Source: Prostheceraeus crozeri
Lineage: Eukaryota > Platyhelminthes > Polycladida > Euryleptidae
Length of the DNA stretch: 64,000 nucleotides
Reading direction: 5' to 3'
Assembly (NCBI GenBank): GCA_907163375.1
Contig: CAJQUW010016158.1
Location: 186,001 to 250,000 of the forward strand
Each line of letters opens with the position of its first letter. Within the stretch, counting starts at the first letter, position 1. Below, in pieces: positions 1 through 64,000 of this stretch. A model generated the notes under the pieces. That model ran no database searches, was not told the DNA's origin, and was given only the letters and a program-made list of their open reading frames with translations. The translations under genes were made by a program, and so were the position numbers.

Positions 1-91
1 TGTGACGTCATTGTACGCGTTTTGGTTTTATCAAAGTTCACTTGCAACATCACAGAATTAGACAGGTCGTCTTTTCTTCCGTTTGACTGGA

Positions 92-570
92 AGGGAAACA
101 TTGGAACATGTAACGTAAATGAAATGGCACAATCTCCTGACTAAATACCATAGCAATCGAACAATGAGCAGCCAGTTCAACATTAAACACGCCAAATTGT
201 GCAAAGTTTCAGTGACTGTTATCAACCGGATCACACAGCCAAGAGACAGACGATGTCAAGTTCTACAGGGAAGTTTGTGAACGTTTTTTCATGCGCCTGC
301 TAACTTTTTTTGAAATGATCGGAGGGCCCAACATTATCGAGAAAACTTCTGCGCAATGATCTGAATTCTTCGAATCTGAAGGAATCGTGGTGATTGGAAC
401 ATTTTAAAAGAATTCAGAGCAATCCGCAAGCGACGCACGACTATTTCTCCTATCTCTGTAAGGTATTAAAAATTTCTTTTTGCCCACTTATTAAGTTCCT
501 GCGTGTGCCATCTGTTTGAATCAGTTTGCACTTCTAGCAAAGTGATACGATTAAACAATCTAATTCTGTG
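92..570. repeat. Inverted repeat, left copy (partner 17335-17815)
   Basis: This segment of about 479 bp reads as the reverse complement of 17335-17815 with few mismatches. Homology starts at the agggaa before attggaacatg and ends at the shared tctgtg near 570. Relative to the partner this copy lacks 2 bp in agagacagacg, which breaks a short frame that is open for 80 codons in the partner. It could be one end of a 17.7-kb element or half of a dispersed repeat family. No terminal motif or target duplication decides between these. Confidence 0.8.
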
Positions 571-1827
571 TGCAACATCCATGTGACTTTTCTGCCGCAT
601 TTGCGTGCAAGAGAGATCGCATGTACTTCAAATTTTATAATTCATCTAGACGACGCTGCACATTGAAAAATTAGTGTATTAGGAAAATACACTTGCAACA
701 GCAGAAAAGCACACTTGTGCAGTACAGCGAACTTACAATGAATATTTGTCGTTTGCCTCCAATTAGCTGCGATGTCGATCAGATTCAAAATTGTGACCAA
801 TTTGCCCACCGTCCTTACAGGAAGAGTCAGTAGTACATAGGTTTGCTGTACGGTTGTATAAGGCAAACGTGGTCACTTCATTATAGATGGTCATATAATT
901 ATACCGGATGTTATATAACTCCTTGAAATCTCGTTCGCCTCGGCGTCAAAAATTTTTCAAACTGACTACGGGAGTGTCAATTTACCTGAAATAATACAGA
1001 TGGCTAGAAATGCTTTACATTCTAAGTATTAAGTATTTGTGATTGCACGTTACGCAGGTACAGTATCGAACTTGACATTCCTAAATTATGTAATTCTATG
1101 CTAAAAATCATGAATAATCTATTATCACTGATTATATTGACCAATCATGAATTGGTCTATTATTGACCTTATCATTCTGTGTTATTTAAGAGTAGGCTAG
1201 GCCTACAGAGTTAAGGCATATGGGATATAAAAGCTCAGCTGGAATTGATAAATATCAAAATAAACTTACTATCAAAATAAAATCAATGTTTAAAACGATA
1301 TTTCTAAATATATTTCTATACTTTCATTGCAAGCATTGACACCGCCGACTTTCTGAATTAAATGAATTTGCATTCATGTATACTGTCGCCAATATCCTGA
1401 CATAATCAAATTAGATTCAAAATAAATTTTCGCCACCTCAGGTATATGTTGGTATGTCAATGATAAAGGAAAGATAAATTATCAGAACACGACCAGTGCA
1501 GACGAGAATTCTATTGTTACTGAACAATCGAAGCATGTCATCGCACAGCAGAGAATACAAATCACAAACACTCTAACATAAATGAACACGGATAAAAAAC
1601 ACGGACAGTCTTTGATTGCTCAGCATTCATCCCTAAGAACGTATTTAATTGAATAGAGGCAAACAATCAATTGCAATCGATCTACATTCTTTTACATGCA
1701 TATCAATAAATTGTATAGACCTGATAGACAAATTCGCTTCCATTTCCGCTAAAGTTCAGTTGATATGCTGAATTACAGTAAGCATATAAGCCAAAAGTCT
1801 CAATAGAAATATGATCGAGAATAATAC
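571..1827. other. Non-coding, nothing recognised
   Basis: AT-rich sequence without a credible reading frame. One TAGGCCTA palindrome lies near 1198. No element ends were found. Confidence 0.5.
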
Positions 1828-2961
1828 CAGTGGCGTCTTCTACGTACCTGCGAGGCCTTCGGCGCATCCTCAAAAATAATTTTTTAATTAGTATTTATAG
1901 AAATATATTACAAATAAATGTTAATAAAATGTCACAAATTATAAAAATGAAAAGCGTCATTCATTAAATTTCATTTAAACTTGCTGGCTTCTCGTGATAG
2001 CTGTGCACAGCTTTCCGTCTCAAAATCAGACGCTCAACCTCAGAGTGAACAGTTTTGCAGCGCGTGCTCGAATCACAGCTGTTTTCTTCGAACAATTATA
2101 CACACGCTAGTAGTGTGTTTTAGACGGAACAGTTCAGAGAGACCGGAAGAGAGTTGCGCGCGTGTGAGGCAGTGAGTGCACGCCCGCGTCAATGTTGACT
2201 TTCCAGATAGACATAATGCTTTGCCTTCTCCAATTTTTGCTATGAAATTCTCCGAAATTCTTGATTGAGGCGCAGTACTTAAATATAGAAAGGGAAGCGC
2301 AACCCAACTGTTCCCGTCTTCGTTTCCTGGTAGAGAGGCCACTACGTCAACAATGGCAGATGACTGACGTTTAGACAAGACTGCGATCAGATGATGAGCG
2401 TTCGCCAATGAGTGCAGAGTAATGCATCTGACTCGAACACCCAGATTCGGTAGAATTTCACAATTTGTTTTACGTGATTGATGTGATGCTATGTTTATTA
2501 CTGTGGATGAGCTCATAACCACGCCTTCCGTACAAAGGGAATTTACTGAAAAGATGACAGTCGTCAAACAAGGCCAACACCTGATATAAAAATTGAAAGT
2601 ACTCACAAAGAAATAAGAGATGCACAAGACATTTTAATGCATCAAAATTTCAAACATGTGAGCGGCTGACCGGCCGTGGGAAACGCAAGAAACTCTTTTG
2701 TTGGCCTGCCTCCTTTTTCTCGAGAAAATGTGGTCTGGACAGAGAGGGGTATAACAATCTCAGCTCCTTGAGTAAGGCGGCTAAGCGACATGAGCAATCA
2801 ACTTCTCATGTGCACATTCACTTGGCCTTAAAATTGTTCGGGAAATTGTTATTGAAAATTCATCTTTTATGAAAATTAATGTTGGAACATAAATGTCTAG
2901 TAAGAAATAGTATTCCAATGCCGAGCGAAGGACTATAGTCTGGGAGCACGCGACGCCACTG
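1828..2961. mobile_element. Non-autonomous hAT element with 8-bp TSD
   Basis: The segment starts cagtggcgtc and ends gacgccactg. It is flanked on both sides by aataatac (1820-1827 and 2962-2969), the 8-bp duplication expected of hAT transposition. Length is 1,134 bp. The only long frame inside (minus strand, 2073-2627) has no recognisable transposase motif, so this looks like a deletion derivative moved in trans. The superfamily call rests on the ends and duplication length only. Confidence 0.8.
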
Positions 2962-3493
2962 AATAATACTATTATTCATTAGATCACTAAGATACTGAGG
3001 TAAAAGAATGATTTCAATGCTTAATACGCATAAACAAATATGAACATTATCATTGTAAATATAAAAACGCTGACCCTACTTTTCGATGACAAATGAACGG
3101 CGTCAAAGAATGTTTGCGGCCTCAATGTGCAATATTGTAAAATGAAAGTCATAACACCGGCATCAGGATGACCAACTTGATTTGAGGTTCAGTTTCAGCT
3201 CTTGTCATGTACAGCACAACTGGTGCTTTCTAAAATATGAATACACGGGTACAATAGAAAACTCTCAATTTCTCGGACAGACAACCTGCTCATGATAACT
3301 TAACATTCAGGTTGTCATATGAGCGAGGTTGCTACTGCTCTTTTTATCATCTGCATCCGCTCTCGTTGTCGTGAAATAGAAAAATGCATCATGTTGAAAA
3401 AAACGAAATCCCGCATTACAACAGGATATAAATAAGATTGCATAATATACTGCTATTTGAGGTATCTGCTTGAATCGGATTACAAACTCGGTA
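2962..3493. other. Non-coding, nothing recognised
   Basis: AT-rich sequence between the hAT element and the first 250-bp direct repeat. No supported feature. Confidence 0.5.
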
Positions 3494-3743
3494 TTTGATT
3501 CCCAATGTTGAACTCTTTCGTGATGGGACTAAAAACTTATTAAATTCATGGAATATAGAGGGCAGATCTGTATTACGTTAAACACCTATCCAACGTCCTA
3601 ACCATGCTCAAAAATGGCACTCAAACGAAAAAAATGTGCTTAATAAGGGCCAAGTGGCCAAAAGATATGTACTTCACATTTAAACTCTGCATTTATGTTC
3701 GATTAAACAAATATTGATAACAAGTGTTTAACAACCCTTATTT
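3494..3743 (+). repeat. Direct repeat of about 250 bp, copy 1
   Basis: Starts tttgattcccaatg and ends acaacccttattt. The same sequence recurs in direct orientation at 7506-7613 plus 9860-9998, where a hAT element splits it. The two copies bracket the palindromic Crypton-like segment. There is no TG...CA terminus, so it is not a conventional LTR. Confidence 0.8.
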
Positions 3744-4334
3744 GTCGTAACTGTACCGATAAATGGCGTTCGCGGACGATAATAGATTTAGCGTACTCGG
3801 ATGGTTTCCCATTTCATTTATCGGTACTCTTTTAGCGTCGGGAAAAGATTTGACAGTGTTTTGAGGATGTTGCGTAACTTTATAGCGTCTTTAGGGAAGG
3901 AGAATGTGCAACAAGTAGCTGATGAATGAATGTACGTTACAATAGCGTGGGATACACATGTTAACGATAAGTCTTAAACACTCAAGATCTTCAGGCTGGT
4001 CTGACTTTCTCGCAGACTCTCAGAAAGTCAGGAAGCTGAACACAAACCGGCTATTGCGTAATTACTAAGTGCGATGTGATAAAGAAGAGGAAACTGAAAT
4101 TTTGTTGGATGTTAGCCGTCAACCACCCCATAATGGATCATGTAATTCATAGACTTCAGAAGTCACGAAGAAGGAAAAATAATCACCATTTTACATCCTA
4201 CATCAGTCAGTAACAGTTCTCGAGCGAAGACATGTCCAGATTTGAATTTGTGAGTGAGTACCCAGCAGATAGAGGCAAGTATTGCCAATATAACGCCTGT
4301 AAATACTCGCTGAACCACAAACTTTGCTGTAGCC

Positions 4335-5055
4335 GTGTACGACGAATGGACAAAATCACGAAACGAAGCATTTCCCAATGGACCTGTTCCGTCTTTGAAT
4401 GACCTGACATCAGCAAATTATGAGACATTTAACAAGACTTTGTCCCATTTCGTATTCGAAATTCGACGCAAAGACGGTAAGGAATATCCCGCCAACAGCA
4501 TCTACGGAATAATGTGCGGAATAGTGCGATATTTCCGAGATGAGTGTGGCAGACCCGATCTTAACTTCATAAAGCCGGACGTATAAGTTCTTTTACTTGC
4601 GACGCTGCCTTGATCGACGCATGCAGGAGGTAACTGAGAAAGGAGTAAATATGCATAAACGTCAAGCAGATTCCGTCACACCAGACGATGAGAGAAATCT
4701 GTGGAATTCTGGTGCATTTGACATCAACAAAAGTGAGGGACTTCTGTCAGCTGTATATTATTATAACAGCAAAGTCTTCGGGTTGCGATCACGCGACGAG
4801 CATAGAACACTTACTATTGACCAGTTCACGTTTGGCGAAGACGCTGAGGGCAAGTTCGTCCATTTTGTCGGGAAAACCGACAAATCACATAAAGGAGGTT
4901 TGCGTCATAGAAATGTGCCGCAGAAGAACATCAAACATTATGATAGTGAATCGTCTGTGGCCACTTATAAACTTAATATAGATGAACAATTAATTCGTGA
5001 GCGCACCGGACATCGCTCAGACGCAATTCGAGCTTATAAAAGAACCTCGTCATCT
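4335..5055 (+). pseudogene. Crypton-type tyrosine recombinase remnant, left arm
   Basis: Two frames make up this remnant. The first (4335-4586) gives an N-terminal SAM-like core-binding segment of the DUF3504 type (NGPVPSLNDLTSANYETF). After a frameshift and stop near 4578, the second frame (from 4597) gives the catalytic region. It has the first active-site arginine in VFGLRSRDEHR and the late box RERTGHRSDAIRAY, which supplies His-Arg and a candidate tyrosine. The segment normally between KHY and the late box is missing, so the central catalytic residues are deleted. The copy stops at the arm end near SSS. Not functional. Confidence 0.7.
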
Positions 5056-5498
5056 CCAGTTGTCATATTTTTTATTGATATGGACATAATATAAACAAAA
5101 ATAAGAATATATACTTGCAGATGGACTCAAAAAAATTAAATATCTACTCATGAAACATCTTATGCAAATCAGTAGAATGCAACATTACAGGCAAATAGTG
5201 CAGTGCGTGATATCTACTCAAAATGAATCGAAAAATGACAGTCAAATAATACAATATACAAAACACAGCAAAATCAGTAGAATGATACGACAAAGAGTGC
5301 AGTAGCAACATACAAAAAAATTAGTCCATATAAATAAAAAATGACAACTAGAGAGTATCGTATTACCAGAAATTGAGCGAAGTATATTAAAGAAATATCC
5401 TGTATAAAGAGTGAATACAAACACAAGACTTCACAGTCAAGCCGGGAGTATGGAGCTGAGAAGGAATACGCATAAGAAGGCCCCTAATGCACTCATGC

Positions 5499-6360
5499 TT
5501 AGAAGTCATCAGACAAGTCAAATTCATCAGTATCGAAGTTTTTGACAGTAAACTTGGCCTTCAAGTTTTGAAGTCTGACATGCTTGCTTGACGTTGGCTC
5601 AATCGAAAAGTCGAGATGGCTGCTGATCGTCTTCTGCTGAGATGACGAGGTTCTTTTATAAGCTCGAATTGCGTCTGAGCGATGTCCGGTGCGCTCACGA
5701 ATTAATTGTTCATCTATATTAAGTTTATAAGTGGCCACAGACGATTCACTATCATAATGTTTGATGTTCTTCTGCGGCACATTTCTATGACGCAAACCTC
5801 CTTTATGTGATTTGTCGGTTTTCCCGACAAAATGGACGAACTTGCCCTCAGCGTCTTCGCCAAACGTGAACTGGTCAATAGTAAGTGTTCTATGCTCGTC
5901 GCGTGATCGCAACCCGAAGACTTTGCTGTTATAATAATATACAGCTGACAGAAGTCCCTCACTTTTGTTGATGTCAAATGCACCAGAATTCCACAGATTT
6001 CTCTCATCGTCTGGTGTGACGGAATCTGCTTGACGTTTATGCATATTTACTCCTTTCTCAGTTACCTCCTGCATGCGTCGATCAAGGCAGCGTCGCAAGT
6101 AAAAGAACTTATACGTCCGGCTTTATGAAGTTAAGATCGGGTCTGCCACACTCATCTCGGAAATATCGCACTATTCCGCACATTATTCCGTAGATGCTGT
6201 TGGCGGGATATTCCTTACCGTCTTTGCGTCGAATTTCGAATACGAAATGGGACAAAGTCTTGTTAAATGTCTCATAATTTGCTGATGTCAGGTCATTCAA
6301 AGACGGAACAGGTCCATTGGGAAATGCTTCGTTTCGTGATTTTGTCCATTCGTCGTACAC
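5499..6360 (-). pseudogene. Crypton-type tyrosine recombinase remnant, right arm
   Basis: Mirror copy of the left-arm gene with the same frameshift near 6108 and the same internal deletion, so both defects predate the inverted duplication. It runs on past the arm boundary (5640) into a serine-rich and acidic tail ending FDLSDDF at 5499, which the left arm lacks. This copy therefore shows the original C-terminal end of the gene. Not functional as a recombinase. Confidence 0.7.
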
Positions 6361-6953
6361 GGCTACAGCAAAGTTTGTGGTTCAGCGAGTATTTACAGGC
6401 GTTATATTGGCAATACTTGCCTCTATCTGCTGGGTACTCACTCACAAATTCAAATCTGGACATGTCTTCGCTCGAGAACTGTTACTGACTGATGTAGGAT
6501 GTAAAATGGTGATTATTTTTCCTTCTTCGTGACTTCTGAAGTCTATGAATTACATGATCCATTATGGGGTGGTTGACGGCTAACATCCAACAAAATTTCA
6601 GTTTCCTCTTCTTTATCACATCGCACTTAGTAATTACGCAATAGCCGGTTTGTGTTCAGCTTCCTGACTTTCTGAGAGTCTGCGAGAAAGTCAGACCAGC
6701 CTGAAGATCTTGAGTGTTTAAGACTTATCGTTACCATGTGTATCCCACGCTATTGTAACGTACATTCATTCATCAGCTACTTGTTGCACATTCTCCTTCC
6801 CTAAAGACGCTATAAAGTTACGCAACATCCTCAAAACACTGTCAAATCTTTTCCCGACGCTAAAAGAGTACCGATAAATGAAATGGGAAACCATCCGAGT
6901 ACGCTAAATCTATTATCGTCCGCGAACGCCATTTATCGGTACAGTTACGACAA

Positions 6954-7505
6954 GTATATGTTCTTATTTTTACACGAATTTTTATGGTCGTAGCTGTAAC
7001 GATAAATTTTTAATACTATTTCGCTTTTTTCGATTTTATGGGTATGTCAGTGATAAATGAAGGGTTTTGATTAAAACGAAAATATCAACGGTTTGGTTTT
7101 TGTCATCATCGTTGCTTATTTCTTTCTGTATTTCTCATCATTAGAAATGCAAGGGTCCGGTATTAGCAGGTTTAGCAAGTTTGAAAGCTGAAGGGTCTTT
7201 TGATATGACACTAACGGTACTTTATTTTCACTATCGACTGGTCATTTACTGATTCCTGTGGTCTTTGAATGAACTATTAGAAGAAATGTCCTTCGCGCTG
7301 GTTCTTTGAAAGAAGAGAAGATAGTAAGTTTGCGTAATGATCCACTTGTTGATAATCGCTACCCACTGTGATCGCTGTCATTCATCATTTTCCATGGCTG
7401 AAAACAGAATTGGTGGTTCCTTCAACTTCCTTAAATTTGATTCCCCAACTTCCCTAAATTTGATTGCGTAATCAAATAACGATATAGCGTAAAATTCGAT
7501 AAAGT
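6954..7505. other. Non-coding between palindrome and direct repeat
   Basis: AT-rich. A degraded copy of the palindrome end sequence, gtcgtagctgtaacgataaat, occurs near 6988 in direct orientation to the left-arm end. It may be a remnant of a split terminal repeat. Confidence 0.4.
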
Positions 7506-7613
7506 TTGATTCCCAATGTTGAACTCTTTCGTGATGGGACTAAAAACTTATTAAATTCATGGAATATAGAGGGCAGATCTGTATTACGTTAAACACCTAT
7601 CCAACGTCCTAAC
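7506..7613 (+). repeat. Direct repeat copy 2, 5' part
   Basis: Matches 3494-3601 in direct orientation. It is interrupted by the hAT element that starts at 7614. The last 8 bp (gtcctaac, 7606-7613) are the hAT target site. Confidence 0.8.
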
Positions 7614-9851
7614 CAGGCGCGTACCCAGGATTTTCGTTCGGGGGGGATGATATTTGAATACTGACCTCAAAAATTTTAGAACTTATATGAATAGACCCAG
7701 TCGATTTAGCTGCATGTGATTTACCTGTTGAATCAAGCCAAATCAAATATCATATACACTTGCGCTCAAACAATACAAAAATCTGTAAAACTGCGTTCAA
7801 AATATATTAAAAGAATGCATATACATATAATAGTACCGGTACATGCATATCTCTCATGCAGTCATTAGATATTATAAAAATGGATGAATAAAATGGATAA
7901 TAATATATTCTTCGCAATCGAGAATCAAATATTCTCGCATATTCCTGTACAACGGAAGCGTAACACAACTTAATGTCCTTGTGAACGGCCAGAAGTGCGA
8001 GTCCGTTTAGATCATTGCCCTAGGTTTTAAGTAAGCGAAGCAGGCTGAAAGATCTCTCTGGTGACCAAAAAAATGGTTAGAGTTATGTACATTTGGATAG
8101 AGATCCTTATCACACTCTCTCAGCGCCTCCGTCAAGCTGAGCTCCAATCGGTTGGACGATGGCTGTTGTCGCCCAAAGTCTTGCCAGCGTTCAAACTCTG
8201 CCGACATCTTACACATTTATCATGACCGAATCAGTGGTACAACTATGCATTGGAAATTAGTTTGGGGGCATCGCTTGCCGACAAACAAAAAATACAAAAG
8301 AGCTATAAGTATTACTAACGTGTAATCGTATTAATGCCAATAATGATGGCTGATATTCACGTAGGCCAGCAGATTCAAGTGATTGACTTTTTTCCTCAAA
8401 ATGTTTAGTTCATCAACCTATTTGAATTATTTCGTTGAATCTTCAAAATCAACTTAGAATTACAATAATCAAACACATTTCGTCTTGTTTCACTTCTCTC
8501 TATAAGATCTTTTGACGGTTCTTTGACGTAATCTGATCCAACCGTTCCTTAGTAGGCCTATCTAATCAGCAATCGACTCTTCCGTCAATGACATTTCCTC
8601 AGAGTGGGTTACGCCTTGGCTACAGACATCAGATAAACCTATTACAGGTAATGTTCAGATAAATTATCATACGTTTACTAACTCATACATTTTAGATAAC
8701 GGATCATGATTCTTTTGTGTATTTTGCAACTCACGGTGCAGCATTAAACTTCCGTCTCATCCATCAGGTCGGTCCTTCTCGAATGGTTGATTCGATCAGG
8801 GTACCTGTTAGATTCACTGACTGTCGAAGTCGCTGCATTCAGCACTACCCCCAGACAGGTCATCCGATCAAGGTAGGGGCGGAAAAGTCAGACTAATTTA
8901 TTAAGGTGGCCAACTTAACTAGGGGACAACTCTAACACAGTCCCGCCAAAGACAACCACCCAGGAATGATTCCCGGGGCCGAGGGTTGTCACGTCGAAGT
9001 AAGTCGAATCTGCTACCAGAAGCGACGCAGCGGCAGGGCTCTGTTGCCGCTGTGGAGGTTACTCCGTACCGTATATTGCATCACCGACCTTGATTGAGAT
9101 TTCATCATTTTATTGCATTGAAAATGCAAATCACTCATAAGCATATATGTACTTACTCTTCAGTTAAAATATAATTTGACAAATAGAAATGTTCACTATA
9201 TAGACTGCAGCAAGTCAATGTGATAAACTGAATCTGTCTGTAGCTACGACTAAATTACTTATAAGTCAAGCCATGCTTCTATGAACAAAGAGAAACTTGG
9301 CTAGGCATGGGTGATAAACAAAAACTCACCGCATTTCTTCAGTTAATGGATTAAACAGCCGCTGGAAATTGCAAATGTGTTATCACAACAGGGAAGTCGC
9401 AACGATTCTCGCTGAATCGCCTCTTTATCATGATAAACAAAGGTGTTGAAAAGAAATCAACAAAGATACATTAAATTCCGACTAGGACCTTGGAGGGGAA
9501 TAGGATTAACGACTTTCACATATTTGTCGATGACATAATCACCTGCCTCATACCCATACCCGTGTATCGTGAAGGATGAAAGAGGAAATTTGATCAACAG
9601 TCAAAATTGATAGAAACTTATAGAAATTTACAAGGTATATATTCAAGTGTTAAATCAAGTATTATTGGTCTGAAATTGAGTATTTTTATTTCAAAATAAA
9701 GGATGATTTATTAATTTTTACGAAAGCCGACACTCGATATTTTCACATGCTCAGTATGCCTAAGTTTCTCCCTTTTTCATGCCACTTAGAGTTTCGAATT
9801 TCGGGGGGGGGGATGCATCCCCTGCATCCCCCCCCCTTCGGTACGCCACTG
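7614..9851. mobile_element. hAT element with 8-bp TSD gtcctaac
   Basis: The element starts caggcgcgtaccc and ends ggtacgccactg, imperfect inverted termini of hAT type. Target duplications gtcctaac lie at 7606-7613 and 9852-9859. Removing the element restores the direct repeat seen intact at 3494-3743, an empty-site proof of insertion. A G-run near the left end and C-runs at the right end (9803-9836) are part of the termini. A GC-rich stretch at about 8760-9070 differs from its surroundings and may be a further insertion. A decayed transposase piece lies at 7925-8216. Confidence 0.88.
7925..8216 (-). pseudogene. hAT transposase C-terminal (dimerisation) fragment
   Basis: On the minus strand the frames together show the hAT C-terminal dimerisation signature: an ERSFSLLRLLKT box followed by NDLNGLALLAVHKDI. 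This matches the family pattern CERSFSxLRRLK ... LNxLALL. A stop in the K-T region and a frameshift near 8040 (the upstream part is in the frame of LTEALRECDKDLYPN) break it. It supports the hAT assignment made from the termini. No upstream catalytic part is recognisable. Confidence 0.7.
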
Positions 9852-9859
9852 GTCCTAAC

Positions 9860-9998
9860 CATGCTCAAAAATGGCACTCAAACGAAAAAATGTGCTTAAT
9901 AAGGGCCAAGTGGCCAAAAGATATGTACTTCACATTTAAACTCTGCATTTATGTTCGATTAAACAAATATTGATAACAAGTGTTTAACAACCCTTATT
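9860..9998 (+). repeat. Direct repeat copy 2, 3' part
   Basis: Continues the repeat interrupted at 7613 and ends at acaacccttatttg, matching the end of copy 1 at 3743. Confidence 0.8.
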
Positions 9999-11289
9999 TG
10001 CTTCTGCTGGTGTACTCATCGATCATTGAATAGACATGCACATAATAATATGTATGATAATAAGAATGATATAAAGATAATTCGAATTCTGATGAATTAA
10101 AAATAAATTCACGTACCTGAAGGTAATTTCAGTTCAACCGCTCGTCATGTTAAGGTCGGTAACTTTTCACAATAGAAGCTAAGCAAATCATCTAACGTAG
10201 TTAAGCGATGTTGAAATAATTTACAGAGCCATTGATGGTCAAAAATGCAAAGACTGAAGCTCGTTGCCCTTGCAATAGCACTACTGCATACATCGGCCAA
10301 TTCACTCGGAATAGTTGGCTGAGTAGATCGGTGTAACACAATCACCATTGTCTTTAACATGTATGGATTGGCTATCTTGTCGTGGAACCATCAATAGAAT
10401 TAATTTGTCATGTTAGATGTCTCACTACTAATGATGTAAACTGACACTGTATCATGCTCTGTTCAAAGCATAATTGGCTGAATGAATAATCAGGGTGTTG
10501 AATAACATTGTTAACAGTATCATATATAAACTGTGTTGAAAGATTGATAGATTAATTCAATTTCAATAACGTTGGATGGCATGATGGTACTTTAACTTCA
10601 TGTCAACTTCATCAAGTTCAGCATATAAATTATGCAACACGTTGTATATTTGTTGCAATTTCATTAAATTAAGATAAATTCAGCAAAGAGTGATACTGAT
10701 ATCAAGCTTCGTGGAGCTTTAGTGGTTGAGCTTCAAATCCTTCCTTCTATGCGGTTCCGTCTGTAGGTGGATTTGATTTCATTACCACCTGATTATAAGT
10801 CCATGTCACTGTCCACTGAGCCACTGAATCTCATTACCATCCAAATGATCGTCTAATGATAGGTGAAAGCAGCATTTCTCTTATCATTCGAAAAGTCGAA
10901 CAGTTGCATAAAACAAACTCAGCAAAAATAACAACAATCTTCTAAACGTTCGGTATATGCAGAAATTTATCTAGCGTGTGTCAAACGTAGCAAAAGTAAT
11001 AGACTCAAGCGAAATTTTCCTGAGGAACAGACGAATGTAGCTTTTATGCGGCATTAATGAAGCCTCATTAACTGACAGTGAAAGATAACTAATTTCTAGT
11101 GGACAAAGTGATTCCTCCTTACTTTATGAAAACAAATTCGACATTAGATGCAAAAACGAAGAAATTAATAATGAACAAAAAACTTTTATCGTCAATTAGG
11201 TTAAACTTTTCAGGAAATTTTGTTCAGTTCAAATTGATAGCAAAACAATTCCAAACGACAGATCGCATCACAATGCTTGGAAAGTATTC
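9999..11289. other. Non-coding, nothing recognised
   Basis: AT-rich sequence with only short chance reading frames. No element termini were seen. Confidence 0.5.
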
Positions 11290-12123
11290 AATATTTCGAT
11301 GGTAAAAACGTCGTGTAAATCAACAGGTCCAAGACTTTATTCGACCGGCTTATAACAAGAGTTGGTCAACCGCTCTTACCCTTCATCAGGAACAGAGGGA
11401 CATTATCACATTAATTTACACAAAATTCAAATGCTGCAAGTTGTTACGAGCAGAGGCCTTGAAAAATATCATACAAAAATATCTAGGAGTCCATGGATGG
11501 TATACGAATCACAAAAATAGGGGACTTTGGGTTAAAAATCGGAGATCTTTGTAGTAGGCCTACATGCTGCATATTTAGACCATGAGGATAATCGGTCATC
11601 AGCTGACTTAGAAATTTCGTTTCTTTTATTTTTCTTTGTTGTTCAGTTCCATCGTTTTCTTCTAATATGGATAGAGATATGCTTTTTTCTTGATGACCAT
11701 GTTCCATACAATGGAACGGCACAACTTTTGCCGTCATCTTTGCGATATATGTCAGAGCGTTGTCCATTAGTACTTTCACGAAGAGATCTTCCTGTTTACC
11801 CACGACAATATAAAACAAAGGGCAACTTCCAAATCTTAGTGCGCATGCAACATTTGTAGTGCTGCACGTAGTATCAGTCGCTTTGATGTTATATGAAGGA
11901 CCTGTGACTGGTGATATTATGGAATCACATCATTTTATGCATGTTATCTTTTCAGGCCTCTGCTCACAGCAACTTGTAGCATTTCAATGTTGTGTGAATC
12001 TGTGTGATAATGTCACTCTATTCCTGATGAAGGGTATGAGCGGTTGACCGACTCTTATCCGAAACCGGTCGAATAAAGTCTTGGACCATTTGATTTGTAC
12101 GACGTTTTTACCATCGAAATATT
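11290..12123. repeat. Inverted repeat, arms of about 171 bp, spacer of about 490 bp
   Basis: The arms 11290-11460 and 11953-12123 are reverse complements at moderate identity. Each contains cctgatgaagg-like, ggtcgaataaagtc and gttttTACCATCGAAATATT blocks. Such gatgaagg/gaataaagt blocks resemble the 3' or terminal regions of some Penelope-like retroelements, which often sit in inverted or partial-tandem form; that link is inference. The spacer has a 111-codon minus-strand frame (11483-11818) without known motifs. Confidence 0.65.
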
Positions 12124-13197
12124 AAATGAAATTTTGTTCGGAAAGAATTTCAAAACGGTTTTTCTCAAAAGCAAATCCCTTGTAGTCATCACTTCTGCCT
12201 GACAACAAGAGCTTCTGTTCGTCAGTTTTTGTTGAGCTTGTCCACAACGCAGAGCATCCCGCTGCCCTCCTGATGATTCCACACTGGATCGTTTGAAGAG
12301 GTGGAGTTCCTTATCTTGAGTGACTTCAGTGTGGACTTCTAACGCCAAGTTTTAAGTTAGTTCAGTTGAAGTCATCAACACGGAAGATCGTGCAGAATTT
12401 CAAATTTCCATAGAAGCAATGTGCTTAAAAAATAAATTATGTTCACTCGTTGCACCGAAATAAACACCTGAGTTACAGGCATATTCAAGATTTAGCAGTC
12501 ATATGCCAGGTTAGATCAATACCGAGTCAAGTCTAACTGATGCATCAAAGTTGTTGTAGCCATGGAGAAAGAATGTATTACGATGCTAACTACAGAAAAA
12601 TTGAAAGGACTTTTGGCTTATCGTAATTAGTGATGCTCAACGATGATGTGCGTTGTAACCTGGTTGCAACAGATAAGCACCAACTTCGGAGATAATCAAT
12701 ATCTTAAAGTGCGATACATGTTATTCATGAATGCGAATCACACATGTGTTTAAAGTGACGGAGTCGCACTATTAGCGGACAAAGAAAATTAATATGTTTA
12801 AAAATAGCGAAGTTGCAAATTGCAGAAAGACAAAATACTAGCATCCAAACTGCATAACAAGTCAAGGCATACAAGATGAAATTTTAAAATCAAACCATGG
12901 AAGTCAAAAGATGATGTACTTATGAAAACAAGTTACGAGGAAAAGGCTTGGATTAATAAATGCCGCATGGAATTGGAATTTCAGTATTTTTCTATGGGAA
13001 TGTCGAACGTGATTATTATAATGATGCCATACTGCTACGATTAGTTAATGTCAGCATGCTTGCAGTGTCTTGAAAAATGGTTCATAGTTGATAAGTATAT
13101 ACGCACTATGAACGTCAAAATCCTGCATGTGACTAATCATAAATAGATTAACAATGAATAAAATGACAGCGATATGTCAAATTGCCATGCAAAGGAT
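12124..13197. other. Non-coding, nothing recognised
   Basis: AT-rich sequence. No credible gene, repeat or element end was found. Confidence 0.45.
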
Positions 13198-13275
13198 GTG
13201 CGGCTGGTAGGACTCGAACATGCGACTCCAGGTTATCTAAACCTGTCGTTCTACCGACTGATGTAGGACTCCTCT
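13198..13275 (-). pseudogene. tRNA-like sequence (tRNA pseudogene or SINE head)
   Basis: On the minus strand there is an A-box-like catcagtcggtagaac and a B box gttcgagtcc in tRNA order. Between them an anticodon-arm-like hairpin has a 5-6-bp stem (caggt/acctg) and a 5-7-nt loop. The T-arm stem (gcatg against cctac) does not pair and the acceptor ends do not match, so a functional tRNA is unlikely. A tRNA-derived SINE or degenerate tRNA gene fits best. A weaker B-box-like match, also on the minus strand, lies near 16755. Confidence 0.45.
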
Positions 13276-14791
13276 CGTGCGACCGATGTCAATTGTAAGG
13301 ATCAAGGCCTCATCAACACATGAGTTGTCATAGCAATTATAATCAGCGAATAAATGTTTCATCACAAATGTCACTGCCGATATTAACACCAGTAGCGGGA
13401 ATCGTGCATAGGCAATGTTCGAGAACAACAAAATGAGGTATTTTAAGATCAACTGAGACTTTGTAAAAAGCTGATGTATTCCACAGTTTTTTAGATCTCG
13501 AATGCCATCTATGGCGCGCCAACAGACCCATCGTCTAAATCAGTAATCTATAACATAATTACAAAATTCATTTTCTTCTCTGGAAAACATGTCGCATTGG
13601 TTAGGTCCGCCTCTGAAAGGTGAATCGGAGTCGGTTATTAGAATGTCAATAAATTATAGAATAGCCCAGACCGCTATCACAACGGGCCGGGCATATATCG
13701 ATTGTTTTGAACCAATTATATCAGAGTCGGCATCATGAAAATGCACATGTACTTGAACCGTGTGGTTTTCCTTGATTACATCGCCATACGTGTACATTAG
13801 CGCAATCATAGAAATATCATTGTCACCGAAAAATGCGTACCTACGTTTGATTACTAAATCATATCCATAGTTATATGAATATGGACCCATGTATCATTCG
13901 GATGCTACATCAGGTTCAACAGTCCGAAAAAGTACATTTATAAAAAATAAAGAAGTGATGCATATTATCATTATTTTGAAATATTTACCTGTAGCGATAA
14001 AGTGCAAAGCAATAATTTTCTGAACGCCTGTTTTGTTGCGATGCACTGTGATGCAATTAACAAGATATAAATAAATCGAGAAGCTTGAGTAACTGAGCTA
14101 ATAGCATTATAGAGCATAATGCATACAATGACAAGTTCAAAGTAATAGTCAAGTAGTGAATAGCTACCTTTTGAAAACAAATCAAAGCATGTTATATGCA
14201 ATTCATCATTTTCAATTATCTTGCCTGTCATGCTACTGGCATGAATTATTCATGTTTTGAGCATTGTCGGTCTTTGTGGCAAAATGATGACTAGCGGATT
14301 GGCACTGCGGTTGAATCCTGGGAATGTTATTGGAAGTCTGCATCTAACAGCATTGTAACGCTCCAGCAATAATTGATCATGTCAGTACCATCCAGTTCCG
14401 ATGGGAGCAGTGACCATAAAGCTTCTTCATCCGGCTACCCTTGTTTTCCAATTCAAAACTGCTTTGTTTAAATCGTATGGAACAAAATTGTACTAAGGGC
14501 ATTTCAACAGAATAATACTTCGTGCCGTAGTCTAATGGCATCATCTGAAATAGATAAACAAGACCAGTTGCATTCAATTTGCTTGGTGCATCTTTTATCT
14601 GATCTCAAATCATCAGACAATGAAAAAATTTTAGTTCATTATATGTATCACTTTATTTATGAACAATGGTATCCATCCGCGTAAGTTTGTCTAAAAAGTC
14701 CCAAGTGAGATAAAGCATCAAGTACATGATTATAAGAACTTGCCATTATGAAATTAAGTTATCATTTCAAAAACACAGTTTTCACCACAAG
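13276..14791. other. Upstream of lectin-like gene, nothing recognised
   Basis: AT-rich with short chance frames. No clear core promoter was identified for the gene that follows. Confidence 0.4.
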
Positions 14792-15505
14792 ATGCCATTA
14801 GCTGGAATGTTAAAAAGTGTATTTGTTGCAGCTGTGATTGTATTTTCAATTGCTTGTGAAGAATCGCAACTTTTCGACGTTACTTTTACGGACACTTATG
14901 ACGTTAACGCTGCCTTTGTACAAGTTGGTCAATATACCACTTCACAATGTGCGTTTTACTGCGCATTTAAAGACGAATCTTGCGTAGGTCTTCTTGTTTT
15001 GCCAACAGGGAGCTGCTACGTTCTAAAGAAGTCTGATCTCTGGAATGAAACCACTACATTTGGCAAGGTTCAAATGTTAATTCGAAGAGGTAAAGAAAAT
15101 CCTTATTGTTCGGAAACCAATTTCACCTATAGAAGAGGCAGCTCACGCTACCGACTGGTAACAGCTGCTTCGTCATGGATGAGGGCCGCTAATTACTGTG
15201 AAGTCTACAACAGTAAATTAGCTCAAATTTCCACGACGAGTGAATTCAATTTTGTCAATGCGATTACTTCGGGTAACAAATATGTCGGATTGTATCAACA
15301 TGACGAGCCAAAGGAACCAGACGGAGATTGGTTTTGGCACAGATCGGAGCAACCACAAACAACAGCTATCAGAGCTAAATGGGCAAGCGGGCAGCCCAAT
15401 AACTTTGGTGGTAATCAGGATTATGGAGCCATCTTAAGCAATTACTTACATGACGCTGCAGATGAAAATCATTACAAATTCATATGTGAATGTTTCATCG
15501 TATGA
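14792..15505 (+). CDS. Secreted C-type lectin-domain protein with N-terminal PAN/apple-like region
   Basis: A 237-residue protein with a hydrophobic signal peptide (about residues 6-22, ending FSIAC). Next comes a cysteine-rich PAN/apple-like stretch (residues 25-100) with a CAFYCAF motif. The C-terminal C-type lectin domain (about 108-237) has a helix carrying the first conserved cysteine, a WIGL-equivalent YVGL, a Trp-containing WFWHRS strand, W-A-S-G-Q-P-N-N and the closing FICEC. The sugar-binding loop reads QPN, neither the EPN (mannose) nor QPD (galactose) signature, and the usual WND is not preserved, so ligand type is open. The frame is open 22 codons further upstream, but the start chosen places the signal peptide at the N-terminus. 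It is intronless, possibly a host immune or adhesion gene or a retrocopy. Confidence 0.75.
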   Translation: MPLAGMLKSVFVAAVIVFSIACEESQLFDVTFTDTYDVNAAFVQVGQYTTSQCAFYCAFKDESCVGLLVLPTGSCYVLKKSDLWNETTTFGKVQMLIRRGKENPYCSETNFTYRRGSSRYRLVTAASSWMRAANYCEVYNSKLAQISTTSEFNFVNAITSGNKYVGLYQHDEPKEPDGDWFWHRSEQPQTTAIRAKWASGQPNNFGGNQDYGAILSNYLHDAADENHYKFICECFIV

Positions 15506-17334
15506 TCGATTCATAAAATCTGGATGAGAACAGACAAATTTCTTTCCGTGAATCAGAGAATATGAACAGCAATTCATCTTTCTGAATCTGTTTTACATAC
15601 AAATATTGATGTCCCACTTAACCATTAAAAAATTCGACAAACCTGATGTACAATCTCTTTTTAGCTTAACTTATATTTTCTAGATCTTTTAAAACATATT
15701 ATTGGCTTAGTATGTCTAAGCAGCTTTACATGACAACAATAAGGCAATCGAATGACGCCATTTGACAGATCCACCAAAAAAATGAGTCATTCCTTTTTGG
15801 CGATTTGGTTGAGCAATTTAGCCTTATTATCATATCCCATCAAAATGCCCAAAAGTTGTGAAATAATTTGGCTGAATTCAGAACTCTGCACTTTGTTTTA
15901 TGCAACTTTTCATTAGATCATTTTATTATTTAACAATGAAATTGAAAATTAGATTCATTGTCATTAAGCCCTTCCGTGACTTTTTATGAATTGAAATAGT
16001 GAAGTTACGTGTAAAGTTCGGATCACCAATTATTATTTGTTTGATGCTACGACCTACAAGTGCTTCACCTGCCAAGCAGGGTCTCCTGGATAGTGATGTG
16101 CGGTTATAATCATGGTTGCGTTAACCGCTGTAACCGCGGTTATTGACCGGTTACGACTAAAAGTACCACGGTTAACGTGATCAACGAATACGGTTCATCA
16201 CGGTTGCATTTTGAATTGGAATATATTTTTACTCTTATTTGTTTTAACTTTTGGAACTTTAAATGAGTGACAATTGAATGCTGTCTTGGGGTTAAACAAA
16301 ACAAGATATTTAACGAAATCTGAACAGTGTCAGAATCATAATAGTATCATGAAAGTTAGCCTAATTGTGCACGCACGTTAGGTTTGTGCATTTGTCGTGA
16401 AATAAGAAGCTCTGTTGGATGGCTGCGTGGACAAGTAGACGACTACGACATGATATATTACATAATTGGCTGCAAGTTCTAATATATTACCTGTTGGGCA
16501 ATTCTTGTTTAAGACGCGCCAATATGAAAAATATGTCTTTTCGTGTGGAATCCAAATATAAGCAAGATCGTAGTGCAATTTTTCCTACAGATCAGTAATG
16601 CTACACCTCTAGTATGTGGGACACATGAAATTTTCGTTCTTTGCCGAGGCTTCATTATTTAGATTGAAGTCGGTCTTATGACAAATGACCGATTTCTCAT
16701 GTCCACAATAAAATTACTTTACTAAGATGTGAAATTTTGCATCATTGATGAAGGACTCGAACTATAGCCTCTATGCCATTTGTGGGATAGCGTTGTCTCA
16801 TATATAAAATACTGTATCAAATGACTGTGATGTACAGAATGCAGAATATCGAACTATACGTAATGGAAAATATCGTAATCAGACCGACGGTTTGCATAGA
16901 TGTTTTAAGCAATGTTGCGCGAATATTTCTGAACATTTTTTGTGTAGTAATAATGTAAAGTGATCTTTAAAAATAAAGGATATTTGAGGAACATTGGAGC
17001 TTCAATTTTTCCTTTATATCAAACATTTTTTTCTATCATGAAATAATTTTTGTTCTGATCAAAAATCGTAATCAGACCGACGGTGCTTTGCAGAGGTTTG
17101 CCTGAATTCTCGTCACTTACAAGAGCTATAATTCAGGGCAATGATACAACGAATGATTGTGTTCACAATGGCATAAATTGTAATTTGTCAAATGGCTTAA
17201 CTTATTCATAATTCTTCGATAATACCAAAACCTATAATTAGACCGACGTCGGTCTGATGACAAAGCGGCGGTCTGATTACATAACTTATAATTTTTATAC
17301 ATATTCTCTATATTGAAACTTGAAATGTATAACC
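15506..17334. other. Non-coding with repeated cagaccgacgg motif
   Basis: Three blocks near 16873, 17065 and 17230 contain gtaatcagaccgacggt or close variants, one as the perfect palindrome gaccgacgtcggtc (about 17241). A further half-site is near 16670. At 16095-16205 there is a run of degenerate aaccg/cggtt units after tagtgatgtgcggtt, reminiscent of a hAT-type terminus without a visible partner. No gene was found. Confidence 0.5.
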
Positions 17335-17815
17335 CACAGAATTAGATTGTTTAATCGTATCACTTTGCTAGAAGTGCAAACTGATTCAAACAAATGCACA
17401 TGCAGGAACTTAATAAGTGGGCAAAAAGAAATTTTTAATACCTTACAGAGATAGGAAAAATAGTCGTGCGTCGCTTGCGGATTGCTCTAAATTCCTTCAA
17501 AATGCTCCGATCGCCACGTTTCTTTCAGATTCGAAGAATTCAGATCATTGCGCAGAAGTTTTCTCGATAATGTTGGGCCCTCCGATCATTTCAAAAAAAG
17601 TTAGCAGGCGCATGAAAAAACGTTCACAAACTTCCCTGTAGAACTTGACATCGTCTGTGTCTCTTGGCTGTGTGATCCGGTTGATAACAGTCACTGAAAC
17701 TTTGCACAATTTGGCATGTTTAATGTTGAACTGGCTGCTTATTGTTCGATTGCTATGGTATTTAGTCAGGAGATTGCGCCATTTCATTTACGTTACATGT
17801 TCCAATGCTTCCCTT
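17335..17815. repeat. Inverted repeat, right copy (partner 92-570)
   Basis: Reverse complement of 92-570. On the minus strand it holds an open frame of 80 codons (17545-17787), beginning MKWRNLLTKYHSNRT, also readable in the left copy until a 2-bp deletion. The peptide matches no family I recognise. It may be a fragment of a transposon gene or chance. Confidence 0.75.
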
Positions 17816-19491
17816 AGCACGCATCTTTACTGGTAATCTTTTTATGTAGATGTATTCACGGATATCAGCATCAACCTTCCAGGAAACTATTAAAAATTAT
17901 TTTCTTAGTTCATGAGTAAGGAAAGTACACTGCTTAAGACGTTTACAGCCCTTCCATGATACTGCAGACCTTTCAAGTTAAATCAAATTTACTTTTTGTA
18001 AGAAAATGCATTTTTAAAAAATCTGTCGGACGTACACAGCCTAGATTAAACATGTTATCCATGAAAGAAAAGGTCGATAGGAAATAATAATACCATGTCT
18101 AGGTGCAGCTAAACATCCTTTATGAATAATTATTTATTGGTGGCAGATATTCGATACTTCATTTTTTCATGTACATTGTGTACTTCCGACAGATCATGTA
18201 CTCTTTTTGTGAGAGCAATTTAGTATAGTAAACCTCATCGGATCAATTTGATTTTTGTTTTAGATTGTAGCTAATACCCCAAAAAATGGAATTAAAGTGT
18301 TTGTTTTAGTACATTTTTTGTATTTTCGATAGAATATTTGAGGAAGTAATGTTTCGAAAAAAAAGAAAATCTATCGAGTACGTCAGATTGCTTTAAATTT
18401 CATTTCCGCAAATATGAATGCGCTAGGGATGCTCAAGTATGAAATTTTCAAAACTACATAACTTCACGATTGTTTGGTAAAAATTTCGTTCCAGAGTGCA
18501 ATGTATGCAGTTTTTGGCACCGCATCAAAGTATCGATTGTACGTCCGACAGATTTTTGAATTTCGTAACAGACCCGGCTGTGAGTAGGAAGACACGATCA
18601 GTGGAAAAGAAAATTTCTGGTGAAGATGTCACCATCAAGAATTGTGCAGACGTTTTCGAAAGAAACAGAATGCCGTCGTGTCAAAACCACAGTATTTGAA
18701 GGTCTTTATACATGTCATAGGCCTACAAAATTAAGCCTGCTATCAGAAAAGGAGTAGGACTAGACAAAATCTACCGCATCTATTTGTTTCGTTTTGGAAT
18801 AAAGAAACCATAGCTTCTTCTAATGTACCTGCTCGGGAAAAAGCAACACAAAGCCGATCACACCATGAGTACATATAATAGCATGGTTAGGATGTTACGG
18901 ACAAATACTTCCGAGAACACAAAATCTGCAAGCCAAAAAACCGACGATTGTTTTATGGCCTATTTACTTAGGCCATCCTAGAGCATCACATGAATAGGAA
19001 AGAATTCGGTTAGCCTATACGAACTTTTTGTAACCTAAATACAGGCTAAACATTTGCCATTTGCGGCGAAACTTAATAACGAAGAATATGTCCTCACCCT
19101 TGAATATACGATCACGCACACGTATTAGCCTGACCAATACATATCTCAGGAGAAGACAGAAAAATGAATTCTCTTTACCCAATGTGTCTCAATTAGCCAT
19201 AGCAGTGCCTAGTATGAGCATCGTTCACATTTAATGCGCGCAATGATTATGGTTGAATTCAGCTTACTCTTTGACATAGCCTCCAGGCCTGTGGATTTGT
19301 GGACTAAAGTTTGTTCTCAATTCTAGTCCAGCATTCTAGCAGCTACCGATGCAGCTAGTGCATCGTTTCTTTCGCAGCAAAATGCGATCATATTCTAGAA
19401 GCACAGTGTAGGTGCAATTAGCATGATGAGGCGCACACGCTAATAAACGTAATACAAACAGTAATTGACCAGGCGACGGGAGAAGATAATG
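17816..19491. other. Non-coding, nothing recognised
   Basis: AT-rich. One TAGGCCTA near 18719. No supported gene. Confidence 0.45.
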
Positions 19492-20439
19492 ATTTTCCAC
19501 AGAAAAAGCGTAACAAAAACTCTCCGAAGTTTACGGTCGTTGATGTAATAAAGTTAAATTGGTAGACGACAGATCTTCGGCCTCCAGCATCTTCACTGGT
19601 CGATCTTACAATAAAAGGCGTCACGAGGCAAGCAAAACCGTGTGAAGATATATGAAGAATGAGTGATATTAAGAAATGTGCTGGCTGTATAAATGCATTA
19701 AAAATATTTTGGAAAGTAATGGTTATGATAAGAGGGAGATAAATATTAGCAAGTCAAATAAAGTAAATAAAACCTGTCAAGAGAGGAAATTGAATTTCAA
19801 ACTGTCATATGTAAATGATCGCTGTAACCGCAAAGTTAATAGAGTGATTAAAAAGTGTGATTTAATGAGTAAAGCTGCAATTCAGTGTCTTTTCTAAAAA
19901 TTAGCTAAACAGATAAATCTTGCAACTGTAATATTTGTTAAGACTTGGTAAATACAAAATTTACTTGTAGAGACCGCTTTGTAGTTTACCAATACGTATG
20001 CGTTCATTGCGGAGAAAAATAATAGCAGCGCTTTGTATCATCAACATCTCATAGACAAACACAACGGAGAGGGCAGCATCGGAAATTTTCAGGTCGGTCT
20101 CATTAGTAAACTGTTCAACACACGAGACACAACAATAGCAGAAGCAAAGGCAATCACACACTTGAAACTTAAAATAAATTTGAAGTACGAACTTCCACAC
20201 TACAATCTGACTTCACAATTTAACATGCATTCATGCAGCCAGCACATTTCTTAATATCACTCATTCTTCATATGTCTTCACACGGTTTTGCTTGCCTCGT
20301 AACGCCTTTTATTGGAAGATCGACCAGTGAAGACGCTGGAGGCCGAAGATCTGTCGTCTACCAATTTAACTTCATTACATCAGCGACCGTAAACTTCGTA
20401 AAAACGGAGAGTTTTTGTTACGCTTTTTTTGTGGAAAAT
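19492..20439. repeat. Long inverted repeat (hairpin), arms of about 210 bp
   Basis: The arms 19492-19699 and 20224-20439 are reverse complements at roughly 90 percent identity, separated by about 525 bp. Transcribed, it would form a long hairpin. The spacer includes a plus-strand frame at 20033-20254 (HQHLIDKHNGEG, then TTIAEAKAITHLKLKINLKYE), which weakly recalls the C-terminal tail of GIY-YIG-type retroelement proteins. No target duplication was identified, so it may be a MITE or a foldback element. Confidence 0.65.
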
Positions 20440-23066
20440 ACAAACACAGGAATATTCTTGATCTATGCATTTTGTATGTTTTGTAATTATGCTTTCGGTA
20501 TAACGGTTTTGTTTCATTCATAGAGCGTGACTTAATTGGCATCATCGAACACAATTTTTGCCATTAAAGTGCTGATATTGATGTGCTCATTTATACATGT
20601 ACATCATTCTTGTTAATATGCAGACAACATTCCCTTGTAGGCTTATACAGTGTAGGCATGCAATGCAAAATATAATATGTAGGCACGTGTAGACTTATAA
20701 TACTATAATAGTACTAAAATTTTATAATACTATAATAATACTATAGCCTACAATTTTGTATTATGTTATTGATATAAGAAATATTGCGAACTGTTGAGTA
20801 ACTACACACTCAATTTTGCTTTTCCTGACCGCTGAAATCATTTTCTCATAAAGTTTACTTACAGAATCATTAATCAGGTGATTTTTCTCTTCCATTTATA
20901 TACAGGTCCAATTCTTGTACTACGTTTACTTATTTCATTCTATCACCAGTAACAGCATCAATATAGGCCTAAGCTCGCCTGCATCGTTGTCCCGACGCCA
21001 CTTGTCACTTAACCGACGCCATGATTTCAACCATGGTGATTTTTTAACGAGTTACACACAAATGTTGTGGTTCTCACATACTTAAGATTGATCTATGATG
21101 GAGCACACATCATTTAATGTAACATTTAATGAAATCCAGGACAAAAATTTTCTAAGACAAAAATTGCATCAAAATTAGGAGTTTTTTTTTGGATTTTCCC
21201 TATAACTGAATTTCAACGGATCTCTGCTGAAGATTGTAGAACAGGAAAAAGCATTGCCAGTACATCGACAGGAATTGCAAGAAGTTGCTACAGGCCTGCA
21301 TCAGTTCAGTTCGCTATTCATTTAATGAACGGCACAATCTTAGGTCAATTCAATTCAGTGGCAGTTGCTAGAATATCTCGTTCCCTCAACTCACTGGCCC
21401 TCTGGTAAGAAGTACTTGTCCAACCGTACTTGTCTTGTACCAATTTCTTTTATGTTTGGGGCACATATAGTACTCCCTCGCAGATAATTCAATGTGCTTG
21501 TCATTTTACATGTTTTGATAGGTGCTTTATTAATTTCAACTCATAATAACTTTTAAGACGATTCAGTAGGCCTACATGCACAACAATGCACTTCACTAAA
21601 CAACTAAGGAAGATAATATCATGCATGCAGGCCAATTGCGCACGAATCAGAATTGTAATTTAAGAAATTGTGAAGCTTTTACACTAAATGTAGCGCTGAA
21701 ATAATTGGATTTATCAGCGGTTTTATCAGTCGATTACATTCACTTTGATCGGAGCAGGAATCAGTCTTCAACTCCTTCTTGGATAGATCCAAACTAGATT
21801 TATTTCTACAATAGTGAATAAAAAATGGGCTGACACTTCATACTACTTACAAATAGTCTGTAGTATTATTAAAGGGCAGAGTAGCTGAACAAGGTAGAAA
21901 AAGCAAAGTTGTGATTTCAATCAACACATTTAACATACCACAAAATTGTGTTTTTAAGATTAACGCAAACAGAATGCTGTCGGGATATTTGTGGATGAAT
22001 TCTGAAGTCGATTTTTTTATCTGCTAATGTCTGCATAAAGGCCTATATGGCCAGTTGCATGAACATTCAGACATATATGAGCTCGCAGTCTTTGATAATA
22101 GGGGGCCTACATTTATCAATAAGTTTGTAATCAGTTGGATCTATTCAGTGTTTTAGTGAGTATTTAGTTCAAAGTAACAAGATTCCTTGCTTGCGATCAG
22201 TTATGGATGTGAACGGTGAATGAGACTGTCTATGTGTGACTGTATATGACTGCAATGACTGTACATACCTTTCAAAAGAATAGCTAGATATTTTATAATT
22301 ACGAAGGCTCATTTCCTTAAATTTGTCGTTGTCCAAATATGACTGTATCCATCAGATTTGGCTTTATACTTGTATAGGCATGACAAAAACGATGTGATAA
22401 GTTTGTAGTCCTCTTTGTTAGCGCAAGTAGAAATTCGCACATGTACGCAGGCGTGAAGTAGGCCTATGCTGGTTACAGGGAGACCAAACCCTCCTCCCGG
22501 AGTGGTGGCCCATGATGTCATGCTACCTTGTAATGCGTCTCCATTGATTTTTAGTTACAACTGTTATTCGGCGGTTCAGTGAAATTGCTGGCATTGTACT
22601 TTTGTCAAATGTGACTTCAATTCCTCAAAGAGTAGATTTGGCTGAAGCGATCGTGCGATAAACGTTCAAAACTGTGGCCTGATTTTTCAATCAGTAGGGA
22701 ACAACTTAAACCACAATATCAGATGAATCTCAAATACTTCTGATGCCAACTTCTCTGCAAGTTGTATTACTTGATCCAAAAAGATATGTTTTGAAGTAAG
22801 AAAGCGTGTGTAACGCATATATACAGATTGGCTAAAACCTTCATTAAACAGATGCCAAGCTGATAATGCACCGGATCTCTTAGATTTCTGATCTCAGATA
22901 GATGTGGACAGCGTTAATACTCTACTACTTGACGTGATCAATGAACGGAAAATCAATTCCTTTTCCCCTTACTTCAGTTGACAAAATGTGCACTGTAATC
23001 ATGAACAATACCAAAATTCAGTCATTTCAGTGGGAGATATTAAATGTCAGTGAGTGACGCTACTGA
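20440..23066. other. Non-coding upstream of the Tudor gene
   Basis: AT-rich, with ataatactataat-type low-complexity sequence at 20697-20765 and TAGGCCTA at about 20963, 21568 and 22457. No credible reading frame. A promoter for the Tudor gene would be expected here, but no TATA or initiator stands out. Confidence 0.4.
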
Positions 23067-23544
23067 ATGGACGAGGATAATACTGTCGAGCGTAGTAAGA
23101 TTTCAACAGCATCAGATCAGTTTTATTATGAAGGTCAACGACTGGATGTAGAAATCACTCACATTTGCTCGCCGCATGAGTTCTGGTGCAGGAGTTACCA
23201 GCGGTTTCCAAAAGATGGGCCTGCAACCTACACTGAGTTTCAGAAGAATATGAAAGCGTGTTATTCTGATCTCGATCACATGGACGATTGTTATTGTGAC
23301 CAATTTGTCATTGGAGAACTGTATGCCGTGGAAAGCCCTCTAGATAATGAGGAGAGAGAATGGAGAAGATGTCGACTAATTGATCTACGAGATACAGAAA
23401 TCGGTTATATTCACGATATTGACACAGGCATGAAGGAGACAATATCAACAGGAAAACTGCGACCTCTAACACAGCAATTTCGTCTGCCTTCCCCCTACGC
23501 TTTGCGCTGTTCACTCTTGAATTTAAAGTGCCCGAACGACACCG
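23067..23544 (+). CDS. Tudor-domain protein, exon 1
   Basis: Encodes about 159 residues of an extended Tudor domain as found in TDRD-type proteins. It shows VEITHICSPHEFW near residue 28, a helical region, GELYAVESP (the G-x-x-C/Y-A-V strand), EWRRCRLIDL, the IHDIDTG strand corresponding to the canonical DYG turn, and LRPLTQQF. An in-frame stop lies directly before the ATG. The exon ends at ...ACC G before gtgagtgag, a strong donor in phase 1. The continuation is at 52335-52579, where the acceptor phase and the domain both match. Extended Tudor domains usually bind dimethyl-arginine tails, notably of PIWI proteins; a germline/piRNA role here is inference. Host gene. Confidence 0.8.
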
Positions 23545-24212
23545 GTGAGTGAGTCTTCGTGATCAGTTCTTCTACGTGCATTTTTATATACTCATGAATA
23601 ATTGATACCAATAAAGACAGCATAAGTGCGACACATAAGTGTGTGCGCTAGCGATTCTCCTTCTTTGGTAAAAAGTTGGGCGAATAATAATTGTTGAAGA
23701 ATGGCAGGCGCTCTCAATTCTGTCGTACTGAGTTGAAAGAAGTTTGGTATTCGAATTGCGATAAGATACTCCTCTTACAATCTGAAGAGGAGGATAGGCA
23801 TCAATGAATTTTCCACAAATAATAAATGAACTCTAACAAATCCACAAACTTCAACAGACTAACATCCCTTCTCTATTCATTTGATACATTGTATATTACA
23901 CCAAGGGCGGGCAAGCTTGCACCACATATAACCAAACACGTTCTACCAACGAAAACATCGAAACAGGCGTCCCACAATGAGGAGTTCTCTCCAGGGATTG
24001 CAATTCACCCAAGAAAAAAACCCGGAAAATCGGGAAAAACCAGGGGTTGAATGCATAAATTTGAAATATTTACATTAGATTAATTTCGCGAAAAACCGGA
24101 AAATTGCGATCCTTGGTTCTCTCCCCCTTCCTCTTCAATTTTAAATGCAAGACATTCCACTTCCAAGAGACAAGAACAACAACAACTTCCAGGACAACAA
24201 CAAGAGACCATC

Positions 24213-24450
24213 GTGGCCACCTACAAGGCCATCACACGTCCCCTCTTGGAATACACATCAACAGTCTGGTCACCAATTATCTCACAAACAATGACAAACT
24301 ACAGGCAATACGGAACAAAGCGCTCAGGATCGTCACAGAATGCGCACGCGACACGAACACACAGCACCTCCCGACGAAACACACATTCTCTCCATTGCTG
24401 AACACCTCACATTAGACGTAAAACAGCTTTTAAACAGAGCCAAATGTCAA
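24213..24450 (+). pseudogene. Non-LTR retrotransposon RT C-terminal fragment
   Basis: Shifting frames give YKAITRPLLEYTSTVWSP, then NDKLQAIRNKALRIVTECARDT and a TQHL segment. This is the familiar thumb/C-terminal pattern of jockey/CR1/RTE-type reverse transcriptases (P-x-L-x-Y-x-S-x-V-W-x-P ... L-Q-x-I-x-N-x-A-L-R). At least two frameshifts break it. A decayed insertion. Confidence 0.7.
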
Positions 24451-24596
24451 CACTAACCTCTCCATCTCCCACGAACAACCACCACCTCTCAGACAACAAA
24501 AATCAACCTCTGTTGACAAAAATCAACGAATGAATTTCCAGTTACATTCGCTATTACATAGGAAATATGTTGGAGCGTCAAGTAGATCTGTGGAAG

Positions 24597-24790
24597 AAAG
24601 AGTTGAAGAACATAAGAGAAATGTAAGAAAATTTGACACGCATTCAGAAATATCCAATCACATCGCAAACGAAGACCATTAGTTCAATTGGAGTTCTAAG
24701 AAAATCATTGACAAAGAAAGTAATTATAAAAGCAGAGTGGTAAAGGAGGCAATATAGAGCAGACATCATAAAAGTGGAAAAAAGGTGAAG
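24597..24790 (+). pseudogene. GIY-YIG endonuclease fragment of a Penelope-like element
   Basis: The frame reads SRSVEERVEEHKRNVRKFDT, SEISNHIANEDH, a stop, then KIIDKESNYKSRVVKEAI, a stop and SRHHKSGKKV. It lines up block for block with the better-preserved copy at 63589-63981 (GRTVEERMKEHQRA ... SEIARHVFESDH ... RRRTVKEAIWTKHHGSLNK). Two in-frame stops make it inactive. The upstream GIY-YIG strand is missing. Confidence 0.7.
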
Positions 24791-25654
24791 TTCATTTTAA
24801 GCAATGCGTGGGATGATGTGATCTAGGACATCTTGATAAACAAGTGACTTAGTTTTTAACATCGAGGACTAGATAACTTTGAAAAATTAAACCTTCCTTT
24901 TCTACATCCGTGATCATGCTGTCCGTTGGCCAGCGAAATATATCGGGAAAACAATAAATTAATGACAACATTTTGGCCCTTTCTCTAAACATTTAAATTA
25001 AATATTCATGGGCTTTTTTGAAAACAGATTGAACTACGTTTGAGTCACTCGCCAACTCTAAATTTCCTGAATGCCCACCATAAGCTCTCTCGTGGCACCC
25101 CATCGAAACCCTTCTCCTTATCAGCGAATTCGAAGTAGATATCATTCCTCTTGCTGCAGTATTTTTTCATGCATTTGACGGACAATGAGTAAAGCATCGG
25201 TTGTGCCTTCAAGTAAAAAAAGCAAAATGCATAGGATCGAACGTAGCCTGATTCCTGATTAGAGTCACAGTAATTCGCTCATCAGGGACTTTCTGCACAG
25301 GATCAAGCATCTTCAGGCCTTGTTAGTTATCACACTTTAGTGCGTCATTCCTTTGAAGCAGTTAACCAGACAAGAGAGACACCATTCCTGTGGAGCTTCG
25401 AGTCTTGTAAGAAACAACAAAATGGCTGATGCTGCGGTGCATTTCGACACAGCTACACGGTGATTACGGATAAGATGATCCCACTAATGTAAGAGCGAGA
25501 AGGAACAAAATATCAGCAAGAGCATTCTATGAAGGCATCAAGCTTAATAGCGGTATCATATTCAACAACAGCATTTAATCCTAAGTCAAACTTAAGTCAG
25601 TTCCTGAAGCTCAGCTTCAGAGAACCACTTTCGAGCCACATGTTTCTCTTTCTT
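24791..25654. other. Intron sequence, nothing recognised
   Basis: No reading frame or repeat could be supported. It may include 5' parts of the following retroelement, too decayed to read. Confidence 0.4.
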
Positions 25655-26105
25655 TAGACTCAATGCGTCGATGGTTTCATCATCCAATTAATGCGCTGGC
25701 TCAAAAATCGTGGGACAAAGTTGTGATTGAGACTAAGTATAACACTCTTCTTTCAAACTTGGATCAGATATCAAAAGCCCGACTATTAGGTGCTTATCAT
25801 CACTGTATGCCAGCAGCTCGCTAAACACAATCCCTGCTCCCTCAATTGCAACCTGTCTTGCTAATGAAACATTCCGTGTAGGTGTTGCACTACGTATATG
25901 TGGAGAAGTTTGTCAACCTCATCGCTGCCGATGTGGACATATTGTGGACACACTTGGACATCACGCACTATCTTGGTCATTTGGTGCTGGCCGTCCTCCG
26001 CGACATGCAGCGATAATTAATGACATCATTCGCCGTGCTCTAAATGTAGCAGGTGTCCCAACCATCTTGGAACTTATTGGACTGGCCCGCGAAGATGGAA
26101 AGAGA
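25655..26105 (+). pseudogene. Retroelement RT-protein C-terminal domain, part 1
   Basis: The plus-strand frames give QKSWDKVVIETKYNTLL, RLLGAYHHCMPAAR, a frame change, then CRCGHIVDTLGHHALSW, GRPPRHAAIINDIIRRAL, AGVPTILELIGLAREDGKR. This is the zinc-binding and DGKRPDG-type C-terminal region of a class of invertebrate reverse-transcriptase proteins. It breaks at 26105, exactly where the hAT element begins, and resumes after the duplication at 51672. Stops and frameshifts upstream show it was already dead or is decaying. Confidence 0.75.
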
Positions 26106-26649
26106 CAGTGGCGGCTCGTGACATTTGGTCCAGGTGGGGCATAAGCATGAAAATTTTACATAATCAAAATCTAATCTGAAAGGATCTTATTTTGTAAATG
26201 AAAAGCAAAGAATATGTTAGCAACATGCTATACATGTGTAAGTCTATGTCACTGCATTTAGTTACACGGTTGAAGCAACATTTTGTCTATCATTCAGGCT
26301 TTGAATGAAGATTACAGATACCGAAGGGTATTGTATGCTGATTCATGGACTGATCGCTGGTGCTAACCTCACATCACCTCACTCAGTAAAAAGGGAATCG
26401 CAATGCATTGTCTTTGCATTGACGGTTAACCAATCAGAAGCGTTAGGGCTCCCTCTCGAGTGCCCATTCTGTGACGCATTCATCGCGTGTTAATTCTGTC
26501 CTCTGTCTATTCGCTCAGATCGTGAAATGAACCACTCTCACGTCATCTCAATCTCAATGCTTGGGCGCGCTCATCAGTCTTGAAAACGATTGATGGATTC
26601 TGCTAGCGTCACTGTCGCGCAAATGGAATACCGTATTTACTCGAATAAA

Positions 26650-27981
26650 CGCCCGGGCGTTTATTTAAATTTTTAGATTTTATGATGGGCGGTTATTTGA
26701 GGCTGGGCGTTTATTCGAGATGGGCGTTTATTTTGAAGAGATTAAATTGTGCGTAATATTTTTGGTTTGATATACATATTTGTATATTGTTCAGATTACA
26801 GTTTACTTAATTAGCGCATTTAAACTTTTTCTCTTATCTTTTTTTACTTTACTTTATACATACTTTATTTCATTACTTTATAATTTATCTTACTTCTTTT
26901 ACTTAATAGATAGAATCTATAGAAATTTTATTATATCTATTTCAGTTTGATAATCAACATACCGGTATATGAAAAGAACAAGCAGTTAGGCAAACGCACT
27001 ATCTATGTTTGGAATTTTTTGGCCAATTTTTACGAAATGTTATTTGGCATCTAATATCTTTTTTTCGTTGCAATTACTTTTTTGCCCAGCCCAGAAATGC
27101 CCAGTATTTACACAAAAATTATCAGTTATAGAACCAAAAACAACGCTTTTATTCACAGAAGTACAATTTCATTGTTCAGTTTGATTCATCAGAATCACAC
27201 CAAGAGGAATCGAACTCCTCCTCTGCCTCACAACTGTCTGAAGCATCATTGTCAATAGTGTCACAACACTCGAATTCATCATCACTGAGATCAACACTCA
27301 CTGGTATCCCTTTAGCGCCCGGGCGTTTATTTAAATTTTTAGATTTTATGATGGGCGGTTATTTGAGGCTGGGCGTTTATTCGAGATGGGCGTTTATTTT
27401 GAAGAGATTAAATTGTGCGTAATATTTTTGGTTTGATATACATATTTGTATATTGTTCAGATTACAGTTTACTTAATTAGCGCATTTAAACTTTTTCTCT
27501 TATCTTTTTTTACTTTACTTTATACATACTTTATTTCATTACTTTATAATTTATCTTACTTCTTTTACTTAATAGATAGAATCTATAGAAATTTTATTAT
27601 ATCTATTTCAGTTTGATAATCAACATACCGGTATATGAAAAGAACAAGCAGTTAGGCAAACGCACTATCTATGTTTGGAATTTTTTGGCCAATTTTTACG
27701 AAATGTTATTTGGCATCTAATATCTTTTTTCGTTGCAATTACTTTTTTGCCCAGCCCAGAAATGCCCAGTATTTACACAAAAATTATCAGTTATAGAACC
27801 AAAAACAACGCTTTTATTCACAGAAGTACAATTTCATTGTTCAGTTTGATTCATCAGAATCACACCAAGAGGAATCGAACTCCTCCTCTGCCTCACAACT
27901 GTCTGAAGCATCATTGTCAATAGTGTCACAACACTCGAATTCATCATCACTGAGATCAACACTCACTGGTATCCCTTTAGC
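26650..27981 (+). repeat. Tandem 666-bp duplication at the pogo 3' end
   Basis: 26650-27315 and 27316-27981 are near-identical direct copies. The junction is tttagcg/cccgggcg. The first copy adjoins the terminal repeat. The second continues into the transposase C-terminal coding region. Few differences (for example one T fewer in a T-run in copy 2) show the duplication is recent. Confidence 0.9.
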
Positions 27982-28354
27982 GCGTTCCTCCTTCAAAAGC
28001 TGCAGCCCGAAATTATTCTCATTGGTCTTGAAGCAATGTATGAGGTCATCTTCTGACCCGTCGAGATTTGTTGTAATAGCACAGTGCTTCATTGAGTGAC
28101 AAATCTGCTCGGTTGGAATGTTCTTCCAGCTTTCATGGATCCATTCAACAATTTTTACAAAAGAAGGGGGCCTCATATTTCCATTCTTTGAATAGGTATG
28201 TTCTCCTGATGTAAGCCATTCAGTGTAAAATTTCTTTATACTAGTTTTCAGAGATTTATTCCATGAAATGTCGGGAGCTTGTATCAGAGAAGTACAGCCA
28301 GCAGGAACGATTGCGCAATCCAAGCGAAAATTTCGCATCGTCGCTTTTGTTTCA
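27841..28354 (-). pseudogene. pogo-type transposase, C-terminal piece
   Basis: Reading from the Polinton target site down the minus strand, the frame gives VPAGCTSLIQAPDISWNKSLK, which holds the third catalytic aspartate of the pogo DDD triad in its usual L-Q-x-x-D-x-x-x-N-K setting. A helical region (FVKIVEWIHESWKNIP) and a strongly acidic tail rich in Asp, Glu and Ser follow, ending DSDESN. The piece is cut from its N-terminal part by the Polinton. Its last codons are also present in the 26650-27315 duplicate. Confidence 0.85.
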
Positions 28355-28360
28355 GACGAC

Positions 28361-30197
28361 AGTAGTAAGGAAGTGACAAACACCAGATAGCGCAAGATGG
28401 CCGCCATCGCTGAGCCCCCCTCCCCCTCCCCCTCCCCTCCCCCCCTCTGGAACGGCAGAGTGTCGTGGTGCTTCGGGTCTGAGTGTCGTGGTGGACTTGG
28501 GCGACCGCCAGGATTAGTCTTGAGGCTATAGTGTGTGATGTTTTTCGTGCTGAATGTTGGGTTGTAAAATGGGTTGTTTCGAGTGGAAGGAGTGGTCGGA
28601 TGAGGTAGGGTGAGTTTCAAGGCAATCGGTGAGAAAAAATTTTCAACATTTTTCGAAAAAACGACAGAGTTAGAATTTGGGACGTTTTGGTGTGTAGCGC
28701 CCAAACGAACCATCGGATGAGAAAACGGAGGCCAGATTCGGATTCAGCGTGAAATTCTGCATCGGTAGGGTGAGTTTCAAGTCAATCGGAGAGAAAAATT
28801 TTTCGCTCACTGACTCCCCCCCCCTGGACAGCTTCCTTCGATTTTGGCTTCCAGTGGACGGATTTTGTCGTGCCATAGCTCGTTTGAAAGCTAAGAGTGA
28901 GACAAATTCACTGAAAGAATCGGCTTGTTCCTATCTGTCTTCGTTTAGATGTGAGACGCCATTTAAGATTTTGAGACATTGGCGAAAAACGACAGAGTTA
29001 GAATTTGGGACGTTTTGGGCTGTAGCTTCAAAACGAAGCATCGGATTGGAAAACGGATTTCAGATTTGGAATCAGCGTGAAATTCTTTATCTGTATGGTG
29101 AGTTTCAAGGCAATCGGCGAGAAAAAATTTTCAACATTTTTCGAAAAAATGACAGAGTTAGAATTTTTGCGATGGCTGCCTACTGTACAGCCAAAACGAA
29201 GCATCGGATGGGAAAACGGAGGCCAGATTCGGATTCAGCGTCAAATTCTACATGGAAATGGCATATTTCCAGCTCAATCGGAGAGAAAAAATTTTCGCTG
29301 CCTCCCCCCCCCTCTGGACAGCTTGCTTCGATTTTGGCTTCCAGTGGACGGATTATGTCGTGCGATAGCTCGTTTGAAAGCTAAGAGTGAGACAAATTCA
29401 GTGAAAGAATCGGCTTGTTCCTATCTGTCTTCGTTCAAAAGTTAGAGCGGTTACAAGATTTTAGGTCGGAGCTCGCTTACCTGAAAAAATCCTAAGTGTC
29501 AGAGTGACTTTGTATGGGTAAAATTTTGAAAATTTTCCAAAGTGTGGAATTTCGACCTGGGACCGTCACCAAAACATTTTTCATCAAATTCTGAAATTTC
29601 ACTGACCTCCCCCCCCTCTGGACAGCTTGCTTCGATTTTGGCTTCCAGTGGATGGATTTTGTCGTGCGATAGCTCGTTTGAAAGCTAAGAGTGAGACAAA
29701 TTCAGTGAAAGAATCGGCTTGTTCCTATCTGTCTTCGTTTAGATGTGAGACGCCATTTAAGATTTTGGGACATTGGCGAAAAACGACAGAGTTAGAATTT
29801 GGGACGTTTTGGTGTGTAGCGCCCAAACGAACCATCGGATGAGAAAACGGAGGCCAGATTCGGATTCAGCGTGAAATTCTGCATCGGTAGGGTGAGTTTC
29901 AAGTCAATCGGAGAGAAAAATTTTTCGCTGACCTCCCCCCCCCCTCTGTACAGCTTGCTTCGATTTTGGCTTCCAGTGGACGGATTTTGTCGTGCGATAG
30001 CTCGTTTGAAAGCTAAGAGTGAGACAAATTCAGTGAAAGAATCGGCTTGTTCCTATCTGTCTTCGTTTAGATGTGAGACGCCATTTAAGATTTTGGGACA
30101 TTGGCGAAAAACGACAGAGTTAGAATTTGGGACGTTTTGGACTCTAGCTTCAAAACGAAGGCTCGGATGGGTAAACGGAGGCCAGATTTAGAATCAG
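28361..30197. repeat. Polinton left terminal inverted repeat with subterminal array
   Basis: The outer part matches the right end exactly in order. Inside lie four copies of a block starting ttcgattttggcttccagtg (about 28837, 29326, 29630, 29958), each preceded by a C8-C10 tract and ctctggacagctt. Between them are repeated cgacagagttagaatttgggacg and aggccagattcggattcagcg segments. Long open frames here (for example 28749-29384, 29871-30191) repeat the same peptide and are by-products of the repeat, not genes. Confidence 0.9.
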
Positions 30198-30361
30198 CTT
30201 GATGTTATTGTCCAATGAGGATCATCATCCAATGAGAATCAAGCATTTCTGTATAAATAGCGAGCCTTCCACAGTGAGAATCATTCCATCGTTGAATCAT
30301 ACGAGTGACGGACGCACATTTTCTCTCTCTCTCTAGTTCCCTGTTCTATTATCCAACTAAA
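30198..30361 (+). promoter_or_regulatory. Left early promoter (CCAAT, TATA, shared 24-bp block)
   Basis: Two CCAAT boxes (gtccaatgagg, catccaatgag near 30212-30230), a TATA box gtataaatag (30251-30260) and the block gaatcatacgagtgacggacgcac (30294-30317) precede the ATG at 30362 by 45 bp. A pyrimidine-rich tract tctctctctctc follows the block. The same order and block recur on the minus strand before PolB at 46475-46640. The block could be an initiator or downstream core element; that is inference. Confidence 0.75.
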
Positions 30362-31118
30362 ATGGTAAGTCGCTATTGAACGTAAACTTAATACAATCTT
30401 TTTTCATTTTCAGGCATCTACTCCATCTGCTGCACTAGTAGGACAAAATGGCGGTCAAACGATACAAGGTTCGCTACGATCAGATCATCTACAACTGAGG
30501 CCAGTGGAAGAAACATCCAAGGTACATAATCCTACACCGCTACAGCGTAAATTTAAACAAGCCTTGCGTTATGACGATCATAGCGTAGTACTCCAAACGG
30601 GAATGCTCCCTTCCACGGATGTCAAGATAATGCACAATCAGTATGGGGACTACATACTGATCCCCGTGAGTCCGTACATTCGCCACCAACTTGATATTAT
30701 TGAGGAGTACGTGACATTAAATATGGACATTCCTACTCCTCTTGCTCAAGAGTGGAAGGCGAGAGATGACAAGGATACTCCCTATAGAAAGATTTGGGAT
30801 GGTAATCACATTTGCCTACCGGTATCACATTGGTGTACTTACTATAAGAAGGATGGAGATCAGTCAATACCCATCACATGCGACGAGCTCGGAGAAGGTA
30901 CTTGGGATATCCTTTTCAAAGTGAATGGGCTATATTATGGTCGACACAAAGATAATAAAATAGCCTCTCTCTCCATGCATATGGAATCCATCCTATATAT
31001 TCCGAAACCACCCAACGTGGACGACATAATTGATCAAATCCTTAACAGCAGTGGTACGAAGCGCAAGTCGGAGAAGAATGCTACATCAAAACGCAAATCA
31101 AAGAAGGAGAATTACTAG
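30362..31118 (+). CDS. Polinton early protein, possibly ssDNA-binding, with ATG micro-exon
   Basis: The first exon is only the ATG (30362-30364) followed by gtaagt. The second starts after ttttcag at 30414 (ASTPSAALV...), giving 235 residues. There are no database-grade motifs. The body is a mixed alpha/beta domain (LPSTDVKIMHNQYGDYILIP, GTWDILFKVNGLYYGRHK). The lysine-rich tail KRKSEKNATSKRKSKK looks like a nuclear localisation or nucleic-acid-binding tail. The strand pattern ending in SLSMHMESILYIPKP recalls OB-fold single-stranded DNA-binding proteins, but this is a guess from pattern and position next to the early promoter. It is the first gene of the rightward early unit. Confidence 0.7.
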
Positions 31119-31152
31119 TCCTTTCCTAACTCTACCCTATGACAATTCGCTT

Positions 31153-31278
31153 ATGTGCTTTGAGTGTCGTAGACGTGGTCTTATTAGATACATTTTACTT
31201 CTTCGTTGCCATCATATCATTTGTGTATTTTGTCGTGAAAAGCATCGATGTAATTCTTCATTTTGTAATATGTTATAG
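31153..31278 (+). CDS. Small RING-type zinc-binding protein (41 aa)
   Basis: A tiny frame with the spacing C-x2-C-x(n)-C-x-H-x2-C-x2-C-x(n)-C-x(n)-C (CFEC, RCHHIICVFC, HRC, FC), a minimal C3HC4 RING layout. The frame is open upstream to an ATG at 31078, overlapping the preceding gene by 41 bp; either start is possible. RING proteins act as ubiquitin ligases; no substrate can be suggested. A second, larger RING protein is encoded at 32362-32685. Confidence 0.55.
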   Translation: MCFECRRRGLIRYILLLRCHHIICVFCREKHRCNSSFCNML

Positions 31279-31312
31279 AACGTTTCCTTAGATGTGTAAA
31301 TTTCCGTTTTAG

Positions 31313-31861
31313 GCTTCTATCATCATTTTTATGGATTGTGAGGGTGAACCTGTACAGGAGCTCAGTGCTATTGCTATGAACAATTGGACATATCAGATTG
31401 TTAGTGTCTATCATCATCATGCCAACTGCGATCCCAATGTTGATCAATGGGCGAGAAAACACATTCATGGACTTAATCTGAAATATTTGCAAGACTATGG
31501 CTTTTCTTGTGAAAGTGCTCTTCTTATTGACTTTAAACGATGGTTAGCTGCTTTCAATGTTATACGCATCTTTTGTAATAATCCTGGTAAGGAGAGGAAA
31601 GTATTTCCCAATCTAATCATTGATGATATTTTGCTCCCACCTTGGGATAGTAGAGTGAATCAACATTATCATGAAGTTACGAAACGTTTTAAGGATTTGT
31701 GTGTTCCTATTTTGTCTGTTCGTTGTAGTAGCTACGTTCATAACCAATGCTTCTTTCCTCCTTACCTCAACACTGCCAAAGTCCTGTATGGTTATCATTG
31801 CTCGCTGTATGATAGTTATCAGCTGTATCTATTTTATCTCTTTCAAACCATTGATTTATAA
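31313..31861 (+). CDS. DnaQ-like DEDDh 3'-5' exonuclease
   Basis: From the splice acceptor tttccgttttag the frame reads ASIIIF then MDCEGEPVQELS. This is the first strand and D-x-E motif of DEDD exonucleases. HIHGLNL follows, as in many family members, then FCNN/ERK as a possible second acidic motif, and finally YHCSLYDSY, the H-x4-D box that defines the DEDDh group. Counting from the in-frame ATG at 31331: Asp2, Glu4, His156, Asp161. Starting at 31331 would remove the hydrophobic strand before the motif, so in-frame splicing of the 30362 ATG micro-exon to 31313 is the better model. An AATAAA lies at 31884. It could proofread or trim DNA ends for the element's polymerase; the role is inference. 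Confidence 0.7.
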   Translation, partial: ASIIIFMDCEGEPVQELSAIAMNNWTYQIVSVYHHHANCDPNVDQWARKHIHGLNLKYLQDYGFSCESALLIDFKRWLAAFNVIRIFCNNPGKERKVFPNLIIDDILLPPWDSRVNQHYHEVTKRFKDLCVPILSVRCSSYVHNQCFFPPYLNTAKVLYGYHCSLYDSYQLYLFYLFQTIDL

Positions 31862-31948
31862 TGCATGCTTGTTACCGTTATTCAATAAATGTTACTATGA
31901 GAAGAGTTGTTGTTTTCATGCAATGGATGGGTTAGTTAAAGGGCGATC

Positions 31949-32359
31949 ATGTCTTTCTCAAACGACTGCGGAACATTACGTTTTCATAGGCAAAGTTTAA
32001 AAGGAGCTGTTCAAGATTATGTGATAAATTTTCATAAAGATGAGACCGACATCGAAGCAGTGGTCGATGATGCTAGCACTCTATTTCTAGAGTTAATGAA
32101 TACATTCTCTGATAGCATTGTCATGGCGCGATTAGTTGCGAAAATTAAGTTTAGTCATTTTGGAAAGGAAGAGGTGGAAAGTCGCTCTTTCCATTTTGCT
32201 TCTTATTCAATGGAAGTGGTAGATCACCCCGAAGAATTTTTTAAAAGACATATGATAAAAATTGCTGAACGTCTTAACGCATTTAACCATCATGGTAGCA
32301 GTCTAGTGATTGAAGCGATTTCAGATATTCACATTCAACTTTCCATAAAGAAAAATTGA
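31949..32359 (+). CDS. Stand-alone PolB N-terminal-domain paralogue
   Basis: A 136-residue protein whose second half aligns by eye with the region after the zinc fingers of the element's own PolB. Compare FHFASYSMEVVDHPEEFFKR, IAERLNAFNHHGSSLVIEAI here with FHIPSSPATEVVDYESWIN, LNIDKFNERDSGLIFDGI in PolB. It lacks zinc fingers and all catalytic motifs. It may bind the same partner or DNA site as the polymerase N-terminus, or act as an assembly factor. It begins with a normal ATG 63 bp after the previous poly(A) signal and ends 2 bp before the next gene's ATG. Confidence 0.65.
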   Translation: MSFSNDCGTLRFHRQSLKGAVQDYVINFHKDETDIEAVVDDASTLFLELMNTFSDSIVMARLVAKIKFSHFGKEEVESRSFHFASYSMEVVDHPEEFFKRHMIKIAERLNAFNHHGSSLVIEAISDIHIQLSIKKN

Positions 32360-32361
32360 AA

Positions 32362-32685
32362 ATGCAGTGGTACTTGATTGTAGCACAACTGGTTTTCGAG
32401 CTATGTCTGCTCACTCTCGAAGTATATTCCTTCTGTACATGCGTCTATTATTTAGAAAAGGCTAGCAAATTCATATCTTCAAAAAGACTTGCTATAGACA
32501 TCAGTAACGGTGAAACTATGTGTTGCGATGTATGTAAGCGAAAGGATGGAAATGAAAAGCGCATCTTCAAGAGATGTAAGCATGCTTTTTGTCAACGCTG
32601 TTTCATACGTAATTGCATTCAACTTTGCCAATGTAACCACTGTGACATTGCTCATTTCGAGTGTCACTTATGTTGCAATAGTTAG
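32362..32685 (+). CDS. Membrane-anchored RING-type protein
   Basis: 107 residues. The N-terminal 30 or so are a hydrophobic helix (WYLIVAQLVFELCLLTLEVY) suited to membrane anchoring. The C-terminal half is cysteine-rich in RING order: CCDVC, then RCKHAFCQRC, CIQLCQC and CNHC, HLCC. The C-x-H-x2-C-x2-C core is clear. Membrane RING proteins in other viruses commonly ubiquitinate host membrane proteins, but nothing here shows the target. Preceded by the PolB-N paralogue with 2 bp spacing, suggesting co-transcription. Confidence 0.6.
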   Translation: MQWYLIVAQLVFELCLLTLEVYSFCTCVYYLEKASKFISSKRLAIDISNGETMCCDVCKRKDGNEKRIFKRCKHAFCQRCFIRNCIQLCQCNHCDIAHFECHLCCNS

Positions 32686-32690
32686 TACCT

Positions 32691-32697
32691 ATGCAAA
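32691..32697 (+). promoter_or_regulatory. ATGCAAA putative late promoter motif
   Basis: The motif sits 46 bp before the ATG of the basic protein at 32737, in context cctATGCAAAtgtgg. It is one of six copies found 23-46 bp before Polinton genes. Copies tend to be followed by (T/G)GTTG or similar. It overlaps the octamer recognised by POU factors, but a viral-style core promoter is equally possible. Confidence 0.5.
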
Positions 32698-32736
32698 TGT
32701 GGTAAAGATAGGTTTTAGCAAAGACTAACACGGAAA

Positions 32737-33093
32737 ATGGCGAAACGTAAAATGACGAAACGTAAAAGTCAAAAGTTTTCTTCAGCCATTCAAGCTCTCC
32801 GACGAATGAAAGCAAATCAGCGATACAATGCTATACGACATGCTAACGATAAATTCATTTGTGAAATTATTTCTCATGTGAGGAAGTTGAGGACGAAGAA
32901 ATTAGCGCCAAAACAACGAAAGTTACTTAAGCGATATGCTACGAAATTGCGTTTCATCTCCAATCCTAAAGTCGCCCTTCAAAGAAAGAGGAAAACTCTA
33001 ACACAAAAGGGCGGTTTCCTTTCAGCAATACTTCCAATGATAGCTCCTGCCGTGGGCAACCTATTGGGAAATATCTTTGGCTCTAAGCGTTAA
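32737..33093 (+). CDS. Small basic Polinton protein with hydrophobic C-terminus
   Basis: 118 residues, very rich in Lys and Arg (MAKRKMTKRKSQK, RKLRTKKLAPKQRKLLKRY). A helical middle is followed by a glycine-flanked hydrophobic segment GGFLSAILPMIAPAVGNLLG near the end. Proteins of this build, a basic helical body plus amphipathic or hydrophobic tail, recur next to the ATPase gene in Mavericks and may be condensing or membrane-active virion components. Function is unproven. Confidence 0.65.
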   Translation: MAKRKMTKRKSQKFSSAIQALRRMKANQRYNAIRHANDKFICEIISHVRKLRTKKLAPKQRKLLKRYATKLRFISNPKVALQRKRKTLTQKGGFLSAILPMIAPAVGNLLGNIFGSKR

Positions 33094-33095
33094 TT

Positions 33096-33102
33096 ATGCA
33101 AA
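33096..33102 (+). promoter_or_regulatory. ATGCAAA motif before the ATPase gene
   Basis: Context aattATGCAAAtgttgag, 29 bp before the ATG at 33125 and directly after the stop of the basic protein. Confidence 0.5.
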
Positions 33103-33124
33103 TGTTGAGTCTCAAAGTAATAAA

Positions 33125-33742
33125 ATGGATTTCAGACTTCAATGTGATAAAGTTCTGACTGTATCAGGTCCATCTCATGCAGGTAAAACTGTTTTCACGC
33201 TGAATTTATTGGATAAAAGAAGGGAGTTGTTTAAGGAAGCTATCAATCGAGTGATTTGGTGCTATGGTATTTATCAACCGTCGCTGTTTCAGGAATTGCA
33301 AAGTCGCAACTTTATTAGACATGAAGGAATTATTCCAGTGGATAAACTTCAGTCTAATGATGTTGTTGTATTGGATGATTTATTAAAAGAAAGTAAGAAT
33401 TCAAAAGATGTTACAGATATGTTCACTCGCGCAGCACACCATAAAAGGTGTTTTATCATCTATATTACACAAAATTTGTTTCCTGATGGAAAAGAAGCTC
33501 GTACACGAAACCTGAATACACACTATTATGCTATTTTCAAGAATCCGCGAGATAAAAGTCAATTTGAAATTTTAGCGCGACAAGTTGCACCCAGAGGATC
33601 AAAAGCCTTAATTGAAATTTTTCAAGCAGCTACTGAAAAACCATACGGTTACTTATTCATTGACTTTACGCAAGAGTGTCCGGAAGAATTTAGATTTCGA
33701 AGTGATATTTTGAAAACTCCCATGATTATCTACAAACTATGA
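33125..33742 (+). CDS. Genome-packaging ATPase (FtsK/HerA, A32-like)
   Basis: 205 residues. The Walker A motif GPSHAGKT falls about 15 residues from the start and the Walker B motif VVVLDDLL is near residue 80. A sensor-like IIYITQNLF lies after Walker B, where the family usually has a polar residue following a beta strand. Compact single-domain ATPases of this size drive DNA packaging in Polintons, adenovirus-like and related elements. Start chosen at the first ATG; the frame is open 16 codons upstream but without ATG. The stop overlaps the next gene's ATG (ATGA). Confidence 0.92.
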   Translation: MDFRLQCDKVLTVSGPSHAGKTVFTLNLLDKRRELFKEAINRVIWCYGIYQPSLFQELQSRNFIRHEGIIPVDKLQSNDVVVLDDLLKESKNSKDVTDMFTRAAHHKRCFIIYITQNLFPDGKEARTRNLNTHYYAIFKNPRDKSQFEILARQVAPRGSKALIEIFQAATEKPYGYLFIDFTQECPEEFRFRSDILKTPMIIYKL

Positions 33743-34431
33743 GTTCTTATTCTCGCATGATTGTTATTCCTCAGGATGAATATGTACAAATGACTGCCAT
33801 GCAGCAAGTAAAGCAACCTCTTGCAAATCAAATGTATAGGAAAGAAATAGATTATCAGCAAAATGTTCACATCAAAGATCCACATCGTGCTGTATTATTA
33901 CAATCGGAAACTGTTGAGCAATTGAAAAACTTGAAGAATAAGATGCGTGACTCTGTATCGACTGCTACACCTTTAGCATCTCGCGCACATGCCATATCTC
34001 TTTTCAACAGTATTGAACCCCATCTCAATGTAAATGATAGAGGAGAAATCATTACAGATAAAAATAAAGTGATTGATGCTTCACGTTATGAAGACTTGAT
34101 TCAGTATGCAACACGTAGAAAGCGCCGTCAGGGCTATGTTCCACCTGGTTGGTCATACTTTCTTAAACTATTGAAAAAGCATAATGTGCCAAAATTTGCT
34201 TTAAATAATGAGACATTGAAAGAACTTGATTCAACAGTGGCTACTACTCCAATGCTTCAGGCGATGAAAATGCCAACAAATTGGTTTAAGACGTCACCTG
34301 CTACATCCCCTCCCACACTCACTAAGCAAACAAGAGGAAGAACTCGACGTAGATCTACATCGCCACTAAAACTGGTAAAAGGAAAACGTAAAACAGCTCC
34401 TCCTAGGAAATACATGTTCTCAGACTATTAA
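33739..34431 (+). CDS. Polinton conserved protein of unknown function (PY-like)
   Basis: 230 residues beginning MSSYSRMIVIPQDEYVQM, with a conserved-looking VIPQDEY motif, a coiled-coil-prone middle (SETVEQLKNLKNKMRD), a GWSYFLKLLKKHNVP segment, and a very basic Ser/Thr-Pro-rich tail (TRGRTRRRSTSPLK). Proteins with the same I-P-x-x-E-Y start follow the ATPase in many Mavericks. Translation is coupled to the ATPase stop. Likely a structural or DNA-associated protein; I cannot go further. Confidence 0.7.
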   Translation: MSSYSRMIVIPQDEYVQMTAMQQVKQPLANQMYRKEIDYQQNVHIKDPHRAVLLQSETVEQLKNLKNKMRDSVSTATPLASRAHAISLFNSIEPHLNVNDRGEIITDKNKVIDASRYEDLIQYATRRKRRQGYVPPGWSYFLKLLKKHNVPKFALNNETLKELDSTVATTPMLQAMKMPTNWFKTSPATSPPTLTKQTRGRTRRRSTSPLKLVKGKRKTAPPRKYMFSDY

Positions 34432-34432
34432 T

Positions 34433-34648
34433 ATGAAGCAGATGTGTTGCTTGCCATGTAATCAGCCGCCAGAGGTGAATGTCGTTGTCACTTGCACTTG
34501 CTGCGCCAGCTCTCATAATGAAACCCCTAAGCAATGTGAACACGATCGCAAAACCGCTAAAGCTAAATGCTGCAGTTGTTGTAAATGTAGAAAGGCAAGA
34601 AAACAAAAAGATGAGAAGGAGGAAAAAGAGTCAGCCGTCATCGACTGA
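34433..34648 (+). CDS. Cys-rich small protein overlapping the integrase start
   Basis: 71 residues with many cysteine pairs (CCLPC, CTCC, CCSCCKC) and a charged lysine/glutamate tail. It starts one base after the previous stop. It overlaps the 5' part of the integrase frame in a different register. The cysteine density suggests metal binding. It could be a real overlapping gene or a chance frame; the tight spacing favours a gene. Confidence 0.45.
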   Translation: MKQMCCLPCNQPPEVNVVVTCTCCASSHNETPKQCEHDRKTAKAKCCSCCKCRKARKQKDEKEEKESAVID

Positions 34649-35699
34649 ACGTTTGAAGTCAATCTATTATGATGTAAAACATCCGGCAGGATTTGCATCT
34701 ATCAAGAAATTATCAAAAGCGAGTGGTCTTCCACAATCACAAGTGAAACGATGGTTAAAGGGTCAGGCTACCTATACACTCCACAAACAAGCGAAAAAGA
34801 AGTACCGCACCCGCCATTATATTGTTCATGACATCGATGAACAGTGGCAAGCAGATTTGTGCGATGTTGCCTCCATTTCAAAACATAACTCGGGCAATAA
34901 TTTTATTTTAACCGTCATTGATATTTTCTCGCGTTATGCGTGGGCTCAACCTTTAAAAACTAAAGAAGGGAAAGGAGTAGCAAAAGCATTCCAAACAATT
35001 TTTCGAGAAGGTCGCATTCCAAAAAGAATTCAGAGTGATCAAGGAAAAGAGTTTGAAAATCAGCATGTGACAAGATTATTTGAGAGGCATGACATTGAGT
35101 TGTTTAGTGTAAAGAGCGCTTATAAAGCTGCACTCGTTGAACGTTTTAATCGCACATTAAAAAATCACTTGTGGCGACATTTTACTGCCAACTTGACACA
35201 AAATTGGACAAAGGTTCTACAAGATACACTCCATGCCTACAATCACTCTATCCATCGTTCTATTGGACTCAGACCAGTAGATGTAAATGCTGACAATGTA
35301 GATAAAGTGCGCGAATCATTCCAACGTAAACGCACTCATGTGAAAAGTGATGTGAAAATTGGCGATAAAGTTCGTATCTCAAAAGTGAAAAGTGTTTTTG
35401 CTAAAGGGTACCTTCCGAATTGGACAGAGGAGGTATTTACAGTATCAAGGATTAATCAAAAAGACTCTCCGACCACCTACAAGTTGAAAGATTACGATAA
35501 TGAAGAAATTGAGGGTAGCTTTTACCGCGATGAGATTGAGGTAGTCACTGAAAGTGAAACATATTTGGTAGAGAAAATCATTCGATGTAAAAAACGGCAA
35601 GGTGAAGAATGGTGTCTTGTTAAATGGACTGGTTATCCTTCAAGTATGAACTCTTGGATGCGTCGTGCCGACATCTTTCATCTAAGTGATCGACAGTGA
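34518..35699 (+). CDS. Polinton integrase with chromodomain
   Basis: About 393 residues from the ATG at 34518; a second ATG at 34611 avoids most of the overlap with the Cys-rich frame. Layout: a helix-turn-helix-like N-terminus (ASIKKLSKASGLPQSQVKRW), the retroviral-type catalytic core with first Asp in WQADLCDV, second in IQSDQGKEFE and Glu in ALVERFNRTLK, then a basic beta domain, and a C-terminal chromodomain (YLVEKIIRCKK ... EWCLVKWTGYP). All three catalytic residues are present. The enzyme would insert the element with a 6-bp duplication, as seen at its ends. The chromodomain may steer integration to methylated histone tails. Confidence 0.93.
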   Translation: MKPLSNVNTIAKPLKLNAAVVVNVERQENKKMRRRKKSQPSSTERLKSIYYDVKHPAGFASIKKLSKASGLPQSQVKRWLKGQATYTLHKQAKKKYRTRHYIVHDIDEQWQADLCDVASISKHNSGNNFILTVIDIFSRYAWAQPLKTKEGKGVAKAFQTIFREGRIPKRIQSDQGKEFENQHVTRLFERHDIELFSVKSAYKAALVERFNRTLKNHLWRHFTANLTQNWTKVLQDTLHAYNHSIHRSIGLRPVDVNADNVDKVRESFQRKRTHVKSDVKIGDKVRISKVKSVFAKGYLPNWTEEVFTVSRINQKDSPTTYKLKDYDNEEIEGSFYRDEIEVVTESETYLVEKIIRCKKRQGEEWCLVKWTGYPSSMNSWMRRADIFHLSDRQ

Positions 35700-35702
35700 T
35701 TC

Positions 35703-35709
35703 ATGCAAA
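35703..35709 (+). promoter_or_regulatory. ATGCAAA motif before the pVI/pX-like gene
   Basis: Context attcATGCAAAgttgtaactaa, 38 bp before the ATG at 35741 and just after the integrase stop. Confidence 0.5.
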
Positions 35710-35740
35710 GTTGTAACTAACAATGTTTAGGGTTTGAGCT

Positions 35741-36196
35741 ATGAATCCAACTGCCTCATTTTATTCACGACCCTCCTATGTAAGTGGCGGAGGACAAATT
35801 TACATCGGTGCTCGCCGCCAACGTGGAGGTAGCATACTTGGTGCACTGAAATCTGTTGTAGCACCTCTCATATCCAATGTCGGTAGATCTTTAAAACGAA
35901 ATGTTTTAAGTAATGCCGTTGGCTTTGCTGGTGATGTTGCTAGTGATCTTTCCAGAGGTAGAAGTTTTAAGAGCAGTTTGTTGAATCGTGGGAAGGAACG
36001 CGGTTTAAAAACATTGAAGCAGACCTTTGCTGGTGTTACTCAAGGAAAGAAATCACCTAAACGAATGAATAAAGGAAGGAGGAAACATCGCGGAGCTGGT
36101 AAGGTGCGATCTTCAGTCAAAAGGCATTCACGCAAACGTCGCAGAGGCTCTAATCATTCATCAGGCGCTAAACGACGACGCTGCTATAACTTCTAA
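35741..36196 (+). CDS. Basic minor virion protein (adenoviral pVI/pX-like)
   Basis: 151 residues. The N-terminus carries a glycine-rich YIGARRQRGGSILGALKSV followed by an amphipathic helix stretch, then VGFAGDVASDLSRGRSFK, and an extremely basic C-terminal third (KRHSRKRRRGSNHSSGAKRRR). The order of R-Q-R-G-G, amphipathic helix and V-A-S-D-L is shared by Maverick proteins compared with membrane-lytic or DNA-condensing minor capsid proteins. It lies directly before the major capsid gene (3 bp gap). Confidence 0.7.
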   Translation: MNPTASFYSRPSYVSGGGQIYIGARRQRGGSILGALKSVVAPLISNVGRSLKRNVLSNAVGFAGDVASDLSRGRSFKSSLLNRGKERGLKTLKQTFAGVTQGKKSPKRMNKGRRKHRGAGKVRSSVKRHSRKRRRGSNHSSGAKRRRCYNF

Positions 36197-36198
36197 TC

Positions 36199-37476
36199 AT
36201 GGAGTGTAAAACTTCCGGTTTTTGTTTGTTCGATCAACAAGCCATACAGACAGATATTCTTAGTTCAAGTATTGTAGATTATCATCCTCGAACAGCTGAG
36301 AATGCTGACCCCATTGAATTTGTTATTCCTGGTGGTAGTGATGACTACATAGATTTGAGTTATGCGATGCTTGATTTGAGGTTTAGAATTCAGCAAGCAG
36401 ATGGAACTGCTATTGACGATGCACATAAAGTTGGACTGAACAATTTACCATTGACTACATTACTTCGTGATGTTTCTCTAACGATTGGAGAGCAGCAGGT
36501 GGAAGGTGGTCAAAGCGATTATCCCTATAAATCATATTTCAATCATGTATCACAGTTTCATCCAGCAGCACAAAAAAGTCATATGGAAGCCATGGGATGG
36601 TACAGAGATGAAGCAGGAAAATTTGATGTTGAAACAAACAGTGGCTTTGTAAAGCGATCTGCTATGATTAAAGATAGTAGAGTATGTCAGCTATATGGTC
36701 CGCTGAATTTAGACTTCTTTAGACAGTCAAAGTTTTTACTCTGTAATACCAGCATGCGACTCAAGCTGACATTGAATAAGCCTGAATTTGCGCTGAATGC
36801 ATTTGCTAAAGTTGACAATTTTAGAATTCATGTGGAAGATATTGCACTTTACATTCGTCGAGTAGTACCGAATCCAAGTGTCATTAGAGGGCATGCTGAA
36901 GGCCTTAACCGCCAAAATGCCATTTACCCCGTTCAGCATACAAAGCTTCTCACCTTTACAATTCCGAAAGATCAAAAGAGTTTCATGAAAGATGGCCTCT
37001 TTCCATCGGAAGCACCGAAGCTCCTCATGGTGGCAATGGTTGAAAATGATGCATTTAATGGTAATATAAAGAAGAATCCTTTCAATTTTAAACACAATCA
37101 GTTAAGTGAAATTGCTTTACGTGTAAATGGTGTGAGTCATCCTGGTCCACCCTACAAACCAGATTTTGCTTCGGATCAATTTATGCGCAGTTATGTTGAT
37201 TTTATGGATGTTTTTGGCTTTTACAATACGGATGACACCAACGGACTGACTATGAAAGAGTTTAAGAGTGGATATACTATTTATGCATTTGATTTGACTG
37301 CTGACAGCGATATTAGTGCACCCTATCGTCAAGCGAACGTGCCTCATAATATTCGTTTGGATTTGACGTTCAAAAGAACACTACCTGAGACGATCAATGT
37401 ATTAATTTATGCAGTCTTCGATTCAAATATTGAAATTACAAAGTATCGTGACGTGATTCTTCAGTATAATCGTTAA
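36199..37476 (+). CDS. Major capsid protein (double jelly-roll type)
   Basis: 425 residues. The N-terminal half has the pattern recurrent in Polinton capsid proteins: EFVIPGGSDDYIDLSYAML, then LLRDVSLTIGEQQVEGG and YPYKSYFNHV. The C-terminal half has GYTIYAFDLTADSDIS and IRLDLTFKRTLPETINVLIYAVFD, the typical end strands of the second jelly roll. The frame is intact. This family is often mislabelled as an uncharacterised F54H12.2-like protein. It overlaps the protease gene by one base (TAATG), so the two are probably co-expressed. No jelly-roll fold can be proved without modelling. Confidence 0.9.
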   Translation: MECKTSGFCLFDQQAIQTDILSSSIVDYHPRTAENADPIEFVIPGGSDDYIDLSYAMLDLRFRIQQADGTAIDDAHKVGLNNLPLTTLLRDVSLTIGEQQVEGGQSDYPYKSYFNHVSQFHPAAQKSHMEAMGWYRDEAGKFDVETNSGFVKRSAMIKDSRVCQLYGPLNLDFFRQSKFLLCNTSMRLKLTLNKPEFALNAFAKVDNFRIHVEDIALYIRRVVPNPSVIRGHAEGLNRQNAIYPVQHTKLLTFTIPKDQKSFMKDGLFPSEAPKLLMVAMVENDAFNGNIKKNPFNFKHNQLSEIALRVNGVSHPGPPYKPDFASDQFMRSYVDFMDVFGFYNTDDTNGLTMKEFKSGYTIYAFDLTADSDISAPYRQANVPHNIRLDLTFKRTLPETINVLIYAVFDSNIEITKYRDVILQYNR

Positions 37477-37937
37477 TGAGTTGGTTGACTGCTGACGATA
37501 TTAAGACTAAAGTGCAGCGTAATGCAGACGAAGCGACGTTGAAAGCTTTCGATAATGTCTATTCACTCGATACCTTACCACCTGCAGTAAATCACTATCC
37601 CATCTTTATTGTGCTAAACACTCATTCACAGAATTTAGGCGGTGAGCATTGGAAAGCGATCTTTATTGGAGAAGACCGACGTGGTGAACTATTTGACTCT
37701 CTTGCTCAACCTCCAAATATACCAACACAGCAGTGGTTGAGAAAACATACGCGTCAATATCAGCGAAATGAACGCATACTACAACATCCACTTTCATCAA
37801 CGTGTGGTGCTTTTGTACTGTACTTCATCTTAAGACGTTTACATGTATCTCGATTTGCATCTGTTATTCAAAACTTTTCATGTAATCCATCCTCTAATGA
37901 AAAAATGATTTGTAAGTTCTATCATGATTTGAAATAA
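37476..37937 (+). CDS. Adenain/Ulp1-type cysteine protease
   Basis: 153 residues. The catalytic His58 lies in GEHWKAIF, the acidic residue Asp74 in ELFDSL, and Cys110 in SSTCGAFVLYF, preceded by Gln103 (LQHPL) for the oxyanion hole. The spacing is that of adenoviral and Polinton maturation proteases. It would cleave virion precursors. The stop codon lies within AATAAA (37933-37938), the poly(A) signal of the rightward unit. Confidence 0.93.
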   Translation: MSWLTADDIKTKVQRNADEATLKAFDNVYSLDTLPPAVNHYPIFIVLNTHSQNLGGEHWKAIFIGEDRRGELFDSLAQPPNIPTQQWLRKHTRQYQRNERILQHPLSSTCGAFVLYFILRRLHVSRFASVIQNFSCNPSSNEKMICKFYHDLK

Positions 37938-37968
37938 AAACATCATGTTGGAAAAATTGTTTTTTATT
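37933..37968. terminator. Convergent poly(A) signals embedding both stop codons
   Basis: AATAAA at 37933-37938 on the plus strand contains the protease TAA. TTTATT at 37963-37968 is the minus-strand AATAAA and overlaps the stop (37964-37966) of the TBP-like gene. Two opposite transcripts end within 36 bp. Confidence 0.7.
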
Positions 37969-38509
37969 TTACAATCCGCTGGGTACGTACATACTCAATG
38001 AGATAGTCTAGGATCATATTTGCTTGTTCATGAGATTTTAGTCCAGTAATGATCACTTTACTATTATGAAAGATTGCAGCATGCACAGGTAACCAACAAC
38101 TAATGAGAGCTGCAGGAAAAAGTTCGGGTTCATAACACAAACTGTAACTGCTGGTACGAATCTTCAAAAATGATAGACTGTCACTCAATTGAGTAGAGAT
38201 CACCATATTATCCACAGTCAGATTCGACATCACACACCTCTCCCTCTTCCATATCCGACGTAGTAGTCTTTGTAGCTCTAAGCGCATTGACTGCGCCGAT
38301 GAATGAGAAAGGGCGCCGAGAATCTGTACAGTCCCATTTGGGAAGAGTTGAAGATTCCATGAATTGTTCATCTTCACCACTAACATTTGAGGACGGCCCG
38401 GGTAATACTTGCTGTTTGGAAGCTGTTGGTGTAATGTTGTGAGATCGATTTTGGTGTAGAGTCTGAAGCGACGGAGAATGTTGACGATGGTGTAGCGATG
38501 GCGCTTCAT
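37964..38509 (-). CDS. TBP-like protein (two saddle repeats)
   Basis: 181 residues from the ATG at 38509, the size of a TBP core. Two imperfect repeats are visible. Repeat 1 runs from YTIVNILRRF to LQRLL and includes YYPGRPQMLVVK and LFPNGTVQILG. Repeat 2 runs from NMVISTQL to EYVRT and includes CYEPELFPAALIS, AIFHNSKVIITGLKS and a final helix. The order Y-x-P-x-x-x-x-x-L, basic/aromatic strand, (I/L)F-x-N/S-x-x-V-x-(I)-x-G is that of each half of the TATA-binding-protein saddle. Repeat 2 is closest, with the E-P-E-L-F-P segment. The DNA-intercalating phenylalanine pairs are only partly recognisable. It overlaps the upstream PC4-like gene in another frame. A Polinton-specific transcription factor for its TATA promoters is the natural inference. 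Confidence 0.65.
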   Translation of the reverse strand: MKRHRYTIVNILRRFRLYTKIDLTTLHQQLPNSKYYPGRPQMLVVKMNNSWNLQLFPNGTVQILGALSHSSAQSMRLELQRLLRRIWKRERCVMSNLTVDNMVISTQLSDSLSFLKIRTSSYSLCYEPELFPAALISCWLPVHAAIFHNSKVIITGLKSHEQANMILDYLIEYVRTQRIVK

Positions 38510-38831
38510 GATGAAAGAATGAGTAAATTGAGCGATGTACCTTCCTTTTATACTTTTCCCAACTACCTTGATGAAATGTGAAGTTAGTATGAAGTTGGGA
38601 ATGATAGAGTTGAATTCGCCGATTGTTGACGCGCAGCCAGATGCGATTTCCAATACGTGAATGTCTTTTCATATAGAAGTATTTCAAGTCCTTCATGATA
38701 TGATGTAGAGATTGAAAATGACGATAAGATAAAGCAAACTCTCTTCTCACATTTCCAGTTGAATCTTTGAAATAGACGTTTCGATCATGATCCGTTTCAA
38801 TACGTTGTAGGGAATCTAATTTCCAACTCAT
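38208..38831 (-). CDS. PC4-like protein 1, with long acidic/Ser-rich tail
   Basis: 207 residues. The first 110 are a paralogue of the neighbouring gene at 38854-39210: W-x-LDSLQ-x-I, NV-x-FK-S-x-G-x-x-x-R, a-L-x-x-R-x-F-x-x-L-x-x-IM-DL-x-YF, WEKYxRxxHRSI. The strand-turn-strand, then R-x-x-x-L-x-x-x-x-F-x-x-L and a helix, resemble the PC4/Sub1 single-stranded DNA-binding domain, with a second half-repeat behind it. The tail (GEDEQFMESS, DMEEGEVCDVESDCG) overlaps the TBP-like frame on the same strand. The PC4 link is by pattern only. Confidence 0.5.
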   Translation of the reverse strand: MSWKLDSLQRIETDHDRNVYFKDSTGNVRREFALSYRHFQSLHHIMKDLKYFYMKRHSRIGNRIWLRVNNRRIQLYHSQLHTNFTFHQGSWEKYKRKVHRSIYSFFHHEAPSLHHRQHSPSLQTLHQNRSHNITPTASKQQVLPGPSSNVSGEDEQFMESSTLPKWDCTDSRRPFSFIGAVNALRATKTTTSDMEEGEVCDVESDCG

Positions 38832-38853
38832 GATGTGTGGTAGTCATGTCTGA

Positions 38854-39210
38854 TTAAGATTTGCATAGTAGGGCGATGAACTCACGACGAATAAATGTCA
38901 TGATGGAGCGATGTATGTATCTTCTATACTTCTCCCAATTGTAATTGCGAAATGAGAAACAGTTTGCGGAATGAGAATGGTAGATTTGAATTTCATTTCT
39001 GTAATGTTGAAGCCAAACTTGATCACCCAAGGAGATGAATCTTAATGTTTCAAAATATTCCAAATCTCTCATGATATCATTGAGGTTGACAAATTGTCGC
39101 CATGTTAATGTAATTCCTCTTGATGTATGACCATGAGAATTTTTGAAATGTACGTTTCCATCACGATCAACTCTGATATATTGTAGAGAGTCCAAAATCC
39201 AAGTCTTCAT
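38854..39210 (-). CDS. PC4-like protein 2 (tandem paralogue)
   Basis: 118 residues starting MKTWILDSLQ, homologous to the first half of PC4-like protein 1 along its whole length but without the acidic tail. GNVHFKNSHGHTSRGITLTWRQF is its closest match to the PC4 pattern (G-I-x-L-x-x-x-Q-x-x-x-L). A tandem duplication is the simplest origin. Its start lies 29 bp from the divergent gene at 39240, so both must share a very short promoter containing ATGCAAA/TTTGCAT. Confidence 0.5.
   Translation of the reverse strand: MKTWILDSLQYIRVDRDGNVHFKNSHGHTSRGITLTWRQFVNLNDIMRDLEYFETLRFISLGDQVWLQHYRNEIQIYHSHSANCFSFRNYNWEKYRRYIHRSIMTFIRREFIALLCKS
38860..38866 (-). promoter_or_regulatory. ATGCAAA motif before PC4-like gene 1
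   Basis: On the minus strand, context ctatgcaaatcttaatc, about 35 bp before the ATG at 38831. It is the only one of the six copies that faces left. Confidence 0.45.
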
Positions 39211-39216
39211 GATGTT

Positions 39217-39223
39217 ATGCAAA
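39217..39223 (+). promoter_or_regulatory. ATGCAAA motif in a 29-bp divergent promoter
   Basis: Context gttATGCAAAgttgcag, 23 bp before the plus-strand ATG at 39240 and 7 bp from the minus-strand ATG at 39210. Confidence 0.5.
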
Positions 39224-39239
39224 GTTGCAGATTAGCAAT

Positions 39240-40679
39240 ATGAAAATGTCGTTTTATCATATTTTGCTTAGCAATGCGGCTACAAAGAGATTTACTAGTA
39301 ATCGAGCCGCACTCTTTTCTACTCCCATTGATCATGCACAACAGCTAAATGGAAATTGGGAAGTGGGTGTCACTCAACTTGTTTATAGCAACTGTGTCTA
39401 TACTTTTGATCATGAGGTGATGACTATTAATATGAGGCGTACAGCTGCTTACCAATGTGAAAAGGGCTGCCGAGTATACATTCCACAGTGGCCAAAGAAA
39501 GATCTCTTATCATGTAAAAAGTTTATATATGATTTCCTGAATAAAGCGTGTAAACATATTGCCCAATTTACTCCGCACAATGATGATTATACTTATATAC
39601 ATCATGTAGTTGAGAAAGATTGGATTGTTGGTTTAAGTCCAAGTTTAAGAAATGATTTAGGCTACCTCGCTAGCGCCTTAACAAGCTATGATAATTTTAA
39701 CGTTAATTACCACATAAGTGGTCATAAACAGTTAATATATCGAGAGGAAGCTTATTATGTAGATCTTATTCCAAGAAATGAGAAGACGTTGGTGAAGAAG
39801 ATTGTGATTAAGCCAAGAAAGACAAACATGACTCCTGAAACATTATTGAAGAAATTTAATTATCTCCTTCGAGTTGATGGTAAACAAGTGGCAACATTGA
39901 CTTATATCAAATCATCTAATCATATTGCAATAAGCAAATTAAATGATGATGATCTAGTATTAGTTTGTTCAAAAGATTTTCATCAGTTCTTACGACATCG
40001 TTCTGCAGCTGTTCATGGAAAATCTGATATGCAACATTTACCATGTGAAAGGCCAAATCAATTTGATACAGAATGGGCCGTATCTTTATACAGAAAGTGT
40101 GTAGAGCCTTTTGGTGGTTTCTTACATGAAACAAGAGTGTTGATGCCTCGCATTATTACTTCGGTTAAATTGGTTGTAGATTATTTAAATGAAGTGATTA
40201 ATGAGCAACATATTTCATTTTCTGAAAAAGAAGGTACTTTGTCTCTCACTATAAGTGGAAAAGGTATTGAACTAATTATGGATAAAACTCTAATGGACAT
40301 TTTGGGTTTTGATCAAAATATCTTTAAAAGTGGTACTGTAACCAAAGCTAGCGCAGACATGTCACTATCGCGTCGTATTAACTATTTTCAGATATATTCC
40401 AATATTGGTGAAGATGTACGTGTGGGAGATGTTGAAGCTCCATTGCTAGCAATGATACCATACCAGCCAAAAAGCTGCAGTATTTTATCTGAGCATACTT
40501 TCAAGAAAGTGCATTATACAAAGCTGAAATCAAACTACATCCCACAAATTGATATTGCCATTTATGACGATGCTGGTGCGTTGATTCCTTTTCATAGATG
40601 CTGTAACAAGTATCACACTCCATTTCCGAATGAAGAGTTAATGCAAACGTATGCTAATATATTTTTCCAATGTGAATAA
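39240..40679 (+). CDS. Polinton conserved protein, minor-virion candidate, paralogue 1
   Basis: 479 residues starting MKMSFYHILLSNAATKRFTS. The opening resembles the Maverick pattern (F-x-x-x-L-x-S-x-A/N ... L-x-G-x-WEVG), with LNGNWEVGVTQLVYSN near residue 40. It shares this layout and several later blocks (P-x-x-L-G, VDLIP, DTEWAVSLY, MP-R-I, FSEKEGTL-L) with the following gene. The family is widespread in Mavericks, but its function is not established; a structural or spike-like virion protein is one possibility. Start chosen at the first ATG, which follows the ATGCAAA motif. Confidence 0.65.
   Translation: MKMSFYHILLSNAATKRFTSNRAALFSTPIDHAQQLNGNWEVGVTQLVYSNCVYTFDHEVMTINMRRTAAYQCEKGCRVYIPQWPKKDLLSCKKFIYDFLNKACKHIAQFTPHNDDYTYIHHVVEKDWIVGLSPSLRNDLGYLASALTSYDNFNVNYHISGHKQLIYREEAYYVDLIPRNEKTLVKKIVIKPRKTNMTPETLLKKFNYLLRVDGKQVATLTYIKSSNHIAISKLNDDDLVLVCSKDFHQFLRHRSAAVHGKSDMQHLPCERPNQFDTEWAVSLYRKCVEPFGGFLHETRVLMPRIITSVKLVVDYLNEVINEQHISFSEKEGTLSLTISGKGIELIMDKTLMDILGFDQNIFKSGTVTKASADMSLSRRINYFQIYSNIGEDVRVGDVEAPLLAMIPYQPKSCSILSEHTFKKVHYTKLKSNYIPQIDIAIYDDAGALIPFHRCCNKYHTPFPNEELMQTYANIFFQCE
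40641..40647 (+). promoter_or_regulatory. ATGCAAA motif before paralogue 2
   Basis: Context gttaATGCAAAcgtatgctaa, 40 bp before the ATG at 40681, inside the 3' end of the preceding gene. Confidence 0.45.
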
Positions 40680-40680
40680 T

Positions 40681-42201
40681 ATGGAAAGTGAAAATAAGGA
40701 CTCGTTTCTAATCGACTTGCCCAGTAATGCTTCTATGAATAAATTTCCCAAAAATAAACCATCAGACTATCGAGTAGAATTAAATCGGCCACTGCATTTA
40801 GAAGGTGAATGGGAGGTTGGTGTTTCTAGTATTTGCTATGATAGTAATATTCAGAATGTGAATGATTTGGAAGAAATGATATTGACTCCTCGCACCCATG
40901 ATGGAATAACGATGAATAATGCATTTCAGTTCCCATACAATTTAACATCAGATGGAAAGTGGAACTATGAATGGATTCAGATAAAATCAGATTCTTATGA
41001 ACCATTTGGGAATGAGAAAATTATTAAGGCATTCAACAGTGGTAATACTTCCATCATGAAGAATAAAAATCAGAAAGCTTATGAGTTTACTATCTATCGT
41101 TGGAGTGGGAGACAGTTCCTCCGCTTTCATTCTTTTACTAAAGGTCTTACGCTGAGGTTGGATAGTGAATTCTATCCACATCTTGGTTTTGGTCATGGAC
41201 TACATCTAACGTCAATTGCTACTGCAAATGTTAAAAAAGTTTATTCAAATCGAATCAACAAATTTCATTATAGATTTAAAATATTTGATGAAGATGTTGT
41301 AGAATGCGAAGAACGCATCATTTTGAAAAAGCGTGGTGTTCAACCTTTATCACTTATTGAGTTAGTAAAACGATGGAATGAGACTGTGGGTAAGAAGTAT
41401 GGAGAGAAAATTATGGCGAACAAAAATAAGTTGGTTATTCAGAAATATAATGACAAACTTACAGTTTATTTCTCTCCAACCTTGCGTCATTTTGTAAGAC
41501 ATTATACACCTATTATTGGAAGCGGTGTGGTGTATGGTTCTCATGAATATCACACTAAAGCTGATTCAGTTAATGATGAATGGTGGGTGGACATCTATGG
41601 CGATCGCATCAAGAAAATTTACCAGTCTTATGAAGAATCTAAAGTTGCTATCAATATAATGCCGCGTCTATATCATACAGTTGAAAGCTTCATTCATGTA
41701 GTAAATCCTTATATACAACAGAAGTTGAAGCATGTGATGAAAAGTAAATATGATGTAAAGACACACCACATTTCGTTTTCAATTGAAAATCAACGCGTTG
41801 TTCTGAGACTTGGTGATGACATTCAATGTCAATTGAGTAAAAATTTGAAAAAACTCTTTGGTTTTTCAATGCTACAAACTGTGTTTGCTGCTGCGCATAC
41901 GATTGGTATAGAAACACCAATGACACTTGATAAACATGAACAGCACCTTTACATTCAAAGTGATTTGATTCTACCTATTTCTGTTGGTGAGAAAAAAGAA
42001 TACATTTTACGTGATTTCATTCATGATAAAGACGCTTCATATGGAATAGTCGAGAAGATGTTTGAATCTATTTTCTATCATCCCGTCGTCAAACAAACTA
42101 TACCCTCTATTGCTATCAAAATTACCAATGGTTTACAAGAGTGCATCCATGTGAAAGATACTAAATCCCTCATAACGTTAGTGTTTCGGAAAACAAAGTG
42201 A
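40681..42201 (+). CDS. Polinton conserved protein, minor-virion candidate, paralogue 2
   Basis: 506 residues starting MESENKDSFLIDLPSNAS. It shows the full family signature: F-x-x-x-LPSNAS-x-x-x-x-P-x-N-x-x-x-x-Y, then L-x-GEWEVGVSSI-Y. Later blocks (DEWWVDIYGDRI, IMPRLYHTV, HISFSIENQRVVLRLG, LFGFS) match those of the preceding gene in order, so the two are tandem paralogues that have diverged strongly. An upstream in-frame ATG at 40651 would overlap the previous gene. The ATG at 40681 follows its stop by one base. Confidence 0.7.
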   Translation: MESENKDSFLIDLPSNASMNKFPKNKPSDYRVELNRPLHLEGEWEVGVSSICYDSNIQNVNDLEEMILTPRTHDGITMNNAFQFPYNLTSDGKWNYEWIQIKSDSYEPFGNEKIIKAFNSGNTSIMKNKNQKAYEFTIYRWSGRQFLRFHSFTKGLTLRLDSEFYPHLGFGHGLHLTSIATANVKKVYSNRINKFHYRFKIFDEDVVECEERIILKKRGVQPLSLIELVKRWNETVGKKYGEKIMANKNKLVIQKYNDKLTVYFSPTLRHFVRHYTPIIGSGVVYGSHEYHTKADSVNDEWWVDIYGDRIKKIYQSYEESKVAINIMPRLYHTVESFIHVVNPYIQQKLKHVMKSKYDVKTHHISFSIENQRVVLRLGDDIQCQLSKNLKKLFGFSMLQTVFAAAHTIGIETPMTLDKHEQHLYIQSDLILPISVGEKKEYILRDFIHDKDASYGIVEKMFESIFYHPVVKQTIPSIAIKITNGLQECIHVKDTKSLITLVFRKTK

Positions 42202-42506
42202 AGTCTTTATACAACATTTATTGAAATATGTATATGAATGTGAAGCAATAGACTTTATACAACATCCACTGAAAATATATACATGAGCGCACTTCAATAA
42301 ACATTGTTATATACAAAAAGTCTTTTTACTTCGTGAAGGGTGGAAATATACAGGGATAGGAAAAATGTCTTTCAGTGGAAAAGTCATCACATGGGGAATG
42401 TACAGATGTGGACACATATTCACAAGGAAAAAACAATCTCATGCGATACATAAAACAACAATGTTTATCTACAGAAATCAACATCAAAATACTAAGTTAA
42501 GGATGA
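42202..42506. terminator. Convergent 3' region with poly(A) signals
   Basis: AATAAA occurs on the plus strand near 42296 (cttcaataaacattg) and on the minus strand near 42219 (tttattgaa). It also holds a short direct repeat of ctttatacaacat. It separates the paralogue gene from the oppositely transcribed PolB. Confidence 0.55.
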
Positions 42507-45500
42507 TTATGCTAAGACGTCTCCTGAATGTGGTAGTGTGAGTTTAATTCTTTTGGGTGGTGGTATGTTTGTGTCAGGATGTCCATGTGGAAGAGATATG
42601 TTGTGTTCTAGCCAGCACCTCTTATCCTCCCATGCTGAAAGCGCCCGTTTCCTAAAAGTATGAGTTTTGATCTCATGCGACTTAGATTTTAGGATTGTCA
42701 TATTGACAAACGTTATATTTTTATTTCTATAGGCTTTCCTGAAATTTTTATGTTTCATATTTTGCACAATGGATTTTGATATGCCTTTAGCGCGCTTAAT
42801 GCTATCGTCGCTATCCTTTAATTTCATACTGTACATTTTTGGACGGAGGAGAATCATTTCAGCTATCTCCTTCCCTGCTGTCTCATCCTTAAAGCAGCCA
42901 AGTTTTGCCTTATTTTTGATGGAGTAGAGTGGATGATCAGCAGGATAATTTGATGTATCAAAATATATTTCTAAAGATTTTCCTACTTCATTGAAATTTA
43001 AATCTTTTTGAGTGGTAATACCTAAGAAGAAACTATCTGTATCACCACCCAACAAACGAACCTCTTTTACGAGAGGACATGGTTTTAGTATTTTATAAAA
43101 GAGTTGGTACATTTCAAGCTTAGAGTAATCTAGTACAGCTTGACCAATATGGGTTTGCACAACTCAACTTCAGATTTTATCATTTTAACACCTATAAGGT
43201 CCTCATCGATAATGTCTCTATCGATGAATAGAGGTGATGAGACCAATTTGTGATACTTTTGATCATCATTAACTAGTTTGTAGTTTACGCGCTTTCTAAC
43301 ATCCTCCATCGTCTTACCAAATAGACTGTTGTTCTTATATTTATAAAAATCTTTTTCAAAATTATTTTGGGCTAGTGCACGTTTCTGGCTGTTGCTATCA
43401 ATATATGGTTTGAGGAAGGCTTTCTGTCTAAATTTAATAATGCGGTGAACTCTTTTTAAAATCATACCCATTTCTAAATAAAATTTTAAGATGCTAAAGT
43501 GGACTAGATAGTTTTCTTTATCATACTGGGTGAGTAAAAGTTTGCGGCAAGGCTTATAGTCGGGTTGACCGCATGATTCTAAATCTTTATGAAATTGTTT
43601 CATAAAGTCGGAAAACATATCTTTGGTCACTTCACCTGATTCGGGTCCGAGTGGAAAATCCACGGTTTTATGTTTAATATTATTTGGATAGATTAGATCT
43701 ATCTCAAAATAATATCCCCAATCACCTTCATCTGGAATTGCTAGTATGTTGGAAGGGTTGGAGAAATGTTGAATTTCACTATCATCTAACCAGCTAAACT
43801 CAGAGTGAGGTAGCGGTTTGGATAATGAACTACCATACAAATTATTTTGGTCATAATACTTCAGATGAGTCTGGTCATTGCCTACTATTTTTGATTTTAA
43901 CCTATGTTTATTTACAAATGTGAGACCACCGCGAATTCCTCGCTCAAATAAATTATACATCTCTGGATCTTGTAAGAGATGAATGGTCTCACCAGTCATT
44001 TTAAAAGCAGACTTAAATGACATGGCTGGCAGACTGACAAAGTGGACGGGATCTAACTTATCTTCTTCTAATGCCACTCGTCGAAACTCCTGAAATACAT
44101 CAGCCAGCAAAAATACATCTAACTTAAGGTAGGCAATCATATATTCACCAAATGTATGGCAGTCAAATTTTATCCATGCATCTTGTGCATGATCATAATC
44201 TTCGGTCTTACATTCTGCACCGGTCAAATCATTTTTAAATTTATCTATGGGCGGAAGAGAAGTCTCGCCGAGTTTACTAATTGCATCAAAATATGCATAT
44301 GGAAAGACTCCTTTCCGTGTGATGACTTCATCGGTTAGATTTGGATATTGTTTCTTAAGATTTTGTGTTAGTGGAAGAGACTTTAGATTTTGCACGAGAG
44401 AGGCCAGTGATGCAGTCATAAATTGGTAGGAATCTAAAAATTTTATATCAAAATAGACCGTCTTATTTTCTTTAGTTTTATCGACAGGCACTTTTGCTGT
44501 CATGGCCATAAACTTCTCTCTCGTTTGCGCTATTACATCAAGCTTCCACTCTTTCATTTGACCTAAACCTCCTTTTATTATCATATGGCTGTCGTAGCCC
44601 TTGAAATTATGGAAAATGACGGGTAATGTACGCCGCTTCATCCTCAGCGAAAAATTACATTTTGAACAGAGTGCGTTTCTAAATTTACCAGTGATGTGAT
44701 CATGGTCGCGCACTTTCTTAATCTTATCATCGTCAAATGTTTTCCTACATTTGGGGCAAACGTTGCAACTATCAAATTTTGCTTGATCATCTGCTGTCAT
44801 ATGCAATGATCTGCGATAGAGTTCACCATCATACTTTTGTTGAAATTTTACAGCCTGTTCGAGGAATTGTAGGAATTGGTAAATACAATCCTCACCTTGC
44901 CAGACGCGCATTTTATTTTGCCTACTCCTAAAGTGATCATGCCATACTTCATAGCAGGAAATGGCTGCTGGTCGATGGATGTTATCATCGATATAGCATT
45001 CGATGTCAGCATAGATGACACGAAGAGGACTTAGTTCATCACCATTCTCTCTATATGAAAACTCCTTATCTTTGGGCATGCGTTCCATTTGCAGTTTACC
45101 TCGCTTACACCACTCATAATGAGTTTCAAATTTAGTTTTCCTCCTAAAGTGGCGAATACATCTGTCGCAGTAATATAACTCTCTACTAGAGTTTTCTAAG
45201 TGGTGGTATAAGCGAGAGATTTTGGGAATACCGCAGTAGTGCCATTCCTCACTATCATCCTGTTTTACTAATAACAGGTTTACTGTACGTTCATAACAAC
45301 TCGAACGCGAGTTGTAGCGCACACCCTTCAATCCTTTTTCCCAAACATGGAGAACTATTTTAATGTTGTTCAATTTTTCAAATTTTTCTATATCTTTAAT
45401 TTTCATATCGTCACTATTACAGTCATCGAAGTTTAATTCATTCTCCCACTGCCTATAGCTATATGTGCGATTTCGATTCGCATTGATGTCATTATAGTGG

Positions 45501-46474
45501 AGAATGGAGAGGACAGCATATTTAAAACATTGCGATTCGCAATCGACATTGATGACTGCTGTTTTGTTTTTTAAATTTTTTGGAAGTTTAAAGGAGCCTC
45601 GACCACTATGATTTCCTAATAGACTGATTTTAAATAAGGCGGACTCAATGCCGTCAAAAATGAGACCGCTATCGCGCTCGTTAAATTTATCAATATTTAA
45701 TTTTAATCCTTGGATGTGAAAATTTATCCAAGACTCATAGTCTACAACCTCGGTTGCAGGAGAGGAGGGTATGTGAAACTCTAACCTCTCTATTATTTGT
45801 CCAGTATGGTGGTCGATTTTTACATATTTTATTTTAAGATAGATGAGCGCCTTCATCCTAAAATTGTCTAAATTGTTGAAGAGCGCTTCTATCAATGATG
45901 AATTTTGATGAAACCATTCCTCAAAGTTAGCAATGGTTTCTGAGGAGTCCATCTGGTAGTTCCTCACTAAATTATTTATGGACACCTCAGTGAGTCGGAT
46001 AGAGGAGGTACCGTTGGTGTAGGTATCGTTCGTGTGTGTATGTTGAAGTCTGTGCGAAGATAGTTCAAAACGTGTCTCGAAAGACTGAATGCACAAGTCG
46101 CAAGAAAAGGAGACATCGTTAACAGAATCATCCCTACCTTCGGAGATTGATGCCGGCTTAGGTCGACAAACACCTCGCTTGATGTGTCGGGTGAGATCCC
46201 ATTTCCTCGTGAAGATGTGCCCACAGTCAGCACATTCCCACTCGTTGCCATATCGCGACAGTTCTGAGCTGGAACTCGCATCACCTGAAAGAGAAATCAT
46301 TCTATCATCTCTGTTCAAGCCTCAGTGTAGTGTTACAACCTACCTTGACTCAATAACTCTAAACTTTCCTCGAGAAGAGAGGGCGTTGGTGATGAAGTTG
46401 ATGCCTGAAATTGAGGAAGATGCTATTAGTCACACGTTTGAGGGAGATGAGAGAGGAAATCTTTAACTTACCAT
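42507..46474 (-). CDS. Protein-primed DNA polymerase B (three exons, one frameshift)
   Basis: Minus strand. Exon 1 is the ATG only (46472-46474), exon 2 is 46344-46404, and exon 3 starts at 46284; donors and acceptors agree in phase. The N-terminus has two C2H2 fingers (CADCGHIF, CDLCIQSF), a middle domain, and another finger (CDRCIRHF). The exonuclease motifs are YADIECY, FHNFKGYDSH and YLKLDVFLLADV. There is an endonuclease-VII-like zinc cluster (CPKCRKTF, VRDHDHITGKFR, CSKC). Polymerase motifs are YYDQNNLYG (A), KNNSLFGK (B) and GGDTDSF (C). A one-base frame change near 43130-43160 separates motifs A/B (1062-residue frame, ending 43130) from motif C (frame 42507-43160). As read, the product would stop before motif C, so the gene is inactive unless this is a sequencing error. 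Confidence 0.92.
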
Positions 46475-46640
46475 TTTAATGAAATATGATCAGACAGAAT
46501 AATAGTCAAAGAGAGAGATCGTGCGTTCGTCACTTGTATGATTCACAGATTAAATGAAATGATATGAATGTCACTTTGCTTATATACTTTCATTCTCTTC
46601 ATTCATTGGATGTTCATTCTGATTGGCTGCTTGTGTATAC
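46475..46640 (-). promoter_or_regulatory. Right early promoter (CCAAT, TATA, shared 24-bp block)
   Basis: On the minus strand: cagccaatcag and catccaatgaa (CCAAT), gtatataagc (TATA, about 46578-46587), and the block tgaatcatacaagtgacgaacgcac (46521-46545), 47 bp before the ATG. It differs from the left copy at two internal positions. A tctctctcttt tract follows, as on the left. Confidence 0.75.
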
Positions 46641-46699
46641 TTTAGAATTAGAAAAATGTTAAAGTTATCATTATTCAAAGTCAGCATTTCAAAGACAAC

Positions 46700-47155
46700 A
46701 TGACAAGTCCTCCAACAACACCAAATACCGCATTGGAGTTCTCCTCTCCATGCACATCAGCAAAGGTGCTCGTTACACCAAATGCACCAAGAAAGGCGAA
46801 GGTGGAGAAGGTGTACCGACTGGACAATATACGAAAGTTATCATTACCAGCGGACGAGGAAGAGGAGAGTGTATGTGAGAAGGAGTGTCCCGACTTAACA
46901 GGCGTGAGGTGGAAGTATCTCCAGTACGATACTGACGATGTGATGGAGATCACCAGCACGAAATTCCTCCACCAATTATGGGAGTGGTACACCCCTAACT
47001 CCCAGCCACGAACTATGGCAGAGTGGGAGTATATTGATAAAGTGAGGCTTGCAGTGGAAGAACGATTAAAGCAACTGAACTGTTTTTGTTATCTATGTGA
47101 AGCCAGACTCTGGGACGATATTGACGATGAAGACCTTTTGAAATACATGCCATAA
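46700..47155 (+). CDS. Polinton protein of unknown function, divergent from PolB
   Basis: 151 residues. A low-complexity Thr/Pro/Ser N-terminus (MTSPPTTPNTALEFSSP) is followed by a KLSLPADEEEESVCEKEC acidic cysteine pair, a tryptophan-rich helical part (LTGVRWKYLQY, HQLWEWYTP), and a terminal CFCYLCEARLWDD cluster with C-x-C-x2-C. It shares an intergenic region of about 225 bp with PolB and probably an early expression time. Its short acidic and cysteine motifs recall small regulatory proteins of DNA tumour viruses and adintoviruses, but no defined motif such as LxCxE is present. Function unknown. Confidence 0.6.
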   Translation: MTSPPTTPNTALEFSSPCTSAKVLVTPNAPRKAKVEKVYRLDNIRKLSLPADEEEESVCEKECPDLTGVRWKYLQYDTDDVMEITSTKFLHQLWEWYTPNSQPRTMAEWEYIDKVRLAVEERLKQLNCFCYLCEARLWDDIDDEDLLKYMP

Positions 47156-47423
47156 TAAATGTTTATTTCGTATTATCTTTGCTTTCATACTGACTTACTT
47201 GAATGGGGCTTCAGTGGATGATTTAACCATGTATACTTTTTCATTTGGAAATAGTAGCACGCTTAGTCTAACTTGTAAATCTTATAACATTTCATATGGG
47301 CGATGATGGTAGATGAAATAGTGTTAAATAAAATTAAGATAGTTTACACTTCTGATACAGGGATAGCAATCGACTGCGATCCATGTGTAAAGAGCTTGTT
47401 AGACTACGAAAGAGAGAAGTGTG

Positions 47424-47729
47424 TTATGTTGCGTGTGGCGCGTGAGTGTCCTCCCATTTCATTCCATTCATCCAAGAACGGAGCTCAGTGGCGAAGAGTG
47501 AACTCCGTTCTTCTTCGCCTACTTCGCCTGTTTGACACTCGCTGTGTTGTGAGTGCCAATCCTCCAGCCGCTCACTTAAGCGACTGACTTTGTGGACTCC
47601 GCAATAGTAGCGAGCGACCCCTCTCTGTTTCTTGTTAGTACAAGCATGCTTCTTGAAGGCGTCAGCTCGGAATACCTTCCGGCATTGACACAGTTTGAAA
47701 CTGGTCTTCATATTATTGTATTTCGGCAT
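47424..47729 (-). CDS. Zinc-finger-like PolB-related small protein
   Basis: 101 residues beginning MPKYNNMKTSFKLCQC. It contains CQCRKVFRADAFKKHAC and RYYCGVHKVSRLSERLED. The latter resembles HYCGIPKISRLYHHLE in the element's PolB, and the former the adjacent PolB finger, but in swapped order. It looks like a diverged duplicate of the PolB zinc-binding part. A splice acceptor (cgcttcag) sits 2 bp before the ATG. An opposing frame at 47303-47587 is open too, but shows no motif. Confidence 0.45.
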   Translation of the reverse strand: MPKYNNMKTSFKLCQCRKVFRADAFKKHACTNKKQRGVARYYCGVHKVSRLSERLEDWHSQHSECQTGEVGEEERSSLFATELRSWMNGMKWEDTHAPHAT

Positions 47730-48869
47730 TTCTGAAGCGAAAAACGGAAAACAATGATTTTTACACTTAGTGAGGAATGATAGATTTGAGTGTAGTGAGT
47801 GGCACTCGATCCCGTCAACAGCCCGAAGGCCTTGTACTGATCACTAGGGAAGTGAGAGATCTTCCCCGATACCCGCTCTTTACAGCTGAAGACATCATTG
47901 TCACTGCCCCGAAGTGGTAACAGGAACGCCGAGTCAAAGGTAGTGATCAGTAGCTGGGATCTAACCCCTCAAAGCTGCCTTAGACTTAGTTAAATTTGAA
48001 ATCTGATAGCAGATTTGAACTTAGCATACTTGAAAACCTTGAGGAAATATCCCAAGTTATTGCTTTGATCAGCTTGATAGCAAGCCGTAGAGTGCTTGAT
48101 TCACCAGCGTTTTGCAATGGAGATGTTTAGAGGCCACCCATGACAAGATAGCTAAGACTCAACCGATTGGCGTTCAAAGTGCTACGGTGAGAGCTGTGTC
48201 AAATGCCCAACATGAGTTGCCCCAGCGGTTACGGTCTCAAATATGACACATTCCCTTGCCACACTTATCACTACGGCATCGTCCGCCGTCCCGAAGGAAC
48301 ACCCTGTCAGTGGAATATTACAGCAAAACTCTCCGTGTCTTGCTCGCTTTCAGTGAAAAGCCGCTTATAGCATGAGAAGACTGGCTCAGACATCATTAAA
48401 AATGCTTTCATTGACTTCAGCAGGCTCGAAAACCCCAGAAAACCTCCAAAAATAGTGAATTTAAAATTTTCAACTTTTTAGCACTACTTATGAAATTTTA
48501 TAAGTAGTTTATCACTTAGGGCAGGTCAATAGCGACCGAACCTTTTTTGAATCAAGTCAAACGGACTTGTAGAAGCAAAGTTACAAGCCTTTAAAGTTTT
48601 GGAGTCTTTTATGGCCTGGAGACGAAGGCCATCTCCTGGCGAACCTCTAAGTCTGACGGCTTAGCTGATATCAGCAATGAAATTTTCTAAGTCGGTTTCT
48701 TACAGAAACTCGGAATTTGGAATGTCCGAAGCTATCATCGGAGCTCAGAGAGACGACTTACCGTTGGCAATCTCTCGTCTGAATGACAAGTCTCCGTCGG
48801 TTCCCAGCTTATATAGTGTGTGACGATCAGCTGATGACGTAATACCCATCATCCAAACACTAAAAATCC
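47730..48869. other. Polinton right-side non-coding region
   Basis: About 1.1 kb of higher-GC sequence between the last gene and the right subterminal repeats. No frame with recognisable content. It could hold regulatory or packaging sequences; nothing specific is visible. Confidence 0.4.
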
Positions 48870-50381
48870 CGTCTATCTCCGGTTCTAGTGCTCCGATTGA
48901 GCTAGAAATACACCATTTCCATGTAGAATTTGACGCTGAATCCGAATCTGGCCTCCGTTTTCCCATCCGATGCTTCGTTTTGGCTCTACAGTAGGCAGCC
49001 ATCGCAAAAATTCTAACTGTCGTTTTTCCGAAAAATGTTGAAAATTTTTCTCTCCGATTGACTTGAAACTCTCCGATTGACATGAAACTCACCATACAGA
49101 TAAAGAATTTGACGCTGATTCTAAATCTGAAATCCGTTTTCCCATCCGATGCTTCGTTTTGAAGCTACAGCCCAAAACGTCCCAAATTCTAACTCTGTCG
49201 TTTTTCGCCAATGTCCCAAAATCTTAAATGGCGTCTCACATCTAAACGAAGACAGATAGGAACAAGCCGATTCTTTCACTGAATTTGTCTCACTCTTAGC
49301 TTTCAAACGAGCTATCGCACGACAAAATCCATCCACTGGAAGCCAAAATCGAAGCAAGCTGTCCAGAGGGGGGGGAGGGGGGGCGGGGGGGGGAGGTCAG
49401 TGAAATTTCAGAATTTGATGAAAAATGTTTTGGTGACGGTCCCAGGTCGAAATTCCACACTTTGGAAAATTTTCAAAATTTTACCCATACAAAGTCACTC
49501 TGACACTTAGGATTTTTTCAGGTAAGCGAGCTCCGACCTAAAATCTTGTAACCGCTCTAACTTTTGAACGAAGACAGATAGGAACAAGCCGATTCTTTCA
49601 CTGAATTTGTCTCACTCTTAGCTTTCAAACGAGCTATTGCACGACAAAATCCGTCCACTGGAAGCCAAAATCGAAGCAAGCTGTCCAGAGGGGGGAGGGA
49701 CGTCAGTGAAAATTTTTTCTCTCCGATTTCGCTGGAAACATCCTTCCTAACCCAAAATTTCACGTAGATTCCGAATCTGGCCTCCGTTTTCTCATCCGAT
49801 GCTTCGTTTGGGCGCTACACACCAAAACGTCCCAAATTCTAACTCTGTCGTTTTTTCGAAAAATGTTGAAAATTTTTTCTCTCCGATTGACTTGAAACTC
49901 ACCATACAGATAGAGAATTTCACGCTGATTCCAAATCTGAAATCCGTTTTCCAATCCGATGCTTCGTTTTGAAGCTAGAGCCCAAAACGTCCCAAATTCT
50001 AACTCTGTCGTTTTTTCGAAAAATGTTGAAAATTTTTTCTCACCGATTGCCTTGAAACTCACCCTACCGATGCAGAATTTCACGCTGAACACGAATCCGA
50101 CCTCCGTTTTCTCATCCGACCACTCCTTCCACTCGAAACAACCCATTTTACAACCCAACATTCAGCACGAAAAACATCACACACTATAGCCTCAAGACTA
50201 ATCCTGGCGGTCGCCCAAGTCCACCACGACACTCAGACCCGAAGCACCACGACACTCTGCCGTTCCAGAGGGGGGGGGAGGGGAGGGGGAGGGGGAGGGG
50301 AGGGGAGGGGGAGGGGGAGGGGGGGGACTCAGCGATGGCGGCCATCTTGCGCTATCTGGTGTTTGTCACTTCCTTACTACT
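48870..50381. repeat. Polinton right terminal inverted repeat with subterminal array
   Basis: Reverse-complement counterpart of the left end. It carries two copies of the cgattttggcttccagtg block (about 49345 and 49670) against four on the left, each with an adjoining G-run. The outer part contains a segment of about 50 bp (cggaggtcggattcgtg type) that is missing from the left copy. The open frames within (for example 49121-49357, 49760-50161) are repeat by-products. Confidence 0.9.
50268..50326 (-). repeat. G/C-rich tract near the Polinton terminus (G-quadruplex potential)
   Basis: About 59 bp of G4-G9 runs separated by single A. The left counterpart at 28415-28446 is about 32 bp of C-runs. 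On the G-rich strand this would fold into G-quadruplexes. It lies some 55 bp from each terminus and differs in length between ends, as expected of an unstable tract. Confidence 0.7.
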
Positions 50382-50387
50382 GACGAC

Positions 50388-51241
50388 AGATGGCAGGCAT
50401 ATGAATCCCAAATGATAAGGCGTTTGTTGAACGTGAGTTGACCAATGACTCGCTGAAGATAATCTTTAGTCAACTGATTATCCATCCAACTCTTCTGATT
50501 AAAAGAAAGAACCACGTCTTTGAACGAATCTTTCAGCTCCTTTATCTCTCGTTTCCTCGGTATAATTATGTAAGGTTTCAGTTTTGTACCATCAGCTTTG
50601 GCTGTCAAAGCTACGGTGAGGCGAACCTTTTCGTGACCAGTACTTTTGATTGGGACAGATTTAACGCCTTTTCTGTCAATGGTCGTCTCCGCTAACGGCT
50701 CAACCCAAACAGGTGTTTCGTCCATTACGTAAATGTCACCAGGCTTGTATTTCTTCGTTTTTCTCATTTCCTCCAAATAACGAATGAATGATACGATCTT
50801 CGGTATAAATAATGCAGGAATTCTTTGAGAAACAGTAGTACGTCGACGTAAGGTAAAGCCAAAGCGTTTTAGAAAGCGCATTAGCCAGCCGTTACTGGCA
50901 GCAAAGTTTTCTTTGCCATCTTGTTGAAATATCTCCATAGCCTGTCGTTGAATCATAGTTCGCGATACGGGGAGTCTTTCTTCTCTTCTGGAACAAATCC
51001 ATGCTTGCAATTTCCTTTCAAGTTCTTCACATCTCGGTTTTCTTCCACCACCGCTGAGACGTTTCCTCTTTTTTTGAACGCACACTTTGTCTTCTTCACG
51101 CAGCTTCTTCTCCTGCTCTCTCCATTCACGAATTCGTTTCCTGTCTACATTGAATTTACGTGCTGCTTCCGAAACGTTGTGGAATTTTAGGAAATCGAGG
51201 GCAGCGAGCTTGTATGATATTGAGTAGCTTTTCGTCTTCAT
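50388..51241 (-). pseudogene. pogo-type transposase, N-terminal piece
   Basis: Starting at the ATG 51241 (MKTKSYSISYKLAALDFL), this has a Psq/Brinker-type helix-turn-helix (VSEAARKFNVDRKRIREW), a CENP-B-type second DNA-binding domain (ELERKLQAWICSRREERLPVS), and the DDE core with first Asp in VMDETPVW and second in IIWDSYACHLS. It ends a few codons later at the Polinton target site gacgac. The rest lies at 27841-28354. The open frame and preserved residues suggest the gene was intact when the Polinton landed. Confidence 0.88.
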
Positions 51242-51679
51242 CGTCGCGCTATGTTGAATCAACTGATTCTCAGTTATTATCGAAAAATTGAAACGGATGA
51301 AGTGTTTATGAGTCAGCAGCATAATTTGAAAAGAAAAGTGTCCTCAATTTAGGTCAGCCATTCGTAATGGTAACGAAAACTGTGTGGGAATAGAATAGCT
51401 ATTTTGTAGCATCAATTGATTGGGTGGGCGTTTAAACGAGGTGGGCGATTAATTCGCTCTTTTTAATTTTAGATGGGCGTTTATTCGAGGCTGGGCGATT
51501 ATTCGAGGCTGGGCGATTAAACGAGTAAATACGGTAGATGTACATGAAGTATAGTTGACATTTATGATCAAGAAATGGAGTCTACTACTGATGTTGCTGG
51601 TTATTTAAGTTAGACAACATTTCAATAGGTGGGGCAGTGCCCCACCTGCCCAAATGGACGAGCCGCCACTGGAAAGAGA

Positions 51680-52060
51680 CCAGATAGCATGACAACCTTC
51701 CCATACAGGTCTGGTCGCTCTATTGTGTGGGACGCAACGAGTGTCGATGCGTACTCGAAACCGCATAATAACAAAACATGCGTTAAAAGTTCCTCTGCTG
51801 CTTCCGAAGCCGAGTTGAAGGTGCGGAAGTACTCCAATCTCGAAAATCATTATCTGCTTCACCCACTTGGATTTGAAACCTCTGGAGCTTGGGGTCCTGA
51901 AGCAACCAGGTTTCTCAGTGATGTTGGAAGACGAGTGTCTGCCAATGCAGGTGACGCCGCCAGTTTGCATGGTTAGCGCAGCGGATTTCACTTGCCATCG
52001 TCCGAGGAAATTCCACGTCCATCAGTTGTTCGTTGAGACGGAACAATTTTGACACCTGAT
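51680..52060 (+). pseudogene. Retroelement RT-protein C-terminal domain, part 2
   Basis: Resumes after the hAT duplication with RPDSMTTFPYRSGRSIVWDAT, then SSSAASEAELKVRKYSNL, LHPLGFETSGAWGPEA. A stop after ASLHG and a frame change follow. It completes the DGKRPD ... WDAT pattern broken at 26105. The E/D...WDAT arrangement could be a PD-(D/E)XK-type nuclease core; that is inference. Confidence 0.75.
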
Positions 52061-52334
52061 ATCTTTTGTACCTCTCTTTTACCTCGTAACTTTCCTTGTT
52101 GCTTTTGTCTTTTTTTCTGTCAATTCGTTTAGTGTTGTTGAAATACGAACACAACAAACTTGAGCCAAATTAGTCAGATTACCAGTGTCCAAAATGTCAG
52201 GTTACGATTATGTCAACTCACTATCGAAACCGATTCTGATGTGTGAAACCAAGAAGCTAAGGTCTTACATACTGCGTAATAATGAGCATGCGCTTGTATT
52301 ACATTGCAGCTAATGAACGTTTTTCATTTTCCAG

Positions 52335-52579
52335 GGGATTGGCAATCAGCGGTTGTCGATATATTTAAAACCATGACATCAAATTCAATATGGAGGGCAA
52401 CAATTCTCAAACGCATCGACGTAGATGCGATAAACAGGAAAGAGGAGACTAAGTTTTTGATCAAATTGACACGTTCTCATTTATCTTTGGGCAAATCCTT
52501 ACCAAGTATTGGTGCTGCACCGTATGCGGAAGTAAACATACGAGATCTGCTTCACAAATATATTGAATCTTTAAACTAA
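52335..52579 (+). CDS. Tudor-domain protein, exon 2 (last exon)
   Basis: Begins after the acceptor tttcattttccag with two bases that complete the phase-1 codon left open at 23544. It starts DWQSAVVDIFKTM, the helix that follows the beta barrel in extended Tudor domains, then IWRATILKRID and FLIKLTRS strands and LLHKYIESLN before TAA. A poly(A) signal AATAAA follows at 52635. With exon 1 the protein would be about 240 residues. Continuity of phase and domain over a 28.8-kb intron is the evidence; no transcript is available. Confidence 0.75.
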
Positions 52580-52634
52580 TACATCAACGGAGTTTTTACA
52601 TGACATTAAAAAATCAACATTTAAATTTGTATAA

Positions 52635-52640
52635 AATAAA
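52635..52640 (+). terminator. Poly(A) signal of the Tudor gene
   Basis: AATAAA lies 56 bp after the stop in the context tataaaataaagttg. Confidence 0.55.
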
Positions 52641-54239
52641 GTTGATTAACGTCGGATACATACGTGTAGGTTTCGATTTGATCAATTACACAATTTTACA
52701 GAAATGATTCATCATGAAAATAGACGAGAAACATAACGGTATTTTATACTAGAGTAGAGCACAAGTAATAGTTCACAATTGATCAATAACTGACTTTAAG
52801 TTATATTCAAGTAATTCATTGAGATTCACAAGATGGCACTTCGTTTAATTACGCAATACCCGGCTTGAATTTGTCTAAGATTCAGTCTATAACTACATAA
52901 GGTGTATCAATTAATGCACGGTGTTGGACCGCTTTATAGTCACTGATCAGCACAACAACAAGGTGAATTCAACAAGGACCACTACGATAACTTCTCTACA
53001 GATCATGTTTGTTGGATCACTAACAACATATGTAGAAATAACTGTGTCGCTACAATTTTTTGACATAATTTTTTTCTTGTTGTCATTTTAATCGGTGCTA
53101 CTTTTACTTAATCTCTCCCCTCTCCCCCAATAGGTAGCTAAAGTGCCCAAGCAAACTTTGGAGCTAACCCAATCGACACCCAACTGAGTGGCAGTGTTTT
53201 TGGACTTTAAGAAAGTATGACATGATACTTGACACCAATCGAAGTGGTCATCATTGCGGAGTAATTTGGCACGCCGCTATAATTCGAAGAAGTTCGAAGA
53301 ACAATTGACGTTGGAGCTAGGTTTGCATAGCTGGCAGTTCATCCAACATTTGTGTGTAATCGATGACAAAGAGACGACTTCTGATATATCATTGAAGAAG
53401 CACGGACTACATGAGAAAGCATTTTGCATGAAAGGTTCATGATGAAACCAACGGCCAATATGTGATAGCTTTGACGTCACTAGGGGTTGGACGGTGCTGA
53501 TAGTTATGGAACGTTGGGGTGCCTTGAATCGAGATGCCCTTTACGACCGACTTCCAATTATGCTTTTGGGGCTCGACTTTGGGACCAAAGATTAGACAAT
53601 TGGATTAAAGAATTAATTCAATGCATGATTTCAATACCTGGATATTTGTTTATACAATCTCCTTTCTAATTTCAGTTCTGCTTCAGTTCAGAGTGCTTTT
53701 CTGTTGCATTCTTAGTATATATTAGTTCTTATCAACATTCTTTACAGATACAGATAAAGTAGAACATCCCTTCTTTTGTTTGGAGGATCCCAAATTGCTG
53801 ATAAAGCAACAAAAAACTGTTAGTAGCCTATATACTGCCTAACAGAAAAAACTTAACGCTTATCATTACGAATCAATGGCAGCTCTGCTAAATTTCTAAG
53901 TCGTACTTACTCCCAAACAAATTTCTATGTGCCCTTTCTAGCATAGCCATATGAAGATATCGTTACTTCTTGTATACAGGATGGATCAACGTTTGGATAA
54001 GTTTAAACATCGAATAATTACAAAATTACTGTCTTTTTGACATGAATCGTAACTGTATGATGAAGCACGGAGATGAATTCGCAAAATGAGTGGCTATTGG
54101 AGTGATTCGCTGTGGACGTAGCGCATAAGTAATGTTTGTAAATAATTGGATACATCGCATGTAGGCTAGCATGTTAGGAATTGGTGGCCCAGCTGGTGCG
54201 AAGAAAGAAAAGTTGCATGACAGATAGAAACTGCAAGAC
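52641..54239. other. Non-coding, nothing recognised
   Basis: AT-rich sequence with short frames only (for example 53254-53442, no motif). No element ends were found. Confidence 0.4.
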
Positions 54240-55070
54240 CAAAGAAAACAAAAAAGTCGCAGACCGAAAGCTGGTGATTGCGGAGATCAAAAATTGGTCA
54301 AAAACCGGTTCAGATCGTTTCGCATCTAGTAATAGGCTGGAAACATGCTACTGACATCATCTGTTGCGCGTTGCAACTGCATATCGACGTTTGACAGAAG
54401 CGGGCTTTAAATCTTACAGACATGGTGTACGCTAGCCACTAATAACTTGGATTTATACGACCGCTTTCCCTTGTGAATGAACATGTCAAAGGTCTTGAAC
54501 GCAAACGAAAAGGATTTGAATGGTGTGGGTGACATTCTAAAAGGAGCGCTGATGAGTGGCATCGCGTGATGTGGACGAGTAATCACGGTTAACGGTCGAT
54601 TTCCACGACGGAAGAGTTTATGCTCACAGACGGTTTGGTGAGAGATATACAGTCTGCTGCATTTCAGAACATGATCGATTCAGTGGTGGTAGCGTCAAGA
54701 TTTCGGCCGGTATTTGGCACCGTGGACGAGTCAAGGCTGCTATTGTCATCAAAGCACCTTGAATGGCTGATATTTTCTCTCGGAGACTGTGACTCCTTTT
54801 GATTTTGTTGTTCTGACAGTATAGGGGCACCATCTCATCAACCTAACATGACAATGAGCAGATACACAGAGTACATCAGCCAGGTGATAATAGCACAGGA
54901 ATGGAGGAGCATCCACATTCTCCTTCGTATTTCGAACAACTTTCCGAGAGATTCGTTGAAGAGCATTAGAGCGCATTAAGCAAGAGAGACCGGATGAACT
55001 CAATGAAAAATAGAATTTGAGCTTGCTAGGGGCTATGCGGGTTGCCATATGCATGAAATAAATGTTTTTC
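54240..55070 (+). pseudogene. Probable Tc1/mariner transposase remnant
   Basis: Broken plus-strand frames give KGFEWCG, ADEWHRVMWTSNHG and FMLTDGLVRDIQ. Their order recalls the W-x-x-V-x-(F/W)-S-D-E-S ... D-G-R-x-x-V stretch around the second half of the Tc1 catalytic core. Many stops and frameshifts. Only a faint match, so the family call is tentative. Confidence 0.35.
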
Positions 55071-55404
55071 ATTTAAAGCAGGGATGCAGAGTCGGAGTCC
55101 CGGAGTCCTATCATTTTTGCTGGTTAAGGAGTCGCAGTCCTATCGGCCTATAACTAGACACGAAATATAATACTAACAAACTATTTGTCCTCGTGCATAG
55201 CTGTCAGTCTTGATGTCAACTTTCTCCGTCAAACAAAAGTACAGAGGCAGAAGTGCATGCAAAGCTTGTAATAGTTGAGGGAATGAACCGTGATGGTGAA
55301 AAAATAATTGTCTTTTCAATCGGTGATTTGTAGACAAGATCAAGCCTTCCTAGCCTCGATCACACTTACGCAACAAAGGTCACATCAGAGACAAAAATGA
55401 AATA

Positions 55405-57533
55405 CCGTAAACTGGGAATTCGGAACGGATTTTCAGATATTTAATTATTTTTCGCAGCAACTAAAGCTTATTTTTATTTCTCACTCTACATGAACCGCAA
55501 ACTTATCTTTCTTGATTAGAATACATTTTCAAAATATAAATAATATGAATATTAGATCAATAAAATCACCTAGACCAAAGACTAATGATTTTCAAAACAA
55601 TTGGGGTGATTCGGAACACTGATTTATTTTCGATTTAAAATAAACTGCATGTACTCAAACATGAAAACGAAGATAATATATCACTCACACTTCATGCAGA
55701 TATAGTATGGGTCTTGACTACTATTGTTGCATGAACCACGGTACCAGTGATGGCATGCAATACAGCGAATCCAATCAGGACCCTTGTACTGACTGAACCG
55801 AGAATTACATCCATTGCATAGGTCATCTTCCTCATCGGATGATGGTACATCTCTCTCTCTCTCTCTCTTGGTAAGTTGGACGCTGCTGCAGACGTAGATG
55901 ATCGATCTGAATACTGAATTGCTCGACCTGGAACGACCTTTGCTCCTCGACCAGACTTTCGAGTACCGGCACCAGCTTTTCTGTTCTCCTGCAGAGTGCC
56001 AATAAGAACAGAATCGGCCTATTTCATCTGAGGCTTTCATTCCAGGTAAACGCTTGATGGGCTCATCCGGATTTCGAGGAACAAGACCACATGCTCGAAA
56101 ACCAGATCTCAGATTGTCACCACCATGAATTTTAACCTTTTGCCAAAGCTGACTTAACAAGACTGGAAAGACAGTCTTTTGTATTACACCTTTCTGTCTT
56201 GTTTCTTTTCGATAATTGTCCAAGATCTCTCTCCATAACATTTTGAATGATCTGAAAACAGCCACATCAAGTGGCTGCAGCAGATGTGTTGAATTTGGAG
56301 GAAAGGTGGCGAAATAAATATTGTTCTCTGTGGCTAGTTGAATCACTTCAGGGCAGAAGTGACTGCCCAGATTGTCGCCGAGCAAGAGTTTCGGACTATT
56401 CGTGGTGCTTACGCTCGGGAGAAATAGTTTTTTGAACCACATCAGGAAAGTGTCCATTTCAAACCATCCGGACCGGGTTGAAGAATATTGCGCACCGGTA
56501 GGCCCACCTTGAGCCCAACCTTCGTACATGTTTTGATCTTTGTAACACACAAGTGGCGGAAGAAGATCTCCAGCTGCATTGCCACACACCATGATGGATA
56601 CATTAGATTTAGAATGTTCGCGTACCAGTTCGACTCTTCTTGTTCCGCGCCTCACGAGCACTTTCTTATTTCCAGGATCGTCACTCAACGCCGTTTCGTC
56701 GTAGTTATAAAAGTTCTGCGGCAATATTTCACCAGCTTTGTCCAGCTCAGAAAAGAATGCGTCTATGTCACATTTTCCGATTGCAGCACGTGATCGTTTA
56801 ATATTTCCAGCAACTCGACCCACCATGTCATTCCGTTGCATGAATCCGCGAATGAAGTCATATCCAGGATGTTGTCATTGAAATAAGACACTGATCTCCC
56901 TATCGAGTCAAGATATCTTTTGATGAGGATTTGCACATCAGTCACACTAAATCCAACACCCCAATCAGCCATTTGTTGTAGAGTGTCAGCAATAACATCT
57001 TCTTCTTCACTCGATAAAGTTTTAGGACGTCCAACAGAACCAGTCCCATTCACATGACGCCAAAGAGTTGTTTTAGATACGCCGTAAACTTGTGCTGCTT
57101 TATGAATAGACATGCCTTGCGCAACGGCTTCTAGCCTGGTTCATGAGTTGCGCACCGGCATGGGAAACGATGGTCTTTCTCTGATACGTTCTAGGCATTG
57201 TTCTACCAAGAGAGTCACAGAAGTTTACTAAGTCACACAGTGTCTGAAGAATGAGTGCGTTAACGATGATGAAAGCTTGTCTACTACATGTAGGTTCAAA
57301 TCGAATTGCATTGGATTGATACGATAGCTACGGGTCACAGGTGTATTGAATTTAAATTTTCAAATTTGAGTTAATTCTCTCGCGATCGCATTAATTCGCT
57401 ATGCATAGATATTTTAATAACAACAATTGAGAGAGTATCATAGCCATCACAGCATCCTGAAATACTTGAAAGTTGATTTAATTAGCAAAATCTGCAGAAA
57501 CATATTAACGTTCCGAATTACCCCAGTTTACGG
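55405..57533. mobile_element. pogo-type Tc1/mariner element, 2,129 bp
   Basis: Inverted ends ccgtaaactggg(aa/gt)-aattcggaacg with TA on both sides (55403-55404, 57534-57535). It carries one transposase gene on the minus strand. The whole element sits inside the hAT at 55079-57948, so it is the younger of the two. Confidence 0.88.
55681..57113 (-). pseudogene. pogo-family transposase with C-terminal PHD-like finger (frameshifted)
   Basis: Minus strand. The N-terminal frame (57113-56763) has a Psq-type helix-turn-helix (HKAAQVYGVSKTTLWRHVNG) and a linker. A one-base frame change near 56860-56880 moves reading to 56841-55681, with catalytic Asp residues in YNYDETAL, LLLGDNLGSHF and LLQPLDVAVF (DDD). 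The C-terminus CNGCNSRF ... WIRCIACHHWYRGSC ... YICMKC is a C4HC3-like PHD finger, as in a known subset of pogo-like transposases. Apart from the single frame change the protein looks complete (about 470 residues). Confidence 0.85.
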
Positions 57534-57956
57534 TACTAGTTTGTTTTTAGAACATTACCTCATACCTTTACATTAATCGTGTGTGATCTCTCCTCCAAAG
57601 CGTATGTTAAAATCGAAAGTGTACTCATACTTTTTGGAGAAGGATGGGGGATTTTCCTGCCTGGTAGAGACTGGAGAAAAACCGTGTGAAGCACACATCA
57701 ACAAGATGGGAGGAGCGTAGTCGCATACAACCAACTAAAAGCGACATTTGATAAATTCTTTCATCGAATATGATTGATAATTGATGCAGCAATAATCACG
57801 AATAAGGTTCAGGCAAGCCTATGATGTAGATTCATTTTCTAAAAAAACTATGTTTTATATACTTGCCAACTGGAGTCGGAGTCCTCTCAACAGTCGGAGT
57901 CCTATCAACCCCTGGAGTCGGAGAAAATGATAGGACTCCGCATCCCTGATTTAAAG

Positions 57957-58329
57957 TTGCAATTTTGATGCTACTTCGTTAATTAAAATAATGGTCCTTA
58001 TAATTCTAAGTGTTAATATTTTTTGCCAGCAGTATATAATAGCCGAAGCATCTCGCCAGAACACTGTTGAACAAATTGATTATAAACATCGATTGAAACC
58101 TAAGCATGTAATGTTCATATGCAGCACTCACACTAGATCAAACTATTTTTACATAGAAAACTGCCAACAAAAGAATCAAATAGGTAATATCAGCGCACAG
58201 ATGTCCAGTATCATAGAAGGTTCTATAACTTTCTCTAACTCGGTCCAAATGACCTCCTGTATCAATCTTTTTAAATAATAATAATAACAATAATATTTTT
58301 TTTGTTTCACTTCTTCTGGGTATAAGATC
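57957..58329. other. Non-coding, nothing recognised
   Basis: AT-rich sequence with aataataataacaataat near 58276. No gene. Confidence 0.4.
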
Positions 58330-58600
58330 TTGAGGTTTCAAATATCATTTTTATGGCCTTCAGTTATTGAATGATATGCTATTTCAGATTTATTGACTTT
58401 CAGTTCTTTTACAAGTCTCTTGTGTTCTTCGATTCTTTTTCCCAACGGTCTTGATGTCTCTCTAATATGCACGAATCTCCATTCACACTCTTCACAATCA
58501 ATTTCGTACACACGTCAGAGTTGTTTGCTGGAATCGTTTCCGCACTAATACATCTTTTAATGTTTGCAAATGTCGATATGATTGCTTTCAAGCTGATTCA
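58330..58600 (-). pseudogene. GIY-YIG endonuclease fragment of a Penelope-like element
   Basis: Minus-strand frames give LKDVLVRKRFQQTTL, a frame change, VYEIDCEECEWRFVHIRETS, then KRIEEHKRLVKELKVNKSEIAYHS. These match the blocks of the copy at 63589-63981 (VGDVLVRKRPEK, VVYHITCSVSDCNWSYVGETG, ERMKEHQRAIRELDVDRSEIARH) in order. Frameshifted and truncated. Confidence 0.7.
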
Positions 58601-61261
58601 ATATGTTCTGTTGCACCAGGTGCATATGGTATTATTGAAAGAAACGCTGCATAGAAGTTATGTAATAATTATGTTGCATGTAGGCTAAATATATATCAGT
58701 TGCAGTGATCATGTCCAACGTTTTCATGGCAAAAAGCTTCGGCTATTAGTGTTATCCTCTTAAAATAAAGATTTTATTATTATTATTATTATTAAAAAAG
58801 AGTATTTACGTGCTTTATCAGATATTTGGGATCCTCCAAACAAAAAATGAAACCCCCAAACTAATTTGTAAAACAAAACTTGACCATAATTATCGAACCG
58901 AAATGTAATAATTATTGTCGAATAATTCATCAAGTATAAAAAAGTTAAAAAGAAAGTTCTCTCAAATATCATTCTTGTCCTGCTGAATGTTCTGAAGATT
59001 CGGCTTCCAAGCCACACAAATTGAGACCAATTTCATCTTTGGTTGAAGAAACCTGAAAAGTGAAGGATAATGTTAAGCACTTAAGCACTGATTCAAATAA
59101 ATTTTAGAATCAATGAAGAGAAGTTGCAAACTTGTAGTATTGGTTATCGGTACATGACCTAACCGTCTAAATACGTCAGAACATTGTATTGACTGAGGGA
59201 ATGAAAAGCGCATTACACAACATGGCATGATAGCATCGAATAGATCTCATGACAATAATCAAGAACTCAATACTGTACAGATGAAATGGATTGAACAATG
59301 ATCATCACCACTACTGTAAAATGGAATGAAGAAGCACTACTGTACATGGCAAGGAAGTAACAATACACAAAGTAACTTTATAGACAGTCAAACAATTTCA
59401 CTATGGTTCATAAACTTCACTCTATCGAGCAATGATTTACCGATATCTGAGTGTCTTCTAGTGAGACTGGAGGGAGGAGTATACATATACATATACATAA
59501 CACGTAATTGAGGCAAACAAGAAATCGAAGGTTCAAGAATTTTTATTCGACTTTTATTCAGCACGGATCCCAACGGTTTGTTCTCCTGTGTTAATACATG
59601 AAGCAAGCATTCACTCATTGTTGCAAAAAGGCAGAAAATACGAAAGACAAAAAGGTCAGACAGAAAATACAGACCTATGACAAAACATTCTTTTACTTAT
59701 CAGATGGCAGACCAACAGATCTAGAGCTGCATGCAGGCCGCCTTATTTATCAGGAAACTTATCATAAGCATTTTAATCACTTTTAAACAAAAGGTTGATT
59801 GAAATAAAGCTAAATTAATTTTGGGAACAAAGTGGATCAAATCACGAAACGTCAACCGTGGACATCATCAAAATTAAAGATAGAAATGACATTCTATTCG
59901 AAGTGTTTTCCAAAAAATGTAAAACTTTGAAGCAGTCTACCTGCTTTTGCTAAAATATCATCAGAACTTTTATGCTTGGAAAGAATCAAGTAAAATTTGA
60001 TGTATAGATAAATAATGCTTTGTATAATACATATAAAAAAAGTTTGTTAAAAATATTCTGTTAAAATTCAAGCCGAAAGGTAAGTGTCCTCTGACAGTTT
60101 GAAAGTTAGTCAATTTAGGTCTCCTTCCACGAACTAACAGAAACTACTTACTTTCTGGTTAAAATTCAACAGAAATATAGGTTTTAGATGTCTCTGCTAT
60201 TTACATTCCATTTTATGGCTTTCCCTGGGACAGCGTTACAAAAAAATGAGTTTCAGTACCATTTTTTTTAAAGAACCATGTTGACCACGAACCGTGCATC
60301 CGTATCTGTCGTTGCCAATACATGCACTAATTGCAGGCCTATGCCTGAGCATTTAATATTTGATTGTGTAAGTAGAAATGAACGTAGGCCTATGCCTTTT
60401 GTTGCTTGTGTAATAGTAGAATAGCATTAAACCAAGATTTTTGATTAGTCTACGATAATTAAGGATCTGAAGCTCTACGATAATGATATTCCTAATTGAT
60501 TCACCCCAAATTCCAGAGTCTATCTACCGCTGACATAGCAAGTTAAGAATGATCAATTTTCTTTATTTAATTACACTGAAATGTAGTTTCGCGTGTGTTT
60601 TTCTATTGGTTCACTCACGTAGATCACTACAGATTTACTATTTTAACACTAAAAGATTTAAATTTACTTTATGTTGTTGGCTGATGATCCTAAAGGATTT
60701 TCATTTAAATTCACATGCAACGCAAGGCATTCATATCATGTTACGTTGTCTGAGCGATTTCTAGATGCTTGCATGTTACCGCGTTCGTCACTATTCATGT
60801 TTGTACAATCCCTTGAGATCTGTTGGTAGACTTCATCTATATCACATAGTAAAAAAGAAAATCATTCTCTGAAGTTTGAGATAAAGTCGCTCTAAAACGT
60901 TGTTGACCACTTGGTGCTTATGACAAATTATATTAAGTATCAGCATTGCATGCATGTCTGCTAGTAGTAGATCAAAATACCTGCATCACAATGTCTTGGA
61001 AAAATGGAATGCGAATAGTTGCTATGTGTTTCTAAAATCAATGTTTCATTATAAACTACAGTCTTCCGTGGCACCCCGACTGAGATTCATGTAAGTTTCA
61101 ATTGTAAGTAAGAATTTGTAAGTAAAATTCAAGTAAGTACCATGCAATTATTTCTGCTATTTAATTGATAATTACTTGAAAATAATGTGCAAAACAGTTT
61201 TAGAGAAAATTTATCTGCTCTGTAGCGATACAGTATGCTTGGTCACCTCGACATTCGAAGT
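58601..61261. other. Non-coding; (ATT)n and (TACATA)n microsatellites
   Basis: An (att) run of about 22 bp lies at 58772-58793, and atacatatacatatacata at about 59481-59499. TAGGCCTA near 60386. No credible gene or element end in 2.6 kb. Confidence 0.45.
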
Positions 61262-63463
61262 TTAACCCATTATAACCCACTGGTTCGAAAACGCACCGAA
61301 ATTTTAAACGCTTGATTTCCTGTCTAGTTTAAATTAATTGGGCCTATCGGTTGTACAATATAGTATTTGAGACCGAAATATTACTCACATGTATTCTGTT
61401 TAAATATCGGATAATTCGAACATATTCGTTTTGCCTGATGAATTTAGTTGGTGATAATGTCGGATGCGAATCGCAAGAGGTAAGTTTTGAAATCGCCTGT
61501 CAACGTAACCTACTCAATTTTCCAATATTACTTCTCATATAAAGATACATCCGTAAATAACTGTCCTTTTAGTATATAAAGCAGGTTCTAATATATTTAA
61601 GATTTGACGCTGTAGAGCATTTTCTTGATGGTGCGTTTTCGCACCATTGGGCTCTAATGAAATTTATCGAAGAAAGTCTTTGAATTTAGGAAGAACTACC
61701 ATGAATAATAATAAAGTTGCGTTCAGATATAAAATAAAAATCACAGCATTTGTATTATACAAAGTTCTAATGAAGCAAAATTTTTGTTAAAAACAGGTCT
61801 CGAACACTGAAGTCTTGTAACAGCGTCTTCCAAACATGCCACTATACACGTGCGCCATACCAACAACACATATGCGAAGTTGATCAACAAATATGGATGT
61901 TATTTTCATTATATAAGTACTACTTTTTAAGATAATAATTAGGATTAATTAATGCAATATCACACTTATGTTAAGAAATGCATGTGCAATGTAATACCTC
62001 GATAAGTCACTGTGATTGAAAATTCAAGTATTGTAAGCTGTTATTATATGGATGTTTCGATTTGCAGGTATACGGCGCTGCAGATGATTGACCTACTGCA
62101 TGGAAGTGACGAGCAAGATATTTGTGAAGCAGTTGAGGAGGACGCAACCCACATAGATATTGCTTTGGGCATGCCAGACGAAAAAAATGAAGGAACCGAC
62201 GAAGACTCGGATAAAGAAGACGATCCTACAATTGATCCATCTCAACTAGGGCGTCAAACGTTGCAGGCTCCTGTCATGGTTTCTGGGTTGAATTTCGATT
62301 CACACAAATCTACTCCACCATCAAAGAAACGGAAGTTAGAAACTTTGGAATGGGAACGGAGAGACATGAAACCTTCTTTCATTCCGCCTGAGCCAATGTT
62401 ATCTCTTTCTGAAGAGGCAGAAAATGATATCTCCCTGTGTGCAACACCAATTGATTTTTTCTTTTTGATTTTTGATGAGCAGATTCAAAACCACATTGTT
62501 TTAGAAAGTAACCTGTACGCTCAAAACAAAGGAATTTCACTGACTTTAACTTTAGAAGAATTTCAAAAGGTAATTGGGATATTACTTCTAAGTGGATATA
62601 ATAAAGTTCCATCTACACGCATGTATTGGCTTACTGACCCAGATGTGCGAAATGATCTTGTGTCATCAAGTATAACTAGAAATCGATTCTTTGATATAAT
62701 TCATAACTTGCATTTTACTCATGACTATGACCCTTGTGATAAACTTTGGAAGCTACGTCCTTTGATAACAGCTGTCCTTTCAAATTTCAAAAAGTTTGTA
62801 AGAATGAATGATAAATTGTGCGTAGATGAATCGATGATCAAGTACTTTGGTCATCACCCTATGAAACAATTTATAAAAGGGAAACCGATACGTTATGGCT
62901 ACAAAGCGTGGATGTTATGCTCAAGTACTGGTCAGTGTCATCATTTTAAATTCTACACTGGTGCTAAAACAAGAGAAAATAATGTGGGTCTAGGTGAAAG
63001 CGTCGTTTTGGATATGGTAAACTACGTACCATCAGGCTGTGAATTATACATGGACCGCTACTCTACATCCATCAAACTCTTGAAGAAATTGACTGAGGAA
63101 CGTATCCCTTCTGCTGGTACTATTCAACAGAACCGACTTCGTGGTGCACAGGCTGCCTTAGCAGACGAATCTGCTTTCAAAAAAATGGGTAGGGGATCTT
63201 CTCAAGCTGCCTCATCAAATGACGTGACAGTTGTTCAATGGAGGGACAGCAAAACCGTGTACATAGCATCGAATTTTTTCAATTCAACTATGACGGAAGA
63301 AGCCCAGGACTGGTGTTCGTCGTTCTTTATTATGAAGCACGAGGCCTTTCAGCCACTGCACGCGGCCATCGTCAGGTGCAAAGTGACAGATAGCTTGCAA
63401 GCTATCTGTGTGCATGGAATACATCTCATGATCAGACACATTAAAATGCAAGGGTTGCGATAA
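61262..63463 (+). mobile_element. piggyBac-type element, 3' end not seen
   Basis: The left end is TTAA followed by CCCATTATAACCCAC, the TTAA-CCC form of piggyBac termini. A perfect hairpin atggtgcgttttcgcaccat at about 61631-61650 repeats the gaaaacgcacc motif of the end (about 61286). The transposase gene follows. No matching GGGTTAA terminus is visible before 63589, so the right end is lost or too diverged. Confidence 0.6.
62084..63463 (+). CDS. piggyBac-type transposase (C-terminus atypical)
   Basis: About 459 residues from the ATG at 62084. The N-terminus is acidic with a basic patch (PSKKRKLE). The catalytic domain follows the PGBD pattern: MYWLTDPDVRND, SITRNRFFDIIHNLHF, first Asp in LCVDESMIKYFG, KGKPIRYGYKAWMLCSSTGQ, second Asp in ELYMDRYSTS (usually DNFFTS), and a third acidic site in WRDSKTVYIASNFF. 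After NSTMTEEAQ the expected Y-N-x-x-M-x-G-V-D region and cysteine-rich tail are missing, replaced by unrelated sequence to the stop. It is probably truncated. A splice acceptor (gatttgcag) just before the start leaves room for an upstream exon. Confidence 0.8.
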   Translation: MIDLLHGSDEQDICEAVEEDATHIDIALGMPDEKNEGTDEDSDKEDDPTIDPSQLGRQTLQAPVMVSGLNFDSHKSTPPSKKRKLETLEWERRDMKPSFIPPEPMLSLSEEAENDISLCATPIDFFFLIFDEQIQNHIVLESNLYAQNKGISLTLTLEEFQKVIGILLLSGYNKVPSTRMYWLTDPDVRNDLVSSSITRNRFFDIIHNLHFTHDYDPCDKLWKLRPLITAVLSNFKKFVRMNDKLCVDESMIKYFGHHPMKQFIKGKPIRYGYKAWMLCSSTGQCHHFKFYTGAKTRENNVGLGESVVLDMVNYVPSGCELYMDRYSTSIKLLKKLTEERIPSAGTIQQNRLRGAQAALADESAFKKMGRGSSQAASSNDVTVVQWRDSKTVYIASNFFNSTMTEEAQDWCSSFFIMKHEAFQPLHAAIVRCKVTDSLQAICVHGIHLMIRHIKMQGLR

Positions 63464-63588
63464 TCATGATACATGTACAGAAAGAAAGAAGAAAGGTAAT
63501 ACTGGCTAGAAGTTAAGAGTAGTAAGTAAAAGTCAAGATAATTGTCAAAAGCAAAGGAAAAATCAGACTTCAAAGCATAGAGAGTAGT

Positions 63589-63981
63589 CTACAAGTGAGA
63601 TAAACACCACTGGTCACTGAGGCTGTGCTTTGTCTTGTTGAGGGAGCCGTGATGCTTGGTCCAAATGGCTTCCTTTACTGTTCTCCTCCTCCACTGTGGC
63701 TCCTTGTCGACTACCTGTACTTGCTCCACATCCACACGATGGTCGCTTTCAAATACGTGGCGGGCAATTTCTGACCTGTCGACATCCAACTCACGGATAG
63801 CCCGCTGGTGTTCCTTCATTCTTTCTTCCACCGTGCGACCAGTTTCACCTACATAAGACCAGTTGCAGTCAGAAACTGAGCATGTAATGTGGTAGACGAC
63901 CCCAAAAGTCTTGGCCTTCTCTGGTCGCTTCCTCACTAAAACATCACCCACAGTTGCAGAAGGTTTGAGAGCAACTCTCAC
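63589..63981 (-). CDS. Penelope-like element C-terminal GIY-YIG endonuclease (partial)
   Basis: 130 residues on the minus strand; the frame is open to the window edge, so only the C-terminus is present. VGDVLVRKRPEK is followed by VVYHITCSVSDCNWSYVGETGRTVEERMKEH, the GIY-YIG core (here VYH ... YVG, with the Arg of GRT). Then come SEIARHVFESDHRVD and KEAIWTKHHGSLNK, with the Glu of the active site in KEAI. This arrangement is typical of the nuclease domain fused to Penelope-type reverse transcriptase. It is the best-preserved of three copies in this window. Confidence 0.8.
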   Translation of the reverse strand: MRVALKPSATVGDVLVRKRPEKAKTFGVVYHITCSVSDCNWSYVGETGRTVEERMKEHQRAIRELDVDRSEIARHVFESDHRVDVEQVQVVDKEPQWRRRTVKEAIWTKHHGSLNKTKHSLSDQWCLSHL

Positions 63982-64000
63982 TCCGACATCCTTTAGGACA

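Follow-up and report, generated by a model that had tools for sequence, protein, structure and literature searches.

Polintons of the flatworm Prostheceraeus crozeri carry a predicted homologue of the TATA-binding protein

INTRODUCTION

Animals possess a second, diverged TATA-binding protein (TBP), TRF2/TBPL1, with changed DNA contacts. The TBP fold is also encoded by DNA viruses, among them giant viruses, asfar-like viruses and mirusviruses, many of which encode their own RNA polymerase. For mirusviruses, TBP is reported in 59% of genomes (PMC10132985), and a green alga has putative mirusvirus-derived elements in which TBP genes were noted (PMC10675990). In herpesviruses, KSHV ORF24 is presented as a functional TBP mimic for late genes (PMC7498053) that works at TATTWAA promoters (PMC6541308). 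As these articles and PMC4922670 portray them, KSHV ORF24 and EBV BcRF1 are viral TBP-type proteins that serve a promoter class of their own via host RNA polymerase II (Pol II).

Here, we analyzed a 64,000-nucleotide stretch of the P. crozeri genome (the window), in which a Polinton contains an open reading frame (ORF) that, judged by its sequence and structure model, encodes a Polinton-specific TBP homologue. Like the herpesvirus proteins, it is a TBP-type protein of a virus-like element and would serve that element's own promoters through host Pol II. However, ORF24 binds the Pol II CTD through an N-terminal domain and acts with five other viral proteins, whereas the Polinton protein, compared with it by description, is a bare 181-aa core that matches the Pfam TBP family (PF00352, E=3.6e-21). 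It shares a virus-encoded TBP fold with giant viruses, asfar-like viruses and mirusviruses, although these viruses are far larger than a Polinton, and it resembles TRF2/TBPL1 in being a diverged TBP with changed DNA contacts. The titles and abstracts of the best-matching open-licence papers on Polinton, Maverick and adintovirus contained no report of a Polinton TBP, and a term search found neither TATA nor TBP in the main text of the 2014 Polinton capsid paper and the 2024 survey preprint.

RESULTS

The window contains a complete Polinton

The original prediction placed the TBP-like ORF in a Polinton, an attribution upheld by the termini, the 6-bp target-site duplication and the integrase, with weaker support from the other genes. 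The inverted repeats end in AGTAGTAAGG at 28361 and CCTTACTACT at 50381, and the sequence between these ends is a complete Polinton insertion (Table 1). The capsid and polymerase genes, the latter with presumed polymerase motifs, are putative assignments that rest in part on weak matches. Of 18 capsid relatives, one had a Pfam double-jelly-roll domain (E=0.0005); the window's own capsid protein had no such match and none among solved structures. Pfam gave no polymerase match for the polymerase gene (42507-46300), nor did solved structures for its first part, and the gene appears to be split by a frameshift in this copy, its two ORFs being in different frames. Since no RNA polymerase was seen among those Polinton ORFs that were scanned against Pfam, the element probably uses that of the host.

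Two parts of one transposase ORF, which we take to be of the pogo/Tigger-like DDE type, flank the Polinton (27841-28354 and 50388-51343, minus strand), and the Polinton appears to have inserted into this ORF, one mobile element nested in another. Within the Polinton, a Cys/His-rich stretch (32362-32685) had no Pfam match above cut-off and presumably resembles a RING-type zinc-binding domain. Elsewhere in the window, ORF 14714-15505 has the look of a C-type lectin, secreted and with an apple/PAN-like part at its N-terminus, and ORF 62006-63463 resembles a piggyBac-type transposase.

Table 1. Features of the Polinton, in window coordinates
Feature	Position	Strand	Remarks
Whole Polinton, 22,021 bp	28361..50381	.	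inverted terminal repeats of ~1.5-1.9 kb, holding internal repeats
Left target-site duplication GACGAC	28355..28360	.	
Right target-site duplication GACGAC	50382..50387	.	
Packaging ATPase	33125..33742	+	weak Pox_A32 match, E=0.022, below cut-off
RVE integrase with chromodomain	34479..35699	+	rve E=1e-10, chromodomain E=6.4e-07
Major capsid protein	36199..37476	+	putative, named by position
Cysteine protease	37476..37937	+	weak Ulp1 C48 / adenovirus C5 match, C48 E=0.001, below cut-off
TBP homologue (predicted), 181 aa	37964..38509	-	two saddle repeats, residues about 1-92 and 93-181
TBP repeat 1 / PUR2 tail overlap, 302 nt	38208..38509	-	PUR2 tail in +2 frame
PUR2, 207 aa	38208..38831	-	N-terminal part is a PUR1 paralogue; C-terminal tail of ~100 aa overlaps TBP out of frame
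PUR1, 118 aa	38854..39210	-	two predicted beta4-alpha repeats, PUR/PC4/Whirly fold
DNA polymerase gene, second part	42507..43112	-	PHROG DNA polymerase match, E=4.5e-4
DNA polymerase gene, first part	43130..46300	-	putative; zinc-finger and endonuclease VII matches
TATAAA	38547..38552	-	43 nt upstream of TBP start codon, inside PUR2 coding sequence
ATGCAAA	32691..32697	+	46 nt before ORF 32737
ATGCAAA	33096..33102	+	29 nt before ATPase ORF
ATGCAAA	35703..35709	+	38 nt before ORF 35741
ATGCAAA	38860..38866	-	35 nt before PUR2
ATGCAAA	39217..39223	+	23 nt before ORF 39240, between divergent starts
ATGCAAA	40641..40647	+	10 nt before ORF 40651

The ORF next to the protease gene encodes a predicted TBP

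The ORF was found exactly where it had been predicted, on the minus strand; it is convergent with the protease gene, 26 nt away. Its proposed TBP-like identity was borne out by the Pfam match, which falls in two stretches and scores 75.2 bits against a curated cut-off of 22.9. Searches of NCBIfam and of solved structures, like that of Pfam, ranked TBP first. We therefore rejected a chance ORF or resemblance on the strength of the Pfam E value. The two internal repeats proposed at the outset are real: a repeat-versus-repeat profile alignment gave E=8.5e-07 (probability 91.5) over 79 columns, and repeat 2 also aligned onto both repeats of Methanocaldococcus jannaschii TBP. The structure model, predicted at high confidence, displays a saddle of two alpha/beta repeats, and in a Foldseek search with it, ranks 1 to 44 were all TBP chains or TBP-containing entries. 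Identity to solved TBPs was 19-27%. Structure matches in BFVD, which include giant-virus and asfar-like (B263R) TBPs, had TM scores of 0.41-0.72 and, among the 50 matches listed, identities of 7-20%; several of the top rows, including the first, are unnamed.

The first-repeat DNA face is changed

We compared 34 sequences in human TBP numbering, taking F197, F214, F288 and F305 to be the intercalating phenylalanines, N167 and N257 the central asparagine pair, and E284 and E286 the contacts with TFIIB. Phenylalanine was present at positions 214, 288 and 305 in all 34 sequences, whereas F197 was replaced by proline in all 31 with a letter there, the three others being gaps in rows that begin later. 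Three of the four intercalating phenylalanines are thus kept, and the full set of a canonical TATA-binding TBP is absent. The asparagine pair was retained (N257 in 34/34, N167 in all 22 rows that have a letter there), no sequence departed from E284 or E286 (34/34 each), and T313 was found in 33 of the 34. On the DNA face of repeat 1, in contrast, L212 was changed to glutamine in 30/34, V220 to glutamine in 34/34 and T222 to leucine in 33/34.

The kept residues and the two-repeat saddle are what the Polinton protein has in common with cellular TBP (PF00352); the proline, glutamines and leucine of repeat 1 set it apart, as do its location in a mobile element and the overprinting of its first repeat by another gene. 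The proline at position 197 makes it doubtful that the protein binds a canonical TATA box. Taken together, the kept and changed residues indicate a canonical second-repeat, TFIIB-facing half and a rewritten first-repeat half, and this pattern suggests that the half-site preference may be changed.

The TBP gene is present in four Polinton families

In the host assembly (2.05 Gb, 14,165 contigs), the window TBP is present in at least 150 copies with 98-100% identity over residues 1-181, and 149 of the 150 scored copies lack an internal stop; the scored number is a lower bound, the first-look candidates amounting to 11,873. In the same genome, 150 places were scored in a search for the Pfam TBP domain; 4 of these were cellular, and the other 146 were taken as Polinton-type. 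Twenty of these 146 loci were hand-picked to span the open-frame classes, and 10 kb around each was analyzed. A capsid or polymerase gene was found within the same 10 kb in 20/20, and in 13 it was the capsid gene (nine of the window's class, three of family A and one of family B). Family A (3 loci; TBP 42-43% and capsid 51-54% identical to those of the window) preserves the window's gene order, and family B is the single degraded locus L051 (TBP 40%, capsid 53%). In family C (7 loci; TBP 28-55% by segment, polymerase 54-65% in the first-listed segments), the polymerase gene adjoins TBP and its PUR neighbor. Counting the window's own, four Polinton families in this genome carry TBP, family B by a single degraded locus. 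One family C locus, L061 (1-10000), holds TBP and polymerase segments in two opposite-facing copies about 6 kb apart.

Among about 5.8 billion proteins, a search yielded 33 further homologues (81-33% identity), all 33 with a PF00352 domain. The longest contig was equal for TBP P0008 and capsid P0125 (7106), for TBP P0002 and PUR1 P0036 (1771), for PUR1 P0035 and capsid P0040 (12876) and for PUR1 P0038 and capsid P0041 (11119); these matches were drawn from the best 120 of 260 capsid homologues, and the second TBP subclade (P0021-P0034) contributes none. The matching contigs suggest, short of proof since a single coincidence could be due to chance, a linkage of TBP, PUR1 and capsid genes beyond the host genome. 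Capsid P0041 (longest contig 11119 nt) is 86% identical to that of the window, and its NCBI name derives from a MAG labelled Pseudomonadota, a label that probably reflects contamination by an animal element.

Scans of a viral contig collection revealed no relative of the Polinton TBP and, with the capsid alignment, no capsid relative. The genome contig scan with TBP gave 25 loci, all archaeal (23 Lokiarchaeota/Lokiarchaeia/Prometheoarchaeum, one Harpocratesius and one named 'archaeon'), and no Polinton, while phage records contained a single halovirus TBP, in two records (E=0.01).

Repeat 1 of TBP is overprinted by a paralogue of its neighbor

Two genes, PUR1 and PUR2, lie upstream of TBP on its strand, the N-terminal part of PUR2 being 44% identical to PUR1. 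In the PUR1 model, two beta4-alpha repeats match the structure of PUR-alpha or PC4, and a PUR/PC4-type fold is predicted for this protein; Pfam, the solved-structure profile search and Foldseek alone returned neither PUR nor PC4 for it. By its sequence a paralogue of PUR1, PUR2 is taken as a PUR/PC4-type partner as well.

The +2 frame, in which the PUR2 tail is read, is open for 99 codons of the TBP ORF in the window, 118 in L047 (family A) and 112 in L055 (family C). Synonymous shuffles of the TBP ORF matched such open lengths in only 2, 1 and 1 of 5000, respectively. Two of the three pairs of overprinted tails were more alike than shuffled sequences (0/1000 each), and the likeness between the window and L047 was not above shuffles (150/1000); the tails have in common FSF..A..L and an acidic stretch with VC. 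Across 21 loci, the +2 frame stayed open to 299 nt or more beyond the TBP match start in 15 and broken within the overlap in 6 (L049, L050, L051, L057, L059 and L060; in L057, it was measured from a later start). Four of the 15 open loci (L046, L061, L063 and L064) have the frame cut upstream of TBP, and PUR2 of the window ends earlier than PUR2 of the nine sister copies compared. It is repeat 1 of TBP, with its rewritten DNA face, that the overlap covers, and dual coding may have contributed to that rewriting.

In the window and 15 distinct other copies of its own family, variable sites at codon positions 1/2/3 numbered 5/13/7 inside the overlap and 5/11/13 outside. Clear purifying selection was not seen in these counts, and Polinton copies seem to drift after insertion.

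Four of the seven loci of family C (L050, L055, L059 and L061) contain, next to TBP/PUR, a relative (21-22% identity) of the 171-aa ORF at 30603-31118, and this ORF may therefore form part of the gene set.

Polinton TBPs form a clade of their own

We built a tree of 40 Polinton and cellular sequences: 20 Polinton proteins (18 of the 34 described above plus L047 and L055), 16 archaeal and 4 eukaryotic ones, the latter including the TBP and TRF of the host. The Polinton proteins grouped together with support of 100/100, their clade sitting on a branch 2.12 changes per column long, and the eukaryotic TBP/TRF proteins grouped separately (100/99). With a midpoint root, a long Polinton branch and long branches meeting at the host TRF, the deeper placement of the Polinton clade is tentative, as is the precise position of that TRF.

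Of the cellular matches in the host, two are exons of a TBP (86% and 91% identity to the human protein) and two lie in one TRF-like gene (43%; L035 and L042, contig C3829). The Polinton TBP, diverged like TRF2/TBPL1, is separate from this host TRF-like gene, which groups with cellular TBPs in the tree. By eye, the TRF-like gene has Trp, His and Tyr at three of the intercalating-Phe sites of human TBP, replacements that we would expect of TRF2-type proteins. Given the separate clade with 100/100 support, capture of a host gene was rejected.

Candidate promoter motifs

According to the original prediction, the early promoters of the element carry TATA boxes. This was borne out in part: in the 100 bp preceding each of 17 ORFs, TATA[AT]A turned up a single time, before TBP and within PUR2. 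In 6/6 loci (window's class and families A and C), TATAAA precedes a TBP start by 43 or 46 nt, with a spacing that in the family A loci L047 and L049 fits the second TBP ATG only; its conservation is confounded because the box also codes for Tyr-Lys in PUR2.

A second word, ATGCAAA, occurs 8 times in 30300-48700, 6 times within 60 nt upstream of an ORF start (Table 1). When its placement was tested on the 24 ORFs of at least 90 aa in this interval, the best word in random ATG sets was equally extreme in 1/1000. Over the whole 64-kb window, TATGCAAA was not over-represented (7 found, 5.07 expected); only the placement is unusual. In family A, ATGCAAA marks other places, its matches in L047 not being upstream of the ORFs listed there, and the nearest analogue, TTAAGCAA, picked post hoc, occurs twice in 10 kb, both times 38-39 nt before an ORF. 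We thus regard ATGCAAA as a family-specific candidate promoter element with a putative link to TBP.

DISCUSSION

The Polinton TBP is a further case of a virus-encoded TBP, real and well conserved, and we infer that it acts as a dedicated transcription factor. There is a good chance, in our judgment, that together with its PUR-type neighbors it forms the element's own initiation machinery, TBP probably being the initiation factor. In the mechanism that we propose, host TBP would read a canonical TATA box and so drive early expression of the element's TBP gene. The product of this gene would then bind the changed core promoters of the element, the normal second repeat contacting one half and the rewritten first repeat the other, while its C-terminal stirrup, as the residues suggest, would recruit host TFIIB and Pol II. 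PUR1 and its paralogue PUR2 may help to open or hold promoter DNA. As an outcome, the capsid-side genes would obtain a promoter class unused by the host. The full scheme is a more tentative proposal: promoter recognition made by the element itself, in which a re-specified TBP and two PUR/PC4-type partners would bring host TFIIB and Pol II to element-only promoters (here, of the ATGCAAA type), with a switch from early, host-TATA to late, element-TBP transcription.

A TFIIB-binding decoy, which would damp host transcription by sequestering TFIIB or competing with host TBP, would also agree with the loss of F197, the changed DNA face of repeat 1 and the invariance of E284/E286. We nevertheless consider it unlikely, as three of the four intercalating phenylalanines and the central asparagine pair are kept. 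Moreover, a pure decoy has no need of a conserved DNA face, yet the changed residues are nearly invariant, and the predicted PUR/PC4 fold of a neighbor points to activity on promoter DNA.

Somewhat less probable still is a DNA-bending protein without a role in transcription, which would act at, for example, the terminal repeats during replication or integration. TBP does bend DNA, and its gene adjoins the polymerase gene in family C; however, such a function gives no reason for invariant TFIIB-contact residues, and in the window's class and family A TBP is found among the capsid-side genes. Recent capture of a host TBP or TRF gene, or chance resemblance, is very improbable despite the fold and Pfam family shared with cellular TBP, since the Polinton proteins are far from solved TBPs whereas the host exons are close to human TBP and even the TRF-like gene reaches 43%, since they form their own clade on a long branch, and since the Pfam E value excludes chance.

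To our knowledge, the timing of capsid and replication gene expression in Polintons is an open question. If the element-initiated transcription proposed here does rely on a dedicated TBP, Polintons would control their own promoters on a borrowed host polymerase, as herpesviruses and giant viruses control theirs. Such a factor would provide a direct handle on Polinton promoters and a marker for finding such elements, and it invites the question how virus-like elements acquired a deep branch of TBP. The PUR/PC4-type partner, encoded in part over TBP, would be an unexpected component, and in the overprinted repeat, the joint effect of two reading frames on a DNA-binding surface could be studied in a natural setting.
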